From positions 62,001 to 126,000 of the forward strand of contig NZ_WIQU01000016.1 of assembly GCF_015732285.1 (NCBI RefSeq): a stretch of DNA of 64,000 nucleotides, read 5' to 3'. The translations under genes and the position numbers were made by a program. Positions within the stretch are counted from its first letter, which is position 1. Each line of letters starts with the position of its first letter. The notes below the pieces were generated by a model, which made no database searches, had not been told where the DNA came from, and saw only the letters and a program-made list of their open reading frames with translations. Source of the DNA: Pectinatus frisingensis (GTDB taxonomy: Bacteria > Bacillota > Negativicutes > Selenomonadales > Selenomonadaceae). This document shows positions 1 through 64,000 of this stretch, in pieces.

Positions 1-1487
1 ACTCTTTGTATGCTCTGCCACAAATAAAGACCAGTTTAAGCAACATAAAAACACAGTTATTACAAAATGTTTCTGCAAACATAAGTGTTTATACAAGACT
101 TGCTGATTTATTAGAAAAATCAATTGCTGAAAACCCAGGGTTATTACTCAGGGACGGTGGTATAATAAAGGACGGTTTCAACGAAGAACTTGATGAATAT
201 CGACGGTTGGCATCCGACAGCCAGTCACTCTTGCAGCAGATGGAAGAACAACAACGCCAGATAACCGGTATAAAATCACTGAAAGTCGGTTATAATAAAG
301 TATTTGGTTATTTTATTGAAATACGCAAAAGCAATATTGATCAAGTTCCGCTCAATTATATTCGCAAACAGACATTAGTAAACACTGAACGATATATAAC
401 ACCTGATTTAAAAGAATTTGAAACTAAAATATTAGGGGCCAAAGAAAAAATTCTTCAGATAGAATATCAATTATTCACACAGGTACGGGAAGAAGTAAAA
501 AAATATATTCCCAGCATTCAAGTAACAGCACGTAATATTGCAACACTTGATGTCATCACCGCTTACGCAGAGGCTGCATCTGAATATAATTACATTCGAC
601 CGGCAATAAGCAATGATGGTAATATAATTATTCGTGACGGCCGTCATCCGCTTATCGAACGCATTCTCACCCGGGAAATATTTGTACCCAATGATACAGT
701 ACTTGATAATCAGGAAAATGAAATTCTGATCATAACCGGACCCAATATGGCTGGGAAATCAACATATATGCGTCAAAGCGCTCTTTTGACACTTATGGCC
801 CAAGCAGGCAGTTTTATTCCGGCGCGCGAGGCAATAATCTCCCCAGTTGACAGAATATTTACCCGGATAGGAGCCAGTGATGATCTTGCCAGTGGACAGA
901 GTACTTTTATGGTTGAAATGAATGAAGTAGCACACATACTAAAATATGCCACTAAAAATAGTTTGATCATTCTCGATGAAATAGGTCGTGGTACAAGTAC
1001 TTTCGATGGTATGAGCATTGCCCGAGCGGTAATTGAATACATTCGTGATAAAATCAGTGCTAAAACTTTGTTTGCTACTCATTATCATGAACTCACCGAT
1101 TTGGCTGATAATCAACATATTAAAAATTGTTGCGTTGCCGTCAAAGAAAAAGGAAGTAAAGTTGTATTCCTGCGCCGCATTATCAGTGGAAGCGCTGATA
1201 AATCATATGGTATCCATGTAGCCAGGCTTGCCGGCTTGCCAAAGCCAGTAACAGACCGTGCTGAAAAAATACTGACTGATTTAGAAAATAATGAACCGGC
1301 TAAAACTTCTGCGGTTAAAACCGATACTGATAAATCGATCTCAGCACCGGCAATGGATACATTGTTCACTGCAACGCTGCCGGCTGAACTGCTAAAGCTT
1401 GATGTCATGACTATGACGCCATTGGAAGCAATAAACACTCTATATAAATTACAACAACAGGCCCGGCAGGAGGCGGGAAAATTATGA
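1..1487 (+). CDS. mutS: DNA mismatch repair ATPase MutS, C-terminal part (5' end outside window)
   Basis: About 495 C-terminal codons of MutS, which binds mismatches and recruits MutL. The reading frame is open to the window edge (first full codon at base 3), so the mismatch-binding N-terminal domains lie outside. What is visible is the lever/clamp region followed by the ABC-type ATPase: Walker A (GPNMAGKST, near 740-765), the Walker B region (LDEIGRGTSTFDG, near 970-1010) and a conserved ATHYHEL segment. The end overlaps the mutL start codon by 4 bp (ATGA), so the two genes are translationally coupled. Family and function are clear; only the missing start limits the call. Confidence 0.97.
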   Translation, partial: SLYALPQIKTSLSNIKTQLLQNVSANISVYTRLADLLEKSIAENPGLLLRDGGIIKDGFNEELDEYRRLASDSQSLLQQMEEQQRQITGIKSLKVGYNKVFGYFIEIRKSNIDQVPLNYIRKQTLVNTERYITPDLKEFETKILGAKEKILQIEYQLFTQVREEVKKYIPSIQVTARNIATLDVITAYAEAASEYNYIRPAISNDGNIIIRDGRHPLIERILTREIFVPNDTVLDNQENEILIITGPNMAGKSTYMRQSALLTLMAQAGSFIPAREAIISPVDRIFTRIGASDDLASGQSTFMVEMNEVAHILKYATKNSLIILDEIGRGTSTFDGMSIARAVIEYIRDKISAKTLFATHYHELTDLADNQHIKNCCVAVKEKGSKVVFLRRIISGSADKSYGIHVARLAGLPKPVTDRAEKILTDLENNEPAKTSAVKTDTDKSISAPAMDTLFTATLPAELLKLDVMTMTPLEAINTLYKLQQQARQEAGKL

Positions 1488-3367
1488 ACAAAGTTCATGT
1501 ACTCGATGAAAATACAATAAATAAAATAGCCGCCGGTGAAGTAGTCGAACGTCCTTCATCTGTTGTTAAGGAACTTATGGAAAATTCCATCGACGCCGGA
1601 GCCACTAAAATTGAAGTAGAAACAATGGCCGGCGGTACTAGTTTTATCCGTATCAGCGATAATGGACATGGCATGAACAGAGATGATGTACAAATAGCTA
1701 TACTGCGTCATGCAACAAGCAAGATAACAGCTGTCGATGATTTGCAGCATATTTCCACATTGGGATTTCGCGGCGAAGCTTTACCATCCATTGCAGCCGT
1801 ATCACGCTTTTCTATTCTAACACGGCAACCGCAGGATGAGCTGGGAACCAGTGTGAAAATAACGGGAGGTCATCTTGAAGACATTGGTGCGGCAGGTTGT
1901 AATATCGGTACCACAATCAAAGTGGAGGATCTTTTCTTTAATACACCTGCCAGAAAAAAATTTCTTAAAACCAATAATACCGAATCTAACAAAATCAATG
2001 ATTTTGTAATAAAATTGGCTTTCTCCAATCCCCAAATAGCTGTAAAACTGATTAATAATAATAAACTTACTATAACCACACCGGGGAATGGCTCACTGCG
2101 TGATGCCATTCAAAGTGTTTACGGTCGAACCGTAGGACAAGAACTTTTGCCACTCACGCTCAATGATGAGACAATAACCATAAATGGTTTTATTACTAAA
2201 CCTGCTGTAATTAGAAGCAGTCGTGCATGGCAGACTTTTATTGTTAACGGCAGAATAATTTCCAACAGCATGATCAGTCGTTCCATCGATAACGCATATC
2301 ATTCCCTATTGCCTAAATCCGGTTATCCACTGGCAGTGTTAAATATTACCGTTCCAAAGAATAGTGTTGATATAAATGTTCATCCACAAAAAATTGAAAT
2401 GAAATTTGCCGAAGATAGCTTACTATTTAAAGCCGTATATAAGTCAGTACTTGATGCTGTGCGTCCTGATAAAACAGATAATGATAATTCATTAGGATCA
2501 TTTGCCGCACCGGCAGACTATATAAAACCCCATTATGAAGAAAACAGCCTGCTTATTCCTAAAAAAATAGCTTCGGCTCCAATGACAACATTTACAGCTA
2601 AAGCATCTGTTCCACAGCAAAGTCATAACTATTCTCCTGTCAATGGTATAGATCAACCGATCCTGAGAGAAAATACAGCCGATTTCGATATAGCCAGAGA
2701 AAAAATATATGCCATCAAAAATACTGCTATCTTAACACAAAACATGAATGATTCCAATATTCTCGACGACCCTCAGTCGGCAGAATCTATTGCCGCGGGC
2801 AATCTGATGCCTCTGGGACAAATCGACTTATGCTATATCATCGCCCAAGGTGAGGATGGTATGTATATCATCGACCAGCATGCGGCACACGAAAGAATAT
2901 TATATGACAAATTTGGCTTGGCTAAAGATCGAATCGTATCACAGCAGCTTTTAATTCATTTGATACTTAATTTATCACCCGCTGAATATGATTTATTGGA
3001 AAATAACCAAGAAACCCTCTATAATCTGGGATTTCGTATAGAAGCCGCTGGTCCGCAGCAGTTTCGTCTTTGTGAGCTGCCTGCCGATATACCGCAGGAT
3101 GCTGCCGAAAATACTATCAGAGATATTTTAGCATCATTAGAAGAGATGCATACGCCCACACCGCAGGAAATACGGCATACCTGTCTGGCTACAGCAGCTT
3201 GCAGGGCAGCAATAAAAGCCGGTGATAAATTGACCATTCAACAAATGAAAATTATTTTAGACGAATTAGCCAATACTAAATTGCCATATACCTGTCCACA
3301 TGGCCGACCGACTATAATTAAATTTGAACACCATGATTTAGCAAAAATGTTCAAACGAATACCATAA
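1484..3367 (+). CDS. mutL: DNA mismatch repair endonuclease MutL
   Basis: 627 aa, usual length for a Firmicute MutL. The N-terminal GHKL ATPase domain shows E-x-x-x-N in KELMENSIDAGAT, the DNGHGM box and GFRGEAL. The C-terminal dimerisation/endonuclease domain carries DQHAAHE (about 2872-2895) and a CPHGRP zinc-site motif (about 3292-3312). In the metal-binding motif DQHA-x2-E-x4-E the last acid is Asp rather than Glu, which is conservative. The proline/serine-poor linker between the two domains is variable, as usual. The start codon overlaps the mutS stop, with an AGGAGGCGGG ribosome site just upstream. It works downstream of MutS to nick the error-containing strand. Confidence 0.97.
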   Translation: MNKVHVLDENTINKIAAGEVVERPSSVVKELMENSIDAGATKIEVETMAGGTSFIRISDNGHGMNRDDVQIAILRHATSKITAVDDLQHISTLGFRGEALPSIAAVSRFSILTRQPQDELGTSVKITGGHLEDIGAAGCNIGTTIKVEDLFFNTPARKKFLKTNNTESNKINDFVIKLAFSNPQIAVKLINNNKLTITTPGNGSLRDAIQSVYGRTVGQELLPLTLNDETITINGFITKPAVIRSSRAWQTFIVNGRIISNSMISRSIDNAYHSLLPKSGYPLAVLNITVPKNSVDINVHPQKIEMKFAEDSLLFKAVYKSVLDAVRPDKTDNDNSLGSFAAPADYIKPHYEENSLLIPKKIASAPMTTFTAKASVPQQSHNYSPVNGIDQPILRENTADFDIAREKIYAIKNTAILTQNMNDSNILDDPQSAESIAAGNLMPLGQIDLCYIIAQGEDGMYIIDQHAAHERILYDKFGLAKDRIVSQQLLIHLILNLSPAEYDLLENNQETLYNLGFRIEAAGPQQFRLCELPADIPQDAAENTIRDILASLEEMHTPTPQEIRHTCLATAACRAAIKAGDKLTIQQMKIILDELANTKLPYTCPHGRPTIIKFEHHDLAKMFKRIP

Positions 3368-3391
3368 ATTAATGTAATACTATAGGGAAAA

Positions 3392-4171
3392 ATGGACAAA
3401 TTTTTTATAACTACCGGACGAAATACCAACGCATCATGTATAAAGAAAGCCGAGCTATTGGCTGCACAGCATAATGTTCCCTTTATTTTTCGTTCCGACA
3501 AATCATTGCAGCAGCTAAAGGCCGAACAAACTTACGCTGTTGCCTTATTAGTGAAAAAAACCGGACTATACATTGATACACCGAACGGCACAATTTTTTT
3601 TCATCCTAATATGGCTCAATTGCGCATAAAAAAACTATTGGAAAATAAACCTGATAATATGATCACAGCTATGGATCTGCGAAGGGGAATGTCAGTGCTT
3701 GACTGTACCCTTGGATTTGCATCAGACGCACTAGTCAGTGCTTTCATTTGCAAAACCCCTGTGATAGGTCTTGAGAGCAGTTCTCTTTTGTATGCGGTAA
3801 TTACTGATGGTCTGCAGAATTTTTCTTCAAATATTCCGAATATAAATGAAGCAGCCCGGTTAATCAAACCTGCCAATCTCAATCATATTGACTATCTGAA
3901 AAAACTGCCTAATAAAAGTATAGATATAGTATACTTTGATCCAATGTTTCGCCATCCTTTAATGAACAGTACGAACCTACAGCCATTGCGCTGTCTTGCC
4001 GACACTGCACCAGTAACATCAAAAAGCATTCATGAAGCCTGCCGTATTGCCCGACATCGAGTGGTATTAAAAGAAAACAGCAAGAGTCACGAATTTCTCC
4101 GGCTGGGATTTAAAGAGCGTATAGGAAGCCGCTACAGTTCAGTGCATTATGGTATCATCAAGATTGAATAA
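3392..4171 (+). CDS. RsmJ-like class I SAM-dependent methyltransferase
   Basis: 259 aa Rossmann methyltransferase. SAM-binding motif I reads VLDCTLGFASDA, motif II includes GLESS, and the catalytic-loop region reads YFDPMF, which resembles the DP-M pattern of the RsmJ (16S rRNA m2G1516) family. The N-terminal TTGRN and KKAELLAA stretch also fits that family. It follows mutL by 24 bp and ends in front of a hairpin terminator, so it probably belongs to a mutS-mutL-mtase operon. The substrate is inferred from family resemblance only; another rRNA or DNA methyltransferase activity is possible. Confidence 0.75.
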   Translation: MDKFFITTGRNTNASCIKKAELLAAQHNVPFIFRSDKSLQQLKAEQTYAVALLVKKTGLYIDTPNGTIFFHPNMAQLRIKKLLENKPDNMITAMDLRRGMSVLDCTLGFASDALVSAFICKTPVIGLESSSLLYAVITDGLQNFSSNIPNINEAARLIKPANLNHIDYLKKLPNKSIDIVYFDPMFRHPLMNSTNLQPLRCLADTAPVTSKSIHEACRIARHRVVLKENSKSHEFLRLGFKERIGSRYSSVHYGIIKIE

Positions 4172-4211
4172 TATAAAGCAAATCAACAAACATTCGAATA
4201 ATCACATGCTA

Positions 4212-4256
4212 AAAAGCAGCTAAAATCGTCTCACACGATAATAGCTGCTTTTATTT
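4212..4256 (+). terminator. Intrinsic terminator after the mutS-mutL operon
   Basis: An 11-bp inverted repeat (AAAAGCAGCTA at 4212-4222, TAGCTGCTTTT at 4242-4252) is followed by TATTTT. It lies between the plus-strand repair operon and convergent bofA, and could act in both directions. Confidence 0.85.
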
Positions 4257-4301
4257 TACAATTAGTTCTACTGAAATAACTTTAATATTGATTGACCAAA
4301 A

Positions 4302-4568
4302 TCATTTCAATAAATAATATACCGTTACCAACAAAACACCAGGAATACCAAAGATACCAGCAATTAAAGCTGTAACAAACTTTATTGGGATCGCTGCCAA
4401 ACCCAGGATTCCCAAAAGTATATTGACACCCCAAAGACATATGGCACCAATAATACTATTATAAATCATTTTACACAACAGTCTCACTGGTAATGATAAA
4501 ATTTTGGTCACCAAACACAAAATTAACAATCCAATAAAAAATGCTGCAATTAAAGTAAAATCTAACAT
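4302..4568 (-). CDS. bofA: BofA family membrane protein (pro-sigma-K processing inhibitor family)
   Basis: 88 aa from the ATG at 4566-4568, chosen because AAAGGATC precedes it at good spacing; the frame stays open upstream but without a ribosome site. Two hydrophobic segments are present. The C-terminal half has the family pattern NSIIGAICLWGVN followed by PIKFVTALIAGIFGIPGV. In Bacillus, BofA restrains SpoIVFB in the forespore-engulfed mother cell. In non-sporulating Negativicutes the gene persists with unknown role. Neighbour of recR and ybaB, a common arrangement in Firmicutes. Confidence 0.85.
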   Translation of the reverse strand: MLDFTLIAAFFIGLLILCLVTKILSLPVRLLCKMIYNSIIGAICLWGVNILLGILGLAAIPIKFVTALIAGIFGIPGVLLVTVYYLLK

Positions 4569-4703
4569 ATTTGATCCTTTACAAAATTTTATTATTACAC
4601 TTGTCATTGCAATAGAAAAAATTACACTGCATCTCCAGCTTTCGAACCTGAATAATAAATTCAATTGAATTTTAGTTATACAGCATAAATAAAACTATAT
4701 TAA

Positions 4704-5300
4704 TCAGATTTCACGGCGATTTTCCAACGCCTTGGCCAATGTAATTTCATCAGCATATTCTAAATCACCACCGACAGGCAAACCATGCGCTATACGAGTA
4801 ACTTTTATTCCGGCGGGTTTTACCAATTTTGCAATATACATTGCCGTCGCTTCACCCTCAACGTTGGGATTAGTAGCCATAATCAACTCTCTTACCGAGG
4901 TTGTCTGCAGACGTACTAAAAGTTCCTTTATTCTTATATTATCCGGTCCAATTCCATCAAGCGGAGATAGTGCACCATGCAGCACATGATAAACCCCCTT
5001 ATAATCACGCATGCGTTCCATAGCCGCCACATCACGTGGCTGTTCAACCACACAGATAATTGAATGATCCCGGCTGGGTGAAGAACAAATGCTGCACGGA
5101 TTTACATCACTTAGATTAAAACAGGTATTACAAAAACCAATCTTTTCTTTTGCTTCTATTATTGATTGAGCCAACGCCTTAGCCTGTGATGGTTCCATAT
5201 CAAGAATGTGATAAGCAAGACGCGCTGCCGTCTTGGAACCTATTCCCGGCAGTGCGCGCAAATGCTCAATTAATTTGGCCAAGGGTTCAATATACGGCAT
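4704..5300 (-). CDS. recR: Recombination mediator RecR
   Basis: 198 aa, the full family length. From the N-terminus: a helix-hairpin-helix ([20 protein letters not shown]), a four-cysteine zinc finger ([16 protein letters not shown]), then a Toprim domain ([15 protein letters not shown] and the GPDNIRI region). RecR works with RecF/RecO to load RecA on gapped DNA. Its start codon overlaps the ybaB stop by one base (TAATG), so translation is coupled. The usual upstream partner dnaX is not in the window on this strand. Confidence 0.97.
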
Positions 5301-5632
5301 TAAAACATCCCTGGTGGTATATTAAGTCCATTGGTAAGTTTGCCCATTTCCGAAGCCATCATGTCATCAACTTTTTTAATAGATTCATTTATTGCCGCCG
5401 AGATCAGATCTTGCAGCATTTCCACATCCTGTGGGTCCACCGCCGCCGGATCTATTATTAATGATTCTACCTGCTTTTCACCATTCATGACAACTTTTAT
5501 TACACCGCCACCGCTGGAAACTTCAACTGTTTGTTTCTTTAAGTCATCCTGCATCTTAGCCATTTGCTGCTGCAGTTTCTGTACTTTTTTCATCATGCCG
5601 GCCATATTGCCGCCACCCATAGGATTGAACAT
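5300..5632 (-). CDS. ybaB: YbaB/EbfC family nucleoid-associated protein
   Basis: 110 aa. It has the family pattern: a glycine/methionine-rich start ([28 protein letters not shown]), a coiled N-terminal helix, a central beta-strand block ([19 protein letters not shown]), and a final helix with [11 protein letters not shown]. It binds DNA as a dimer and is almost always found next to recR, as here. A good AGGAGG site lies before the start. The ybaB-recR pair forms a two-gene operon. Confidence 0.96.
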
Positions 5633-5840
5633 TAATTATGCCTCCTGTGAATTTAATTAACTTCCTTCATCAGGACAAAAATCTAGCCTGACAATTAATA
5701 TGTATATTATTCAGTTTGCACCACTTTCAATATTATACATTTAATAAGTATATAATATCAGTGAAATACTTGCAAGTATACCTCATAATATGCAGCATAA
5801 TAACCGGAAGTTACAAATCGGTATGAAATTGGCTATATAC

Positions 5841-6236
5841 TTATTTATCGGCAAAAAAATCACTATATTGTTTATCATCATGGCAAATATGATTAAGCAG
5901 CCAATTTCTTAAAGTATTGAGCAGCTGTATAGGTGACAATAAATGTCTTTCATGCAGCTTAATGTCCCTTTTTACTTTGTCAACAAAATCATCATGTATT
6001 TTCTTATGCCATGCGTATTTAGAATAATTGTATTTTTTCATTAACTCTTCCTCATGGGAAAAATGCGTGTTGACATAGTCAACCAATCCATCGAGAAGCG
6101 GCGCTATCATTTCATCACCACGCCCCGCCTCAATGGCATCATGTAATTGATTTATCATCCTGAGCAATTTCTTATGTTCAGCATCAAATTTCGCAACTCC
6201 AACAGAATAACTTTGATCCCAGTCAATGTAAGACAT
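5841..6236 (-). CDS. Bacteriohemerythrin (oxygen-binding di-iron protein)
   Basis: 131 aa, single-domain hemerythrin. The di-iron ligands are visible in order: H21 in DAEHKKLL, then THFSHEEELM (His-x3-His-x3-Glu), then WHKKIH, and late H-x4-D in NHICHDDKQYSD. In anaerobes such proteins bind O2 or NO and act in oxygen sensing or detoxification. AAGGGGG precedes the ATG. It stands alone, with no obvious operon partner. Confidence 0.93.
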   Translation of the reverse strand: MSYIDWDQSYSVGVAKFDAEHKKLLRMINQLHDAIEAGRGDEMIAPLLDGLVDYVNTHFSHEEELMKKYNYSKYAWHKKIHDDFVDKVKRDIKLHERHLLSPIQLLNTLRNWLLNHICHDDKQYSDFFADK

Positions 6237-6365
6237 ACGATTACCCCCTTGACAAATAAAAATTAATATTCAATAGTAATTATGCAAAATTAAACTATTT
6301 TTAACTTAATTACTATTGACTTATTCTCCATTAATAAAGAAAATCCTATTAAATGAGCATATTTT

Positions 6366-6821
6366 TTAATTTGCAATTGCAGGAGTTATTTGTTTTATTT
6401 GTGAAGCAATATTATTACTATAATAATATTGCTGAGCAAAATAACCGATAATTTCCCGCCGTCTTATTATACCTATAAATATATTTCGATCGTCAATCAC
6501 CGGAACAAAATTTTGGTTCATTGTCAAAACAAGCAAATCTTCAATTTCAGCATCTATATGAACTACTTTATTATTAATATGTTTATTAATCATTTGCAGA
6601 TTTATATGTTCCAAATTTTTACTATTAATATTACCTTTATCAGTCAGTGCCCATAATAAATCGCCCTCCGTAAGTGTACCGGCATACTTTCCTGCATCAT
6701 CTATTAATGGAATTGCAGTATAGCGATGATACTTCATTTTTTCCATTGCCTGTCTTATTGTTGATGTTGCATTAAGATATACTACCTTATCCTTAGGAGT
6801 TAAGAAAAAAGTTATTTTCAT
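6366..6821 (-). CDS. Tandem CBS-domain protein
   Basis: 151 aa from the ATG at 6819-6821, which has GGAAGGTGG in front; an upstream in-frame ATG would put this ribosome site inside the gene. Two CBS motifs: the first from about residue 8 (ATSTIRQAMEKM, then TAIPLIDDAGKYAGTLTEGDLL), the second from about residue 80 (VVHIDAEIEDLL, then FVPVIDDRNIFIGIIRRREII). CBS pairs bind adenine nucleotides. There is no fused catalytic domain and no operon partner, so the output is unknown. Confidence 0.85.
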   Translation of the reverse strand: MKITFFLTPKDKVVYLNATSTIRQAMEKMKYHRYTAIPLIDDAGKYAGTLTEGDLLWALTDKGNINSKNLEHINLQMINKHINNKVVHIDAEIEDLLVLTMNQNFVPVIDDRNIFIGIIRRREIIGYFAQQYYYSNNIASQIKQITPAIAN

Positions 6822-7204
6822 TACCTTGCCACCTTCCAGCGTCAATCCTAAATATTATTTTCATAATTTTCTCATAAGCTTATTACTCTTCAATTCTATA
6901 CTAAAGACAATCGGCAATTCAAGATAATAATTACGGCAAACTAGCTGTCGACGACCGGTTTATTGTCATATAAGCATTTTGTGTGCGATATCCGCAGCTT
7001 ATCTCGTAAATTCATACAATATACCCACTTGCAATAGAAAGAAAACAATGGGTTATAAGGTAGTATAAAACAGTTTATGTTTTTAGAAAAAATCTATAAA
7101 TTCAGTAAAATAATAAACAAAACTTTTTGTATAGACAATACTATGTTAATTGACATAACATTTTTTAAAGTGTACACTGAATCCAAGATAAAATCTGTAA
7201 ATAG

Positions 7205-7324
7205 ATTTTTTATACTGAGTGGCATCTGGAATTTTTCAGCGGACACACAATTGATCAATATAGTGAAAATGTGCAATGGTTAATTGAATATTTGGATTTA
7301 TATGATTTAATCTTAATCGGATAA
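7205..7324 (+). pseudogene. Remnant of an alpha/beta hydrolase (haloperoxidase-like) gene
   Basis: Within an otherwise gene-free stretch (6822-7572) one short open segment reads HTIDQYSENVQWLIEYLD and then LYDLILIG before a TAA at 7322-7324. This matches the strand/helix just before the nucleophile elbow (GHSxGG) of non-haem haloperoxidase-type alpha/beta hydrolases, where DDVAALIEHLDLRDVTLVGHS is typical. The stop falls exactly where the GHS motif should begin, and no start or rest of the gene is visible. I read it as a decayed relic. The remaining bases of the stretch show no other structure to me. Confidence 0.45.
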
Positions 7325-7572
7325 CCGCTGAGAGAACCGATCATACTCTCATATTAAAAGCAATATAATTTTAACACCATTTAAAGTGGTCAGGGCTTGA
7401 ATTCTCTGCATGTTTTTGACTGATAATGAACATTATCCTATTCAATAAAAAATCGACTATTCTTATGATATTTATCATCATAACCATTTACTACCGCTAT
7501 AATTGCAATGTATAATTATTGTCGAAACCATCATATTATCCGAATTCTACTATTTATAAGGGAGCAGATATT

Positions 7573-8553
7573 TTGTTAAAGCATAATTTGAATTTAATTA
7601 TAATCATATTATTTTTTATGTCTTCAGCCTCAGCTGCCAGCATATGCTCTGCCACTTCTATAGAAGAAATGCCACTGCAGCTGCCAGTTTCGTCAGGCAG
7701 CCTGACAGGTACTTTGGAAATGCCGTCTACGGTTTCCCCTCCCCCCGTGGCACTGATCATTGCCGGATCAGGTCCCACAGACAAGAATGGTAACAATCCG
7801 TATGCCGGAAAAAACAATTGTTTAAAAATGCTGGCTGATGGACTGGCCCAAGCCGGTATCGCATCACTGCGTTATGACAAACGGGGAATCGGTGAAAATA
7901 ATTTTGATCTGTCCGAGCAGCAACTGACTATTGAAAACTATATTGACGATGCTGATGCATGGATAAAAGCTTTACAGTCAGACGGCCGTTTTTCTAAGGT
8001 CATTGTTATCGGACACAGCGAGGGATCTCTTATTGGTGCAATATCCGCCAGACAAGCAAATGCAGCAGGATTTATTTCTCTGGAAGGTCCCGGTTTCCCA
8101 TTATCAAAAATATTATTATGGCAGATATCACAACGAGCTCCTCAATACTATGACGAAAGCAGTAAAATTCTGGCACAGTTAGAACAGGGGAAAACCGTCA
8201 AACCTATCAATTCTGCTCTGCAACCGCTTTTTCGTCCCAGTGTCCAGCCATATTTGATATCTGAACTACGTTACGATCCGACCAAAGAAGTAGGTAAATT
8301 AAAAATACCAGTGCTCTTAATCCAAGGAACGCATGATTTACAAGTACAGGTTAATGATGCAAAGGCATTGCAAAATGCTGCCCCCGCAGCAAAAATGGTA
8401 ATAATAAAAAATATGAATCATATTCTAAAAACTGTACCTGATGATCCAAAATCAAATATCAAATCTTACGGTATTCCTGATCTTCCATTAAGCAAACCAT
8501 TACTCCCTGCTATAGAAAAATTTATTTTCAGCATACCTGCCGCAGACAAATAG
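7573..8553 (+). CDS. Secreted alpha/beta hydrolase
   Basis: 326 aa from the TTG at 7573, chosen for the AAGGGAG eight bases upstream and because it gives a normal signal peptide (LKHN, hydrophobic core, ASAAS cleavage region). The mature part has an oxyanion-hole segment (IAGSGPTDKNGNN), the nucleophile elbow GHSEGS, an acid in QGTHDLQVQ and a histidine in NMNHILK. This fits the BAAT/dienelactone-like or serine aminopeptidase S33 hydrolases; the substrate cannot be told. It stands alone, with the remnant of another hydrolase just upstream. Confidence 0.85.
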   Translation: MLKHNLNLIIIILFFMSSASAASICSATSIEEMPLQLPVSSGSLTGTLEMPSTVSPPPVALIIAGSGPTDKNGNNPYAGKNNCLKMLADGLAQAGIASLRYDKRGIGENNFDLSEQQLTIENYIDDADAWIKALQSDGRFSKVIVIGHSEGSLIGAISARQANAAGFISLEGPGFPLSKILLWQISQRAPQYYDESSKILAQLEQGKTVKPINSALQPLFRPSVQPYLISELRYDPTKEVGKLKIPVLLIQGTHDLQVQVNDAKALQNAAPAAKMVIIKNMNHILKTVPDDPKSNIKSYGIPDLPLSKPLLPAIEKFIFSIPAADK

Positions 8554-8596
8554 TTTCATCATTAAAATACCTTTTATACAATAATTGCATAAAAAT

Positions 8597-8728
8597 AAGG
8601 TTGTCGCACAAATGACATTGACTTCATAAAATACGGTTTACCATCACTATGAGGCTCCCCATCCTTTTAAAAATGGACAGAGAAAATGAAACACTGCGTA
8701 TTATAAAGAAAATGTTTACATGCGACAG
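8597..8728. repeat. Long-range inverted repeat between hydrolase and glycine-zipper gene
   Basis: GGTTGTCGCA near 8598-8607 and TGCGACAGCC near 8718-8727 are complementary with one wobble. The similarity extends a little inwards (ACATT near 8613 and AATGT near 8711). The about 110-bp interior has no gene. It could be a small MITE-like element, or a transcription terminator of the kind seen at 44401 split by an insertion. Confidence 0.35.
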
Positions 8729-8780
8729 CCCTTTTAAAATAAACTTATTTCCCACCCGATATCATGAATATAATCAAATT

Positions 8781-9041
8781 TTAGGTATTATGTGCTATAG
8801 CTCCTCCAACGACAGCCCCGATGGCTGCATCAGCGATAGCATGTGCAGTATGTCCTTTTTTGCTGTTATGTCCGATGAGCGCACCAGCTATGCCGCCGGC
8901 TATAGCCCCGGTAGTTGTTTTGCTGTAAGTGGGTGCTGTTGAACTTCCTTCAAAAGCAGAAGCATTGGTTGTACTTATTCCAAGTGTTCCCAACACAAAC
9001 AAACAAGAAAATGTAAGTGACAGAATTTTATTCAATTTCAT
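8781..9041 (-). CDS. Secreted glycine-zipper protein
   Basis: 86 aa from the ATG at 9039-9041, which has AAGGATGTG in front. It has a clear Sec signal peptide (MKLNKILSLTFSCLFVLGTLG, then TNASA) and a mature domain with glycine-zipper repeats (GAIAGGIAGALIG and AAIGAVVGGAIA). Such repeats pack as membrane-active helical hairpins, as in YMGG/17 kDa surface antigen families. Function unknown; probably in the envelope. Confidence 0.75.
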   Translation of the reverse strand: MKLNKILSLTFSCLFVLGTLGISTTNASAFEGSSTAPTYSKTTTGAIAGGIAGALIGHNSKKGHTAHAIADAAIGAVVGGAIAHNT

Positions 9042-9278
9042 TTTTATCACATCCTTATGCAAATTCAAGTATATCAGGTGGATTTATTTTTCAGTGTAGC
9101 ACTTCATATCATAATTGGCAAACTAAACTTTTTCAATCATAAAGACTTCAAGTCTAATTGATAAACTGAAAATCACTAAATATATTTTCAAACCGTATAG
9201 CAGCTGTATCCGCTAAAAAATCATATGAGTACGTAATTTTATAACGATTTATAAAAAAATTCGCAAGGGAGTATTATA

Positions 9279-9680
9279 ATGAATTTTATCAGTGACATAA
9301 AACGATATTTGGAGAATTTGGAGTACTCACTTTTTTGTCCTGGCGGTATGAGTATAACCGATAAGATAAAGTTATTTTTTAGAGAACGCCTTGGTAGAAA
9401 AGAATTTGCTATAAGGCTTTTTATTTATATCATTATATATATCATACTAAAAAATATAGATATATCACCTTCGTTGGTATTTCCTGTTACAATGATTTTT
9501 TTTGCTTATTTTATTTCCATTGTCATACGCCGCTGCAATGATATTGAATTATCTCGTATGAAGACTATTTTGATTATAATATTAAATATCATTCCTGTGG
9601 CATCTGTTCTCAGCGTAATTTATCTAATGCTTGCTAAAGGGAAAAATGCGTCTTCTGAAATAATTGTCAAAAACAATTAA
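9279..9680 (+). CDS. DUF805-like small membrane protein
   Basis: 133 aa with three to four predicted membrane segments. The GRKEF motif followed by a hydrophobic segment, RRCNDIELSR in place of the usual RRLHDIGxSGW, and the final hydrophobic stretch ending in AKGKNASSE match the DUF805 plan, though divergently. AAGGGAG precedes the ATG. Role unknown. Followed 29 bp later by a DUF1848 gene; the two may be co-transcribed. Confidence 0.65.
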   Translation: MNFISDIKRYLENLEYSLFCPGGMSITDKIKLFFRERLGRKEFAIRLFIYIIIYIILKNIDISPSLVFPVTMIFFAYFISIVIRRCNDIELSRMKTILIIILNIIPVASVLSVIYLMLAKGKNASSEIIVKNN

Positions 9681-9709
9681 ATAATAAATCACAAAGCAGG
9701 AATCCATCT

Positions 9710-10726
9710 ATGAAATTCAAAGGTTGGGAGAAAATATTTATAAAAACCGATTTTGGAGAAAAAGTTGAGGCCATAGCTCCTGTAATATTATCTGCCAGCA
9801 GGGCTACAGATATTCCGGCATTTCATTCTGACTGGTTTATAAACCGCTTAAACAAAGGTTACATCAAATGGATAAATCCGTTTAATAAACGACCTCAATA
9901 TGTGTCATTCAAAAATACCAGAGTCATAGTGTTTTGGAGTAAAAATCCGAAAAATATGATTAAGTATTTAAATATTATTGATGCCAAAAATATAAATTAC
10001 TATTTTACATATACAATAAATGATTATGAAAGTGAGAAATTGGAACCTAATATTCCTCCCTTAAAAGAAAGAATAAATACTTTTATTAAATTATCAAATC
10101 TAATTGGCAAAGAACAGGTTATATGGCGGTTTGACCCTTTAATATTAACTGATACTATCACCCTTGATAAATTGCTGGAGAAAATAAAAAATATTGGCAA
10201 TGCCTTATATAAATATACCAACAAACTTGTTATAAGTTTCGCCGATATCAATATTTACAAAAAAGTTCAACATAACTTGCAAAGGGCAAATGTTAAATAT
10301 AAAGGATTTGATAAAAATGATATGATTTATATTGCTGAAAATTTACAAGAATTAAATAAAAACTGGCATTTATCAATAACCACATGCGCAGAAGACATTA
10401 ATTTAAATAAATATAGCATTGAAAAAAATAAATGTATTGATGATAATCTAATGGTTAAATGTTTTTCTTCTGATAAAACACTAATGAAATTTCTGGGAAA
10501 GGAAAATACAGAAATAAATTTATTTACCAATAACGATTATAATAAAAAAATAGATTTGAAAGATCCCGGGCAAAGGGATTTTTGTGGATGTATAGTAAGT
10601 AAAGATATTGGGCAGTATAATACTTGTATGCATTTATGTGCATACTGCTATGCTAACACTTCGCAAAATCTTGTAAGAAGAAATTTTGAAAAACTAAGTA
10701 AAACAGGAGAATCCATTTATATATAG
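9710..10726 (+). CDS. DUF1848 family protein (probable Fe-S/SPL-like)
   Basis: 338 aa. The order of motifs fits DUF1848: an N-terminal SASRATDIPAFHSDWF block, VIVFWSKNPKNM, YYFTYTINDYE, then QVIWRFDPLIL. A C-terminal cysteine cluster follows (CGCIVSKDIGQYNTCMHLCAYCYAN), which looks like an iron-sulphur site reminiscent of spore photoproduct lyase relatives. The biochemical role is not established for the family. The gene is AT-rich even for this window. An AGGA site precedes the ATG. Confidence 0.8.
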   Translation: MKFKGWEKIFIKTDFGEKVEAIAPVILSASRATDIPAFHSDWFINRLNKGYIKWINPFNKRPQYVSFKNTRVIVFWSKNPKNMIKYLNIIDAKNINYYFTYTINDYESEKLEPNIPPLKERINTFIKLSNLIGKEQVIWRFDPLILTDTITLDKLLEKIKNIGNALYKYTNKLVISFADINIYKKVQHNLQRANVKYKGFDKNDMIYIAENLQELNKNWHLSITTCAEDINLNKYSIEKNKCIDDNLMVKCFSSDKTLMKFLGKENTEINLFTNNDYNKKIDLKDPGQRDFCGCIVSKDIGQYNTCMHLCAYCYANTSQNLVRRNFEKLSKTGESIYI

Positions 10727-10845
10727 TTTATTTTAAAGTAGAACCAGTATTTAATTTATTGGCTATTAACGGTTCTTTTATCATTTTGGTGAATTCCAAT
10801 AATTTAAACAGCTATTATGAAATCTTAATATTCCAGGAGGCAAAT

Positions 10846-10992
10846 ATGAAACATTCAGAACAAAAAAAATGGGCCGGACAAAAAGCAGCGGAGTATATAA
10901 AAATTGGCATGATATTGGGACTAGGAACCGGCTCTACAGCCTACTATATGATTAAAAGGGTCGGAGAACTGGTTAAAAATAATTTCATTTAA
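10846..10992 (+). pseudogene. rpiA: 5' fragment of ribose-5-phosphate isomerase A gene
   Basis: A good AGGAGG ribosome site precedes an ATG at 10846. The 48-codon product starts exactly as RpiA does (QKKWAGQKAAEYI, then MILGLGTGSTAYYMI, the phosphate-binding loop). It then runs into NNFI and a stop. Normal RpiA is about 220 aa, and nothing like the rest of the enzyme (the substrate-binding acids and the catalytic lysine) follows in any frame up to 11222. So the gene has lost some 80% of its length, presumably by deletion. Confidence 0.75.
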
Positions 10993-11222
10993 TTGACTTA
11001 AAATGTCATGGAATTTTCTCAATCATTATTCTTTAATTTTTAAAATATAAATCTTTCAAGATAATAAATATTCTGCGGACCATATTTATTATCTTGTCCG
11101 GAAATTCTAATATACCAGAAAAATAATATTATTTTCGGCTAAATGTAAAATATCAATTGTGATGAAAAACTTTCCGATTTATAAAGCACTTTAGGTAAAC
11201 GGAATTATACAGGGAGTCAACT

Positions 11223-11765
11223 ATGATGTATGACCGATTGGAAAAGAACATTTCTAATGTAAGAAACCACTTATTGGAGTTTAATCTTATTAGCTTATTT
11301 TTATGTGCCATAAGTTTTTATTTTATTGATACCTACATGACTGTGAACTTGTCTCATTTATTGCGCGAAATCGGTAAAGCATTTGGAAGTATCGCTGCTG
11401 TTTGTGCTGGTATATGTCTTTCTTACTACATATTCCGAGAAATATACGTACATAATGGGAAATCATTGTCCACCTCAATAAATAATATTGCAAAAAAATT
11501 ATTGACTATTTTAAGATTATCTCATCCGATACTGGGTATACTAATGTTTTATTTAATAGTTCTGCATGGAAGCACTATGGTGCTGAGTGAAAGTAAATAT
11601 TGGGCCAGTATTTTTATATTTGGAATAATTACAGCGGCTATAAGTTTTCTGCTTATGATTATTGGTATGAACATTAATAAAAGTAAAGCTCTCAGGCAAT
11701 ATCATAAAATATTATCATTTTTCTTTATTATAGGATATTTGGGTCATATATTTCTACGGTTTTAA
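11223..11765 (+). CDS. Four- to five-helix membrane protein, possibly b-haem binding
   Basis: 180 aa, mostly hydrophobic, with segments near residues 20-45, 50-75, 95-120, 125-150 and 160-180. Histidines sit inside or at the edge of the helices in LRLSHPILGILMFYLIVLHGS and in QYHKILSFFFIIGYLGH. Their spacing recalls membrane b-type cytochromes and ferric-reductase-like proteins, where paired histidines ligate haem. I do not recognise the family. An AGGGAG site precedes the double ATG. It has no obvious partner, lying between the rpiA fragment and a DUF6765 gene. Confidence 0.55.
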   Translation: MMYDRLEKNISNVRNHLLEFNLISLFLCAISFYFIDTYMTVNLSHLLREIGKAFGSIAAVCAGICLSYYIFREIYVHNGKSLSTSINNIAKKLLTILRLSHPILGILMFYLIVLHGSTMVLSESKYWASIFIFGIITAAISFLLMIIGMNINKSKALRQYHKILSFFFIIGYLGHIFLRF

Positions 11766-11938
11766 TTTTACCGTCAATTTAATATATAAAACCTGTTTCA
11801 TGAAAATTATCTGTCTTAGTATAGATGATACAAAAACGCCGGCAATTTTGTAATTATATTCCTTAGCCCCATTACTTCGTAAATGTTATATAGTAATTAT
11901 TAATAAATTACAAATTATTATAAAAGGAAGGTAGTAAA

Positions 11939-12859
11939 ATGGACATTGATTTTCATTTTGGAACTATTTATGTATTGTCACGCTGGGCAGGTTTTAATGC
12001 GTTGGATGCAAAAGCATTAGCCACAACTTCGCAACTTGTAGATGATAACATACCAGCTTTAAAAGTTAGTATAAAGCATCGCAGTTCAGGGCATGAACCA
12101 TTAGAAAATCTGTATGACTTAAAGGATAATAACGAAATATGGTTTCCATTTCATTTTTTACCCAACTTGAATGAAAATACTGCCAATAGATTAATTTGCA
12201 AGAAAAACAGCAATTTGTCCAATCAACTATCAGATTATTTGAAATCAATAGTTGATTTACAAGCCAATAAAAATTTGTTTAGATTGGGTATCGGCCTGCA
12301 TGTTTATGCTGATACTTGGGCACACCAGGAATTTTCAGGACATATTTCCAGTGATAATATAATAACCAATCCTGATGTTATTTACCCTAGAGAGGCTCTA
12401 TGGGAACGAACTGAAGATTCATTCATACACGACCTTCCTCCATTGGGACACGTGACAGCTATTCATTGGCCTGATCGTCCTTATGCATTTTGGAAATGTA
12501 CTCCCAAATTTCCTGACGGAAGAAAAAACTGGTTAGAATTCATCGAAGCTGCCAGCGCAATATACTCCATATTAACAACAGTAAAAAGTTCGGAAAATAC
12601 ATTGACAGAAGAACAACAAGCTGTATTAACCAACTGTTTTAAGAATTTCACCGATGAAGACTGCAGCCATCGCAATACCGCATGGATAAATTATATTAAT
12701 CAAGGAAATTTTGGATTTAATGATTCTCTCGAGGAATATGATAAAGATTATATATTGGGAGATTCAGACTTTTGCCCACAATTTTATGAAGCGATTGACG
12801 ATCATTATTCCTGGGTGAAAAAAAGGCTTGAAACAGCAAATATAACTATACTAAATTAA
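11939..12859 (+). CDS. DUF6765-like protein (possible metal-dependent hydrolase)
   Basis: 306 aa without signal peptide. The start MDIDFHFGTIYVLSRWAGF, the SQLVDDN segment and a central GLHVYADTWAHQEFSG are the recognisable parts and agree with what I know of the DUF6765 family. The histidine/aspartate spacing resembles all-helical zinc-dependent phospholipase C/S1-P1 nuclease folds, but that is inference. AAGGAAGG precedes the ATG. No operon partner: 170 bp upstream and 250 bp downstream are free of genes. Confidence 0.6.
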   Translation: MDIDFHFGTIYVLSRWAGFNALDAKALATTSQLVDDNIPALKVSIKHRSSGHEPLENLYDLKDNNEIWFPFHFLPNLNENTANRLICKKNSNLSNQLSDYLKSIVDLQANKNLFRLGIGLHVYADTWAHQEFSGHISSDNIITNPDVIYPREALWERTEDSFIHDLPPLGHVTAIHWPDRPYAFWKCTPKFPDGRKNWLEFIEAASAIYSILTTVKSSENTLTEEQQAVLTNCFKNFTDEDCSHRNTAWINYINQGNFGFNDSLEEYDKDYILGDSDFCPQFYEAIDDHYSWVKKRLETANITILN

Positions 12860-13111
12860 TTTTAAAATATTATCAAACAATATTGTTAATCATATGTGCC
12901 ACTATAATATGATTAATTTAAACGAATGTTAATATTTTAACAAACTCTATCGCATCTAACACTGATTTTATTATACAAACCTCTAGTACCTACTGTATCT
13001 AAACAATAATCGTATACAAAAAACAAAAATATTTTACAGGAGAATTAATTTCAATAGAGAAAAATATCTAGTATATAATTTGTTTTATGTCATTTAAAGG
13101 GGGAGTTTGTT

Positions 13112-15721
13112 ATGATAAATCAGGCTATTGGCAGTGTTTTACAAAGTGAGTTTAACAAAATAAAAAAACGAAATGAAATTCTTGAAACTTTGAAAAAACG
13201 CGTTGATATTATTTTTAACGGAACTCATGATGGCATGGGATTAATTATTTTTGACAAAACCAGTAATATATTTCGTTATTTATTAGTAAATAAAGCCTTT
13301 TGCAATTTTTTAAATATTGGTATTGAATCAATTATTAACAAAACACCATTGGAAATTTTTGGAATATCCGGAGGAAATCAAATAATTGATTCTTATTTTA
13401 AATGCCTCAAAGAAAAACATACTATTGAGATTGAAGAAGTGTTATATATAAATAATAAAAAAACATATTTTCAAACTAAGCTTACACCAGTGTATGAAGA
13501 AAATGATATGTTTATTATTGTTTCCAAAAAAAATGTCACCAAAGAAAATGAAAATGAATTAAAACTAAAATCTGCATTACAAAAATTAAAGGCAATAACA
13601 ACAGGAATTCCTGATGTCATCTGCACTGTAAATACGAACTTTATTGTAACATATACAAATAATAGAAGCTTTGCTTATAAAAATAGACCAACAATAGGAA
13701 ATAGTCTGGAACATTTCTTCATTTATCCATATAATAGGCTTTTAATCGAAAAAATAAAAAAAGTATTCAATAAAAAGTATATAGAAATTTGTGATTTATA
13801 TTTAAAAAGTAAAAACAGTGAAAAGTATATTTACCGCACCAGAATATCACCAATAATATCTGAAGGTAAAGCATTAGAAGTCATTTTAATTTTTGAGGAC
13901 ATTTCCAAGGAAGTCGTACAAAAAAACATTATGGAAAAATGGTTTGAAATATTTGATGCTGCCGGTTGGGGAATAGTTACCAGTTTACCCAATGGCATTA
14001 ATTTTGATTTAGTAAACCCTAAATTTGCAGAAATGCATGGTTATACAATCGATGAAATAAAAAAAATACCAATAAAAAATTTCTTTTCTAAATCTGAACG
14101 CAGAAAATTATTAAACACTACACCAGAAAGTAGTAAATATGTACATGATGCCTGGGAGTCAACACATATAAGAAAAGACGGCTCTCGTTTTCCGGTACTG
14201 ATTGATGCCACAGTTATAAAGGATAAGAATGATATATTAAGCTATCAGGCTATAAGTGTGCAGGATATTACTTTTCTTAAAAATGTTGAAAGAAAACTAT
14301 ATCATGAACGTGCATTATTTGAAACAACAATTCAATCCATTGGTGATGGAATTATTTCAACTGACAGGAATGGAAATATTATTTTAATTAACCCTATTGC
14401 TGAAAAAATTACTGGCTGGTCTAAATCAGAAGCCATTGGACAAAAAGTAGATCTCGTATTTAAAATTATATCCGAAGACAGTAGGGAATATATAGATAAT
14501 CCAGCAATTAATTGTATGAAGGAAAATAGAACTATTATTTTAGAAAATGATGCTATACTTATAAAAAAAGATAAAAGTGAATTGCCAATAGAAGACAGTG
14601 CCGCACCAATAAAAAATATTGACAACGAAACAATAGGCGCCATTATAGTATTTCGTGATTATAGTGAAAGAAGAGATAAGATCATGAAAATTGAATATCT
14701 AAATTTTCATGATCAATTGACAGGTCTATACAATCGTAGATATTTTGACGATGCTTTAGCAAAAATGAATGAAAAGAAAAAAATGCCGGTATCCATTATT
14801 ATAATTGATGTTAATGGTCTGAAATTAACAAATGATGCATTTGGGCATACCGCGGGTGACAAACTACTTCAAGTCGTTGCAAACACTATAAAAAAAATCT
14901 GTCGCATAAATGATGTAATTGCAAGGATTGGTGGAGATGAATTTGTATTATTACTACCGCGGACCAATAATGATGCTGTTATTCATTTAAGCAAACGTAT
15001 TTATGCCGAGTTTGAACATGTATCTCTTGATAATATTATAATCTCGGTGTCATGTGGCTTTGCCACTAAAACTCAAGAAACTGAAAATATTGGTGATATA
15101 CTTGTAAAAGCAGAAGAAATGATGTATCACAAAAAAATTACCGAAAGCCAAAGCATGCGCAACGATACTGTCAAATTCATTATTAATACATTAAATGAAA
15201 CCAATGAACGTGAACGTATTCATTCGGAACGCGTCAGCAAACTGGCCAAAAGGATTGCCCTAATGCTTCACTTAGACAGTGAAAACATCAAAAACATTGA
15301 AACAGCCGGCCTGTTGCATGATATAGGCAAAATAGCAATAAATAAGGATATACTCTATAAACCAGATAAACTTACAGCTGATGAATACAAAGAAATTCAG
15401 CGTCATTTAGAAATAGGCTACCAAATAATAAGATCAGTGCATGCATATACAAACTTGGCCGATTGCATTTTATCACACCATGAAGCCTGGGACGGATCCG
15501 GATATCCCAGAGGACTTAAGGGCGAACAGATTTCTTTAAGTGCCAGGATCATAACGATTGCAGATGCATACGAAGCAATGACATCTGATCGTCCTTACCG
15601 TCGTGCTCTCAGCAAAAAAGTTGCCATTGCAGAATTAAAACGTTGCGCGGGAAAACAATTTGATCCAAAATTAATTGACGCATGTGCTAAAACAGATTGG
15701 AAGGTATTAACAGAAATATGA
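13112..15721 (+). CDS. PAS-GGDEF-HD-GYP c-di-GMP signalling protein
   Basis: 869 aa, cytosolic. About four PAS-type sensor domains fill residues 30-520; the fourth (IISTDRNGNIILINPIAEKITGW) is the most typical. A GGDEF domain follows from about 530 (HDQLTGLYNRRYF, with RIGGDEFVLLLPR near 608). A C-terminal HD-GYP domain follows, with HSERVSKLAKRIA, LLHDIGKIAI near 735 and HHEAWDGSGYP near 796. Both catalytic motifs look intact, so it could both make and break c-di-GMP, with PAS ligands setting the balance. GGGGGAG precedes the ATG. It is monocistronic, with no partner receptor nearby. Confidence 0.93.
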   Translation: MINQAIGSVLQSEFNKIKKRNEILETLKKRVDIIFNGTHDGMGLIIFDKTSNIFRYLLVNKAFCNFLNIGIESIINKTPLEIFGISGGNQIIDSYFKCLKEKHTIEIEEVLYINNKKTYFQTKLTPVYEENDMFIIVSKKNVTKENENELKLKSALQKLKAITTGIPDVICTVNTNFIVTYTNNRSFAYKNRPTIGNSLEHFFIYPYNRLLIEKIKKVFNKKYIEICDLYLKSKNSEKYIYRTRISPIISEGKALEVILIFEDISKEVVQKNIMEKWFEIFDAAGWGIVTSLPNGINFDLVNPKFAEMHGYTIDEIKKIPIKNFFSKSERRKLLNTTPESSKYVHDAWESTHIRKDGSRFPVLIDATVIKDKNDILSYQAISVQDITFLKNVERKLYHERALFETTIQSIGDGIISTDRNGNIILINPIAEKITGWSKSEAIGQKVDLVFKIISEDSREYIDNPAINCMKENRTIILENDAILIKKDKSELPIEDSAAPIKNIDNETIGAIIVFRDYSERRDKIMKIEYLNFHDQLTGLYNRRYFDDALAKMNEKKKMPVSIIIIDVNGLKLTNDAFGHTAGDKLLQVVANTIKKICRINDVIARIGGDEFVLLLPRTNNDAVIHLSKRIYAEFEHVSLDNIIISVSCGFATKTQETENIGDILVKAEEMMYHKKITESQSMRNDTVKFIINTLNETNERERIHSERVSKLAKRIALMLHLDSENIKNIETAGLLHDIGKIAINKDILYKPDKLTADEYKEIQRHLEIGYQIIRSVHAYTNLADCILSHHEAWDGSGYPRGLKGEQISLSARIITIADAYEAMTSDRPYRRALSKKVAIAELKRCAGKQFDPKLIDACAKTDWKVLTEI

Positions 15722-15755
15722 TAAACAATTCATTACAAAGGATAATATAATATGG

Positions 15756-15789
15756 CTGATATACTATATCCTAGTATATAGTATATCAG
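15756..15789 (+). repeat. AT-rich perfect hairpin after the GGDEF gene
   Basis: A 14-bp perfect inverted repeat (CTGATATACTATAT at 15756-15769, ATATAGTATATCAG at 15776-15789) with a 6-base loop. There is no T-run on the plus strand. It may end the upstream transcript, or it may mark the rearrangement point in front of the truncated LUD gene. Confidence 0.55.
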
Positions 15790-16393
15790 GTAAAACGAAC
15801 AATAGACAGTCTTAGAAAAAATAATATGTATGGAGTATTTGCAAACAACGCGGCAGAGCTTAAACAACATATAAAGCAATTAATTCCTGAAGGTTCCACA
15901 GTTGGAATAGGAGACTCTATGACACTATTCGATACAGGAATAATTAATTTATTGCAAAATGGTTCATATAATTTTCTGGATAAATACAGAAATAGAATTA
16001 CCAGTGAAGAAAAGAAGAAATTATATAGAGCAAATTTCAGCAGATACATTCTTATCTGGAACAAACGCCATAACAGAAAATGGTGAACTATACAATATTG
16101 ACGGAAACGGCAGCAGAGTTGCCCCTATGATATATGGACCAGAGCAAGTTATTATTGTTGCAGGAATAAATAAAATAGTCAAAAACCTGGATGAAGCTGA
16201 AAAACGAGTAAGAAATTATGCTGCCCCATTAGATGCCAAAAGACTAAATAAAAAGACACCATGTTCCAGTTTAGGCTATTGCACTGATTGTAAAAGCCCG
16301 GAACGTATCTGCAATGATTTTGTGGTTATTAAAAAACAATTTATAAAAAACAGGATAAAAGTAATTATTATAAGGAAACATCTAGGATATTGA
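15775..16393 (+). pseudogene. Degraded LUD-domain (LutC/YkgG-type) gene, truncated and frameshifted
   Basis: Two frames together encode most of a LUD (DUF162) protein. Frame one, 15775-16035, reads RTIDSLRKNNMYGVFA and then LIPEGSTVGIGDSMTL. After the RANFS codons near 16035-16045 the family sequence continues in another frame as ADTFLSGTNAITENGELYNI, DGNGSRVAP, PLDAKRLNKKTPC and RICNDFVVI to the stop at 16393. About two bases are missing at the junction. The first 20-odd residues and the start codon are also absent. Intact relatives help lactate or glycolate oxidation, or are of unknown role. Both lesions make it a pseudogene unless one is a sequencing error. Confidence 0.8.
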
Positions 16394-16424
16394 ATATCAT
16401 TGATCGGACTTTAAGATTTTTTGA

Positions 16425-16631
16425 TTTATAACAGGATTGGAAAAGAACGTGTATTTTGCTATAGAAGTGGACGGATTTCATTATCACAAGCCTGGGACAC
16501 CACAACGCGATCTAATGAAATATCACATTCTAAGTCTATATGATATTCCTCTTTTACGTTTTGCAACAAACGGAAGCAACAAAATAGGAAAATTTAAGCA
16601 GGCACTGGATGAGTATGCAGAGAAAAGTTAG
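16425..16631 (+). pseudogene. Remnant of a DUF2726 nuclease-like domain (helicase C-terminus)
   Basis: An open stretch beginning just after a stop encodes FAIEVDGFHYHKPGTPQRDL and then IPLLRFATNGSNK up to the stop at 16631. This is the core of the DUF2726/restriction-endonuclease-like domain that ends some large superfamily I helicases (typical AIEVDGxxYH and PLLRFSTxxS). A TTG at 16437 could start it, but no ribosome site is seen and the helicase part is absent. I take it as the 3' tail of a deleted gene. Confidence 0.6.
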
Positions 16632-16702
16632 CTAATTATCACCCATGTTCGTAGAAGTTTTATAGGGAAGACAAAAGTTATAAGTTTTGGAGGAATTATC
16701 AA

Positions 16703-16981
16703 ATGATTTTTATTAAAGGCATAATCAATTCAATCGTTTATGGTGGTTTTCCTGTGCATCTTTTTGTCCTGTGCATCTCGGTTATTTTAGGAATCATGCT
16801 GCTGCAGTTATTTTCCAAATGGGTATTCCGAAAAATTGCTAAAAATGATGAAAATACATATGTATTACTTAATCAGGGTTTTCGTGGAATTCCCAGTCTT
16901 TTAGGAGTATTGGCGGGAATTTATGTGGCAAAAAATTTTCTGGATTACAAACAATGTGATTGGGATGGTCTATTTTTTTGA
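16703..16981 (+). CDS. Short two-helix membrane protein, probably the N-terminus of a truncated gene
   Basis: 92 aa with an ATG preceded by GGAGG. The two hydrophobic segments (about residues 17-38 and 60-80) are separated by a charged linker. The pattern FRGIPSLLGVLAGIYVAKNF resembles the N-terminal membrane part of MscS-type mechanosensitive channels. The last dozen residues (DYKQCDWDGLFF) do not continue that pattern, and the gene stops just before a minus-strand terminator, which suggests truncation. Family assignment is tentative. Confidence 0.4.
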   Translation: MIFIKGIINSIVYGGFPVHLFVLCISVILGIMLLQLFSKWVFRKIAKNDENTYVLLNQGFRGIPSLLGVLAGIYVAKNFLDYKQCDWDGLFF

Positions 16982-17000
16982 GTCCCAATTTGCCATGATA

Positions 17001-17041
17001 AAAAGGCCTCCTATGATTAAAATTCTACCATAGAAGACCTT
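17001..17041 (-). terminator. Intrinsic terminator for the YfbU-like gene
   Basis: Read on the minus strand, a 13-bp stem (AAGGTCTTCTATG with CATAGGAGGCCTT, two G-U pairs) is followed by TTTTATC. The pairs are wobbles only on this strand, which fixes the direction. Confidence 0.75.
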
Positions 17042-17151
17042 ATCACTTCGAGAGAACGTTAGTTTACAGAAATTTTTTATAAGCTCTTTAACCATTTTGG
17101 GCATAGTAAACAATATATATCCCCACCGCTTCCAACGTCTGACAACATTTA

Positions 17152-17679
17152 TCAATTTTTATTTTTCAATATTTTAACAATATCATCTTTGCTTAAAGAT
17201 ATTTTGCCATTTAAAGGTTTGTAAACCGTATACATCTGTTTATAATTTTCAACCATAGGTACACGAGAATTAAGTTGACAATCTTTGAGAGATTGAAATT
17301 TATGCATTTTTTGTGTTAAAAATCCAGCGACTCCCATATAATCACATTCTGTATTTCCACCAAAACCTTTAAATATAAAGTTCTCATCAAAATTGGTAAC
17401 TGCATTTTTTACATATTCTTTATCTTTAGTAGGTAAAGATTTATACGACCGTTTTATATCATCGCACATTTCAAGAATATTTTTCGTAAAATCAACTACA
17501 TTTCTTTCGACTTCAGATTTAGACAAAAGTACACTATATTCTTGCTCTATTGCCCATGTATTTCCTGAAGAAATCGCATTTTCAATAAATTCACAGTCGA
17601 AATCACTTTTTATTTTTTGTTTTTTTGCCAGATCGCATAATATTAATAATAAAAGTTTTTCTACAACACTAATTTCCAT
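17152..17679 (-). CDS. YfbU family protein
   Basis: 175 aa from the ATG at 17677-17679, preceded by GAGGGTGAT. The product begins MEISVVEKLLLL and has NILEMCDDIKRSY, FKGFGGNTECDYMGVAGFL and VPMVENYKQMYTVY, then LSKDDIVKIL. These match in order the E. coli YfbU landmarks (IIDIMEMYHAL, FLGFDAATEARYLGY, TPMWEKYQRMLNVW, LSANEI). The molecular role of YfbU is unresolved. The gene is monocistronic with its own terminator. Confidence 0.8.
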   Translation of the reverse strand: MEISVVEKLLLLILCDLAKKQKIKSDFDCEFIENAISSGNTWAIEQEYSVLLSKSEVERNVVDFTKNILEMCDDIKRSYKSLPTKDKEYVKNAVTNFDENFIFKGFGGNTECDYMGVAGFLTQKMHKFQSLKDCQLNSRVPMVENYKQMYTVYKPLNGKISLSKDDIVKILKNKN

Positions 17680-17994
17680 ATGGATATCACCCTCATCAAA
17701 TTTGTAACAGCCGCTTATATATGATAAAAATAATCCCTGCAATCTGCTAAAAAATTATTTATGCATAAGAAAAACCGTTTGCTTTTCAGCTACGGCTGTC
17801 ACTAAGTCTCTATGCCATTAGTATATCACAGATTTCAGCGAAAAACAGGACAAAAAACATCTTATCCTAAAAAGATCGCATTTTGCTGTAAATGAGAATT
17901 TGGGCAGTTTGGGGGCAATCTATTCATCAACAAATACTTCAAATATTATTAATAAATGTGATGATTTATAATATAAAAACTTCAAGAAGATCCA

Positions 17995-18022
17995 TTGACA
18001 GATGGAATAAGAATGCTATACT
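17995..18022 (+). promoter_or_regulatory. Sigma-A promoter for the small membrane gene at 18040
   Basis: TTGACA at 17995-18000, a 16-bp spacer, and TATACT at 18017-18022. Transcription would begin near 18029, only a few bases before the ribosome site. The rest of 17680-17994 shows no gene or clear structure. Confidence 0.75.
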
Positions 18023-18039
18023 AAGCGAGTATTAAAGGG

Positions 18040-18270
18040 GTGATTAAAATAAAAGATTTAGCGATATTGTCTATCATAACTGCTTTTATCGGTGGTATAG
18101 TACTTTCTTTGATAGCTGATACGTGGCTTATGTTAGCAGCATCATTGATTTTTATAGGATGCAGCATATTAATAAGTTATTTGGGTGGTGTATTGGCCAC
18201 TGCGGAAAATAGATCTGGTTGTGAAGATAAAAAAAATATATATCATCAGCATGTATATGCTGATAAATGA
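18040..18270 (+). CDS. Small membrane protein with two hydrophobic helices
   Basis: About 73-76 aa. Two hydrophobic stretches (LAILSIITAFIGGIVLSLIA and WLMLAASLIFIGCSILISYL) are followed by a short polar tail (ENRSGCEDKKN). A consensus promoter sits directly upstream. The start is odd: the formal GTG at 18040 lies inside the strong AAAGGGGTGAT ribosome site, which points instead to an ATA codon at 18049. I do not recognise the family. The terminator at 18393 could end its transcript. Confidence 0.55.
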   Translation: MIKIKDLAILSIITAFIGGIVLSLIADTWLMLAASLIFIGCSILISYLGGVLATAENRSGCEDKKNIYHQHVYADK

Positions 18271-18392
18271 TACACTTTGAATTAATCAACAGCCTGATCA
18301 TGTATTTTCGTGTTAGCAGCGCGAAACGGCTGAATTGTTTTATTTTTATAGTGGCATATAGATAATACAATATAATCTGATTTATTGAATTT

Positions 18393-18427
18393 AAGAGGCT
18401 GCCTATTCTGGGCAGCCTCTTTCTTTG
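18393..18427 (+). terminator. Strong intrinsic terminator
   Basis: A perfect 11-bp stem (AAGAGGCTGCC at 18393-18403, GGCAGCCTCTT at 18411-18421) with a 7-base loop and a TTTCTTT tail. It closes the small membrane gene's transcript and is the likely landing site of the adjoining class IIC intron. Confidence 0.92.
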
Positions 18428-18436
18428 GTGCATTTA

Positions 18437-18600
18437 GTGTGCCCAGCATGGGCGCAGTCTAACGGGTGAAAGTCCAGAGCGCAAGTTAATAGTGCCAAGC
18501 GCATGGCTTAAGGCAAGAGTGTCCAGCATGAGATAGAATCTGAAGGAACCCGGCGGCAAATCTTTGGTCTGACGATAAAGTGGTAAACTAAAACTGGACA
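18437..18600 (+). mobile_element. 5' fragment of a class IIC group II intron (domain I)
   Basis: Starts with GTGTG, the GUGYG 5' consensus, then CCCAGCATGGG and GCAGTCTAACGGGTGAAAGTCC. Further on come GGCTTAAGGCAAGAGTGTCC, then GAATCTGAAGGAACCCGGCGG and GGTCTGACGA. This order and wording matches domain I of the Oceanobacillus iheyensis-type (class C) intron. The intron lies 16 bp behind a terminator hairpin, the known class C target preference. No reverse transcriptase and no domain V/VI are present downstream, where a DUF362 gene begins, so only the 5' end remains. The right border is approximate. Confidence 0.85.
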
Positions 18601-18679
18601 TGGAGGGGTGAATTTAGCACATTTTCTTTTGCGGGAACATGCTATACTTAGAAAAATGGAAATGTTAATGGAGGATAGA

Positions 18680-19834
18680 ATGGAAAAGGTCATTATTAAA
18701 AAGTGCAGCTCTTATAATTATCAAGAAGTAGAAAGAGCCGTTTTCTCCAGTATGGAATATTGTCCGGCCTTAAAAGGAAAGGAAAAGAAGACGGGAAAAG
18801 CATTGCTTAAGGTAAATTTGTTAAAAAAAAATGTACCGGAAGATGTGGTAACAACACATCCTGCGGTAGTCGAGGCAGCAGTCCGGTATCTGCAGAACCA
18901 GGGATGGAAGGTTATCATCGGAGACAGCCCCGGAGGTCCCTTTTATAAAAAACGCCTGTATGAGATTTACAGAGCAAGCGGGATGGTAAAAGTCGCTGAA
19001 GCTACAGGCTGTGAACTCAATTATGATGTAAGCTCTGTGGAAGTGAAGAACGAAAAAGCGGCAAAGCTCAAAACAATGGAGATTATCCGCGTAGTGACTA
19101 AGGTAGATTTGATCGTTTCCATTGCTAAGTTTAAAACACATTGTATGATGCTGTACACTGGTGGCGTCAAGAATTTATTCGGTGTCATTCCAGGATTGAC
19201 AAAGGCAAAATATCACTTTAAAATGCATACGATAGAAAATTTTGCAGATCATTTGATTGATATTTGCGAATACGTTCGTCCAGATTTTTCCCTGATTGAT
19301 GCGATTGAAGGCATGGAAGGGAATGGGCCCTCTTCCGGCACAAAACGGCATGTCGGGTTGTTGCTGGCAGCTGAAAACCCGTATGCGCTTGATACAGTCG
19401 GAACCTATATTATGGGTATGGACCCTCTTAGCGTGCCTACGGTCCAAGCTGCCAGAAGACGTGACTTATTCAATGGTAAGTTGCATAGTGTAAAAATCGT
19501 TGGGAATGATGTTGAAACTGTTCCGGTCACTCCATTTAAGCAACCGGGTTCCATCAAAAAAAGTCTGATCAGTGGGATCGTTCCGCGTAAGGTGGAAAAT
19601 TTTTTTATCAAATCTTTACGTCCAAAACCAATTTTCTATCATGAAAAATGTATTTCCTGTGGCGATTGCCTGCGGGGCTGTCCAGCCCGAATCATTGCAA
19701 TGAAAAATGAAAAGCCCGTTGCTGATTTGGATAATTGTATCAGTTGTTTTTGTTGTCATGAATTGTGTCCTGCTAAAGCCATTGACATAAAAGTTCATTG
19801 GCTCTATAAAATATTGTTTGGCCGTAAACGATAA
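18680..19834 (+). CDS. DUF362 domain protein with C-terminal 2[4Fe-4S] ferredoxin
   Basis: 384 aa from the ATG at 18680, preceded by GGAGG; longer upstream starts lack a site. The N-terminal DUF362 domain (about 1-300) includes VNLLKKNVPEDVVTTHP, GDSPGG and TGGVKNLFGVIPG. The C-terminus has two cluster motifs, CISCGDCLRGCP and CISCFCCHELCP, typical of electron-transfer ferredoxin domains. DUF362 proteins are widespread in anaerobes, and their reaction is unknown. Base composition is somewhat higher in GC than nearby genes. The group II intron relic ends directly in front, so the original promoter may have been displaced. Confidence 0.88.
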   Translation: MEKVIIKKCSSYNYQEVERAVFSSMEYCPALKGKEKKTGKALLKVNLLKKNVPEDVVTTHPAVVEAAVRYLQNQGWKVIIGDSPGGPFYKKRLYEIYRASGMVKVAEATGCELNYDVSSVEVKNEKAAKLKTMEIIRVVTKVDLIVSIAKFKTHCMMLYTGGVKNLFGVIPGLTKAKYHFKMHTIENFADHLIDICEYVRPDFSLIDAIEGMEGNGPSSGTKRHVGLLLAAENPYALDTVGTYIMGMDPLSVPTVQAARRRDLFNGKLHSVKIVGNDVETVPVTPFKQPGSIKKSLISGIVPRKVENFFIKSLRPKPIFYHEKCISCGDCLRGCPARIIAMKNEKPVADLDNCISCFCCHELCPAKAIDIKVHWLYKILFGRKR

Positions 19835-20225
19835 AATTTATAGTTTTCGATTAAATACAGCGTGCTAGTGTCCCGACTTCACGAAGGACACTGGAATATA
19901 TTAATTTGGATATTATTAAGTTTCAAATGAAAAAAATGGCATGATTTATCATAGTTCAACTCATGGGGTAAGGTTTTCTGTGTATTTCACAAAACGATTC
20001 CGGAAACATTGGTTTCGGTATTGATAACGGCAAAGAAAGATATTTTATTAGTACGGCACTTCGGGCAGCCTGACCCGAAGTGCGTTAGGATTGAGGAGCT
20101 TATGAAGTCTTTTCATTTCACCTGCACTACCAATATGAGATTAATAGAATCTCCACAATAAGCCTCAGTTACCTACTCACATTAAAAATCTGAGTATAAC
20201 GCAAGGATAATTTGGATAACAAATT
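19835..20225. other. Gene-free stretch with two hairpins
   Basis: 391 bp between DUF362 and the PTS gene. One hairpin (AGTGTCC at 19867-19873 with GGACACT at 19886-19892, plus an inner CTTC/GAAG) follows the DUF362 gene. A perfect 10-bp hairpin (GCACTTCGGG at 20056-20065, CCCGAAGTGC at 20074-20083) lies between the two convergent genes. Neither has a T-run. I see no gene here. Confidence 0.6.
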
Positions 20226-22283
20226 CTAATAGGTAGCTATTATAGAAATACCGGCTTTTACTTTTTGCAGTGATTTAAATTCTAAGGCAGTATACTGGTC
20301 AAAATTTGTTATAACCATAATTGTAATTGGATTTAAACCAGCTTGTTTTATTTTTTCAAGATCAAATTCGATTAATTTGTCACCGGTGGTTATATTGTCG
20401 TTGGGGTTAACCAATGTTTTAAAACCTGTTCCGTCTAATGTAACGGTATCAATACCGATGTGAATAAGTATTTCCATTCCGGTAGTCAGCTTTATACCAA
20501 GTGCATGACCGGTTTTATCGGCAGTCATTATTATGGTGCCATCAGCAGGTGCAGTGATAATTCCTTTTTCAGGGATTATAGCAATACCATCTCCCATGGT
20601 TTTTTCTGAGAAAGCTTTATCTGGAACATCATCAATTGATACTACTTTGCCGGTTGCAAAGGCTAATAATGAAGGAGATATGGCATTACTTTCATTGTCA
20701 GATATATCATTTTGCAGCAAATTTTCAAACCGTTCGCGAATTTGAGGAACAGATAATCCGACAATAACCTGAACGGCATTTTTATTATGAACTAATCCGT
20801 GTGCACCGGCGGCTATGAATGTCTTCGCATTAGCTACTAATGTGCCATCTTTTACATTTACGCGTAGACGTGTAGCACAGTTGGTTACATCAACAATATT
20901 TGTTTTTCCACCAAGTCCGTCTAAAAATGCTTCTGCTTTGCTATCATACTCATCATTGGCTTTCTTAGCCTTATAATCGGCTTTGGTATATAGTTTGTCT
21001 TCTTCATCATCACCGCGTCCCGGTGTCTTGAAATCAAAGTGCAGTATCAGCCAACGAAATACAACGAAATAGATTGCCGTAAAAGCAAATCCAACTATGA
21101 ATTGAAGAATATAGGTCATAGGATGATATTTGAACAAGGGAATCCAGTTTTCTACGGCACATTCAATTATCCCGCCGTCAAAAACACCTACTACACCGAA
21201 AGCATATGCAGTCATAGCCATTAAACCGGCTAATACGGCATGTACTAAAAATAAGACCGGTGCTACAAACAGAAACGTAAATTCAAGCGGTTCGGTAACA
21301 CCACAAAGAATTGCAGTGAACGTAGCCGGAATCAATAGGCCGGCAATAATTTTCTTTTTCTTTTTTTTGGCTGTAGCATAAATTGCCAGGGCAATACCTG
21401 GACAGCCAAACATTTTTGACATTGAAGTTAAATCAAATCCGCCTTGTGGAAACATTTCCTTTAAGGTATGGGCTGATGTCGAAAATTCAGGCAGATGTTG
21501 AATGAAATATTGTTTGGTACCACCGTCAACGACGGCAGGGCCATATATGAAGGGCATATATATAAAATGATGCAGGCCGGTAGGAATAAGAATGCGTTCG
21601 AGAAAGGTATACAGCCATACGCCCAGTAACCCGCTGGTTTTCATAAGACCCTGAAGTGAAACAATAGCCAGCTGTACCTTAGGCCAGAATAGGCATAAAA
21701 TGAATGCGACAGGCAGCATTATGAAAAAACCGGCAACTATTACCAAAACTGAGCCTCGGAAAATTCCAACTATTTCAGGCAGATTTACATCATACAATTT
21801 ATTATGAAGATAAACACTTACCGCGGCTATAAAAATAGCACCAAGCATACCCATATCGAGAGTTTTAATATTGGCGACCATTGCTAAGCCGGATCCCGGT
21901 ACAGCATCTTGAGCAAAATCTACATTGAACATTGGCCCCCATAATTCCAAAAAACCCGATATAAAATAATTTACTACAAGATAAATGACTAAAGATTCCA
22001 TTGCGGCCCGTCCAGAATTTTTTTTTGCCAATCCGATAGGTAGGGCAACTACAAATAAAAGTGGTAATTGTGAAAATACAGTCCAGGCACCTTTTTCGAT
22101 AATAAACCAAATATCATACCATATGGTTCCTTTATCAGCGATGCTTCCCATTATAGCTGTATTTTTGAATAATATTGATAAGGCAGCCATTATACCAAAA
22201 AATGTAAATAATAAAACAGGCGTAAACATTGCTCCACCGAAACGCTGCACTTTTTGCATGACAATATCTTTGTTTATGGGCAT
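20226..22283 (-). CDS. PTS alpha-glucoside transporter, EIICBA
   Basis: 685 aa fused phosphotransferase permease. The N-terminal EIIC part (residues 1 to about 430) has some ten membrane segments and the GLHHFIYMPF and GVTEPLEF motifs of the glucose superfamily. EIIB (about 455-535) has its phospho-cysteine in VTNCATRLRV. EIIA (about 550-685) has its histidine in MEILIHIGIDTV. It imports and phosphorylates a disaccharide such as maltose or its isomers. It lies downstream of the GH4 6-phospho-alpha-glucosidase gene, which fixes the likely substrate class. AAAGGAG precedes the ATG. HPr and EI must come from elsewhere. Confidence 0.92.
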   Translation of the reverse strand: MPINKDIVMQKVQRFGGAMFTPVLLFTFFGIMAALSILFKNTAIMGSIADKGTIWYDIWFIIEKGAWTVFSQLPLLFVVALPIGLAKKNSGRAAMESLVIYLVVNYFISGFLELWGPMFNVDFAQDAVPGSGLAMVANIKTLDMGMLGAIFIAAVSVYLHNKLYDVNLPEIVGIFRGSVLVIVAGFFIMLPVAFILCLFWPKVQLAIVSLQGLMKTSGLLGVWLYTFLERILIPTGLHHFIYMPFIYGPAVVDGGTKQYFIQHLPEFSTSAHTLKEMFPQGGFDLTSMSKMFGCPGIALAIYATAKKKKKKIIAGLLIPATFTAILCGVTEPLEFTFLFVAPVLFLVHAVLAGLMAMTAYAFGVVGVFDGGIIECAVENWIPLFKYHPMTYILQFIVGFAFTAIYFVVFRWLILHFDFKTPGRGDDEEDKLYTKADYKAKKANDEYDSKAEAFLDGLGGKTNIVDVTNCATRLRVNVKDGTLVANAKTFIAAGAHGLVHNKNAVQVIVGLSVPQIRERFENLLQNDISDNESNAISPSLLAFATGKVVSIDDVPDKAFSEKTMGDGIAIIPEKGIITAPADGTIIMTADKTGHALGIKLTTGMEILIHIGIDTVTLDGTGFKTLVNPNDNITTGDKLIEFDLEKIKQAGLNPITIMVITNFDQYTALEFKSLQKVKAGISIIATY

Positions 22284-22313
22284 TAATAGAGCTCCTTTCT
22301 ATATAAGGCAATA

Positions 22314-22321
22314 TTGTATAC
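22314..22321. promoter_or_regulatory. Candidate RpiR operator upstream of the PTS gene
   Basis: TTGTATAC occurs here, 31 bp before the PTS start codon, and again at 23824-23831, 30 bp before the glucosidase start. The same octamer at the same distance in front of both genes suggests a shared operator for the RpiR-type regulator encoded next door. The motif is short, so this is tentative. Confidence 0.4.
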
Positions 22322-22406
22322 AGACCATTGTTAGATTTTTCAAAAAATAGCAGACGTACTTTTACAAAGCTATATAGTCAGATTAATATACAGCTTTGTT
22401 TAAAAT

Positions 22407-22452
22407 AGTTTTGAATCCCGGTAAATATAATAAACAGCCGGAATTCAAAACT
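22407..22452 (-). terminator. Hairpin between glucosidase and PTS genes
   Basis: On the minus strand a 15-bp stem (AGTTTTGAATTCCGG with CCGGGATTCAAAACT, one G-U pair) begins eight bases after the glucosidase stop and is followed by ATTTTAAA. It probably attenuates read-through into the PTS gene or protects the upstream mRNA end. Confidence 0.6.
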
Positions 22453-22459
22453 GTCAAAT

Positions 22460-23809
<1,350 letters not shown>

Positions 23810-23926
23810 CTAAAATGGAGCATTTGTATACTTATCAATTGCTGTCAAAGATATACAGCGGATAGTATTTAATTCCGGATGAAAAATTTATCCGGGACGA
23901 TTCCTTATGTCCATAATAAATATAAA

Positions 23927-23956
23927 ACAGCCCATAATCAATAGACATGGGCTGTT
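23927..23956 (-). terminator. Intrinsic terminator after the RpiR regulator
   Basis: On the minus strand AACAGCCCAT pairs with ATGGGCTGTT around an 11-base loop and is followed by TTATATTTATT. It separates the regulator's transcript from the glucosidase-PTS unit. Confidence 0.85.
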
Positions 23957-24021
23957 ACGGGAACTTTCACGCTATAATGTAATTCATCACGTTCTATGTG
24001 ATAAATTACATTACAACAATT

Positions 24022-24792
24022 TTAACAATTGTCTTGAAGCTGTTCTGTCAGATAGCGGCTATAGCTTATATACCATACTTCAACCACCAGAAAAAACATC
24101 AGCATTGATTCATAGGCAGTATCCACGGCAGTCGGCATTGCTATAGGGGTAATATAGATATGTTCCGTACTTAGACTGGCCAGTGTATTGCTTTTCAATC
24201 TGGTTAAAGATATAAAGGGAATCCCGTTCATATGTAACTGATTACCAAAATCAACCACATGTAATGACTCACCGCTAAGGGATATTATGATAAATAAATC
24301 AGTTTGGTCAATGTTTTTGAGTATCCGTTGGAACTCATCAATGCCTTTAATTTCATAAATTAGAATATTGCAGCTGATAAACAAACGTTTCATTTCATTA
24401 GCAACATTTTCCTGTACATATCCCGATGAATAAATAAAAACTCTGGTGGCTTTATATATAAGTTTATTAGCCCTGTTAAAATCTTGTTTTGCAACTTCTT
24501 CACCAACCTTTTTACATAAATCAACGGCAGCCTCACCTATATCAATCGATGGTGAAATATCATCCTGTCCCAATTCCATTTTGAGTATCATTTTAAGGTC
24601 AGAAAAACCATCTAATGATATTTTTTTAGCAAATCTGAGTATAGTTGTCCTTGAAACATTACACTCTCGGGCAATATCATAAATAGATATGTGACAGCAC
24701 TTTTTTTTATTCTTATAAATATAACGCCATATTATTAAGTCTGTTGGGTTTAGTTTTCTTAGATTATGGCTTACCAACTCATCTAATTTCAT
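24022..24792 (-). CDS. RpiR/MurR family transcriptional regulator of the alpha-glucoside genes
   Basis: 256 aa from the ATG at 24790-24792, which follows AGGAGG. The N-terminal helix-turn-helix domain (about 1-75) has ISIYDIARECNVSRTTILRFAKKI, and a SIS sugar-phosphate-binding domain follows (FIYSSGYVQENVANEM, then LFIIISLSGES). It resembles GlvR-type regulators that sense a phosphorylated sugar. It lies upstream of and in the same direction as the glucosidase and PTS genes, but is separated by a terminator. A tandem TATAGGTA repeat near 24825-24838 upstream may be its own operator. Confidence 0.88.
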   Translation of the reverse strand: MKLDELVSHNLRKLNPTDLIIWRYIYKNKKKCCHISIYDIARECNVSRTTILRFAKKISLDGFSDLKMILKMELGQDDISPSIDIGEAAVDLCKKVGEEVAKQDFNRANKLIYKATRVFIYSSGYVQENVANEMKRLFISCNILIYEIKGIDEFQRILKNIDQTDLFIIISLSGESLHVVDFGNQLHMNGIPFISLTRLKSNTLASLSTEHIYITPIAMPTAVDTAYESMLMFFLVVEVWYISYSRYLTEQLQDNC

Positions 24793-25286
24793 ACAGCAGC
24801 CTCCTATGAGTTTATGATACATATAGGTATATAGGTAAATGTTTAATAATATTGTAGCATACTATTAAATGAGCATAAAACTAAGGCAGTTTCAGCAAAA
24901 TAGCCAAAACTGCCCGCGAACAATTGAATAAATCACATAAAAAACATTTACTTCGACAGCATTTAATATTTTTGTATCATGTTGATCATCTCAGCAGAAT
25001 GTACAAAAAATACAGCAATACAAACACTGCATCTTTTCCAATTTAAAAAACAAAGATTACAATTTCAGTATATCAGTTCAGTTATAAGTGAACACTAATT
25101 CTTTACTTTCAATTTCAAATTTGATTCATTAAGAAATTTAATTTTTAGGATCTCGACAAGCATGCCACTATATGCAGCTGTTTGTAATTATATTTATATT
25201 TATCATATCCGTTACTCATATTAGATTCGTTTTGCAATCACGAAGTGCCTGTTCAAAATATTGGGGAATACCCTGTTTATATTGCC
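24793..25286. other. AT-rich intergenic stretch
   Basis: Nearly 500 bp between the divergent end of the rpiR unit and the stop of hsdM. Apart from the tandem TATAGGTA near 24825 I see no gene, hairpin or repeat. It marks the left border of the higher-GC restriction island. Confidence 0.5.
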
Positions 25287-26876
25287 TCAGGGATCCACTC
25301 CCAGTATCTTCAGCTGTTCCTTGATCTCCGCTTCCAGTGCGGCAATTTCTTTATTGTCCTGTTCCAGTTGGCGGTTGACTTCGGTCAGGTCGATTTCGGC
25401 TTCTTCCTCAAAGGTGTCTACATAGCGAGAAATGTTGAGGTTAAAGTCATTCTCTTTGATTTCATCCAGGGACGCCAGATGGGCATATTTATCAACATCC
25501 TGACGATTGAGATAGGTCTGGATAATTTTTTCGATAGCGTCTTCACTGAGGTTATTTTGATTTTTGCCCTTGATGAAGTCCCGGCTGGCATCGATAAAGA
25601 GGATATCCTTGGTCGGACGTTTCTTTTTGAGTACCAGAATAATAGTCGGAATACTGGTTCTATAGAAAAGATTGGCCGGCAGGCCAATGATGGTGTCGAT
25701 GCGATTTTTTTCGATAAGTGTCTGGCGAATCTTCCCTTCGGCGGCACCGCGAAAAAGCACGCCGTGCGGCAGGACGATGGCCATGGTCCCCGTGTCATTC
25801 AAATGATACAGGCTGTGCAGTACGAAGGCATAGTCGGCTTTGGAGGCCGGTGCCAGTTTGCCGTAATCACTGAATCGCGGGTCTTTGAGTTTGGAAGCGT
25901 GATTATCCCATTTCGCGGAATAGGGTGGATTGGCTACGACGGCATCAAAGCTGCGCGGCCGGTCGACGCCCTTGCTGTCCGGACCATCCGGCCAGTCATT
26001 TTCGAGGGTATTGGCATTGCTCAGCGTCATGTTGGTATAGGAAACATTATGCATCATGAGATTCATGCGCGCGAGGTTGTAGGTCGTCGTATTCAATTCC
26101 TGCCCATAATATTTAACAGGTGTACCTGCCGGCAGCTCCTGTCCTACGGTTAGCAGCAAAGAACCAGAACCCATCGCCGGGTCATAGAGCTGGAAAAACG
26201 CGTCTTTTTTCACTGCCCCCTGCGTAACGATCTTGGCCAGTATCTGGCTGACCTGATGCGGTGTGTAGAATTCGCCGCCCTTCTTGCCGGCGCTGGCAGC
26301 GAACTGGCCGATGAGATATTCATAGACTTCCCCGAGAATATCCTTGCCATCCGCACTCTTGTACTCCATCCCATCCACAAGTTTCACGATATTATTCAGC
26401 GATTTCGCCCGTTCATTCGTCGAGCTTCCAAGACGAGTATCACCTAGATTAATGTCATTGAAAACGCCTTTAAAATCCTTTTCCGCCACAGCATTGCGCT
26501 CGGCATTCGCATTGAAATGATCGAATAAGTCCTGATAGTCGCTAGGAATGACCTTTCCTTCGTTGATTTTGTACAGCAGGGACTTCCATGTATCTGCCGG
26601 GGCAATGGCATACCCAAGGCTTGCGGAAATATCTTCCAAATAGTCAGCTAAATCCTCTTTGCCAGCCTGTCGGGCATAGGCATCATTGACCGATTCACCC
26701 TCATTCACGTCAATGGCATTGCTATTGACAAGATAGTACTCCTGATGCTCGGACAGATAGCGGTAAAACATAAATGCCAGGATATAGTTCTTATACTCTG
26801 AGGCGTCCATCGTTCCCCGCAGTTCGTTGGCCATAGCCCAAAGCTTACCGGTAATCGTCTGTGTTGTATCACTCAT
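25287..26876 (-). CDS. hsdM: Type I restriction-modification DNA methyltransferase HsdM
   Basis: 529 aa from the ATG at 26874-26876, preceded by AAGGAG. An N-terminal helical HsdM domain (TGKLWAMANELRGTMDASEYK) is followed by an N6-adenine methyltransferase fold with DPAMGSGSLLL (SAM binding) and NPPYSAKW (catalytic). The C-terminus is the usual coiled tail. It is the last gene of the operon, and its start overlaps the fic stop by 8 bp. GC content is near 50%, clearly above the chromosome around it, which points to transfer. It works with the HsdS encoded two genes upstream. Confidence 0.96.
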   Translation of the reverse strand: MSDTTQTITGKLWAMANELRGTMDASEYKNYILAFMFYRYLSEHQEYYLVNSNAIDVNEGESVNDAYARQAGKEDLADYLEDISASLGYAIAPADTWKSLLYKINEGKVIPSDYQDLFDHFNANAERNAVAEKDFKGVFNDINLGDTRLGSSTNERAKSLNNIVKLVDGMEYKSADGKDILGEVYEYLIGQFAASAGKKGGEFYTPHQVSQILAKIVTQGAVKKDAFFQLYDPAMGSGSLLLTVGQELPAGTPVKYYGQELNTTTYNLARMNLMMHNVSYTNMTLSNANTLENDWPDGPDSKGVDRPRSFDAVVANPPYSAKWDNHASKLKDPRFSDYGKLAPASKADYAFVLHSLYHLNDTGTMAIVLPHGVLFRGAAEGKIRQTLIEKNRIDTIIGLPANLFYRTSIPTIILVLKKKRPTKDILFIDASRDFIKGKNQNNLSEDAIEKIIQTYLNRQDVDKYAHLASLDEIKENDFNLNISRYVDTFEEEAEIDLTEVNRQLEQDNKEIAALEAEIKEQLKILGVDP

Positions 26877-27498
26877 GAATCTTATTCTCCTTCTGTAAAT
26901 CACTTGTCTTATACACAATATACCCCTCGTAAAAATAGCTCATATCGATACCTTTCATATAGACCTCACGATCATGTATCTTATCCGTTAATGCTGCCCG
27001 CAACACATGTTTGATCTCGATATCCTTGACCGGACTGCGTTCCATAGCCAGCAGATAATCGGTCTTGTCCACCAGACTCCAATCCACGACCTGCTGGAGC
27101 TCCTTTCGAAACAATACATCCAGCCATATCCGCATACTCCGGCCATTGCCCTCACGGAACGGATGCGCGATATTCATTTCTACGTATTTTTCAACAATTT
27201 CATCAAAAGTTGACTGTGGCAGCTGCTCAATATTCTGCAGCGCCGCCTCTAAATACATAAGCGACGCGAAGCGAAAATTTCCCTTGGCAAGGTTCACGGT
27301 ACGCAAGACACCGGCAAAATCGTAGATATCTTCGAACAAAGTGCGGTGAATCTCCACTAATGCCGAAAAAGTTCCCGGCTTTAAATGCTCCAGTTCACCG
27401 CTTTCCCACAAATGAATTGCCTTCTGCTTGCTGATTTTCTCTTCGATACGAGCCAATTCAGCCGCATTGGTAATATGAAACTTATTTTCCAAAGTCAT
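26869..27498 (-). CDS. Fic family protein inside the hsd operon
   Basis: 209 aa from the ATG at 27496-27498, with AAAGGAG in front. It carries the complete Fic motif HPFREGNGRSMRIW (about residue 115) and the upstream flap region typical of AMP-transferases. Family members transfer AMP or other phosphate groups onto protein hydroxyls. No clear (S/T)xxxE(G/N) inhibitory helix is visible within the protein, so control may come from elsewhere. It sits between hsdS and hsdM and overlaps hsdM. It could be a toxin, a guard of the restriction system, or a passenger; the sequence does not tell. Confidence 0.9.
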   Translation of the reverse strand: MTLENKFHITNAAELARIEEKISKQKAIHLWESGELEHLKPGTFSALVEIHRTLFEDIYDFAGVLRTVNLAKGNFRFASLMYLEAALQNIEQLPQSTFDEIVEKYVEMNIAHPFREGNGRSMRIWLDVLFRKELQQVVDWSLVDKTDYLLAMERSPVKDIEIKHVLRAALTDKIHDREVYMKGIDMSYFYEGYIVYKTSDLQKENKIHE

Positions 27499-27520
27499 AG
27501 TTGCTGACTCCTTTCGATTA

Positions 27521-28732
27521 TTAAACAAACATTTGCTGCAATAAAGCTTTTTTCTGGGTTTGCAGATGGGTTAGTTTACGCTGATGAAGAGTGATAAGGT
27601 TATCGAGTTGCTCAAAACAACATCCTATTTGCTGTTGTTCTGCAATCCGCGGAATACTGATTTCGGCTTCTTGTAAATCTGCATTATGCAAATGAACAAC
27701 TGATTTTCCTTGAGCACGCTTGGACATTTCTTTTTTAGCATTGCCATTTGATAGTTGCACAGCAAGAAACACAGAATTCAACGTTTGATAAGGATAAACA
27801 ATATTAAGGTCTCCCCCCAGCAATATTCCAGACTTCATCACAGCTGATGCAATCGATATGTCTTCAGCCGTTTCGCCAGAAGCAGGTACTATTACTTCTT
27901 TACCTGTACTATAAACAGAATTTGACTGCTCCGCTACAAACGTATCGACGTTGATAATCTGTGTCTGATACTTCGTATATAGCCTACCATATAGAATAAT
28001 TGGTATTCCTTTATCGACCAAATCATCCTTACAATAGCCACTTCCCTTGGAAAACTTTGCAACTTCTCCCAGCTTACGCTGTTCCCAAGCGTCAGTAAAT
28101 CCCGGGAAACGAAGTTCTGGGAAACACTCGCCTTTTTTCGGAAACATTTTTTGCAACAGGCTTTTCTTTTTTGCTTGCAGATGTGTCAACTTGCGCTGAT
28201 GAAGGGCAATAAGGTTATCGAGATTGTCAAAAAATACACCGATTTTTTTTTGCTCTACATAAACAGGATAATATCCTTTAAATTTGATTACATCATTTAA
28301 TAACAAATTTGTTTGTTTTACTCCATCATCGAATTGCAAAAAATATCTATTTCTATTCATTAAAAGATACAAAAAATATGGATAGATATTATCATTTGGA
28401 GTAATTCCCGCAATTCTTTGATTAAGTGTGTATTTATTAGTTTCGTCAACTAAAAATGCACGCGCAATAGCTTGCCCATTTGGAACATCACTAAGGACAA
28501 AAGCAATTTCATTTTTTTGTAATGGTTCAATTTGTTGATTAGAATATTTTCTAACATTGCCATTAGTTGATATAAATTTTGAATTAATAACAACATATTT
28601 TCCACTTACAGATATATCTTTTTCATGTGCTTTACCATTTCTATATTGTGCAATCTCCTCTAGCTTCCGCTCCTGCCATTCTCCCGTAAATCCAGGAAAT
28701 CTTAGCTTTGGTACTTTTGCTTTCTTTTCCAT
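27521..28732 (-). CDS. hsdS: Type I specificity subunit HsdS, two target-recognition domains
   Basis: 403 aa from the ATG at 28730-28732 (GGAG upstream). Two half-repeats, each starting with a RFPGFT-W-(E/Q)-RKL block, hold a target-recognition domain and end in a long helix (LDNLIALHQRKLTHLQ near the middle, LDNLITLHQRKLTHLQ at the end). The helices set the spacing of the bipartite recognition site. The first recognition domain is strikingly AT-rich (near 20% GC at 28261-28320) inside a GC-richer gene, so that domain was probably swapped in. The DNA of the two helical repeats is similar enough to allow recombination. Confidence 0.94.
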   Translation of the reverse strand: MEKKAKVPKLRFPGFTGEWQERKLEEIAQYRNGKAHEKDISVSGKYVVINSKFISTNGNVRKYSNQQIEPLQKNEIAFVLSDVPNGQAIARAFLVDETNKYTLNQRIAGITPNDNIYPYFLYLLMNRNRYFLQFDDGVKQTNLLLNDVIKFKGYYPVYVEQKKIGVFFDNLDNLIALHQRKLTHLQAKKKSLLQKMFPKKGECFPELRFPGFTDAWEQRKLGEVAKFSKGSGYCKDDLVDKGIPIILYGRLYTKYQTQIINVDTFVAEQSNSVYSTGKEVIVPASGETAEDISIASAVMKSGILLGGDLNIVYPYQTLNSVFLAVQLSNGNAKKEMSKRAQGKSVVHLHNADLQEAEISIPRIAEQQQIGCCFEQLDNLITLHQRKLTHLQTQKKALLQQMFV

Positions 28733-28760
28733 GCCCTCTATCTCCATTTCCATCTATTTG

Positions 28761-31700
28761 TCAGCATTCGGCCAGTTCATCGGCCAACTTATAGATGGCT
28801 TCTCTGAGGCTGTTGCGATATTTTATCTTCGACAACTGTTGCACCTTGACATCATGTGCGAGATTCCTATAGTCGACACTGGCCTGGGCGATGATATTGC
28901 GAAGCTGGTTCGTATCATCGAGATCCTGCACACCATAGTGATGGCTGCTGAACCATTCACGCATCTGGGCACTGGTGATGATGTCGACAATGCCCCATTG
29001 GATGCGGAAATCCAGGAACTGGCGATCCAAACTGACAACATTCGCGGCCTGAATCACCGAATCACTGTCCTTCAACTGAGCCGGATAGCTGAATTTCTGC
29101 CCTTGCGGTGGATAATGCCCATGCAGGATAGCCGAGGCCGCATTGCGAATCTTGCCCGCATAGCTTTGGTCTTCCAGACCATTCGCAAACTGACGGATCT
29201 TGACATGCGTTTCTTTGGCTTTCTGCTGTCTGCCTTCATGTACTTCATTGAGCAGATTTTCCAGCAGCTCGGTCAGATAATCATAATCGATTTTTACATC
29301 CTTGACATGGGTCATTTTGAGTTCAATCTGATAGACGGAAACCTTCTTTTCCTTGGCAATCTGCTGCTTAAGCTCATTCGTGAGCACAGTAGTGAGCATC
29401 GTTTCCTGGTCACTCGTCATACCGAGCTTTTCAATGAGCTCATCCGGGCGGTCATAGTCAAAGCCCGCAATCTCTCCTGATACCTCTTCTGGCTTGTACT
29501 GCTTGAGTTTAGCCATGCCGGCATTATAAGCACGCAGCAATTCCAGCATATGCTCCCGCTGCTTCTCCGAGGGCGGCAGCTGTTGAAACGCACTCGTAAG
29601 CACCGCCAGCTTGTCCACGGTCTCTTTGACTTCCCCAAACACATCTGGAAAGGACTTAGCAACAATGCCGTCCTTCAGATTCTGCGCCTGCTGCTCTTCC
29701 TCGGAAAGAATGGCCGAATCCTTGTTGGCATAGATAGCCAGCGCCTGATTCATGAGCTTTTCATTCTGTGCCGGCCAGCGATAGTTCACAATACGTCCCC
29801 ATGGCTTTTCCTGCATATCCGCAATGCGGTTCGTCCGTGAGTAGGCTTGTATCAGCCCGGCTTTTTGCAGGGTGCGGTCTATATACAGCGTATTCAGCTC
29901 CGGCGCATCAAAACCGGTTAACAGCTGATCGACGACAATGACCATATCCAGAAATTTCTTATCCGTAGCCGTTTTATTCAGGCGGCTGGTAACATCTTGT
30001 GTATAACCAGCCGCATCATCAAGGCCAAAGCTTGTACCGAATTCTTTATTATAGGCTGTCATCGCTTCATGCAGGCCTTCATTCGTTGCCAGCATGCTGT
30101 CATTATTGGCGCTATTCACACTGAAGGTCACGGCGACTTTCAATGTCTGCCCGCCTTTTTGCCGGTGGGCTTCATTGACACGCTGGAATTCCCGGAAATA
30201 CATCATGGCCATCGGCGTGCTCGCCTTACCGCCGCCCACATGAGTTGTGAGCAGCGCATTATATCGTCCCTCATTGGAACGATTTCGCCAATTCTTGAAG
30301 ATATCCTTCACTACCAATTCCACATGCTGCGCGTTCTCATCATAGAAGCTCGGCTCCACCGCATCATCCATATCCTCCGGGCTCAAGTGCTGTACCTTTT
30401 CCTGTATCTGCTTTTCCGTCCATTTCGGATACCGCTCCCGATAAAAGGCCGGCAGGTATTCCGTCCGCATCTGTTCTTCGTCGATAGTCGTTTCAAAATC
30501 TACCTTGAATCCCAATACATTGTGGTCAGCAATCGCCTCCCGTATGGTATAGGCATGCAACAGCGGACCAAAGATATCTTCAGTCCGCGGCCCCGCCGTT
30601 GTTTCATCAAACATCGGCGTTCCGGTATAGCCAATCCAAGCCGCGTGGCGAAAAGCCTTCTGGATCGCGGCAAAGCTGTCACCGCCCGTGGAACGATGCG
30701 CTTCATCTACGATGAATACCAAATGCTTGTCCGGTGCTTTGAAAGATTTCCGCTTGATGAGCGTATCAATCTTCTGCACCGAAGTCACGATGATATTATT
30801 ATCCTTGCTTTTCAGTTTCCGGCTCAAATCCGCCGTATTCTTCGTATCCTGCACACTGCCAGTTTTCTTCTGTGTCGTTATTTCTTCCTTGGCATCCGGG
30901 TCATAGGCACAATATTTTTCGTTGGTCTGCATTGTGAGCGCAATCCGGTCGACAACGAAGATTACCTTATCTACTTTTGGCATACGGCTCGCCAGCCAGG
31001 CCGTCTTAAAGCTGGTGATGGTCTTGCCGGAGCCGGTTGTATGCCATATATAACCGACCTTACTTATTCCCAAGTCAAAGTCCACCTTTTTGAGCTGTTC
31101 CAGCACATTCTGCGTCGCATAAACCTGATAGGGTCGCATGACCTTCAACATCTGGTGGTTCTTCGTTCCATCAAGGATCATGTAGTTCGTCGCCATCTGA
31201 TGGGCCATGGGAATACTCAGCATGGAATCCGCAAATTCTCTCCAATTCCGTACGATTGTATTGTCCTTTTTGCGCTGCCAATGGAACGCAAAATCTTTAT
31301 TGAAGGTCTCCGGAGTGGTATTTGCCATATATTTTACATTATTCGGCGTAATCGCTACCAAAATCTGCAGCGTAGAATAAATATCCCGATACTGACCTTC
31401 ACCGGCATACTGCTGCATCTGGTTGAGCGCTTCATCAATATCATGGGTATCCCGCTTTTCCTCGATCTGCAGGATAGGCAGCCCATTGATCAAAAGCGTC
31501 GTATCAAAGCGGCGATTTTGCTTGCCAATGATTTTAGCCGGACGCTCAATCTGGTTTACAATCTGATATATCGTATCGCCGGCACCAATCTGCCGCTGGT
31601 CAAACACCGTCAGATAGACATGACGACCATCATCCAGATCAATTTCCAGCTGTGATACGCCATTCAGACCATACAGGAATTGTCCTGCTTCATAGGGCGT

Positions 31701-31979
31701 CGGGATATCCGAAATCTGCCGCTTTACCTGGTTGAACTCCACTACGCTCAATGGATGCTCCAGCGTTCCCTGATTGTGATATTCGAGGATTTCCTTAAAA
31801 TTCTGCCAAAGCTGTTCTGTCGTCCTTATGCCTGGCTTATACTGCCAAAGCTTTGTCTTGATGCAATATTCACTCGCAGTTTCTCTAGTCTCCAAGCCCC
31901 TTTCCACTCTTTTTTTCACAGATATTGTCCCTGATGTCAGATACTGAATCAGCTCTGTTTCAAATCGTGTTTCGTTCAT
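28761..31979 (-). CDS. hsdR: Type I restriction endonuclease/translocase subunit HsdR
   Basis: 1072 aa from the ATG at 31977-31979 (GGAGG upstream), overlapping the stop of the preceding short S gene by 4 bp. The N-terminal PD-(D/E)xK nuclease region includes LINGLPILQIEEKR. The superfamily II translocase has Walker A HTTGSGKT, the DEAH-box VDEAHRS, YTGTPMF and the late motif QAYSRTNR. A C-terminal helical region binds HsdM. It cleaves unmethylated DNA after ATP-driven translocation. The gene looks complete. GC is near 50%. Confidence 0.96.
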   Translation of the reverse strand: MNETRFETELIQYLTSGTISVKKRVERGLETRETASEYCIKTKLWQYKPGIRTTEQLWQNFKEILEYHNQGTLEHPLSVVEFNQVKRQISDIPTPYEAGQFLYGLNGVSQLEIDLDDGRHVYLTVFDQRQIGAGDTIYQIVNQIERPAKIIGKQNRRFDTTLLINGLPILQIEEKRDTHDIDEALNQMQQYAGEGQYRDIYSTLQILVAITPNNVKYMANTTPETFNKDFAFHWQRKKDNTIVRNWREFADSMLSIPMAHQMATNYMILDGTKNHQMLKVMRPYQVYATQNVLEQLKKVDFDLGISKVGYIWHTTGSGKTITSFKTAWLASRMPKVDKVIFVVDRIALTMQTNEKYCAYDPDAKEEITTQKKTGSVQDTKNTADLSRKLKSKDNNIIVTSVQKIDTLIKRKSFKAPDKHLVFIVDEAHRSTGGDSFAAIQKAFRHAAWIGYTGTPMFDETTAGPRTEDIFGPLLHAYTIREAIADHNVLGFKVDFETTIDEEQMRTEYLPAFYRERYPKWTEKQIQEKVQHLSPEDMDDAVEPSFYDENAQHVELVVKDIFKNWRNRSNEGRYNALLTTHVGGGKASTPMAMMYFREFQRVNEAHRQKGGQTLKVAVTFSVNSANNDSMLATNEGLHEAMTAYNKEFGTSFGLDDAAGYTQDVTSRLNKTATDKKFLDMVIVVDQLLTGFDAPELNTLYIDRTLQKAGLIQAYSRTNRIADMQEKPWGRIVNYRWPAQNEKLMNQALAIYANKDSAILSEEEQQAQNLKDGIVAKSFPDVFGEVKETVDKLAVLTSAFQQLPPSEKQREHMLELLRAYNAGMAKLKQYKPEEVSGEIAGFDYDRPDELIEKLGMTSDQETMLTTVLTNELKQQIAKEKKVSVYQIELKMTHVKDVKIDYDYLTELLENLLNEVHEGRQQKAKETHVKIRQFANGLEDQSYAGKIRNAASAILHGHYPPQGQKFSYPAQLKDSDSVIQAANVVSLDRQFLDFRIQWGIVDIITSAQMREWFSSHHYGVQDLDDTNQLRNIIAQASVDYRNLAHDVKVQQLSKIKYRNSLREAIYKLADELAEC

Positions 31980-32551
31980 CGCCTGCCCGCCTCCGCTAAG
32001 TTTGCCAGACATACTATTTTTTCTAATTCTACCACTCGATTTTTCAATGCCGTCAAATGCAGCTGTTTCAAATAAAGCTCCCCAATTTGCTGCTGTCTGT
32101 CCAATGGAGGCAGTTCCTCTATTCGGATTTCTTTTAATTGCTGCAGGGTATATTTCAATACCTGCGAACCTTGCAGGCCAATAAAAAACTGCTTGCGTAT
32201 GGATTTATCCTCATTGAGCAAATAGACTAAAAAACCCGCATCAATAGTTGATGTTGGTAACAGCTTGATATAATTCTGCGTATAAAGATATCCATCATGA
32301 GCCCGCCGAACAATAGTCGCTTGACCTGTAATCAGGCTGAAAACAACATTCCCATAAGAAAGGGTATGAACCTCATCCTTGGTCCGCACTTCTTTGCTAT
32401 CTACCTGAATCGAGCGCATACTCATTAAATCATCCATCAAATCACTTTGCCCATAATAAACATAACGCGGCGCATTCGTAGCCAGCGACTCCTGGATACG
32501 AAATTGCGGTGACCCGCTAATAAATGTGACTAATTCACGCAGTGTTCTCAT
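31976..32551 (-). CDS. Short, single-domain type I specificity-like subunit
   Basis: 191 aa, half the length of a normal HsdS. One recognition-like domain (LRELVTFISGSPQFRIQES, then YVYYGQSDLMDDL) is followed by one spacer helix (DRQQQIGELYLKQLHLTALKNRVVELEKI). There is no second half-repeat. It is the first gene of the operon and overlaps hsdR. Such half-S proteins can pair to form a symmetric recognition unit; it may be an alternative specificity partner or a regulator of the full-length HsdS. It differs clearly in sequence from both halves of the HsdS at 27521. Confidence 0.8.
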   Translation of the reverse strand: MRTLRELVTFISGSPQFRIQESLATNAPRYVYYGQSDLMDDLMSMRSIQVDSKEVRTKDEVHTLSYGNVVFSLITGQATIVRRAHDGYLYTQNYIKLLPTSTIDAGFLVYLLNEDKSIRKQFFIGLQGSQVLKYTLQQLKEIRIEELPPLDRQQQIGELYLKQLHLTALKNRVVELEKIVCLANLAEAGRR

Positions 32552-32597
32552 AAATATTGTGCCTTTCTAAAATCACTATAATCTTTATCATAATTTT

Positions 32598-32624
32598 ATT
32601 ATAACACATTGCAAATTTTTTCAA
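32598..32624 (-). promoter_or_regulatory. Promoter of the restriction-modification operon
   Basis: On the minus strand, TTGAAA, a 15-bp gap, then TGTTATAAT, an extended -10 box. It lies about 50 bp before the first ATG of the operon. Confidence 0.55.
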
Positions 32625-32782
32625 TCATATTTTTGTGATTTTTAAAAATTACTTTCAAAACGTCGATTTCAATTCTCATTTTTTATATATCGCGGGGCAC
32701 TGCCGTTTTTCTACAAAGGGCATATTTTCATTTATTCTCTCCGGCCTTGCTAGAGATGTCCCTCCACTACGTAGAGAAAAAG

Positions 32783-32822
32783 TGCCGCTAACCTTTTATG
32801 GTAATTACAAGGACTAGCGGCA
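32783..32822. repeat. GC-rich hairpin bordering the restriction island
   Basis: TGCCGCTA at 32783-32790 pairs with TAGCGGCA at 32815-32822, with an inner CCTT/AAGG. On the minus strand it is followed by CTTTTTCTC, so it could stop transcription entering the hsd operon from the right. The surrounding 32625-33130 has no gene. A 14-base palindrome, GTCGTA-ca-TACGAC, lies at 33007-33020. Confidence 0.5.
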
Positions 32823-33134
32823 TTACCTATATATTTACGATTGCTAGCTACAATTATATTTCCTCAGAATATTGTAATTCGGGCTTCGTCTTAATTTATG
32901 GGTTCATTATAGATGTCTGTGTAATTTATTTGTTTTTCTAGCTTATTTTTTGTCTTCTAATTTCAGAAGGGCATAAAACATAGTAACTGCATTATTTTAT
33001 AAAATTGTCGTACATACGACTTACATGGTGAAAACTTTATGTTATTGTATATAGCAATAAAGTTTTATTATTCGTGTTTGCCAAGCAGTAATCTGCAAGT
33101 GATAACAGTTTCATAAAATTTTATAACAGTGATG

Positions 33135-33179
33135 GTTATGTGGTTTTATACTTGTCCGGACAACATAACAGCACATAAC
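33135..33179. promoter_or_regulatory. Nested palindromic operator before the GntR gene
   Basis: The palindrome TTGTCCGGACAA (33152-33163) is framed by GTTATGTG (33135-33142) and its complement CACATAAC (33172-33179). It ends 21 bp before the GntR start codon. A dimeric GntR regulator controlling its own gene would bind such a site. Which palindrome is the operator is not decided. Confidence 0.55.
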
Positions 33180-33200
33180 AACAAATAATTTGGTGATACT

Positions 33201-33935
33201 ATGGTTTTTTTGGATAAGAATAATGCCATACCATTGTATTTGCAGGTAGGCAGCTTTTTACGGAATGAAATTTTAAAAGGCACTTATGTAGATAAACTTC
33301 CATCTGAACATGAATTAATGGATTTTTTCCAAGTTAGCAGAGCAACTATCAGACATGCAATAAGGAAATTAATCGAAGAAGGTGTATTGGAAACACGCCA
33401 GGGATTGGGAACATTTGTTTTAACCAAATCAATAGAAGAATGGCTTGGTCATTTGAGTACGTATTTTGATATTGTCAATGAAATGGGAATGAAACCAAAC
33501 ATAAAGCTGCTTCATAAGGGACTAGTAAAAGCCCCTCAGGATGTTTTATCAATGTTCGGTACAGCGGAGATATATGAAACTATCCGCCTGCGTTTGGCAA
33601 ATGACATGCCGATCATCCTTGAAAAACAGTATTATCCATTGGAAATAGGACAGAAATTATCAAAATATGATTTAAATAACATTTCTACATATGATATATT
33701 GGAAAATGAATTAGGCATTACTCTCTGGGAAGCAAAACAGACTATTTCTGCTGTAATTACAACTTCTGAAGAAAAAAAATTACTTAAATTAGTTGATAAC
33801 ATGCCCTGCTGTGCGCTTTTATCTACAAGACTAGTTGTTGATGTGCAAAAAAAGCCATGTGAATATGAAAAAAGCATTTATCGTGCCGATATGTACCAAT
33901 TTTGCATTAATCTGACACGAAGGATGAAAAAATAA
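33201..33935 (+). CDS. GntR/HutC-type transcriptional regulator of the taurine/isethionate genes
   Basis: 244 aa. The N-terminal winged helix has PLYLQVGSFLRNEILKGTY, LPSEHELMDFFQVSRATIRHAI and the ETRQGLGTFV wing. The C-terminal UTRA ligand domain follows (about 90-240). It stands directly in front of the taurine aminotransferase gene in the same direction, and related regulators often head sulfonate degradation clusters, so a C2 sulfonate or its aldehyde is a likely effector (inference). The ribosome site is weak. A strong terminator separates it from the next gene. Confidence 0.88.
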   Translation: MVFLDKNNAIPLYLQVGSFLRNEILKGTYVDKLPSEHELMDFFQVSRATIRHAIRKLIEEGVLETRQGLGTFVLTKSIEEWLGHLSTYFDIVNEMGMKPNIKLLHKGLVKAPQDVLSMFGTAEIYETIRLRLANDMPIILEKQYYPLEIGQKLSKYDLNNISTYDILENELGITLWEAKQTISAVITTSEEKKLLKLVDNMPCCALLSTRLVVDVQKKPCEYEKSIYRADMYQFCINLTRRMKK

Positions 33936-34008
33936 TTTATTGTCTGCTAGAGTAAACTGATAAAAAAATTACATATAAGAGTACTGCAAATCGGTTGATT
34001 AGAAAACT

Positions 34009-34062
34009 AAAGGCCGGAAGGTAATCACATTGTTTATGATTGCCTTCCGGCCTTTTATTTTT
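34009..34062 (+). terminator. Terminator/attenuator 25 bp before the tpa start
   Basis: A perfect 13-bp stem (AAAGGCCGGAAGG at 34009-34021, CCTTCCGGCCTTT at 34043-34055) with T-rich TTATTTTT after it. It ends just before the GGAGG of tpa, leaving no room for a promoter behind it. The downstream operon must therefore be reached by read-through. Confidence 0.88.
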
Positions 34063-34079
34063 ATAGGAGGAATAGATAA

Positions 34080-35456
34080 TTGAAAAACATTTTACAGCCA
34101 GAAGAACTTATAAAAATGGACAAAACCCATTTATGGCATCATATTACGCAGCACAAGGTTTTTGATAGCAAGGAACCACTGATTATTACCGAAGGGAAAG
34201 GTTGTTGGATAAAAAATATCCATGGGCAGGAATTTCTTGATGCTGTTTCCGGCGGTGTGTGGTGTGTCAATGCAGGCTACGGACAGGAAAGGATTGCGCG
34301 GGCAGTATATGATCAGCTGATACAGCTGCCATATTATTCAGGCAGTGCCGGAAATCCACCAGCCATTTTACTGGCGCAAAAACTTAGTGAGATGGTTCCA
34401 TATCTGCAGCGTATTTATATATCAAACAGTGGTTCTGAAGCCAATGAAAAAGCCTTTAAATTATCAAGGCAGTATAATCACCTAAAACATCACGATCACG
34501 ATAAATATAAAATACTTTATCGTGATCGTGACTATCATGGAACGACATTAGCAGCACTGAGTGCGACCGGACAAAATGAACGCACAAAAGGTTATGGTCC
34601 GTTTGTTCCGGGATTTAAGAACATACCATCAGCATATTGCTATCGATGCCCTTTCAATAAAAAATATCCTAACTGTAATATCGAATGTGCTTATGCTTTG
34701 GAAAATATCATCAAAAAAGAAAATCCCGATACAGTTGGTGCCTTGATACTTGAACCTATTACTGCCGGCGGCGGAATAATTATTCCGGTTGACGAGTATT
34801 TTGAAATCATTCAAAACATATGCCATAAATATGATGTCTTACTCATCATTGATGAAGTAGTTACCGGATTTGGCAGAACTGGTAAAGCCTTCGGACATTT
34901 TCACTGGAATGTTAAACCTGACATAATGACCACAGCCAAGGGCATTACCAGCTCATATATGCCTTTAGCCGTGACAATGACCACAGAAAATATTTTTAAA
35001 GAATTTTTGAATGCTGAAAGCAATAAAACGGACTATTTTCGTGATATCAGCACATTTGGCGGGAGTGCCGGAGCATGCGCGGCATCTCTGGAAAATATAA
35101 AAATAATGGAAGAAGAAAAGTTATTTGAAAATAGCGCTGTAATTGGTAAATATCTACTAGACAAACTTAAAGAATTTGAAGATATGCCGATGATTGGTGA
35201 AATTCGCGGCAAAGGGCTGTTTATCGGTATTGAGCTTGTCGAAGATAAAAAAACTAAGGTCCCAGTAAGCGAACATTATATGACGCAGATAGTTGGCAAT
35301 ACCGCTGAGCAAGGTGTTCTTATCGGTAAAATGAATCGCAGCGTACAAGGACACAACAATGTACTCACCTTAGCGCCAGCGCTTATATTAAATAAAAATG
35401 AGGCTGACAAGATTACAACAGCAATTTATAATGCTTTAGAAAAAACAAAACTATAA
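34080..35456 (+). CDS. tpa: Taurine-pyruvate aminotransferase (class III PLP enzyme)
   Basis: 458 aa from a TTG start at 34080, nine bases after GGAGG. Class III aminotransferase with SGGVWCVNAGYG, SNSGSEANEKAFK, DYHGTTLAALSATGQ, the CYRCPF and CNIECA cysteine segment common in the Tpa group, IIDEVVTGFGRTG, and the PLP lysine in TAKGITSSYMPL. It would convert taurine plus pyruvate to sulfoacetaldehyde plus alanine. The context (sulfonate transporters, isethionate lyase) supports this substrate. Related beta-alanine or omega-amino acid transaminases are the alternative. Confidence 0.85.
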   Translation: MKNILQPEELIKMDKTHLWHHITQHKVFDSKEPLIITEGKGCWIKNIHGQEFLDAVSGGVWCVNAGYGQERIARAVYDQLIQLPYYSGSAGNPPAILLAQKLSEMVPYLQRIYISNSGSEANEKAFKLSRQYNHLKHHDHDKYKILYRDRDYHGTTLAALSATGQNERTKGYGPFVPGFKNIPSAYCYRCPFNKKYPNCNIECAYALENIIKKENPDTVGALILEPITAGGGIIIPVDEYFEIIQNICHKYDVLLIIDEVVTGFGRTGKAFGHFHWNVKPDIMTTAKGITSSYMPLAVTMTTENIFKEFLNAESNKTDYFRDISTFGGSAGACAASLENIKIMEEEKLFENSAVIGKYLLDKLKEFEDMPMIGEIRGKGLFIGIELVEDKKTKVPVSEHYMTQIVGNTAEQGVLIGKMNRSVQGHNNVLTLAPALILNKNEADKITTAIYNALEKTKL

Positions 35457-35470
35457 GGAATGAAACGTAT

Positions 35471-36286
35471 ATGCTTCCGCAGACTTTACCGACAAAGATA
35501 AAACAAAGTATAAAGGCACAGTTGAAAATTGAACGCTTGATTACATTGCTGACAATAAGCATCGTTTTTGTAACATGGTATATCGTGACTGACTTGCAAA
35601 TATTTTCTAATGTTATCATACCATCACCATGGAAAGTATATAAAACATTTATTGATATTATTGCAGAGGGATACAAGGGTTCAGCACTTTCACGACATTT
35701 ATTTGACAGCCTTGAACGATTATTGATAGCATTTGGACTTGTCTGTATTACGGCTGTTCCCATTGGGCTTTTGAGCGGGTATAGTTCAAAGATCAGGGCT
35801 GTTTTTGAACCTTTGGTAGAATTTTACCGGCCTTTACCGCCACTGGCATATTATACTATGCTAGTCATTTGGATGGGAATAGGAAACAGTTCAAAAATAA
35901 TGCTGTTATACCTAGCCGGTTTTGCTCCGGTATATCTTGCTTGTATTTCCGGGGTAATGAAAATTAGGCAGGATTATATTTATGGTGCCTATACTCTAGG
36001 TGCAAATAAATACCAAATATTTTTCTATATAGTTTTCCCGTCATGTCTTCCTGATATTTTTATTGGATTGAGAACAGCATTGGGATTTTCATATACAACT
36101 TTGGTTGCAGCAGAAATGGTGGCTGCGGAAACAGGAATAGGCTGGATGGTTCTTGATGCTAGTAAATTTTTGCTCAGCGATGTTATTTTTGTAGGCATTC
36201 TAATTATGGGAATTACCGGAATAATATTAGATGTTCTATTGAAATTTATAGAAAACAGGCTTGTCCCATGGAAAGGAAAAGAGTAA
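35471..36286 (+). CDS. ABC transporter permease, sulfonate/taurine type
   Basis: 271 aa with five to six membrane segments and the binding-protein-dependent transport loop (GLRTALGFSYTTLVAAEMV, the EAA region contacting the ATPase). It belongs to the SsuC/TauC family. AAGGAATG precedes the ATG, 15 bp after the aminotransferase stop. With the following binding protein and ATPase it forms the first importer of the cluster, probably for taurine or another C2 sulfonate. Confidence 0.9.
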   Translation: MLPQTLPTKIKQSIKAQLKIERLITLLTISIVFVTWYIVTDLQIFSNVIIPSPWKVYKTFIDIIAEGYKGSALSRHLFDSLERLLIAFGLVCITAVPIGLLSGYSSKIRAVFEPLVEFYRPLPPLAYYTMLVIWMGIGNSSKIMLLYLAGFAPVYLACISGVMKIRQDYIYGAYTLGANKYQIFFYIVFPSCLPDIFIGLRTALGFSYTTLVAAEMVAAETGIGWMVLDASKFLLSDVIFVGILIMGITGIILDVLLKFIENRLVPWKGKE

Positions 36287-36297
36287 AGGAGAGAAAA

Positions 36298-37332
36298 ATG
36301 ATGAAAAAAAGTGTAGTAATTTTAAGTATTTTGACTTTGTTTATTCTTGCATTCCAGCTTACAGGATGCGGAACTGACCAAGCTAAGAAGGATGAAAGCG
36401 CGAGTGCTAAACCTGAATCAATTACTATTGGATTGCAGGCAATACCAAATGACGAATTAGTTGCAAAACAATGGTATGAAAAAGAACTTGGTGTCAAAGT
36501 TAACTTCAAACAATTCGATTCAGGCAGAGATGTTAATACAGCAATGACTTCTGGTAGTATTGATATTGCAATTTTAGGGTCTACTCCTGCAGCAATCGGT
36601 ATCGCAAAAGGAATTCCCTATGAAGTTTTTTGGATTCATGATATAGAAGGAGACAATGAAGCATTAGCCGTAAAAAACAACGCCAATATAGCATCAATAA
36701 AAGATCTAAAAGGTAAGACCGTTGCTGTTCCATCAGGTTCAACGACTCATTACAGTCTGCTCAATGCGCTTAAACTTAATGGTGTAGCCCCAAATGAAGT
36801 AAAGATTCTTGATATGCAGCCACCTGAAATTTTTGCTGCATGGCAGCGCGGTGATATTGATGCTGCTTATGTTTGGCAGCCTACTTTAGGAAAACTGCTT
36901 GCTGATGGAAAAATCTTAGTTACCAGTCGTGAACTGGCACAAAAAGGTGTAGTTACTGCTGATGTTGGCATAGTAAGAACTGAATTTGCCCAAAAATATC
37001 CGGATATTGTAAAAAAATACATTCAACTTCAGGAAAAAGCATTCAATCTTTATAGAGACAATCCTGATGAATCTGCACAAACTGTGGCGACAGAACTTAA
37101 AATTGATAAAGAAGAAAGTTTAAAAGAAATGAAAGAGCTTGTATGGCTGTCAGGAGAAGATCAATTAAAAGAACAGTATTTAGGTACCAGCAATAAAAAA
37201 GGCGATTTCGTTAAAACCTTAAAAGATACTGCTGATTTTCTGGTAGAGCAGAAAGCCATTGATTCAGCCCCGGATATTGATGCATTTGAAAAAGCAGTGG
37301 ATCCATCATTCATTGAAGCTGCTTCAAAATAA
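36298..37332 (+). CDS. Taurine/sulfonate-binding lipoprotein of ABC transporter 1
   Basis: 344 aa from the ATG pair at 36298 (AAGGAGAG upstream). It has a lipoprotein signal with lipobox LTGC. The mature TauA/SsuA-like periplasmic fold includes IGLQAIPNDELVAKQWYEKELG, SGSIDIAILGSTPAA, LKGKTVAVPSGSTTHYSLL and WQRGDIDAAYVWQPTLGKL. In a Gram-negative-type envelope, as in Negativicutes, it would be anchored to the outer face of the inner membrane. The sequence suits a taurine-like ligand, but this is not certain. Confidence 0.88.
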   Translation: MMKKSVVILSILTLFILAFQLTGCGTDQAKKDESASAKPESITIGLQAIPNDELVAKQWYEKELGVKVNFKQFDSGRDVNTAMTSGSIDIAILGSTPAAIGIAKGIPYEVFWIHDIEGDNEALAVKNNANIASIKDLKGKTVAVPSGSTTHYSLLNALKLNGVAPNEVKILDMQPPEIFAAWQRGDIDAAYVWQPTLGKLLADGKILVTSRELAQKGVVTADVGIVRTEFAQKYPDIVKKYIQLQEKAFNLYRDNPDESAQTVATELKIDKEESLKEMKELVWLSGEDQLKEQYLGTSNKKGDFVKTLKDTADFLVEQKAIDSAPDIDAFEKAVDPSFIEAASK

Positions 37333-37353
37333 ACAGCAAGCAGGGATTACAAT

Positions 37354-38163
37354 ATGACTTTTTTAAAGCTGCAAGATAATCATTTTTTAAATGAAAATGT
37401 AATAACGCTCAATAATGTGGCATTGGCATATTCTTCAAAAACTATGAATGTATTAGAAAACATTAACCTCCGTTTAAATGAAAAAGAATTTGTATGTGTG
37501 CTGGGGGCTTCTGGTTGTGGTAAAAGCACACTGCTTAAAATCATTGCTGGTTTTATATCGCCTACGCAGGGAAATGCCAATTTTGATAATCAATTAATCA
37601 CTGGCCCTGATTGGCAGCGCGGCGTTGTTTTTCAGCAGCCGCCGCTTTATCCCTGGTTGAGCGTAAGCGAAAATGTAAAATTTGGTTTAAAGATGCGGCA
37701 TTTTTCTAAAGAACTATCAGAAAAATTGGTGACAGATTATTTAGCTAAAGTAGGTCTACTTGACTTCAAAAATCATAAACCATATGAATTATCCGGTGGA
37801 ATGAAGCAGCGCGTGGCGATTGCCAGAGCATTGATCAATAGTCCCAAAGTATTGTTGATGGATGAACCTTTTGGAGCGCTGGATGCTTTAACAAGAGGAC
37901 AGATGCAGTCATTGTTGAGACATATCTGGCTTGAATTGGGAAATACCATCTTATTTATTACGCATGATGTTGACGAAGCATTATCTTTAGGAACAAGAGT
38001 AATAGTTATGTCAAAAGGTCCCGGGAAAATAGCAAAAGAATATCAAACAGATTTTACTTATTCTATCGCCAAAAATAATGCAGAACAAATTTATCACAGT
38101 AAAGATTTCTTAAAAATAAGAGAAGAAATTCTGCAGTTAATACGACAAACTATTATTCTGTAA
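37354..38163 (+). CDS. ABC transporter ATPase, sulfonate/taurine type
   Basis: 269 aa. Walker A GASGCGKST, Q-loop FQQPPLYPWL, signature ELSGGMKQR, Walker B VLLMDEPFGALD and the H-loop ITHDVDEAL are all present. It is the SsuB/TauB type and drives the permease encoded two genes upstream. An AGGGA site precedes the ATG. A 194-bp gap without clear structure separates it from the second transporter. Confidence 0.92.
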   Translation: MTFLKLQDNHFLNENVITLNNVALAYSSKTMNVLENINLRLNEKEFVCVLGASGCGKSTLLKIIAGFISPTQGNANFDNQLITGPDWQRGVVFQQPPLYPWLSVSENVKFGLKMRHFSKELSEKLVTDYLAKVGLLDFKNHKPYELSGGMKQRVAIARALINSPKVLLMDEPFGALDALTRGQMQSLLRHIWLELGNTILFITHDVDEALSLGTRVIVMSKGPGKIAKEYQTDFTYSIAKNNAEQIYHSKDFLKIREEILQLIRQTIIL

Positions 38164-38357
38164 TAGTTTACATTTCATCACTAAAATCTATGATAATCGC
38201 AATTGTACTGCCAAATATATATTACTATGTATTACATTTATTTTTATTTGTATTGGCTGCCTGAAACCCCCAAAACCCTGTGCTATTTATATTTATGTGT
38301 AGATAATATAATGCTTTTTATTTTTTTAAAACTACTATTTATATAGGAGAAACCATT

Positions 38358-39359
38358 ATGAAAAAAATGATTATGATTTTACTGTTTACAGCTATTACCA
38401 TATTATTAGCCGGCTGTAGTCCGAATAACAGCGGAAACAATGATTCCGCTGATAAAAGCGGTGAACCCAATGTTTTGCGCATAGGTGCTCAGCCATATCC
38501 ATTATATGCATCAGTTTATGTTGCCAAAGAAAAGGGTTATCTGGAAGACGAATTAAAAAAAGTCAATGCAAAATATGAATGGACAGATTTCAAATCAGGT
38601 CCATTAGTTAATGAAGCAGTGGCTTCCGGGCATGACGATATAGGTTTTATGGCTGACATGCCTGCTATTTTAGCAAAGGATTCCGGTCAAGATATACAGA
38701 TAATAGCTAATGTAGCATATGGTGAAAAAGCATTGGCTTTATTAGTTAATTCTAATTCAGATATCACCTCAGCAGCACAATTAAAAGGTAAAAAAGTTGC
38801 TTACGGAAAGGGTACTTATGCCCAGCATTTATTGTCACTTTTGTTAAAAAAAGACAATTTAACATTTAATGATATACAATCGGTAAATTTAGCCGCCGGA
38901 GACATACCCGCAGCACTCGAAAGCGGTCAAATCGATGCCACAGTTATATGGGAACCTTTTATTTCACAGCTGGTATCTGAGGGTAAAGCTAAAGTCATTG
39001 CCGATGGAACAGGTATAAAGCGTGGCAATCTTGTAACCTATGCCGTAAGCCCATATGCTAAAGCGCATCCGCAGATTATAACTGCTTATATCAAGGCATG
39101 TCAGGAAGGATCCGATTATATTAAATCAAATCCTAAAGAAGCAGCTGAACTGATAGCAAAGGATATGAAAGTTGAACCTGCAATATTGGAAAATACATTT
39201 AAAAATCTTGATTATAACCCGGTATTAACAATAGATGACATAAATGAAATAACAAAAGTTAAAGATTATTTACTCCAGCAGAATCTTATTCAAAACAACA
39301 TTGATATGGACAGTTTCATTAACTTGGACTATTCGAAAGCTTCCGGGGTAGAAAAATGA
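38358..39359 (+). CDS. Sulfonate-type binding lipoprotein of ABC transporter 2
   Basis: 333 aa with a lipobox (LLAGC) and an SsuA-like mature domain: IGAQPYPLYASVYVAKEKGYL, HDDIGFMADMPAI, LKGKKVAYGKGTYAQHLL, LESGQIDATVIWEPF. It is only distantly similar to the binding protein of transporter 1, so a different ligand is likely; isethionate is the obvious candidate given the lyase downstream (inference). TAGGAGA precedes the ATG. Confidence 0.87.
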   Translation: MKKMIMILLFTAITILLAGCSPNNSGNNDSADKSGEPNVLRIGAQPYPLYASVYVAKEKGYLEDELKKVNAKYEWTDFKSGPLVNEAVASGHDDIGFMADMPAILAKDSGQDIQIIANVAYGEKALALLVNSNSDITSAAQLKGKKVAYGKGTYAQHLLSLLLKKDNLTFNDIQSVNLAAGDIPAALESGQIDATVIWEPFISQLVSEGKAKVIADGTGIKRGNLVTYAVSPYAKAHPQIITAYIKACQEGSDYIKSNPKEAAELIAKDMKVEPAILENTFKNLDYNPVLTIDDINEITKVKDYLLQQNLIQNNIDMDSFINLDYSKASGVEK

Positions 39360-39375
39360 ATGTGAGGTAATCCAC

Positions 39376-40152
39376 GTGAAAGAGGTTGCTACTAATCATT
39401 ATGGGAAAATAATTAAATATTGGAGCTTATATTGGATATTTCCAATTTTAATCCTATTTGTATGGAAAGGTACAACCATATTAGGAATAATCCATAATTA
39501 TACGCTGCCGGCACCGGATAAAGTGATACAAACAGCAGTAGTACTGACTACTAATGGCACATTAGCCGGGAATATAATCATCAGTATATTACGAGTACTA
39601 GAGGGCTTTATAATAGCGTTGGCCGCTGCCCTGACTATTGGAATAGCAGCAGGATTGTCAGTAAAATTTGAAATAATTACTGATTTTGTTTTGCAGGTAT
39701 TAAAGCCTATACCGCCGATAGCATGGATTCCGCTGGCAATTTTGTGGTTTGGTATCGGAGAAGCATCTAAGATATATATAATTTTTATCGGTGCTTTTTT
39801 CCCGATTTTTTTAAACACACTAGATGGTATAAAAAATATTGATAAAAAATATATAGAATTGGCCCGTGTTTATGAGGTCCCCCAAAAAAGAGTAATCAAA
39901 CATATTATACTGCCAGGTGCATTGCCATTTATAATGACCGGTACCAGGCTGGGACTTGGCAGCGCATGGATCTGCGTAGTAGCTTCTGAAATGATTGCAG
40001 CTACAAGTGGTGTTGGCTATATGCTCATGGATGGGCGTGATTTATCCAGACCTGATATGGTTATTCTGGGAATGCTGATAATAGGAATTGTTGGTAAATT
40101 CATGGATGATATATTAAAGAAACTATCAAATCGGATGATAAAATGGAATTGA
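39376..40152 (+). CDS. ABC transporter 2 permease, sulfonate type
   Basis: 258 aa from a GTG at 39376 with GAGGT upstream. Six hydrophobic segments, the LKPIPPIAWIPLAILWFGIGEASK loop and the EAA-like GTRLGLGSAWICVVASEMIAAT segment place it in the SsuC family. It pairs with the binding protein before it and the ATPase after it. Confidence 0.9.
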   Translation: MKEVATNHYGKIIKYWSLYWIFPILILFVWKGTTILGIIHNYTLPAPDKVIQTAVVLTTNGTLAGNIIISILRVLEGFIIALAAALTIGIAAGLSVKFEIITDFVLQVLKPIPPIAWIPLAILWFGIGEASKIYIIFIGAFFPIFLNTLDGIKNIDKKYIELARVYEVPQKRVIKHIILPGALPFIMTGTRLGLGSAWICVVASEMIAATSGVGYMLMDGRDLSRPDMVILGMLIIGIVGKFMDDILKKLSNRMIKWN

Positions 40153-40163
40153 GTGGATAATGT

Positions 40164-40934
40164 ATGACTGAGCCAATTATTAAAATCGAAAATTTGAATA
40201 AAACTTTTGTTTCTAACAATCAGGAAAAACCTGTTCTGAAGAATATTGATTTGGCTATAACAGTAGGAGAATTTATATCGATAATTGGTCCAAGCGGTTG
40301 TGGTAAAAGCACTTTACTGCGGATTATCGGTGGTCTGGATACTGAATTTAAAGGAACAGTGCAATTTGAGAATAAACCAATTACAGGTCCGGGACGCGAA
40401 CGTGGATTTATTTTTCAGGATCATCGATTGCTGCCATGGCTGACTGTAGAAGAAAACATAAAATTCAGTTTACCGGAATCAGCGGAAAATGTTGATGATA
40501 TAGTTTCTAAAAATTTGGAGATAGTCGGGCTTCATGATGTCAAAAAAAATTATCCGCGGCAGCTTTCAGGTGGAATGGCACAGCGTGTAGCAATTGCGCG
40601 GGCATTATCGAATCAACCCAAATTACTCTTGCTTGATGAACCTTTTGGGGCATTAGATGCAATAACTAAAATACATTTACAGGAAGAAATGCTGCGATTA
40701 TGGGAATTAGAACATATAACAATGATTATTGTGACACATGATATTGACGAAGCCGTTTATTTAGGTCAGCGGGTCATTGTTATGAACACGCATCCCGGCA
40801 GTATCAAGCATATTTATAATGTTGAACAATCTGTGCCTCGCAGCCGCACCAGTCCAGATTTTCACTGCCAAAGAGATAAAATATACCAAGAATTTTTTGA
40901 AGAGAAATCGCAAACATTTTTTTATAATATATAA
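40164..40934 (+). CDS. ABC transporter 2 ATPase, sulfonate type
   Basis: 256 aa. Walker A GPSGCGKST, Q-loop FQDHRLLPWL, signature QLSGGMAQR, Walker B LLLDEPFGALD, H-loop VTHDIDEAV. It is an SsuB-type ATPase. It ends 31 bp before the isethionate lyase gene, so import and cleavage are probably co-transcribed. Confidence 0.92.
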   Translation: MTEPIIKIENLNKTFVSNNQEKPVLKNIDLAITVGEFISIIGPSGCGKSTLLRIIGGLDTEFKGTVQFENKPITGPGRERGFIFQDHRLLPWLTVEENIKFSLPESAENVDDIVSKNLEIVGLHDVKKNYPRQLSGGMAQRVAIARALSNQPKLLLLDEPFGALDAITKIHLQEEMLRLWELEHITMIIVTHDIDEAVYLGQRVIVMNTHPGSIKHIYNVEQSVPRSRTSPDFHCQRDKIYQEFFEEKSQTFFYNI

Positions 40935-40965
40935 ATTTATGCTGAAAATGCAAACGGAGGTTAAT

Positions 40966-43452
40966 ATGTCTAAAGAAAAAGTCCTTTCTGCACAGGAAAA
41001 ACGTATCCTGTTTGAAATTAATGGAGAAAAAAATACTTTATATAACAAAAAAAACAGAGCCTTTGATTTATTGAAACATGTGCAAGGGGAAAAACCCGTC
41101 ATTGATATTGAACGTGGTTTATATTTTACTCGTTCGTTTAAAACCACAGAAGGTCAGCCGCTTATTCTGCGCTGGGCAAAAGCTCTCAAGTATTATGCCG
41201 AACATGCTAAAGTATACATTGACGATAATCAGCTGATAATAGGAAGAATAGGCCGACCTGGCCGTTATGGTATATTATATCCTGAGCTTGACGGTGATAT
41301 TCTTGGCGATGCCATAAAACAATTGCCCGAACGGGAAACATCACCTTTTAACATTGATCCTAATGATGCTAAGATTATAAGCGAAGAAATTGCACCGTAT
41401 TGGAAAGGAAAAACATTTCATGAAGACCTAATAAAAGCACTTACACCAAAAACGGCAGCTCTAACTTATAACCAGGATAAAGATTTTACCTCTCGCTTTA
41501 TCGTTAATGAAACAGCGTCTTTTCGTTCCTCAATACAATGGGTCCATGACTACAAGATCGTTTTGCAAAAAGGGTTTTCCGGCATACGCAGGGAAATGGA
41601 AAAAAAGCTAAATGAACTTGATGAATTCAGTCCTGTCGATCAAACTGAAAAAAAACCTTTTATAGATGCAGTTATTACTGTATGCGACGCAATTGTTCTA
41701 TGGGCTCACCGCCATGCCAAGCTGGCTGGGCAGCTGGCTGCTAAGGAATATAATACTGTACGCAAGGCTGAATTGGAAAAAATAGCCAAAATCTGTTGGC
41801 AGGTACCGGAATATCCTGCGAGAAATTTTCGTGAGGCAGTCCAGTCCCAATGGTTTACACAGATGTTTTCCCGGGTAGAACAAAAAACAGGCACCGTTAT
41901 TTCCAACGGACGCATGGATCAGTATCTATATCCTTTTTATAAGAATGATATAGAAAAAAGCCTGATCACTGATGATGATGTTCAGGAAATATTTGACTGC
42001 ATGTGGGTTGCTATGTCTCAATATATAGACCTTTATATATCAAGTGCCGGAGGCGCCTTTAATGAAGGCTATGCCCATTGGGAAGCCGTTACTGTCGGTG
42101 GACAGACTTCAGATGGAAATGATGCTGTCAACGATCTGACATATATTCTGCTGAAATCAAAACGTGAATTTCCACTGAATTATCCGGATTTAGCAGCACG
42201 TATCCATACACGCAGTTCACAGCGATATTTGGCAGAAGTCGCAGAAACCATAAAAGAAGGTTCCGGTTTTCCAAAACTTATTAATGATGAAGAAGTTATA
42301 CCGCTGCTGCTTTCCAAAGGCGCTGATTTTGAAGATGCATATGATTATAGTGTATCCGGATGTGCCGAATGCCGTATGCCTAATCGCGATACTTACACCA
42401 GCCCGAATGCTTATATAAATTTTGCAGCAGCTTTGGAAATGACAATTTATAACGGTCATATGCTAAAATATGGTGATGAACTTATAGGCTTAAAAACAGG
42501 AGACGCTGAAACATTTACTGACTTTGATGAATTTTTTGCAGCATATTTAAGGCAGCAGAAAAATTTTCTTAAGCATGCTTTTATTCAGCAGCATGAAATC
42601 ATCAGATTACGCGCTAAGCATTTTGCCAGTCCATTAGGATCGGCACTTCATAAATTATGTCGTGACACACTTACTGATCTTCATCAGCCGCATATTAAAG
42701 GCGGCATAGATCTCGGTTACTTCGAATTTATTGGATATGCAACTGTAATAGATTCACTGGCAGCAATAAAAAAAATAGTCTTTGAAGAAAAAAAAGCAAC
42801 ATTAAATCAGGTAAAAAAAGCAATGCAGCACAATTTTACCGGATATGAACTGCTGCGGCAACGTCTCGTAAATGCACCTAAATATGGTAACAATGATCAT
42901 TATGCCGATGAAATAGGTCGTACTCTTGACCGTGAAGCATTATTATTTACTAGGCAATATTCGAAAGAATTGGGTATAAATCTTGATTTACGTTATGTTC
43001 CTTTTACATCACACGTACCATTTGGCAAGGTAGTCAGTGCTACACCGAACGGAAGATTAGCTTGGACACCATTATCAGATGGCTCCAGTGCATCTCAAGG
43101 TGCAGACTTATATGGACCAACTGCAGTATTACTATCAAACTTTGCCACTAAAAATTACCAATATCACGAACGCGCAGCACGGTTGCTCAATGTTAAATTA
43201 AGTCCTGCCTGCGTACAAGGGGAAAGCGGTACACAAAAACTTGTTCAATTTATTGAAGCATGGCGTGACTTGAAATTATGGCATATACAGTTTAATGTAA
43301 TAAATCAGGATACATTAATCGCTGCACAAAGGAACCCGGAAAATTACCGAAATCTACTCGTGCGTATTGCCGGGTATAGTGCATACTTTACTGAGCTGTC
43401 AGTTGATTTACAGAACGATATTATTGCGCGTACGCAGAATGAAGCCATTTAG
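40966..43452 (+). CDS. islA: Isethionate sulfite-lyase (glycyl radical enzyme)
   Basis: 828 aa from the ATG at 40966, preceded by GGAGG; longer starts would run back into the ATPase gene. A complete PFL-like glycyl radical enzyme: the thiyl cysteine C466 and base E468 in SGCAEC, and the radical glycine G803 in RIAGYSAYF. Recalled substrate residues of Bilophila IslA (R189, Q193, C468, E470, R678, F682) all reappear here with a constant offset of two: R187, Q191, C466, E468, R676, F680. It would split isethionate into acetaldehyde and sulfite in the cytosol. Activated by the next gene product. Extremely oxygen-sensitive when active. Confidence 0.9.
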   Translation: MSKEKVLSAQEKRILFEINGEKNTLYNKKNRAFDLLKHVQGEKPVIDIERGLYFTRSFKTTEGQPLILRWAKALKYYAEHAKVYIDDNQLIIGRIGRPGRYGILYPELDGDILGDAIKQLPERETSPFNIDPNDAKIISEEIAPYWKGKTFHEDLIKALTPKTAALTYNQDKDFTSRFIVNETASFRSSIQWVHDYKIVLQKGFSGIRREMEKKLNELDEFSPVDQTEKKPFIDAVITVCDAIVLWAHRHAKLAGQLAAKEYNTVRKAELEKIAKICWQVPEYPARNFREAVQSQWFTQMFSRVEQKTGTVISNGRMDQYLYPFYKNDIEKSLITDDDVQEIFDCMWVAMSQYIDLYISSAGGAFNEGYAHWEAVTVGGQTSDGNDAVNDLTYILLKSKREFPLNYPDLAARIHTRSSQRYLAEVAETIKEGSGFPKLINDEEVIPLLLSKGADFEDAYDYSVSGCAECRMPNRDTYTSPNAYINFAAALEMTIYNGHMLKYGDELIGLKTGDAETFTDFDEFFAAYLRQQKNFLKHAFIQQHEIIRLRAKHFASPLGSALHKLCRDTLTDLHQPHIKGGIDLGYFEFIGYATVIDSLAAIKKIVFEEKKATLNQVKKAMQHNFTGYELLRQRLVNAPKYGNNDHYADEIGRTLDREALLFTRQYSKELGINLDLRYVPFTSHVPFGKVVSATPNGRLAWTPLSDGSSASQGADLYGPTAVLLSNFATKNYQYHERAARLLNVKLSPACVQGESGTQKLVQFIEAWRDLKLWHIQFNVINQDTLIAAQRNPENYRNLLVRIAGYSAYFTELSVDLQNDIIARTQNEAI

Positions 43453-43455
43453 CTT

Positions 43456-44298
43456 ATGGGAAAAAAAGGATTGGTTTTTAATATACAGCATTATTCATTG
43501 CATGATGGACCTGGAATACGGACAATTATTTTTTTTAAAGGATGCCCGCTTCGCTGCCGCTGGTGCTGCAACCCGGAATCACAAAATCACTATCCTGAAA
43601 TTTCTTATGATGAAAAACGCTGTCTTGGCAATGAAATATGCTCTGAATGCCAAAAAGTATGCGAGAATAATGCAATTATGTTTTCTTCTGAAGGCAAAGC
43701 CATTATTCAAAGAGACAAATGCAGTAACTGCATGAAATGCATAGCTGAATGTCCGGCCAAAGCTTACAAAAAAGAGGGTATAGAGTATACTGCAGACGAA
43801 CTCCTTGATATTGTCGAACAGGACAGTATTTTTTACCGCGGTGGTAATGGCGGATTGACGGTCAGTGGCGGTGAACCATTAATACATGGTCAATTCCTGA
43901 TTGATTTACTTAAAGCAGCCAAAAAATTACGTCTGTCAACTGCAATGGAAACCTGCGGTTATGCAGATTATTCCATATTAAAACAGACTGCTGAATATTT
44001 AGATACAATCCTGTTCGATATAAAATCGCTGGATAATTTCAAGCATATTATTTATACAGGTAAATCAAATCAAGTAATATTAAATAATTTTGAAAGTCTC
44101 TGTAATGATTTCCCACATCTGCATAAGCACGTCAGGACACCTGTAATTCCAGGGTTTAACAATTCTATAGAAGATTTGCAGAAAATTGAGGACTATTTAA
44201 AAGATAAACCGGCAGTGACTTATGAAAAACTTTCATATCATCGCTTCGGCGTTGGCAAATACAAAACCTTAGGACGTAAATATCCAATGGACGATTGA
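43456..44298 (+). CDS. islB: Isethionate lyase activating enzyme (radical SAM)
   Basis: 280 aa. The radical SAM cluster motif is C30-x3-C34-x2-C37 (GCPLRCRWC). It is followed by a ferredoxin-like insert with two further cysteine sets (CSECQKVC, and CSNCMKCIAECP), as in glycyl radical enzyme activases, then SGGEPL and the METCGYAD strand. It abstracts hydrogen from G803 of the lyase. It starts three bases after the lyase stop without its own ribosome site, so it is translationally coupled. The protein ends at KYPMDD, some 20 residues earlier than most relatives. Confidence 0.9.
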   Translation: MGKKGLVFNIQHYSLHDGPGIRTIIFFKGCPLRCRWCCNPESQNHYPEISYDEKRCLGNEICSECQKVCENNAIMFSSEGKAIIQRDKCSNCMKCIAECPAKAYKKEGIEYTADELLDIVEQDSIFYRGGNGGLTVSGGEPLIHGQFLIDLLKAAKKLRLSTAMETCGYADYSILKQTAEYLDTILFDIKSLDNFKHIIYTGKSNQVILNNFESLCNDFPHLHKHVRTPVIPGFNNSIEDLQKIEDYLKDKPAVTYEKLSYHRFGVGKYKTLGRKYPMDD

Positions 44299-44400
44299 TT
44301 TAAATGAATGATAATCCATATATCAATGTATCAGCAGTTTTACCAAAAAATCCCTAAATAGAATAGGACCAGTATTTTGTGGATAATGTTGCTGCTGCAT

Positions 44401-44468
44401 AAAAATAAATTAAAGGGGCTGTGGCAAAATGAGTACTCATTTTGCCACAGCCCCTTTAATTTATTTTT
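44401..44468. terminator. 68-bp perfect palindrome, bidirectional terminator
   Basis: A perfect 34-bp inverted repeat centred between 44434 and 44435, with GGGGCTGTGGCAAAATGAG in each arm and A/T-rich ends that give a U-run in both directions. It lies between the convergent islAB and iscS-mnmA units and can terminate both. Confidence 0.93.
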
Positions 44469-44471
44469 CTC

Positions 44472-45560
44472 TTAGTCGTTAGTAATAACACCGCCGCCCA
44501 GGACACGTTCACCATCATACAATACTAATGCCTGTCCGGCTGTTACAGCCCGCTGAGGAATGTCAAATTCAACATGTAATTTATTTCCATCAGGGTAAAC
44601 TGTACAATCGGCTTCTTTGGCTGCATAACGTATTTTCCCCTTGGCACGGAAAGGGAGGATATCATCTGGCAAACCTTCTATCCAAGACACCTCATCGGCA
44701 TATACGACGCGAGAAAACAATTCATCCTGCGGACCTACAATGACCCTATTATTGGCAGTATCAAGCGCTGTCACATAATAGGGACCGCCAGGACCGCCCA
44801 GATCCAAGCCGCGTCTCTGACCTATTGTATAGCAAGGTATGCCTTTATGCCTGCCAATGCAATTTCCCTTTGAATCCACAAAATTTCCTGCTTGAAAAGA
44901 AGCAGGTATCTGCCCGCGTAAAAAATTTTTATAATCATTGTCTGGAATAAAACATATATCCTGGCTTTCTGATTTATTAAACACTGGGAGCTGAAAACTT
45001 TTAGCTAATTCCCGCGTATGTGTCTTTTCCAGTTCAGCCATAGGAAGCAGTATATGAGCCAATAAATCCTGCGATAATTGATATAATACGTAAGACTGGT
45101 CTTTATGCCTGTCTATGCCGCGCAGCAGTTCATACTTACCACATTGATCATTATATATGATACGGGCATAATGCCCGGTAGCCAGAAAATCAGCACCAAA
45201 CTGCTGTGCCTTTTCCCACAATAAACCGAACTTGATAAATTTATTACAAGCAATACAGGGATTAGGAGTATATCCTTTTGCATACGATTTCACAAAATAA
45301 TCGATAACATCATTTTTAAATTCATCCCGAAAATCCAAAGTATAATGGGGGATGCTAATTATTGAGGCAACAGCCTTGGCATCGTTCACAGAATCCGCTG
45401 AACAGCAGGCGTGAACATTATCTATTACCTCGCAGCTTTCACCTTCTTCCCAAAGACGCAATGTAATACCAATAACGTCGTAGCCATTTTGTTTTAATAT
45501 AGCTGCTGTTACCGAACTGTCTACACCGCCGCTCATAGCGACAGCTACTCGCTTATTCAC
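44472..45560 (-). CDS. mnmA: tRNA-specific 2-thiouridylase MnmA
   Basis: 362 aa. PP-loop ATPase motif AMSGGVDSSV at the start, the catalytic cysteine in NPCIACNKFIKFG, the second in GIPCYTIGQRRGL, and a C-terminal beta-barrel domain. It makes 2-thiouridine at the tRNA wobble position with sulphur handed over from a cysteine desulfurase. Its start overlaps the upstream desulfurase gene by 8 bp, matching this sulphur relay. Confidence 0.97.
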   Translation of the reverse strand: MNKRVAVAMSGGVDSSVTAAILKQNGYDVIGITLRLWEEGESCEVIDNVHACCSADSVNDAKAVASIISIPHYTLDFRDEFKNDVIDYFVKSYAKGYTPNPCIACNKFIKFGLLWEKAQQFGADFLATGHYARIIYNDQCGKYELLRGIDRHKDQSYVLYQLSQDLLAHILLPMAELEKTHTRELAKSFQLPVFNKSESQDICFIPDNDYKNFLRGQIPASFQAGNFVDSKGNCIGRHKGIPCYTIGQRRGLDLGGPGGPYYVTALDTANNRVIVGPQDELFSRVVYADEVSWIEGLPDDILPFRAKGKIRYAAKEADCTVYPDGNKLHVEFDIPQRAVTAGQALVLYDGERVLGGGVITND

Positions 45561-46710
45561 AAATTTTTTCCTTCCTCATTATATCATCTACGGTCTGCTT
45601 GATAGCAGTTACTACCGATTTTATCTGTTCTATATTATTGCCCGTGCCAAATGATACACGGATACTTCCTTTTGCCCAGGCATCAGCAATTTTCATAGCC
45701 TGTAGTACGTGCGATGGTTCAACAGCCCCGGCTTCACAGGCAGATCCTGCAGAAACTGCTATTCCCTGCATATCCAGAGCAATCAGAAGAATTGCGTTAT
45801 CAATACCGGCAATACTAAAATCAAGAATATTAGGCAAAGCATGCTCCATGGTACCATTAAGGCGAAAATTATTATTTGCTGCAATCAAATGCCTATACAT
45901 ATATTTTTTTAAAACTGCCGCATTGTCATACCGTTCTTGGCGTTCTATCTCCAAAACGGCGGCTGCTGCACCAAGGCCGACAATACCAGCAACGTTTTCT
46001 GTGCCAGCTCGTAGATTGTGCTCCTGTGGGCCGCCATGAGCTTCTGATGCCACTTTGATACCTCTGCGAATATAAAGAGCTCCCATTCCCTTGGGACCAT
46101 AAATTTTATGGCTGCATACAGATAACAAATCTATGTGCTCTTTACCGGGAAATACCGGCAAATATCCAAAAGCCTGGACAGCATCGACATGAAAAGCAAT
46201 ATCTTTTGCGTAAGTTATTTCACCAATTTCTTTTATAGGCTGAATCGTGCCAGTTTCATTATTGGCATACATAACAGAAACAAGTACAGTATCATCACGC
46301 AGCGCTGCTTCCACATCTTCCGGGCATATTCTTCCGACAGCGTCAACAGGAAGTACAGTAACATCATACCCATATTCGCTTAATGAATGAAAAGTATTCA
46401 AAACAGCCTGATGCTCGACCGCAGTTGTAATCAGATGTCCGCCGTGCGGATAATTGGCACGCAGATATCCTAAAATTGCTAAATTATCAGCCTCTGTACC
46501 GCCGCTGGTGAAAACAATATCAGACGAATTAACATCAAGGCAGTGCGCTATTTGCTCTCTTGCTTTTTGAACAGCCGCCCTTGCCTGTTGTCCCCAAAAA
46601 TGCAGGCTGGATGGATTACCATATTCTGTTGTCAAATACGGCATCATCTTTGCTAAAACCCGTGGATCAAGCGGTGCAGCTGCAGCATAATCTAAATAAA
46701 TACGATCCAT
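45553..46710 (-). CDS. iscS: Cysteine desulfurase (IscS/NifS type)
   Basis: 385 aa from the ATG at 46708-46710 (AAAGGG upstream). Class V PLP fold with the PLP lysine in VCSHKIYGPKGMGALY, the histidine in VEHQAVL, and the persulfide cysteine in AGSACEAGAVEPSHV. It takes sulphur from cysteine for the adjacent MnmA and perhaps for Fe-S assembly. No iscU or iscR lies beside it. It could also supply the cluster-rich enzymes of this region, but that is only a guess from position. Confidence 0.94.
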   Translation of the reverse strand: MDRIYLDYAAAAPLDPRVLAKMMPYLTTEYGNPSSLHFWGQQARAAVQKAREQIAHCLDVNSSDIVFTSGGTEADNLAILGYLRANYPHGGHLITTAVEHQAVLNTFHSLSEYGYDVTVLPVDAVGRICPEDVEAALRDDTVLVSVMYANNETGTIQPIKEIGEITYAKDIAFHVDAVQAFGYLPVFPGKEHIDLLSVCSHKIYGPKGMGALYIRRGIKVASEAHGGPQEHNLRAGTENVAGIVGLGAAAAVLEIERQERYDNAAVLKKYMYRHLIAANNNFRLNGTMEHALPNILDFSIAGIDNAILLIALDMQGIAVSAGSACEAGAVEPSHVLQAMKIADAWAKGSIRVSFGTGNNIEQIKSVVTAIKQTVDDIMRKEKICE

Positions 46711-46828
46711 TATCTCTACCCTTTCCCGTAACATATTTTATATCATATCATAAGATTACTTGAATGTCATTTAGCGACATTCACATCTTTTCAAGTGTAC
46801 TAATGCTATTATCTGCTGATAATTGTTC

Positions 46829-46857
46829 TTGACATAATTACATGTCCAATATATAAT
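46829..46857 (+). promoter_or_regulatory. Consensus sigma-A promoter of the PLP-enzyme gene
   Basis: TTGACA at 46829-46834, a 17-bp spacer, and TATAAT at 46852-46857, both boxes perfect. Transcription would start near 46864 and give a leader of about 270 bases before the gene at 47133. Confidence 0.85.
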
Positions 46858-46994
46858 ACTGACTATCTGATATATCTATATATTCCTGTATTAATGATAA
46901 TATAACATCCATACAGGGCTATAATTCAAACTATGTTGGACTGTGGCTGTTTTATCTTAAAAAATGTTTATTCTCATTAGCTGATTGGAAAACC

Positions 46995-47046
46995 AAAGGC
47001 TTCGTACTATTTATATCTATATGTAAATAGTATGAGGCCTTTTTTT
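46995..47046 (+). terminator. Leader terminator (attenuator) before the PLP-enzyme gene
   Basis: An 18-bp stem (AAAGGCTTCGTACTATTT at 46995-47012, AAATAGTATGAGGCCTTT at 47025-47042, two G-U pairs) followed by a T-run, in the middle of the leader. Upstream, CCTGTAT near 46886 could pair with ATACAGG near 46912. No SAM-I or T-box hallmarks were seen. Confidence 0.8.
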
Positions 47047-47132
47047 ATACAAATTCCAGTCTATATGCCAGGGGCATAGTGATCAATTCAAGATATACGG
47101 CTGAAATATTTAAAATTTACGGAGGTATTCAC

Positions 47133-48326
47133 ATGGGTAAGAGGACATATGGCAAAGAATATGGTTTTCAAACACGAGCTGTACATACGGGTAATGATGT
47201 AGATGGTGAAACCGGTGCAATAAAAAGACCTATTACCGTTGGCAATAGCTATGAGCTTCCTTATGACCCATCAGATTTAAATTGGAGCAGCGCGGGCAAA
47301 AGTCTTTATACCAGGAACGGCGGCAGCAATCAGAAATACCTTCAGGAAAAACTGGCATCATTGGAAAACGGCGAAGATTGTGTAGTATTGGCAAGCGGCG
47401 TAGCCGCACTGTCAGGATTATTTTTTGCATTGCTGAAAAGCGGCGATCATGTAATTTTTTCCAGTGTAACATATATTGCCGTATACCGCCTGTTTAATGA
47501 GCTATTAAATAATAAATTTAATATTGAAACGACAATTGTTGACACTACAGATCCAGAAAACGTGAAAAAGGCAATAAAATCCAATACCAAGCTGATACAT
47601 ATTGAAACACCAGGCAATCCCACATTGATGATTTCTGATATAGCTGAAATTGCCAAAATTGCCCATAAAAACAATGCTTTGCTTTCTGTTGACAATACCT
47701 TCGCCTCACCATTCAACCAAAGACCGATCGACATTGGTGCTGACTTTGTAATTGAAAGTCTTACCAAATATATAAACGGTCATGGTGACGCACTGGGTGG
47801 AGCAATTATTGGTAAAACGGAATATCTGGACATAATCCGCCAGCAATCACAGATAAACCTGGGTGGAATTATCAGCCCATTTAATGCATGGCTCATTATG
47901 CGCGGATCTGTTACGCTGCCGCTGCGTATGCGTCAGCATAATCAAAATGCACAACAGGTAGCCGAATATTTGGAAAAATTGGATTGCGTACGCTTTGTTG
48001 CTTATCCAGGGCTTGCGTCGCACAAAGGACATGCTGCAGCTAAAAAACAAATGGTTCCTGGTTTTGGTGGAGTATTATCATTTGGCTTAAAAGCGGATCA
48101 TGATACGCATAATCGCTTTGTAAGTTATCTAAAGGTCATTACATCCGCAGTATCGCTTGGACATGATGAAAGCCTGATCGTATTTTTAGGTGAAAATGAT
48201 GAACGGCAGTATCTCTATCCTGAAGAATTCCATGGCGGTTTTTTCCGTTTCAGCGTGGGGATCGAAGATATAGAAGACATTATTGGCGATATTAAACAAG
48301 CATTGGAAAAAACAGGTCTTTTATAA
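47133..48326 (+). CDS. Cys/Met metabolism PLP-dependent enzyme (gamma-lyase/gamma-synthase family)
   Basis: 397 aa from the ATG at 47133, preceded by GGAGG. The fold-type I family is clear: TRAVHTGNDVDGETGA at the start, the SGVAAL segment, IETPGNP, VDNTFASPFNQRP, and the PLP lysine in SLTKYINGHGDALGG. The conserved YGGT of most members is replaced by TYIAVYR, so the subfamily is uncertain: methionine gamma-lyase, cystathionine gamma-lyase or homocysteine synthase. It is monocistronic behind a strong promoter and an attenuator-like leader, which suggests control by sulphur amino acid supply. Confidence 0.8.
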   Translation: MGKRTYGKEYGFQTRAVHTGNDVDGETGAIKRPITVGNSYELPYDPSDLNWSSAGKSLYTRNGGSNQKYLQEKLASLENGEDCVVLASGVAALSGLFFALLKSGDHVIFSSVTYIAVYRLFNELLNNKFNIETTIVDTTDPENVKKAIKSNTKLIHIETPGNPTLMISDIAEIAKIAHKNNALLSVDNTFASPFNQRPIDIGADFVIESLTKYINGHGDALGGAIIGKTEYLDIIRQQSQINLGGIISPFNAWLIMRGSVTLPLRMRQHNQNAQQVAEYLEKLDCVRFVAYPGLASHKGHAAAKKQMVPGFGGVLSFGLKADHDTHNRFVSYLKVITSAVSLGHDESLIVFLGENDERQYLYPEEFHGGFFRFSVGIEDIEDIIGDIKQALEKTGLL

Positions 48327-48409
48327 TTATATAAGCGGCACACCGCCTGAACTTGATAGTATTGATATTAAAAATGCCTGCAAAATTTTTTACGAATCAT
48401 TGCAGCAGA

Positions 48410-48452
48410 ACGCCTTCTGAAATTTAACTTATTCAGAAGGCGTCTATTTTTA
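48410..48452 (+). terminator. Intrinsic terminator between convergent genes
   Basis: A 12-bp stem (ACGCCTTCTGAA at 48410-48421, TTCAGAAGGCGT at 48432-48443) followed by CTATTTTTAT. It ends the PLP-enzyme transcript. Confidence 0.9.
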
Positions 48453-48467
48453 TCAGACACTTTATAT

Positions 48468-49325
48468 TCAAATCTGCGGCATATTGCCAAGATAGACATT
48501 TTTTAAATATTTTTGTGCAGCATTCTGCAGCTGGTACATTGTCCTTATCGGTGTAGGCGGTGATTCCATCTTATAGTTAGGGAAATACCGCGATAAATGT
48601 AAGGGCATATCAGCATCTAAGCCTGCCAGCCATTCGGACAGAGAGGCAATTTCCTCTTCACTGTCATTTAAACCGGGTATGATAAGAGTAGTTATTTCAG
48701 TATGGCAGCTCTTAATGGCTACCTCTATATTTTGCTTTACAAAAGAAATATCACCGCTGCAGATGCTGGAATAAAAATCATTATTAAACGACTTCAAGTC
48801 AATATTGACAGCATCAATAAGCGGCAGCAGCTCATTAAATAGCAGACTGTTGATAAACCCGTTGGTTACCAATACGTTTTTTAACCCAGCTTTACGAATA
48901 AGAGGTGCTGTATCACATATATATTCATACCATACGAGCGGTTCAGAATATGTATAGGCAAGACCAATATTTTTCTCACCTGAAGATAAAGCAATTTTAG
49001 TTATTTCCTGTGGTGCAATATAGCGCATAGGTGCTTTTTGCTGAGATATTTTGTAATTTTGGCAAAATTTACAAGAAAAATTACAACCCCAAGTGCCGGC
49101 AGATAAGATCGAATATCCGGGATAAAACTGATAAAGCGGTTTCTTTTCTATAGGATCAATAGCAATAGACGTACACATGCCATAATTTTCAGCATATAAT
49201 ACATTGTCCTTGTTTAAACGAGTCTGGCAAAAACCAGTGCTGCCTTCCTTTATAATACATTTATGCGGACACAGATCACATATTATATAATTTTTTTCAT
49301 GATGATAATATGAAGCTTCGTGCAT
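48468..49325 (-). CDS. amrS: AmmeMemoRadiSam system radical SAM enzyme
   Basis: 285 aa from the ATG at 49323-49325, preceded by AGGAGG. An N-terminal CDLCPHKC segment is followed by the radical SAM motif in WGCNFSCKFCQNYKIS, then YTYSEPLVWYEY and TNGFINSLLF. This fits the PflA-like enzyme of the AmmeMemoRadiSam set, which travels with MEMO1 and AMMECR1 domains. The target is unknown. The partner fusion gene lies immediately upstream in the same direction. Confidence 0.9.
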   Translation of the reverse strand: MHEASYYHHEKNYIICDLCPHKCIIKEGSTGFCQTRLNKDNVLYAENYGMCTSIAIDPIEKKPLYQFYPGYSILSAGTWGCNFSCKFCQNYKISQQKAPMRYIAPQEITKIALSSGEKNIGLAYTYSEPLVWYEYICDTAPLIRKAGLKNVLVTNGFINSLLFNELLPLIDAVNIDLKSFNNDFYSSICSGDISFVKQNIEVAIKSCHTEITTLIIPGLNDSEEEIASLSEWLAGLDADMPLHLSRYFPNYKMESPPTPIRTMYQLQNAAQKYLKNVYLGNMPQI

Positions 49326-49426
49326 TTTTTCCTCCTGATGATTTGGGGTCAGCTGTTCACTCAAGATATGCCGTAAATTATATCTTTTTTATTGGCACTT
49401 TAATTTAATCAATGCCCCATTAAAAA

Positions 49427-50773
49427 TTAATAGTGACGCATAACAGTAAAACGATATATGTCAAATTTTTCATGTAAAAAAATATGTCCTTTTTGCAATG
49501 CCACCGATATTTGTTCATCAACAGTGTCTACTCCATCCAGCATAGGTAAAAGCAACCCTTTTTTACCGCTCTTGGTAACTGTAATAACTCCGTACTTTTG
49601 CGGATCAAGCTTTTCTTTTGTAGTCAATTCCGGTGTACTCAGTATATCAACAGAAAAAACGATATCATCTGCTTCTTTAAGTGTGACCGGTGAGAAACGT
49701 GGATCTTGTGTCCCCGCATAAACAGCATTGTTTATTATTTCAGATACTATATTATCCTGTGTTGGCAGAATAGTGCCAATACACCCGCGTAAATGCCCAA
49801 ATTTTTTCAATGATACAAAAACACCGGCTTTAGCCGACATTTCCTTAGATATATCTGTTGGCAACGGCAATTTTTGGCCGGTTTTCAAATAATGTATCAA
49901 AGAATTCTTTGCCAGAACAACTTCATCACTGTGTGTTATATCTTTAATTCCCTCACACATAAATAATACCGTACCATAGCCGACTCCAAACGGTCCATCA
50001 TAAGACACAAACTGCGGCGTACTCTTTATTCCCTGCATAGCACCCAGCAGGAAAAATATCGGGCGAAGGCCGCATTCACCGGCGCTGTCTATAAGCTGCT
50101 GTTCCATGCTGAGCAGAGCCTCACTGTCTAATTTTGGCAATGCTGACATTATATTTTGATCAAAAATTTTTCCACTGGGTGAATATCCATTAGGTGAACC
50201 TTTAAGCAAACGATGCGATAAATCTCCTGATGCTAAAATAAAGGTGCGTTTTTTACTAAGCTCGATAGCATTTTTTACTGTATTGCCGAAAAGCATCATT
50301 TCTTCATAAGATATAAAACCCATGCACAAATGAATTATTTTACCCTTAAACCCAGCTCGATGTAAATAATATAAAGGTACAAATGAACCCTTATCAATTC
50401 CTAGATGAATTCTGGTATTAATACAAAATTCCTTATTAATAGTTTCTAAAGGAATATTTTTTTCCTGGCAGCATACAGCAATTTTTTCTGCTAATTCAAA
50501 ATCCACTTCGTAGGTAAGCGACAGTTCATGGTGCCCAAATTCATCCATTGAACCACTGAGTTTTTCAGCAAAGCTCATTCCTACAGAATTTTTAAAAACA
50601 GGCGCATGCGGAGAAATAATGACCAATGTCTGCGGATCGGCATTTACAATTTTCTTAGCTATTTTCTTCACAGAATCGACTGTTGTCGACATTTTTCCCA
50701 GCTCACTGCCGCCTATTTCTGGAATCATTATCGGCGGGTGTGGTAAAAGTGCTGATCCTATAAAGTACTTCAT
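49427..50773 (-). CDS. MEMO1-AMMECR1 fusion protein (AmmeMemoRadiSam proteins B and A)
   Basis: 448 aa. The N-terminal half (about 1-265) is a LigB/MEMO1-type fold with metal-ligand candidates (LPHPPIMIPEIGG, ISPHAPVF, GHHEL, LASGDLSHRL). The C-terminal half (about 280-448) is AMMECR1, with the diagnostic LRGCIGTI and DPRFSPVT. Such fusions or neighbours define the AmmeMemoRadiSam system of unknown chemistry. AGGAGG-type GGAGG precedes the ATG. It is divergent from the nitrogenase-like cluster, with 425 bp between. Confidence 0.92.
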   Translation of the reverse strand: MKYFIGSALLPHPPIMIPEIGGSELGKMSTTVDSVKKIAKKIVNADPQTLVIISPHAPVFKNSVGMSFAEKLSGSMDEFGHHELSLTYEVDFELAEKIAVCCQEKNIPLETINKEFCINTRIHLGIDKGSFVPLYYLHRAGFKGKIIHLCMGFISYEEMMLFGNTVKNAIELSKKRTFILASGDLSHRLLKGSPNGYSPSGKIFDQNIMSALPKLDSEALLSMEQQLIDSAGECGLRPIFFLLGAMQGIKSTPQFVSYDGPFGVGYGTVLFMCEGIKDITHSDEVVLAKNSLIHYLKTGQKLPLPTDISKEMSAKAGVFVSLKKFGHLRGCIGTILPTQDNIVSEIINNAVYAGTQDPRFSPVTLKEADDIVFSVDILSTPELTTKEKLDPQKYGVITVTKSGKKGLLLPMLDGVDTVDEQISVALQKGHIFLHEKFDIYRFTVMRHY

Positions 50774-51100
50774 GCTATTACCTCCATCAATACTTTAATC
50801 AAAAACAAGAAGCCAATTTTTATTTTCATGTGCAGTAAAGCACAGTTTTATTTACTCTAATGCGTTTTTATTATTGGAAAGCGGTAGCAAATTATCCAGA
50901 TTAAAACAATTACCGCATAATGTCTCGATACTTTTTATTTCGGACATAAAACATATTCAACAGACTAAAACCCAATAGTAAAAAAATAATGCAAATTTGT
51001 CAGATTGGCGACTTACATAATTACAAATTTATATTATTATATATGCAGTAATATATTTTCCCTTTTATTACAGCCATATATTTACTGAACAGATAACTGT

Positions 51101-51146
51101 AGGTATAGATACATCCTTAATGGAAATGTCTATGCCTTATTTTTTT
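51101..51146 (+). terminator. Attenuator-like hairpin upstream of the nifX-like gene
   Basis: AGGTATAGA (51101-51109) plus CAT pairs with ATG plus TCTATGCCT (51129-51137), with a 2-base bulge, followed by TATTTTTTT. It lies 53 bp before the first gene of the cluster, in the 425-bp gap after the divergent AMMECR1 gene, which holds no other gene. The tail TGCCTTATTTTTT recurs in the hairpin at 53514. Confidence 0.65.
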
Positions 51147-51198
51147 GTAAATATGGTATGGAAAATGTATTTAATATATTTTAAAGGAGGAACATTAT

Positions 51199-51549
51199 AT
51201 GAGCTATAAAATTGCAACAGCGTCTTCTAATGGACAACAAGTAGATAGACATTTTGGACATGCTGGTACATTTTATATTACAGAAGTTTTAGATGATGGC
51301 ACATATTTCTTTCTGGAAAAGCGGATAGTAGAATCGCCATGCCGGCATGGTAAACATGATTCAAGGATTATGCAAAAAGTCATAGAGAAAATTGCTGACT
51401 GCAAATATGTTTTGTGTGAAGCTGTTGGGAGCGGTGCAGCAGCAATATTAGCTCAAAAGCATATAACTCCACTGGAAACGGATAATATGATCAATAAAGC
51501 CATAGGCTGCATTATCTTATATGATAAGCGTTTACAACATTTATTATAA
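51199..51549 (+). CDS. NifX/NifB-C-terminal-like cofactor-binding protein
   Basis: 116 aa, the dinitrogenase iron-molybdenum cofactor-binding domain alone. It shows IATASSNGQQVDRHFGHAG at the start, the HFGHA signature, and a CKYVLCEAVGSGAA strand-turn near the middle. In many NifB proteins this domain is fused to the C-terminus; here it is separate and precedes a NifB without it. It probably carries or shields a cluster precursor. AAAGGAGG precedes the ATG. Confidence 0.85.
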   Translation: MSYKIATASSNGQQVDRHFGHAGTFYITEVLDDGTYFFLEKRIVESPCRHGKHDSRIMQKVIEKIADCKYVLCEAVGSGAAAILAQKHITPLETDNMINKAIGCIILYDKRLQHLL

Positions 51550-51564
51550 TACACCGAGGGAGAA

Positions 51565-52446
51565 ATGGAAATGAAAAAGGTGACCAAAATGAATGTCTTA
51601 CGGGAACAGCATCCGTGTTTCGGTGCCAGAAATAATCGTGGCCGTATGCATTTGCCGGTATGTCCCGGATGCAATATTTTCTGCCGTTTCTGTGAACGCA
51701 GTATCAATACTGAAGAAAATAGGCCAGGAGTTGCCGCAAAGGTAATAACACCGAATGAGGCTTGTGAGTATGTAGAACGTGCCATAAGATTCTGCCCGGA
51801 TATTACAGTAGTTGGTATAGCAGGACCTGGTGATACACTTGCGTCAGACAATGCCATAAAAACATTTGAGCTTATAGGCAGGCAATTTCCCAAGCTTTTA
51901 AAATGCATGAGCACGAATGGACTGCTTCTTAAGGAAAGGCTGCCGGATATTTTACGAGTGGGAGTAGATACACTGACAGTAACAGTCAATGCTATTAATC
52001 CCAAGATCGAAGCTCAGCTGAATGATGGGATAGTTTATCATAAAGAAAAAATTATGGGTGAAGCCGGGGCCAGAATCCTCATAGGTAATCAGCTTGCTGG
52101 TATTAAAGCTGCCGCAGATGCAGGAATAACAATCAAAATAAATACTGTACTTGTAAATGAGATAAACAGGTTTCATATAAAGGATATAGCAAGGACAGCA
52201 GCAGAATGCGGTGCAGCAATTTATAATATCATACCGCTTATTCCACAGCATAAGCTTAAGGCTTTTTCTGTGCCAAGCTGTATCGACATAGAAACAGTCA
52301 GACGCGAAGCTGGTAAATATATAGATGTCTTTCGGCATTGTCAGCATTGCCGTGCTGATGCTGTAGGCATACCAGGAAAAAACAATTTCAGCCAGCAAGT
52401 TTATTTTGATAAAATTCCCGTTAAAGAAACATTTTCACATGGCTAA
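51565..52446 (+). CDS. nifB: NifB-like radical SAM cofactor-biosynthesis enzyme
   Basis: 293 aa, the SAM core only. It has the NifB-specific sequence around HPCFGARNNRGRMHLPVCPG, the radical SAM cysteines in PGCNIFCRFCERS, ENRPGV, GIAGPGDTLA, and the late CQHCRADAVG motif. NifB fuses two [4Fe-4S] clusters with carbide insertion to form the 8Fe core of nitrogenase cofactors. Its presence implies that the component I proteins downstream carry a complex cofactor, not only P-cluster-like sites. An ATG six bases further in (51571) has better ribosome-site spacing. Confidence 0.9.
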   Translation: MEMKKVTKMNVLREQHPCFGARNNRGRMHLPVCPGCNIFCRFCERSINTEENRPGVAAKVITPNEACEYVERAIRFCPDITVVGIAGPGDTLASDNAIKTFELIGRQFPKLLKCMSTNGLLLKERLPDILRVGVDTLTVTVNAINPKIEAQLNDGIVYHKEKIMGEAGARILIGNQLAGIKAAADAGITIKINTVLVNEINRFHIKDIARTAAECGAAIYNIIPLIPQHKLKAFSVPSCIDIETVRREAGKYIDVFRHCQHCRADAVGIPGKNNFSQQVYFDKIPVKETFSHG

Positions 52447-52466
52447 TTAAAAATAAAGGAGCATAA

Positions 52467-53330
<864 letters not shown>

Positions 53331-53513
53331 ATAGATTGCTATATAGATAAAGTTAAAAATAATTAAGCAAGATATAAGTTAATGGCAGAAAGTGAGCGAA
53401 TTGGGACAATGTTAATAAATGAACGCAGCTGCATTATGAATTGTAAATGTATGTACAAAAATAAATACATTACCGCTTTGATATGAACATTTTGTTATAG
53501 AATAAATGCAGGA

Positions 53514-53550
53514 AAGGCAGGTAGTGTTTTTTATACCATGCCTTATTTTT
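53514..53550 (+). terminator. Terminator between the NifH-like gene and the transporter operon
   Basis: AAGGCAGGTA (53514-53523) pairs with TACC-a-TGCCTT (53534-53544), followed by ATTTTTTATA. The stem end and tail resemble those of the hairpin at 51101. The rest of 53331-53618 holds no gene. Confidence 0.75.
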
Positions 53551-53618
53551 TATATATATTTTTGTACAGAGAATAAAGATGCGCTGTTTATTTGTCAATG
53601 GACGGGGAGAAATTTGCT

Positions 53619-54392
53619 ATGGAAGAATTTATAAGAAAAATTAATGATCATCTTATTGATGTATTAGGCATAATTATTTTTTTATTATTGTGGGAATTTT
53701 TACCAAGAGCAGGTATTATTGACGGACAATTCATTCCGCCTTTATCGAAAGTCATTGCGGCTGTTGTCAAGCTGTTTTTGGCAGAGCATTTGATGCTGCA
53801 TATTGCGGCTAGTCTGCAGCGAGTGTTTATTGGAGTGGTTTTGGCTATCGTTTTAGCAGTACCTATTGGGTTTTCTTTGGCGGCTTTTCCAAAAACAGCT
53901 GCTTACCTGCAGCCATTGTTAAAAATAGGTAGTCAAATCAATGCTTTCGCATTGTTTCCAATCTTCATTTTACTATTCGGTATAGGAGAAACGGCAAAAA
54001 TAAGTATTATTTTTTGTTCTGCTTTTTGGCCTGTATTGTTTACCACTGTGGCAGGAGTAAGACAAGTCGATCCACTCTATATAAAAAGTGCTAAATCAAT
54101 GGGAGCGGGACGATTGAGAATTTTTAAAGAAGTGATACTGCCGAGTACGACGCCGTTTATTTTTACAGGTATCCATAGTGGAACCACACACGCTTTTTTA
54201 ATGCTGATCGCAGCAGAAATGATCGGAGCAAAGGCTGGCTTGGGATGGATAATTCTTAATTCTACAGCAAACAGTTTAATGCCGCGTTTATTTGCCGGTG
54301 GTATTATAATTGCGTTTTTAGGAATGCTTCTAAGTTATTTTATTTATTGGTTGGAGGATATTATCGTATATTGGCGGGAAAAAGCTAATTAA
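53619..54392 (+). CDS. ABC transporter permease 1 of the nitrogenase-like cluster
   Basis: 257 aa from the ATG at 53619 (GGGGAG upstream). SsuC/NrtB-like permease with five to six membrane segments, the NAFALFPIFILLFGIGETAK loop and a GIHSGTTHAFLMLIAAEMIGAK EAA-region. It is clearly a sister of the next gene product (same AEMIGA-GLGW pattern), so the two probably form a heterodimeric channel. Confidence 0.9.
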   Translation: MEEFIRKINDHLIDVLGIIIFLLLWEFLPRAGIIDGQFIPPLSKVIAAVVKLFLAEHLMLHIAASLQRVFIGVVLAIVLAVPIGFSLAAFPKTAAYLQPLLKIGSQINAFALFPIFILLFGIGETAKISIIFCSAFWPVLFTTVAGVRQVDPLYIKSAKSMGAGRLRIFKEVILPSTTPFIFTGIHSGTTHAFLMLIAAEMIGAKAGLGWIILNSTANSLMPRLFAGGIIIAFLGMLLSYFIYWLEDIIVYWREKAN

Positions 54393-54429
54393 TTTTTGAT
54401 GATGCTTTAGTCATAAGGAGGCAAGTTTT

Positions 54430-55263
54430 ATGCAAACTATAGTAAAAGGACTTTCAATTCCAAAAGTTTCCCCGGTGAAGGTTAAGGCTTTTGGTATAGA
54501 ACTGAAAAAATTTGTGGTTTCTAATATTTCTATTATAGCATTTTTTGTTTTTTGGGAAATTTTAGTAGATACCGGAATCGTTAAAGATACATTTGTAGCT
54601 TCTCCATCAACAATAATAATTACTATTTTAAAATTGTTAGAAAGCAATACGCTTTTAGAGCATGCCGGTATCAGTTTATTCCGTGCTGTAGCTGGGTTTA
54701 TTCTTGCTGCCGTGATTGCAATTCCATTAGGGTTTTTTTTAAGCGGACCATATACCATATTCCGGCGTATCGTTACACCGGTTATGCGGCTGATGAATGC
54801 TGCTAATCCATTTGCATTGCTACCAGTATTTATTTTATTGTTCGGAATTGGCGAGATATCGAAGGTGGCAATTATATTCTGGGTATGCTTATGGCCTATT
54901 TTATTGAATACTATTGCCGGTATACGAAATGTTGATCCTTTATTGGTAAAATCAGCCCGTTCAATGGGGATGCAGGGCCGGCCATTGTTTTTTAAAGTAA
55001 TTTTACCGGCAGCGGCGGCACCAATTTTTCATGGTCTTAAAATGAGCTGTGGAACGGCGTTTTTTATGCTGATCGCAGCGGAAATGATCGGTGCCAGTAC
55101 GGGATTAGGCTGGATGGTATGGAATGCACAGATAAATTATCAAATTCCTAAATTGTTTGCAGTTACTTTTATTATTTCGGTACTAGGGCTGTCCTTAAAT
55201 TATTTATTTGTCAGAATTGAAAAAAATGTTCTTTCTTGGCAGACGGATGACACCGAGTATTGA
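54430..55263 (+). CDS. ABC transporter permease 2 of the nitrogenase-like cluster
   Basis: 277 aa, homologous to the permease before it (NPFALLPVFILLFGIGEISK, and LMLIAAEMIGASTGLGWM). GGAGG precedes the ATG. Two permeases with one binding protein and one ATPase argue for a heteromeric importer of the nitrate/sulfonate/taurine family. It was probably formed by tandem duplication. Confidence 0.9.
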   Translation: MQTIVKGLSIPKVSPVKVKAFGIELKKFVVSNISIIAFFVFWEILVDTGIVKDTFVASPSTIIITILKLLESNTLLEHAGISLFRAVAGFILAAVIAIPLGFFLSGPYTIFRRIVTPVMRLMNAANPFALLPVFILLFGIGEISKVAIIFWVCLWPILLNTIAGIRNVDPLLVKSARSMGMQGRPLFFKVILPAAAAPIFHGLKMSCGTAFFMLIAAEMIGASTGLGWMVWNAQINYQIPKLFAVTFIISVLGLSLNYLFVRIEKNVLSWQTDDTEY

Positions 55264-55309
55264 TTTTTGAAATTGAAATATATTTACTTTACTGGTAAAT
55301 AGGAGTGTG

Positions 55310-56341
55310 ATGCTGGATATGAATAGAAACTTTAAAAAAATTTTGGCTGGTATAGTTGGGATAGCAATTATCGGTGCCGTAGTTTATGGAGCCAATCATA
55401 GTGATCAGGCTCAGGGAAATGGACAAACTGCTACGGCAGATGACGGATTGTTTCCGATAAGAACATGGTCTCAGACCGACTGTTCCTCAACACCTTGGAT
55501 CGTGGCTGATCAGAAAGGCTTTTTAGCGGAAGAGGGTCTCAAGGTGGTTTATACTGGCGATACTCAGCCAGCACAGCAAATTCCTTCAGTAATGAACGGC
55601 AACAATGATGTTGGAGGCGGTACACATCCAAATTCACTTGCAGTAGCTATTAATGGTGGTGCAACAATCAAGGCCGTCGTACCTGCAGGTATTGATCCTG
55701 GACCGGAAGTCGATCCTAAAATGCGTCATATGGTTTGGTATGTAAATCCAGACAGCGGTATAAAATCTTTTGCTGATTTAAATAACATTCAGGGTAAAAT
55801 TAAATTTTCCACTATATCGACTAATATCTGCGCAGATTTTTTAGCCAATAACATTGCTGACAAAAACAATGTTCCACGTGACAAAATTGAATGGGTAACG
55901 ATGCCTGACATTCAAGCCGTACAGGCAGTAAAACAGGGATTAGTCACTGTGGCGGGTGTGCATCCACCTTATTATAAATCTATGGAAGATGCCGGCATGA
56001 TAAAAATTGCTGACAGTTTTGATGCAGGTCTTGGACCAACAGCAGGGCTTTCTTATTATTTCTTTAATGATGACTTTATTAAACAGCATCCTGATATAGT
56101 TAAAAAATTTGCCAAGGCAATGGCTAAGGCTGAAACCTGGGCCAATGAAAATCCGGAAGAGGCACGGGTTCTGACAGAAAACTGGATACATGTTCCTGTT
56201 TCAGCGACGCATTACTATTATGGTGGGACTGATTTGAACCCACGCCTGGCTGATGTATGGATAAAAGATCTGGAGGATCATGGTGTTATTCCTGCAGGTA
56301 AGGTGAAATCTGAAGATTTGATGGCACTGGATATAAATTAA
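55310..56341 (+). CDS. Substrate-binding protein of the nitrogenase-like cluster transporter
   Basis: About 343 aa; several starts within 55307-55319 are possible, and a ribosome site AGGAGTG lies just before. An uncleaved or Sec signal helix (ILAGIVGIAIIGAVVYGA) has no lipobox cysteine. The mature part begins PIRTWSQTDCSSTPWIVADQKGF and has IQAVQAVKQGLVTVAGVHPP. It belongs to the NMT1/SsuA-like binding proteins but differs much from the two sulfonate-binding proteins at 36-39 kb. The ligand is unknown. The genetic link to component I genes makes the reductase substrate a good candidate. Confidence 0.85.
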   Translation: MLDMNRNFKKILAGIVGIAIIGAVVYGANHSDQAQGNGQTATADDGLFPIRTWSQTDCSSTPWIVADQKGFLAEEGLKVVYTGDTQPAQQIPSVMNGNNDVGGGTHPNSLAVAINGGATIKAVVPAGIDPGPEVDPKMRHMVWYVNPDSGIKSFADLNNIQGKIKFSTISTNICADFLANNIADKNNVPRDKIEWVTMPDIQAVQAVKQGLVTVAGVHPPYYKSMEDAGMIKIADSFDAGLGPTAGLSYYFFNDDFIKQHPDIVKKFAKAMAKAETWANENPEEARVLTENWIHVPVSATHYYYGGTDLNPRLADVWIKDLEDHGVIPAGKVKSEDLMALDIN

Positions 56342-56383
56342 TAACAGATTTTTCCTAGTGAATACGAAAGAAGGTGGAACAAT

Positions 56384-57238
56384 ATGGCGAATTTTACTGA
56401 TAATGCTGTTCCTGCAAATGACGAAACAGATAAAATTATTGCTGTAAACATCAACAGAATATATAAGGTAAGAGAAAAGGACAGCAATGAATTAGTTGAA
56501 TTTCAAGCATTGAAAAATGTGAATATGACAATAAAAAAAGAGGAATTTCTAGTTATTGTGGGACCAAGTGGCTGCGGAAAGTCGACTTTTTTGGATATGG
56601 TTGCTGGGTTGGCACATCCGACATCAGGTGAAATCTATATGGATGGGAAGCTTATTACTGGTCCGGCGCTGGATCGCGGTATTGTTTTGCAAGGATATGC
56701 GTTGTTTCCATGGCGGACTATCAGGAAAAATGTGGAATTTGGTCTGGAAATAAAAAATATACCCAAGAAAGAACGTACAAAAATAGGTCAACAATTCATT
56801 GATCTTGTTAATTTGAATGGGTTTGAGGATCGCTATCCGCATGAATTGTCCGGCGGGATGAAGCAGCGCGTGGCAATTGCCAGAGCATTGGCATATGATC
56901 CTGAGGTGCTATTGATGGATGAACCTTTTGCAGCAGTTGATGCCCAGACCAGGGAAACTTTGCAGGAAGAATTGCTGCGTATATGGGAGAAGACAAAGAA
57001 GACTATTATTTTTGTTACACATAGTATTGATGAAGCAATTTTTTTAGCTGACAGAGTAGTAGTGCTGTCAACTAATCCTGGCACAGTCAGAGAAGTAATC
57101 AATATTGATCTGCCACGGCCTCGTGACGGTATTAGAGCATCAATTGAATTTGGCAGATTAAGGCAGCAAATATGGGAATTGCTGCAGAATGGACAGCAAA
57201 ATACGACAGGAAATAGTGTTGAAGATAAAGCGGTATGA
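56384..57238 (+). CDS. ABC transporter ATPase of the nitrogenase-like cluster
   Basis: 284 aa. Walker A GPSGCGKST, Q-loop LQGYALFPWR, signature ELSGGMKQR, Walker B VLLMDEPFAAVD, H-loop VTHSIDEAI. It is the sulfonate/nitrate-type ATPase. AGAAGGTGG precedes the ATG. It closes the transporter block and is followed 48 bp later by the component I genes in the same direction. Confidence 0.92.
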   Translation: MANFTDNAVPANDETDKIIAVNINRIYKVREKDSNELVEFQALKNVNMTIKKEEFLVIVGPSGCGKSTFLDMVAGLAHPTSGEIYMDGKLITGPALDRGIVLQGYALFPWRTIRKNVEFGLEIKNIPKKERTKIGQQFIDLVNLNGFEDRYPHELSGGMKQRVAIARALAYDPEVLLMDEPFAAVDAQTRETLQEELLRIWEKTKKTIIFVTHSIDEAIFLADRVVVLSTNPGTVREVINIDLPRPRDGIRASIEFGRLRQQIWELLQNGQQNTTGNSVEDKAV

Positions 57239-57286
57239 TATGGAGATTTTGTACCAGTCAGCATAACTAATAGGAGTGGTTATTAG

Positions 57287-58759
57287 GTGAGTGTTTATCA
57301 GGATACAGATGAAGTTGAAATAAGAGAAAGAAGACTTGATTCTATTCTTTCTTATAAAGGTGATGCTAAAACCCTTGACATACAGTCAAAAAATAGGAAG
57401 ATAAATTGTCCAGGCAGTTACTATAATCAGTGCAGTCAATGTGCTGAAGGCTGCGCCGAAACAATAACCTATCATGTTATTGATGCGGCAGTGATCAGCC
57501 ATGCACCGATTGGCTGCAGTATAGGAGTATCGTCACGTCATATTTTAGGCCGTGCGGTTGCTAAAGATCGTGGATTGCCTGAACATAATGTGCATATGAT
57601 CAGCAGTAACATTGATGAGGAAGATACTGTTTACGGAGCTTCTAAAAAATTATTTGAGGCAATATATGAGGCTGATCACCGGTTCAAGCCAAAAACAATT
57701 TTTATTCAGGCTTCGTGTGCTTCTGGAATTATTGGGGAGGATATGGAAGGCATTGCGAAGGAGGCAGAAAATAAACTTCATTATCCGATTATTCCTGTGT
57801 ATTGTGAAGGCTTTAAATCAAACATATGGTCAACTGGTTTTGATGCAGCATATCATTCAATTTTGAGGAAATTAGTTAAACCGGCGAAAAAAAAACATCA
57901 GGATTTGGTCAATATATTTAATTTTGCAGGTTCAAACACATTTATTCCGTTTTTACATAAATTGAATTTAAAGGTAAATTATCTGATACCAATGGCAACA
58001 TTGAAACAAATTGAGACATTGACAGAAGCTGCATGCACAGCTCATATTTGTGAAACATTGGCTACATATATAGCCGCAGCGCTGGAGGAACAATATGGCG
58101 TACCTGAAGTTAAAGAACCAGCCCCATTTGGTATTGACTGGACAGACAACTGGATAAGGGAAATAGCAAAATATACTGATCGGTCGGAATTGGCAGAAGA
58201 AGTTATTGCAAAGGAACATATAAGGATACTGCCGGAATTGATAAAACTAAGAGGGCAGTTAAAAGGAAAAACAGTTTATGTATTATCAGGAGATGCTTTT
58301 GCCCATAATCTGGCTAATATTGCTAAAGATTTGGACCTGAAGATAATTGGATTGACAACATTGCACCATGATCTGCATTTTGAAACTGACCAGCAACCCG
58401 ATACACTGGGAGCACTTATTAAAAGCAATGGCAACATAAAAAATGTAACGATATGCAATAAGCAACCATATCGCATGATCAAGTTATTGCAGGATCTTAA
58501 GCCTGATATATTGATAGTGCGGCATCCTAATCTGGCGCCTATTGGAATGAAGCTAGGAATACCTACTTTAAGTGAGGGCGATGGTAATTACAGCATTGGT
58601 TATGATGGTGTATTAAAATTTGGCCGGCGGTTGTTGGAATTATTGGCAGCTAAAAAATTATTCAGCAATATTGCGGTACATGCTAAACTGCCCTACAGCA
58701 AATGGTGGAGAGAAAATGACATTAGCAATTTTGACATTAATGAGGGTAATGAATTATGA
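57287..58759 (+). CDS. NifD-like nitrogenase component I alpha subunit (D1)
   Basis: 490 aa from a GTG (AGGAG upstream). P-cluster-type ligands are C52 (CAEG), C77 (HAPIGC) and C144 (ASCASGIIGED), with NifD-like 25-residue spacing between the first two. C255 in HICETLATYIAAALEEQYGVP aligns with the FeMoco cysteine of NifD. The FeMoco histidine is not evident: the stretch before GYDGVLKFG reads LSEGDGNYSI. Extra N-terminal cysteines are C41, C49 and C56. The pattern fits the methylthio-alkane reductase side of the nitrogenase superfamily better than N2-fixing enzymes. Its stop overlaps the NifK-like start. Confidence 0.9.
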   Translation: MSVYQDTDEVEIRERRLDSILSYKGDAKTLDIQSKNRKINCPGSYYNQCSQCAEGCAETITYHVIDAAVISHAPIGCSIGVSSRHILGRAVAKDRGLPEHNVHMISSNIDEEDTVYGASKKLFEAIYEADHRFKPKTIFIQASCASGIIGEDMEGIAKEAENKLHYPIIPVYCEGFKSNIWSTGFDAAYHSILRKLVKPAKKKHQDLVNIFNFAGSNTFIPFLHKLNLKVNYLIPMATLKQIETLTEAACTAHICETLATYIAAALEEQYGVPEVKEPAPFGIDWTDNWIREIAKYTDRSELAEEVIAKEHIRILPELIKLRGQLKGKTVYVLSGDAFAHNLANIAKDLDLKIIGLTTLHHDLHFETDQQPDTLGALIKSNGNIKNVTICNKQPYRMIKLLQDLKPDILIVRHPNLAPIGMKLGIPTLSEGDGNYSIGYDGVLKFGRRLLELLAAKKLFSNIAVHAKLPYSKWWRENDISNFDINEGNEL

Positions 58760-60105
58760 GTACAATAATTGAACAGCCACGCCATGGCTGCGCTTTAAGC
58801 GCTCAGCAAACTGTATTGGCGATTCCTCGTGCGATGCCTATTGTCCATGCCGGACCAGGATGTGCTTCTAAATCATTTGGCTTTGCAGCTACTGGCGCTG
58901 GATTTCAAGGTGAAGGTTATGCTGGTGGATCCCATATATCATCTACGAATACGGGAGAACAAGAAGTTATTTTTGGCGGCGAATCTAGTTTGGATAAAGA
59001 AATAAAAGGGGCACTGCAAATTTTAGATGGTGACATGTTTGTTGTATTAACGGGATGCACATCTGATATTGTAGGTGATGATTCGCAATCTATAGCTGAA
59101 AAATATGCAGCTGAAGGATATCCGGTAGTGGGAACAGAAACAGCAGGATTCAAGGGAAATAGCTACTATGGACATGAAATAGTAATAAAAGCTATTATTG
59201 AACAATTTGTAGGAAAGGTAATACCAAAGGTGCGGCGCGGTTTAGTAAATGTGTTTGCGACAGTTCCTTTCCAAGATCCCTTTTGGCGGGGAGATTTGGA
59301 AGAAATCAAGCGCATTTTAACAAAAATAGGTCTCGAGGTAAATATTTTGTTCGGTAACGAATCTGCGGGAGTCAGTGAATGGCAGGATATCCCCAATGCG
59401 CAGTTCAATTTATTAGTATCCCCTTCCACTGGCACTGAGGTAGTAAAGCTTTTGGAAGAGAAATATCAGACACCATATCTGCAATATCCTATATTGCCAG
59501 TCGGTGGCGCTGAAACAAGCAGATTTTTGCGTGAGATATCGGTATTTGCTGGATTATCTGCTGTAAGAACTGAGAAGGTTATAAAAGAAGAAGAAAAGCG
59601 TTTTTATGATTACTTAGTTTCTGTATCAGATTTTATCGGCGAATATTGGAATAATCTACCAATTGATCTATATACTGTCGGTGACAGTATATATGCACCA
59701 GGTGTCAGTTCCTTTTTGGTAAATGAACTGGGGCTTGAACCTAAGGGCATTTATTTGACTGATGAACCAAAAGAAGATTGGCAGACAGTTATAACTGATG
59801 CTTTAGCTGAACGTGATACCAGATTAAAAACATCATTGGTTTTTGAGAATGACGGCGGAAGTGTTGAAGCTGATATACGGCAAAAGTCAGATAGAACCAG
59901 ACATTCAATTATTTTAGGCAGCTCTTGGGAAAAATTTCTTGCACTGGATATTGGTAGTCTTTATGCCTACCTCAGTTTGCCGCTTGATGAAACAGTTATT
60001 TTAAATAATTCCTATGTTGGTTATAATGGCGGACTACGCCTTATCGAAGAAGTATATTCGGCGGTATTTAAATGCAGGCCTGCAACAGCAAGATCAATTT
60101 ATTGA
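58756..60105 (+). CDS. NifK-like nitrogenase component I beta subunit
   Basis: 449 aa. It lacks the long N-terminal extension of NifK. The three P-cluster cysteines are there: C12 (RHGCALSAQQT), C36 (HAGPGC) and C101 (TGCTSDIVGDD). The rest follows the component I fold, including the LVSPSTGTEV, PILPVGGAETSRFL and GYNGGLRLIEE segments. It overlaps the D1 stop by 4 bp, so D1 and K form a coupled heterodimer. All six P-cluster-type ligands of the pair are thus kept. Confidence 0.9.
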   Translation: MSTIIEQPRHGCALSAQQTVLAIPRAMPIVHAGPGCASKSFGFAATGAGFQGEGYAGGSHISSTNTGEQEVIFGGESSLDKEIKGALQILDGDMFVVLTGCTSDIVGDDSQSIAEKYAAEGYPVVGTETAGFKGNSYYGHEIVIKAIIEQFVGKVIPKVRRGLVNVFATVPFQDPFWRGDLEEIKRILTKIGLEVNILFGNESAGVSEWQDIPNAQFNLLVSPSTGTEVVKLLEEKYQTPYLQYPILPVGGAETSRFLREISVFAGLSAVRTEKVIKEEEKRFYDYLVSVSDFIGEYWNNLPIDLYTVGDSIYAPGVSSFLVNELGLEPKGIYLTDEPKEDWQTVITDALAERDTRLKTSLVFENDGGSVEADIRQKSDRTRHSIILGSSWEKFLALDIGSLYAYLSLPLDETVILNNSYVGYNGGLRLIEEVYSAVFKCRPATARSIY

Positions 60106-60182
60106 TACTGCTTGAAACAAAAGGCATATTATGCTTCACTGATAAAATTCAAATAAAAATTTTTTTAGAAAGGAAGATTTAT

Positions 60183-61346
60183 ATGACAAAAGATCGAATG
60201 TGCGGGATCAATACAGTATTAATACATGGAGGCATAGATGGTGATAAGCAGACGGGAGCAGTAAATGTGCCGATTTATCAGACTTCTACCTACAAACAAA
60301 TACACTTGGGAAAAACTACCGGGTATGAATATTCACGTACAGGTAATCCGACAAGAGAAGCATTGGAAAAGCTTATCGCGCAGCTGGAAAATGGTAAATA
60401 CGGATTGGCATTTGCCTCTGGTATGGCAGCTATAGCCGCTGCGTTTACGCTGTTCTCAACAGGTGATAAAATTTTGATTTCGAGAAATGTCTATGGGGGG
60501 ACTTTTCGTATTCTAGATAAAATTTTTTGTCATTTCGGTATAACATACGAAATCATTGATACCGGAAATATTGCAGAAATAGAAACAAATATAACTGAAA
60601 ATGTTAAAGCAATTTTGATAGAAACACCGACTAACCCTTTAATGGAAGTAACGGATATAGCCGCTGTAACTAAGATAGCTAAGAAGTACAATGTGCTGAC
60701 GATCGTAGATAACACCTTTATGTCACCATATCTGCAGAGACCATTAACACTGGGAGCAGATATAGTACTGCATAGTGCTACGAAATATTTGGGAGGTCAT
60801 AGTGATCTTATCGCTGGAATAGTAGTGGTAAATGATGAAGAGTTGGCACAAAAATTATATTTTATCCAAAATTCTACAGGGGGAATTTTATCACCCAATG
60901 ATTCGTTTTTGCTCATAAGAGGTATAAAGACACTGGGCGTGAGGATAGAACGTCATCAGGAAAATGCAGGAAAGCTTGCCAAATGGCTGCAAACACAAGA
61001 CTGGGTAACAAAAGTGTACTATCCTGGACTGCCGGATCATCCCGGATATAAGACTCAGCTTGAACAGGCTGATGGTGCAGGCGGCATGCTTTCCTTTGAA
61101 ATAAAAGAAGGATATAACTATGAAGCATTTTTAGATAATTTAAAAATAATAACACTTGCAGAAAGCCTTGGTGGAGTTGAATCACTTATTTGCCAGCCGT
61201 CATCAATGACACACGCAGCTATACCGCCGGAAATACGAAAGCGTATTGGCATCACAGATAAATTGCTTCGCTTGTCGGTTGGTATTGAAAATTATGATGA
61301 TCTGGCTGCAGATATAGAACAGGCAGCTAAGAAAGCGGGGGAATAG
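60183..61346 (+). CDS. Cystathionine gamma-lyase/beta-lyase-type PLP enzyme (MccB-like)
   Basis: 387 aa from the ATG at 60183 (AAGGAAG upstream). Typical Cys/Met PLP enzyme with NTVLIHGGIDGDKQTGAVNV, YEYSRTGNPTR, the FASGMAA turn, YGGTFR, ETPTNPLMEVTDI and the PLP lysine in SATKYLGGHSDLIAG. Paired with the MccA-like gene it fits the reverse transsulfuration pair mccA-mccB, where cystathionine is split to cysteine. Homocysteine gamma-lyase or cystathionine beta-lyase activity is also possible. It follows the NifK-like gene by 77 bp. Confidence 0.85.
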   Translation: MTKDRMCGINTVLIHGGIDGDKQTGAVNVPIYQTSTYKQIHLGKTTGYEYSRTGNPTREALEKLIAQLENGKYGLAFASGMAAIAAAFTLFSTGDKILISRNVYGGTFRILDKIFCHFGITYEIIDTGNIAEIETNITENVKAILIETPTNPLMEVTDIAAVTKIAKKYNVLTIVDNTFMSPYLQRPLTLGADIVLHSATKYLGGHSDLIAGIVVVNDEELAQKLYFIQNSTGGILSPNDSFLLIRGIKTLGVRIERHQENAGKLAKWLQTQDWVTKVYYPGLPDHPGYKTQLEQADGAGGMLSFEIKEGYNYEAFLDNLKIITLAESLGGVESLICQPSSMTHAAIPPEIRKRIGITDKLLRLSVGIENYDDLAADIEQAAKKAGE

Positions 61347-61348
61347 TG

Positions 61349-62260
61349 ATGAAATACTATAATGGAATTCATTCATTGATAGGAAAAACACCGCTTCTTA
61401 AGCTGAATAATATAGGTCTGCCTCCCAATATCAACGTTTTTGCCAAGCTGGAGTTTTATAATCCAGGCGGCAGTGTAAAGGATCGTATCGGAGTGTTTAT
61501 GCTGAACGCTATGGAAAAAAGAGGAGATATAAAACCCGGAGCTACGATCATAGAAGCAACAGCAGGAAACACCGGTATTGGGATAGCGCTTGCAGCATTA
61601 AATAAAGGATATAAGGTCATATTTGTAGTGCCTGAAAAGTTTTCTGTCGAAAAACAATGCCTGATGAGAGCACTTGGGGCAGAGATCATAAATACGCCGC
61701 GTGAAGGTGGAATGCTTGGAGCAAAAGAAACAGCATTTGAAATAAAATCAACTATATCAAATGCCGTTTCCTTTAATCAATTTGATAATCTGGATAATAC
61801 GCGGACTCATTATGAAACGACCGGTGTAGAAATTTATAATGATTTGGACGGGGAAATAGATTATTTTGTAGCTGGTGCCGGCAGCGGAGGCACATATACA
61901 GGGTCTGCACGTTATTTAAAAGAGAAGAAACCTGAGATAAAAGGAATACTGGCAGATCCTATTGGGTCGACACTTGGCGGCGGTGAACACAGTGATTATG
62001 ACATTGAAGGAATAGGAAATGATTTTGTACCGGCAACAATGGATTTAAAGCTTGTTGACAAGGTTATCAAAATTTCTGATCAGGAAGCTTTGGACGGAGT
62101 GCAGCTACTGGCCAAACATGAAGGTATATTTGTAGGGACATCATCAGGGGCAGCGTTGTCAGCTGTATTGAAGTTAACTAAACAAATCGATAAAGGCAAT
62201 ATTGCAGTTATATTTCCTGACCGTGGTGATCGTTACTTCAGCAAAAAGATATACGGATAG
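61349..62260 (+). CDS. Cysteine synthase/cystathionine beta-synthase-type PLP enzyme (MccA-like)
   Basis: 303 aa, starting at the ATG directly after a GTG. Fold-type II: PLP lysine in NPGGSVKDRI, the EATAGNTGIGIA loop, AGAGSGGTYTG and GTSSGAALSA. The EATAGNTG form (rather than EPTSGNTG) points to MccA/CBS-like enzymes that condense O-acetylserine or serine with homocysteine. It almost touches the MccB-like gene, so the two act together to move sulphur from homocysteine to cysteine. It ends next to a small unknown gene. Confidence 0.87.
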   Translation: MKYYNGIHSLIGKTPLLKLNNIGLPPNINVFAKLEFYNPGGSVKDRIGVFMLNAMEKRGDIKPGATIIEATAGNTGIGIALAALNKGYKVIFVVPEKFSVEKQCLMRALGAEIINTPREGGMLGAKETAFEIKSTISNAVSFNQFDNLDNTRTHYETTGVEIYNDLDGEIDYFVAGAGSGGTYTGSARYLKEKKPEIKGILADPIGSTLGGGEHSDYDIEGIGNDFVPATMDLKLVDKVIKISDQEALDGVQLLAKHEGIFVGTSSGAALSAVLKLTKQIDKGNIAVIFPDRGDRYFSKKIYG

Positions 62261-62263
62261 GTG

Positions 62264-62563
62264 ATGATATTTTTGACATTTATTGAAATCCATAATCTGG
62301 GGAAATGGCTTAAAAAATTTAGGTTATTAAAAACAATAAATAATACCAAATTCATGGGGGTAATTAGCTTTTACAGTGAGAATAACCCGGTTTTTACAAT
62401 AGAAGTTAATAAGTTGAATGAACATGGCAATAATGTAGTGGCCATCAATGGGAAAGAGATAATAAATTTCTCCATAGGACAAAAAGGATGTCAAATTATG
62501 GGTAAAATACTTAAAATATTATTTTTTGCTGATATTAGATTAATCGGGATAAATGAATTATAA
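62264..62563 (+). CDS. Small protein of unknown function in the nitrogenase-like operon
   Basis: 99 aa (GTG at 62261 or ATG at 62264), beginning right after the MccA-like stop. I do not recognise it. It has a hydrophobic start (MIFLTFIEI), a polar middle with FTIEVNKLNEHGNN and VVAINGKEIINFS, and one cysteine (KGCQIMG). No cofactor motif is visible. Position between mccA-like and the second NifD-like gene suggests a role with one of them, but it may be unrelated. Confidence 0.5.
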   Translation: MIFLTFIEIHNLGKWLKKFRLLKTINNTKFMGVISFYSENNPVFTIEVNKLNEHGNNVVAINGKEIINFSIGQKGCQIMGKILKILFFADIRLIGINEL

Positions 62564-62625
62564 AATTTAATTGTGATAGCTGAATTATTCCAGCAGCGTA
62601 ATCAGATAGGAGGCTTTTTTAATTT

Positions 62626-64000
62626 ATGAAAGAAAAAATTAATCTTGACATGCCGGAAGTGCAGCCTCGTGAACAGCGCTTAGGCACAATCATTGCTTGG
62701 GATGGCGATATAGATGAACTGCATCGTCAATCGGATTTTATTGGCAGGGCAGGCTGTGACAGAAATGCTGCCTGCAAGTTATGTGAGTTGCGGGGACCAT
62801 TTTCGCAGGGATCAGTATGCAGTGAGCAGATGGTCGAATGCCAGGCAGGTAATGTTCGTGATGCTGTTTTGATCCAGCATGCACCGATAGGCTGCGGTGC
62901 CGGACAAGTACCATACAATTCCATTTATCGCAATGGACTTGCGATGCGCGGACATAAAGTAGAAAACATCCGGATAATAAATACCAATCTTAGTGAGGAC
63001 GATGTAGTTTTCGGTGCTGCTGATAAACTGCGCATGGCAATTGATGATGCATGGACACGTTATAAGCCTAAAGCCATATTTATCGCTACATCCTGTGCTA
63101 CTGGCATCATTGGTGAAGATGTAGACAGTATTGCCAGAGAAAAACAGGAAGAGCTGAATATTCCGGTAATACCGATGGCTTGTGAGGGATTTCGTTCAAA
63201 GCATTGGAGTACAGGCTTTGATGCTACACAGCATGGCATTTTGCGTCAAATAGTCAATAACCATCCACATAAACAGGAAGATTTAGTTAATGTCATAAAT
63301 CTTTGGGGTTCTGATGTATTTACACCAATGTTGGCCAATCTGAATCTAAGAGTGAACTACGTGATTGATTTAGCTTCTGTTGATGATCTGGCAAGAATGT
63401 CTGAAGCTGCAGCAACGGTCGGATTTTGTTATACTTTATCGTCATATTTGGCTGCGGCTCTTGAAGAACATTTTGGTGTTCCTGAAGTTAAGGCACCTAT
63501 GCCATACGGATTTGCCGGGACGGATGCATGGCTGAGAGAATTGGCGCGGATTACTCACAGAGAAGAACTGGCCGAAAAATATATCAAAGCGGAACACGCC
63601 AGGGTCCACCCGCGTATTGCAGAATTAAAGAAAAAATTAAAGGGCGTAAAAGGATATGTGGCTACGGGTTCAGCATATTCACATGGACTCATTCAAGTAC
63701 TGAGAGAATTGGAAGTAAAAGTAAATGGCTCACTGGTTTTTCATCATGACCCTGTTTATGACAGCGGAGATGAACAGGAAGATTCATTAGGACATTTATT
63801 AAAACATTACGGTAATGTAGAAAATTTTCACGTCAGCAATCGTCAACAGTATCAATTGTACGCTTTTCTGCAAAAAGTGCATCCGGATTTTATGCTGATC
63901 CGCCACAATGGACTGGCACCTTTAGCGTCAAGGCTCGGTATACCGGCAGCTCCATTAGGTGATGAACATATAGCTATTGGTTATCAAGGTATTATCAATT
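62626..64000 (+). CDS. Second NifD-like nitrogenase component I subunit (D2), 3' end outside window
   Basis: 458 codons visible, ATG at 62626 with AGGAGG upstream, and no stop before the edge. Ligand cysteines in NifD-like spacing: C65 (SVCSEQ), C90 (HAPIGC) and C157 (TSCATGIIGED), plus C268 (GFCYTLSSYLAAALEEHFGVP) at the FeMoco-cysteine position. An extra cluster C44-x5-C50-x2-C53 lies before them. Near the edge it reads GDEHIAIGYQG, with a histidine absent from D1. It is clearly a paralogue of D1 (WSTGFDA, GTDAWLRELA) but far diverged. A second K subunit presumably follows outside the window. Confidence 0.9.
   Translation, partial: MKEKINLDMPEVQPREQRLGTIIAWDGDIDELHRQSDFIGRAGCDRNAACKLCELRGPFSQGSVCSEQMVECQAGNVRDAVLIQHAPIGCGAGQVPYNSIYRNGLAMRGHKVENIRIINTNLSEDDVVFGAADKLRMAIDDAWTRYKPKAIFIATSCATGIIGEDVDSIAREKQEELNIPVIPMACEGFRSKHWSTGFDATQHGILRQIVNNHPHKQEDLVNVINLWGSDVFTPMLANLNLRVNYVIDLASVDDLARMSEAAATVGFCYTLSSYLAAALEEHFGVPEVKAPMPYGFAGTDAWLRELARITHREELAEKYIKAEHARVHPRIAELKKKLKGVKGYVATGSAYSHGLIQVLRELEVKVNGSLVFHHDPVYDSGDEQEDSLGHLLKHYGNVENFHVSNRQQYQLYAFLQKVHPDFMLIRHNGLAPLASRLGIPAAPLGDEHIAIGYQGIIN

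Follow-up and report, generated by a model that had tools for sequence, protein, structure and literature searches.

The D1-K1 operon

The window analysed here, a stretch of 64,000 nucleotides from Pectinatus frisingensis, carries towards its end a set of forward-strand genes that combines nitrogenase-like subunits, an ABC importer and enzymes of sulfur amino-acid metabolism. The central pair, D1 and K1, encodes the alpha and beta subunits of a nitrogenase-like enzyme and is arranged as follows.

51199..51549, + strand: small NifX/NifB C-terminal-like protein with a Nitro_FeMo-Co domain (PF02579, 63.1 bits; cut-off 26.3)
51565..52446, + strand: MarB, a NifB-like radical SAM protein (Radical_SAM; TIGR01290 nifB, 229.5 bits, under the cut-off of 343.65)
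52473..53330, + strand: MarH, a NifH-like Fe protein (TIGR01287 nifH, 459.9 bits, above the cut-off of 394.35)
53592..54392, + strand: ABC importer permease 1 (BPD_transp_1, 77.4 bits)
54430..55263, + strand: ABC importer permease 2, SsuC/TauC-like, under the equivalog cut-offs
55307..56341, + strand: substrate-binding protein, NMT1/THI5-like (PF09084, 69.2 bits; SsuA 68.9, under the cut-off of 163.5)
56384..57238, + strand: ABC importer ATPase (ABC_tran, 111.7 bits), which stops 48 bases upstream of D1
57287..58759, + strand: D1, predicted catalytic alpha subunit, 490 aa with a GTG start (C52, C77, C144, C255, R412, H413)
58049..58051, + strand: D1 Cys255 codon, putative Fe1 ligand (homologous to MarD Cys270)
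58520..58525, + strand: D1 Arg412-His413 codons, putative loop-I pair (homologous to MarD Arg428-His429)
58756..60105, + strand: K1, beta subunit, 449 aa (P-cluster cysteines C12, C36, C101)
60072..61346, + strand: Cys/Met PLP enzyme, cystathionine gamma-lyase/homocysteine desulfhydrase-like (PF01053; NF005810, 561.8 bits, cut-off 594)
61346..62260, + strand: cysteine-synthase-type PLP enzyme (PF00291; TIGR01136, 329.9 bits, cut-off 344.15)
62626..64000, running past the window end, + strand: start of D2, a standard MarD with 69.8% identity to Rhodospirillum rubrum MarD

The reading frames of D1 and K1 share 4 bases (58756-58759), and the frame listed for the Cys/Met PLP enzyme is the longest one, its real start probably lying further in. 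MarB keeps the HPC, CxxxCxxC and HCxxCRADA stretches found in the NifB of the same genome, which we take to be the NifB cluster ligands; its predicted role is synthesis of the cluster core. Beyond the window end the operon goes on along the same strand with D2, K2, D3, K3 and a further PLP enzyme, and the genome also has a separate nifHDKEN-B set, an anfHDGK-type set and one more HDK-like set. Two sulfite-reductase-family genes and PAPS_reduct are present in the genome, and sulfur assimilation as the operon's only purpose is unsupported. A sulfonate-type glycyl radical enzyme lies in the same window together with taurine/sulfonate-type transporters.

Scans for regulatory elements returned little above background. 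The operon promoter scan gave 87 against 66.8 +/- 8.4 expected from shuffled sequence, a modest excess, and the terminator scan gave 11 against 13.3 expected, near expectation. A search of the window and three further DNA stretches with Rfam at gathering scores detected no sulfur riboswitch, the sole match being a group II intron fragment outside the operon.

Cluster ligands of D1-K1

Alignment with the methylthio-alkane reductase of R. rubrum places D1 C52, C77 and C144 on MarD C66, C91 and C158, and K1 C12, C36 and C101 on MarK C32, C56 and C121, while D1 C255 falls on both MarD C270 and C260 of the NifD encoded in the same genome. In the 9FMG structure, these aligned MarDK residues are the cluster ligands (PMC12552129). 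The D1 cysteines C52, C77, C144 and C255 are invariant in 26/26 sequences of the D1 clade defined below, and the three K1 cysteines in 21/21 K partners, so the match is not due to chance. In the 32-sequence alignment, R412 and H413 are invariant along with the four D1 cysteines. A preliminary description of this DNA had assigned the six cysteines to the P-cluster and C255 to the position of the NifD cofactor cysteine; both assignments hold, and the alignment with MarD that it had proposed as a check puts every cysteine it named on a MarDK cluster ligand.

The stretch preceding GYDG, where NifD has its cofactor histidine, had been described as lacking histidine, and indeed reads GIPTLSEGDGNYSIGYDG (GDGNYSIGYDG); its N434 position is Asn in 25 of the 26 D1-clade sequences. 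D1 H413, located 21 residues before N434, falls on the MarD cofactor histidine His429: HMMER and MAFFT alignments match D1 ILIVRHPNLAP with MarD FIIIRHNGLAP, setting R412-H413 on R428-H429, and both D1 residues are invariant in the clade (26/26). In the MarD structure, Fe8 of the [Fe8S9C] cluster is bound by His429, which comes from another loop, and Arg428 has been proposed as a hallmark beside Cys270 and the loop-I His429 (PMC12552129). Because R412-H413 aligns with the MarD pair in 26/26 sequences, the ligand appears not to be absent and would be supplied by the methylthio-alkane reductase loop. On this sequence evidence, D1 His413, coming from a different loop, very probably occupies the cofactor ligand position, as in MarD. 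The earlier proposal that a NifB-type cofactor occupies a pocket differing from the one in N2 fixers is supported; its idea of a cofactor without histidine is not. The preliminary description had counted against itself a histidine arriving from another loop as in N2-fixing enzymes; such a histidine is present (H413), in the Mar manner and not in the N2-fixing one. Given the ligand alignment, the Arg412-His413 pair and the MarD-like fold of the model described below, both a P-cluster and an [Fe8S9C] cluster are most likely present in D1-K1 and bound in the way seen in MarDK.

These features separate D1-K1 from its better-known relatives. The full P-cluster set and C255 make D1 unlike the cofactor-free DPOR, COR and CfbD, and the complete ligand set upholds the claimed distance from N2 fixers and from the cofactor-free chlorophyll and F430 enzymes, extending it to the isethionate enzymes. 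The sequence and operon features of a methylthio-alkane reductase in the wide sense (loop-I Arg-His type) are all present, namely the cysteines, the Cys270/His429/Arg428 equivalents, MarB and MarH. Those of N2-fixing nitrogenases that are missing from D1 comprise the loop-II cofactor histidine (NifD His442), Gln191 and His195, the last two positions being occupied by D1 W181 and F185. Nitrogen fixation by D1-K1, of the kind proposed for group IV-A (Nfa) enzymes, has a precedent in the 15N2 uptake reported for E. proavitum, which has Nfa-type genes only (as reported in PMC9147875); it is hardly credible for D1-K1, where Trp181 and Phe185 replace the two NifD residues and the loop-II histidine is missing, in a genome that already has nifHDKEN-B and anfHDGK-type sets and in gene surroundings that concern sulfur, not nitrogen.

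Predicted structure of D1

The single-chain AlphaFold2 model of D1, built from 32 sequences, has a mean pLDDT of 87.4 and a pTM of 0.88, and is weak at residues 43-50 and 481-490. The top Foldseek match of the model is the MarD chain 9fmg_A (E 2.7e-50, TM 0.90), which is also the best PDB match in VIA-align, with Z 48.5 and 1.6 A over 465 residues; a second chain, 9d9u_A, follows at Z 40.0. All other families score about 32 or less, with NifEN chains as the next structural relatives after MarD, followed by nitrogenases (Z about 31) and DPOR (about 29-30). As aligned MarD residues would, C255 and R412-H413 are preceded in the model by beta strands, E248-253 and E408-411, respectively. According to the model, the fold of D1 is the MarD fold.

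Changed pocket residues around conserved cluster ligands

The residues around the cluster diverge at defined positions. D1 has T59, I60 and I180 at the positions of MarD Cys73, Gln74 and His194, three residues that occur together in 24/24 standard MarDs. Across the D1 clade (n=26), the Cys73 position is Thr in 14 sequences, Gly in five, Ser in three, Asn in two and a gap in two, with no Cys; Gln74 is kept in just one of the 26; and the His194 position is Ile in 19, Met in three, Val in two, Leu in one and Thr in one, with no His. His194 itself divides the tree, being present in all 24 standard MarDs vs 0/91 other Mar-type Ds. MarD Trp195, Phe199 and His375 are conserved in 26/26 D1-clade sequences and correspond to W181, F185 and H360 of D1. 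In MarD, Trp195, His194 and His375 lie 3.9-4.7 A from the S2B site and have been named as possible substrate-binding and proton-transfer residues (PMC12552129). With the ligands invariant and Cys73, Gln74 and His194 replaced, the D1 clade has therefore kept the cluster ligands and changed the proposed reaction site. An extra cysteine, C49, three residues before the ligand C52, is found in 24/26 D1-clade and 34/34 D3-clade sequences, at a position that is Gly in 24/24 standard MarDs.

Phylogeny of the D1 clade

A FastTree phylogeny (LG model) of 118 D sequences was built from a class-wide search of 380 genomes and a named-genome scan of 77 loci; sampling was guided by D1, and the clade and genome counts are no census. 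D1 falls in a clade of 26 sequences (support 1.0), sister, with joint support of 0.959, to a standard MarD clade of 24 sequences (support 1.0) that includes R. rubrum MarD and D2. D3 belongs to a third clade of 34 sequences (support 0.998). The K proteins paired with D1-clade Ds likewise group together in a single clade (21/21, support 0.955). The D3-clade K set is mixed, one P. cerevisiiphilus K of the standard MarK clade having been assigned to it by the neighbour-pairing rule. D1 is thus not a standard MarD, and D2, in the same operon, is one.

In the class-wide search, relatives of D1 at a minimum of 54% identity occur in only six of the 380 genomes, this one included, and the next matches stand at 45%. 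Named members of the clade include Pectinatus, Massilibacillus, termite Treponema, Lachnospiraceae and Eubacterium uniforme. Four Paenibacillus genomes from the Nfa search hold Mar-like Ds, but no D of the D1 type; identities to D1 are 44-45, 41, 35-37 and 28-29%. Standard MarD finds nothing above 47%, the level reached by D1 itself, in 17/20 D1-clade genomes, a figure weakened by MAG incompleteness; two Pectinatus genomes have a standard MarD at 89-90%, and matches of 53-59% occur in one Lachnospiraceae MAG. As 17 of the 20 lack a standard MarD match above 47%, the D1 type appears independent of standard MarD.

The same distribution bears on whether D1-K1 could be a NifEN-like scaffold on which the cluster of D2-K2 or D3-K3 matures. 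Among NCBIfam models, D1 scores highest with nifE (172.5 bits, under the cut-off of 505.1), although D2 likewise matches nifE first (155.1), and NifEN chains come next in the structural comparison. A scaffold role is nevertheless very improbable, with no standard MarD match above 47% in 17/20 D1-clade genomes, with R. rubrum MarDK produced using MarB but without a scaffold pair (PMC12552129), and with the loop-I Arg-His pair invariant, as in catalytic MarD.

Coupling to an ABC importer

Gene neighbours were counted by moving upstream from each D(-K) to the first other same-strand gene, typed by Pfam. Such a gene was found for 23/25 D1-clade entries. These amount to 21 distinct genes and include 16 ABC permeases, two ABC ATPases and one NMT1 binding protein, giving 19/21 importer components. 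For the standard MarD clade, 21/22 entries have a same-strand upstream gene; only 2/21 are importer components, both binding proteins, and the commonest upstream gene is the Fe protein (7/21). With a stricter cut covering 22 matched families, no BPD_transp_1 or ABC_tran gene lies directly upstream of standard MarD among the 21 genes. The difference between 19/21 and 2/21 gives a Fisher p of 1.7e-7, calculated on rows that are related and not independent. An importer lies within four genes in 20/25 D1-clade vs 5/22 standard MarD entries, a comparison that favours D1 in that the seeds came partly from D1 loci. Binding proteins near D1-type genes are mostly NMT1/SsuA-like, and 2/7 of those scanned are of family 3 (amino-acid type). 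The binding protein of the operon scores under the SsuA and taurine cut-offs, and a PDB search with two binding proteins returned marginal matches only (THI5, 1e-4; a putative exported protein, 2e-6), with no clue to the ligand.

The importer and the pocket together weigh on two readings of substrate. One takes D1-K1 for another methylthio-alkane reductase whose volatile substrates, such as dimethyl sulfide and 2-methylthioethanol, overlap with those of the first. It is in keeping with the equal fold and cluster ligands, the retained W181, F185 and H360 and the operon shared with standard MarDK. We regard it as unlikely: the operon already has a standard MarDK in D2-K2, Cys73 and His194 are missing in 26/26 and Gln74 in 25/26 sequences, the importer coupling is without counterpart in standard MarD, and D1 sits in a separate clade. 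The other takes D1-K1 for a sulfonate reductase on the Mar cluster scaffold, performing an isethionate-reductase-like task and releasing sulfite. IsrBHDK with SsuCAB is a proven isethionate set (PMC11423573), D1 adjoins an NMT1/SsuA-like importer, the genome has two sulfite-reductase-family genes, and the window contains the sulfonate-type glycyl radical enzyme and taurine/sulfonate-type transporters. This role is conceivable, if still on the improbable side, since the D1 ligands differ from those of IsrD, the binding protein scores under the sulfonate cut-offs, the operon has thiol-using PLP enzymes and no sulfite reductase, and other D1-clade members have amino-acid-type importers.

Proposed function

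Sequence and gene context favour, by a modest degree, the reading of D1-K1 as the catalytic part of an ATP-driven enzyme of the methylthio-alkane reductase type, acting as a C-S reductase on an imported organosulfur solute. The shared Fe protein MarH of the same operon would pass electrons to the P-cluster between D1 and K1, and from there they would reach the [Fe8S9C] cluster, which MarB of this operon would build and C255 and H413 would hold; Mo and homocitrate would not be needed. Given the replacement of MarD Cys73-Gln74 and His194 and the coupling to an ABC importer, the D1 branch may cleave the C-S bond of an importer-delivered solute, perhaps, with less certainty, a sulfonate or a non-volatile S-alkyl compound. 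The operon's PLP enzymes would channel the released sulfur into methionine and cysteine, and D2-K2 and D3-K3, sharing MarB and MarH with D1-K1, would handle other sulfur compounds.

A broader and more tentative reading, to which we give somewhat less than even credence, is that the D1 branch forms a separate [Fe8S9C]-reductase class for imported non-volatile organosulfur compounds in Pectinatus, termite-gut Treponema and rumen Firmicutes, and that the operon is modular, the Mar scaffold being a general platform for C-S reductases. Three pairs with different pockets may then be served by a single NifB-like protein and a single Fe protein. Sulfonates and S-alkyl amino acids are example substrates for such a class. 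Should the D1 branch indeed carry these clusters within an altered pocket, one cluster would be available in a series of different pockets, the matched importers would give substrate hints for each pocket, and how the protein, not the cluster, sets the reaction would become directly testable. An anaerobic organic-sulfur route in guts and beer spoilage would also be suggested.

Comparison with known systems

D1-K1 resembles the R. rubrum MarBHDK system (group IV-C; PDB 9FMG, 9D9U) in the six P-cluster cysteines, the cofactor cysteine, the loop-I Arg-His pair, the fold, the Trp195/Phe199/His375 equivalents, and NifB-like and NifH-like operon partners. D1 has 42% identity to R. rubrum MarD and differs from it in the replaced Cys73, Gln74 and His194 and the extra C49; unlike MarBHDK, it also has Asn for the usual loop-II His and an ABC importer directly upstream. 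The available portions of PMC12552129, PMC11423573 and PMC9147875 contain no description of the importer-coupled branch or of the His194 split.

With Rhodobacter capsulatus IsrBHDK, the operon shares the combination of a radical SAM protein, H, D, K and an Ssu-type importer and, for D1 presumptively, an organosulfur task. Mutants and transfer to R. sphaeroides established that IsrBHDK and the Ssu-type importer are both required for isethionate use (PMC11423573); by analogy, isethionate reductase is the closest functional precedent for BHDK with an Ssu-type importer. IsrD is described in the same source as having one of the three P-cluster cysteines and no Cys275. Since D1 has all of these residues, including the two P-cluster cysteines described as missing from IsrD, it is not an IsrD. 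IsrB, moreover, reportedly has nothing in common with NifB except the radical SAM motif, in contrast to the NifB-like MarB found here.

The Mo, V and Fe nitrogenases share the P-cluster cysteines, the cofactor cysteine and the fold (Z about 31) with D1, which, unlike them, is without the loop-II cofactor histidine and Gln191/His195 and has about 24% identity to its own NifD. Heliophilum fasciatum NflDK2-4 and group IV-A NfaDK, likened here by description only, also involve several group-IV DK pairs per genome; heliobacteria have multiple DK copies, and the roles of NflDK2-4 are reported as unknown (PMC9147875). Methylthio-alkane reductase is the only non-nitrogenase described with both large nitrogenase clusters (PMC12552129), and the D1 branch is better seen as a new lineage next to this known enzyme than as an enzyme of a new kind.

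Loop-I variation among Mar-like D subunits

Nine D subunits form a deeper group that matches D1 at 26–30%, with loci that include:

L047, 4717–6225: deeper-group D
L048, 15526–17031: deeper-group D
L053, 7903–9411: deeper-group D
six other loci: one deeper-group D each

Throughout this group, the loop-I histidine is retained and the arginine is absent (for example, VGHVNTN), and enzymes of the group IV-A (Nfa) type may be among its members. Separately, lysine occupies the hallmark Arg428 position in two standard-clade MarDs from Clostridium (loci L108 and L110).

Tandem D genes and genomes rich in Mar-like pairs

Two D1-type genes in tandem are followed by only one K1 at L064 9001–13409 (P. 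haikarae) and at L082 8977–11955. The P. haikarae copies match D1 at 82% and 76%, and Gly-Leu replaces Thr-Ile in the pocket of the second tandem copy. This arrangement looks like substrate diversification through a swap of the D subunit. Mar-like DK pairs are numerous in some genomes of the class, with a first-look count of 26–36 candidates in G072, G073, G074, G295 and G304; those at loci L059, L061 and L062 adjoin UroD-type methyltransferases or BadF-type activators.

Other features of the P. frisingensis genome

A sulfonate cluster lies ~7 kb upstream of the operon:

window 33201–44298: class III aminotransferase; taurine/SsuA-type binding proteins; glycyl radical enzyme and activase

The glycyl radical enzyme is of the sulfopropanediol HpsG type (NF048011, 1495 bits against a cut-off of 1000). 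A group II intron domain is weakly matched at window 18522–18618 (RF02001, 32.4 bits; gathering threshold 32). Elsewhere, an additional HDK-like set (L012 2597–6003, contig G000:C40) adjoins genes for a receptor of the TonB type and a permease of the FecCD type. The second PLP enzyme, 3' of K3 (L009 18387–19709), is broken into two frames in the draft assembly, whereas its P. cerevisiiphilus counterpart is a single 469-aa frame (L043 3143–4552).
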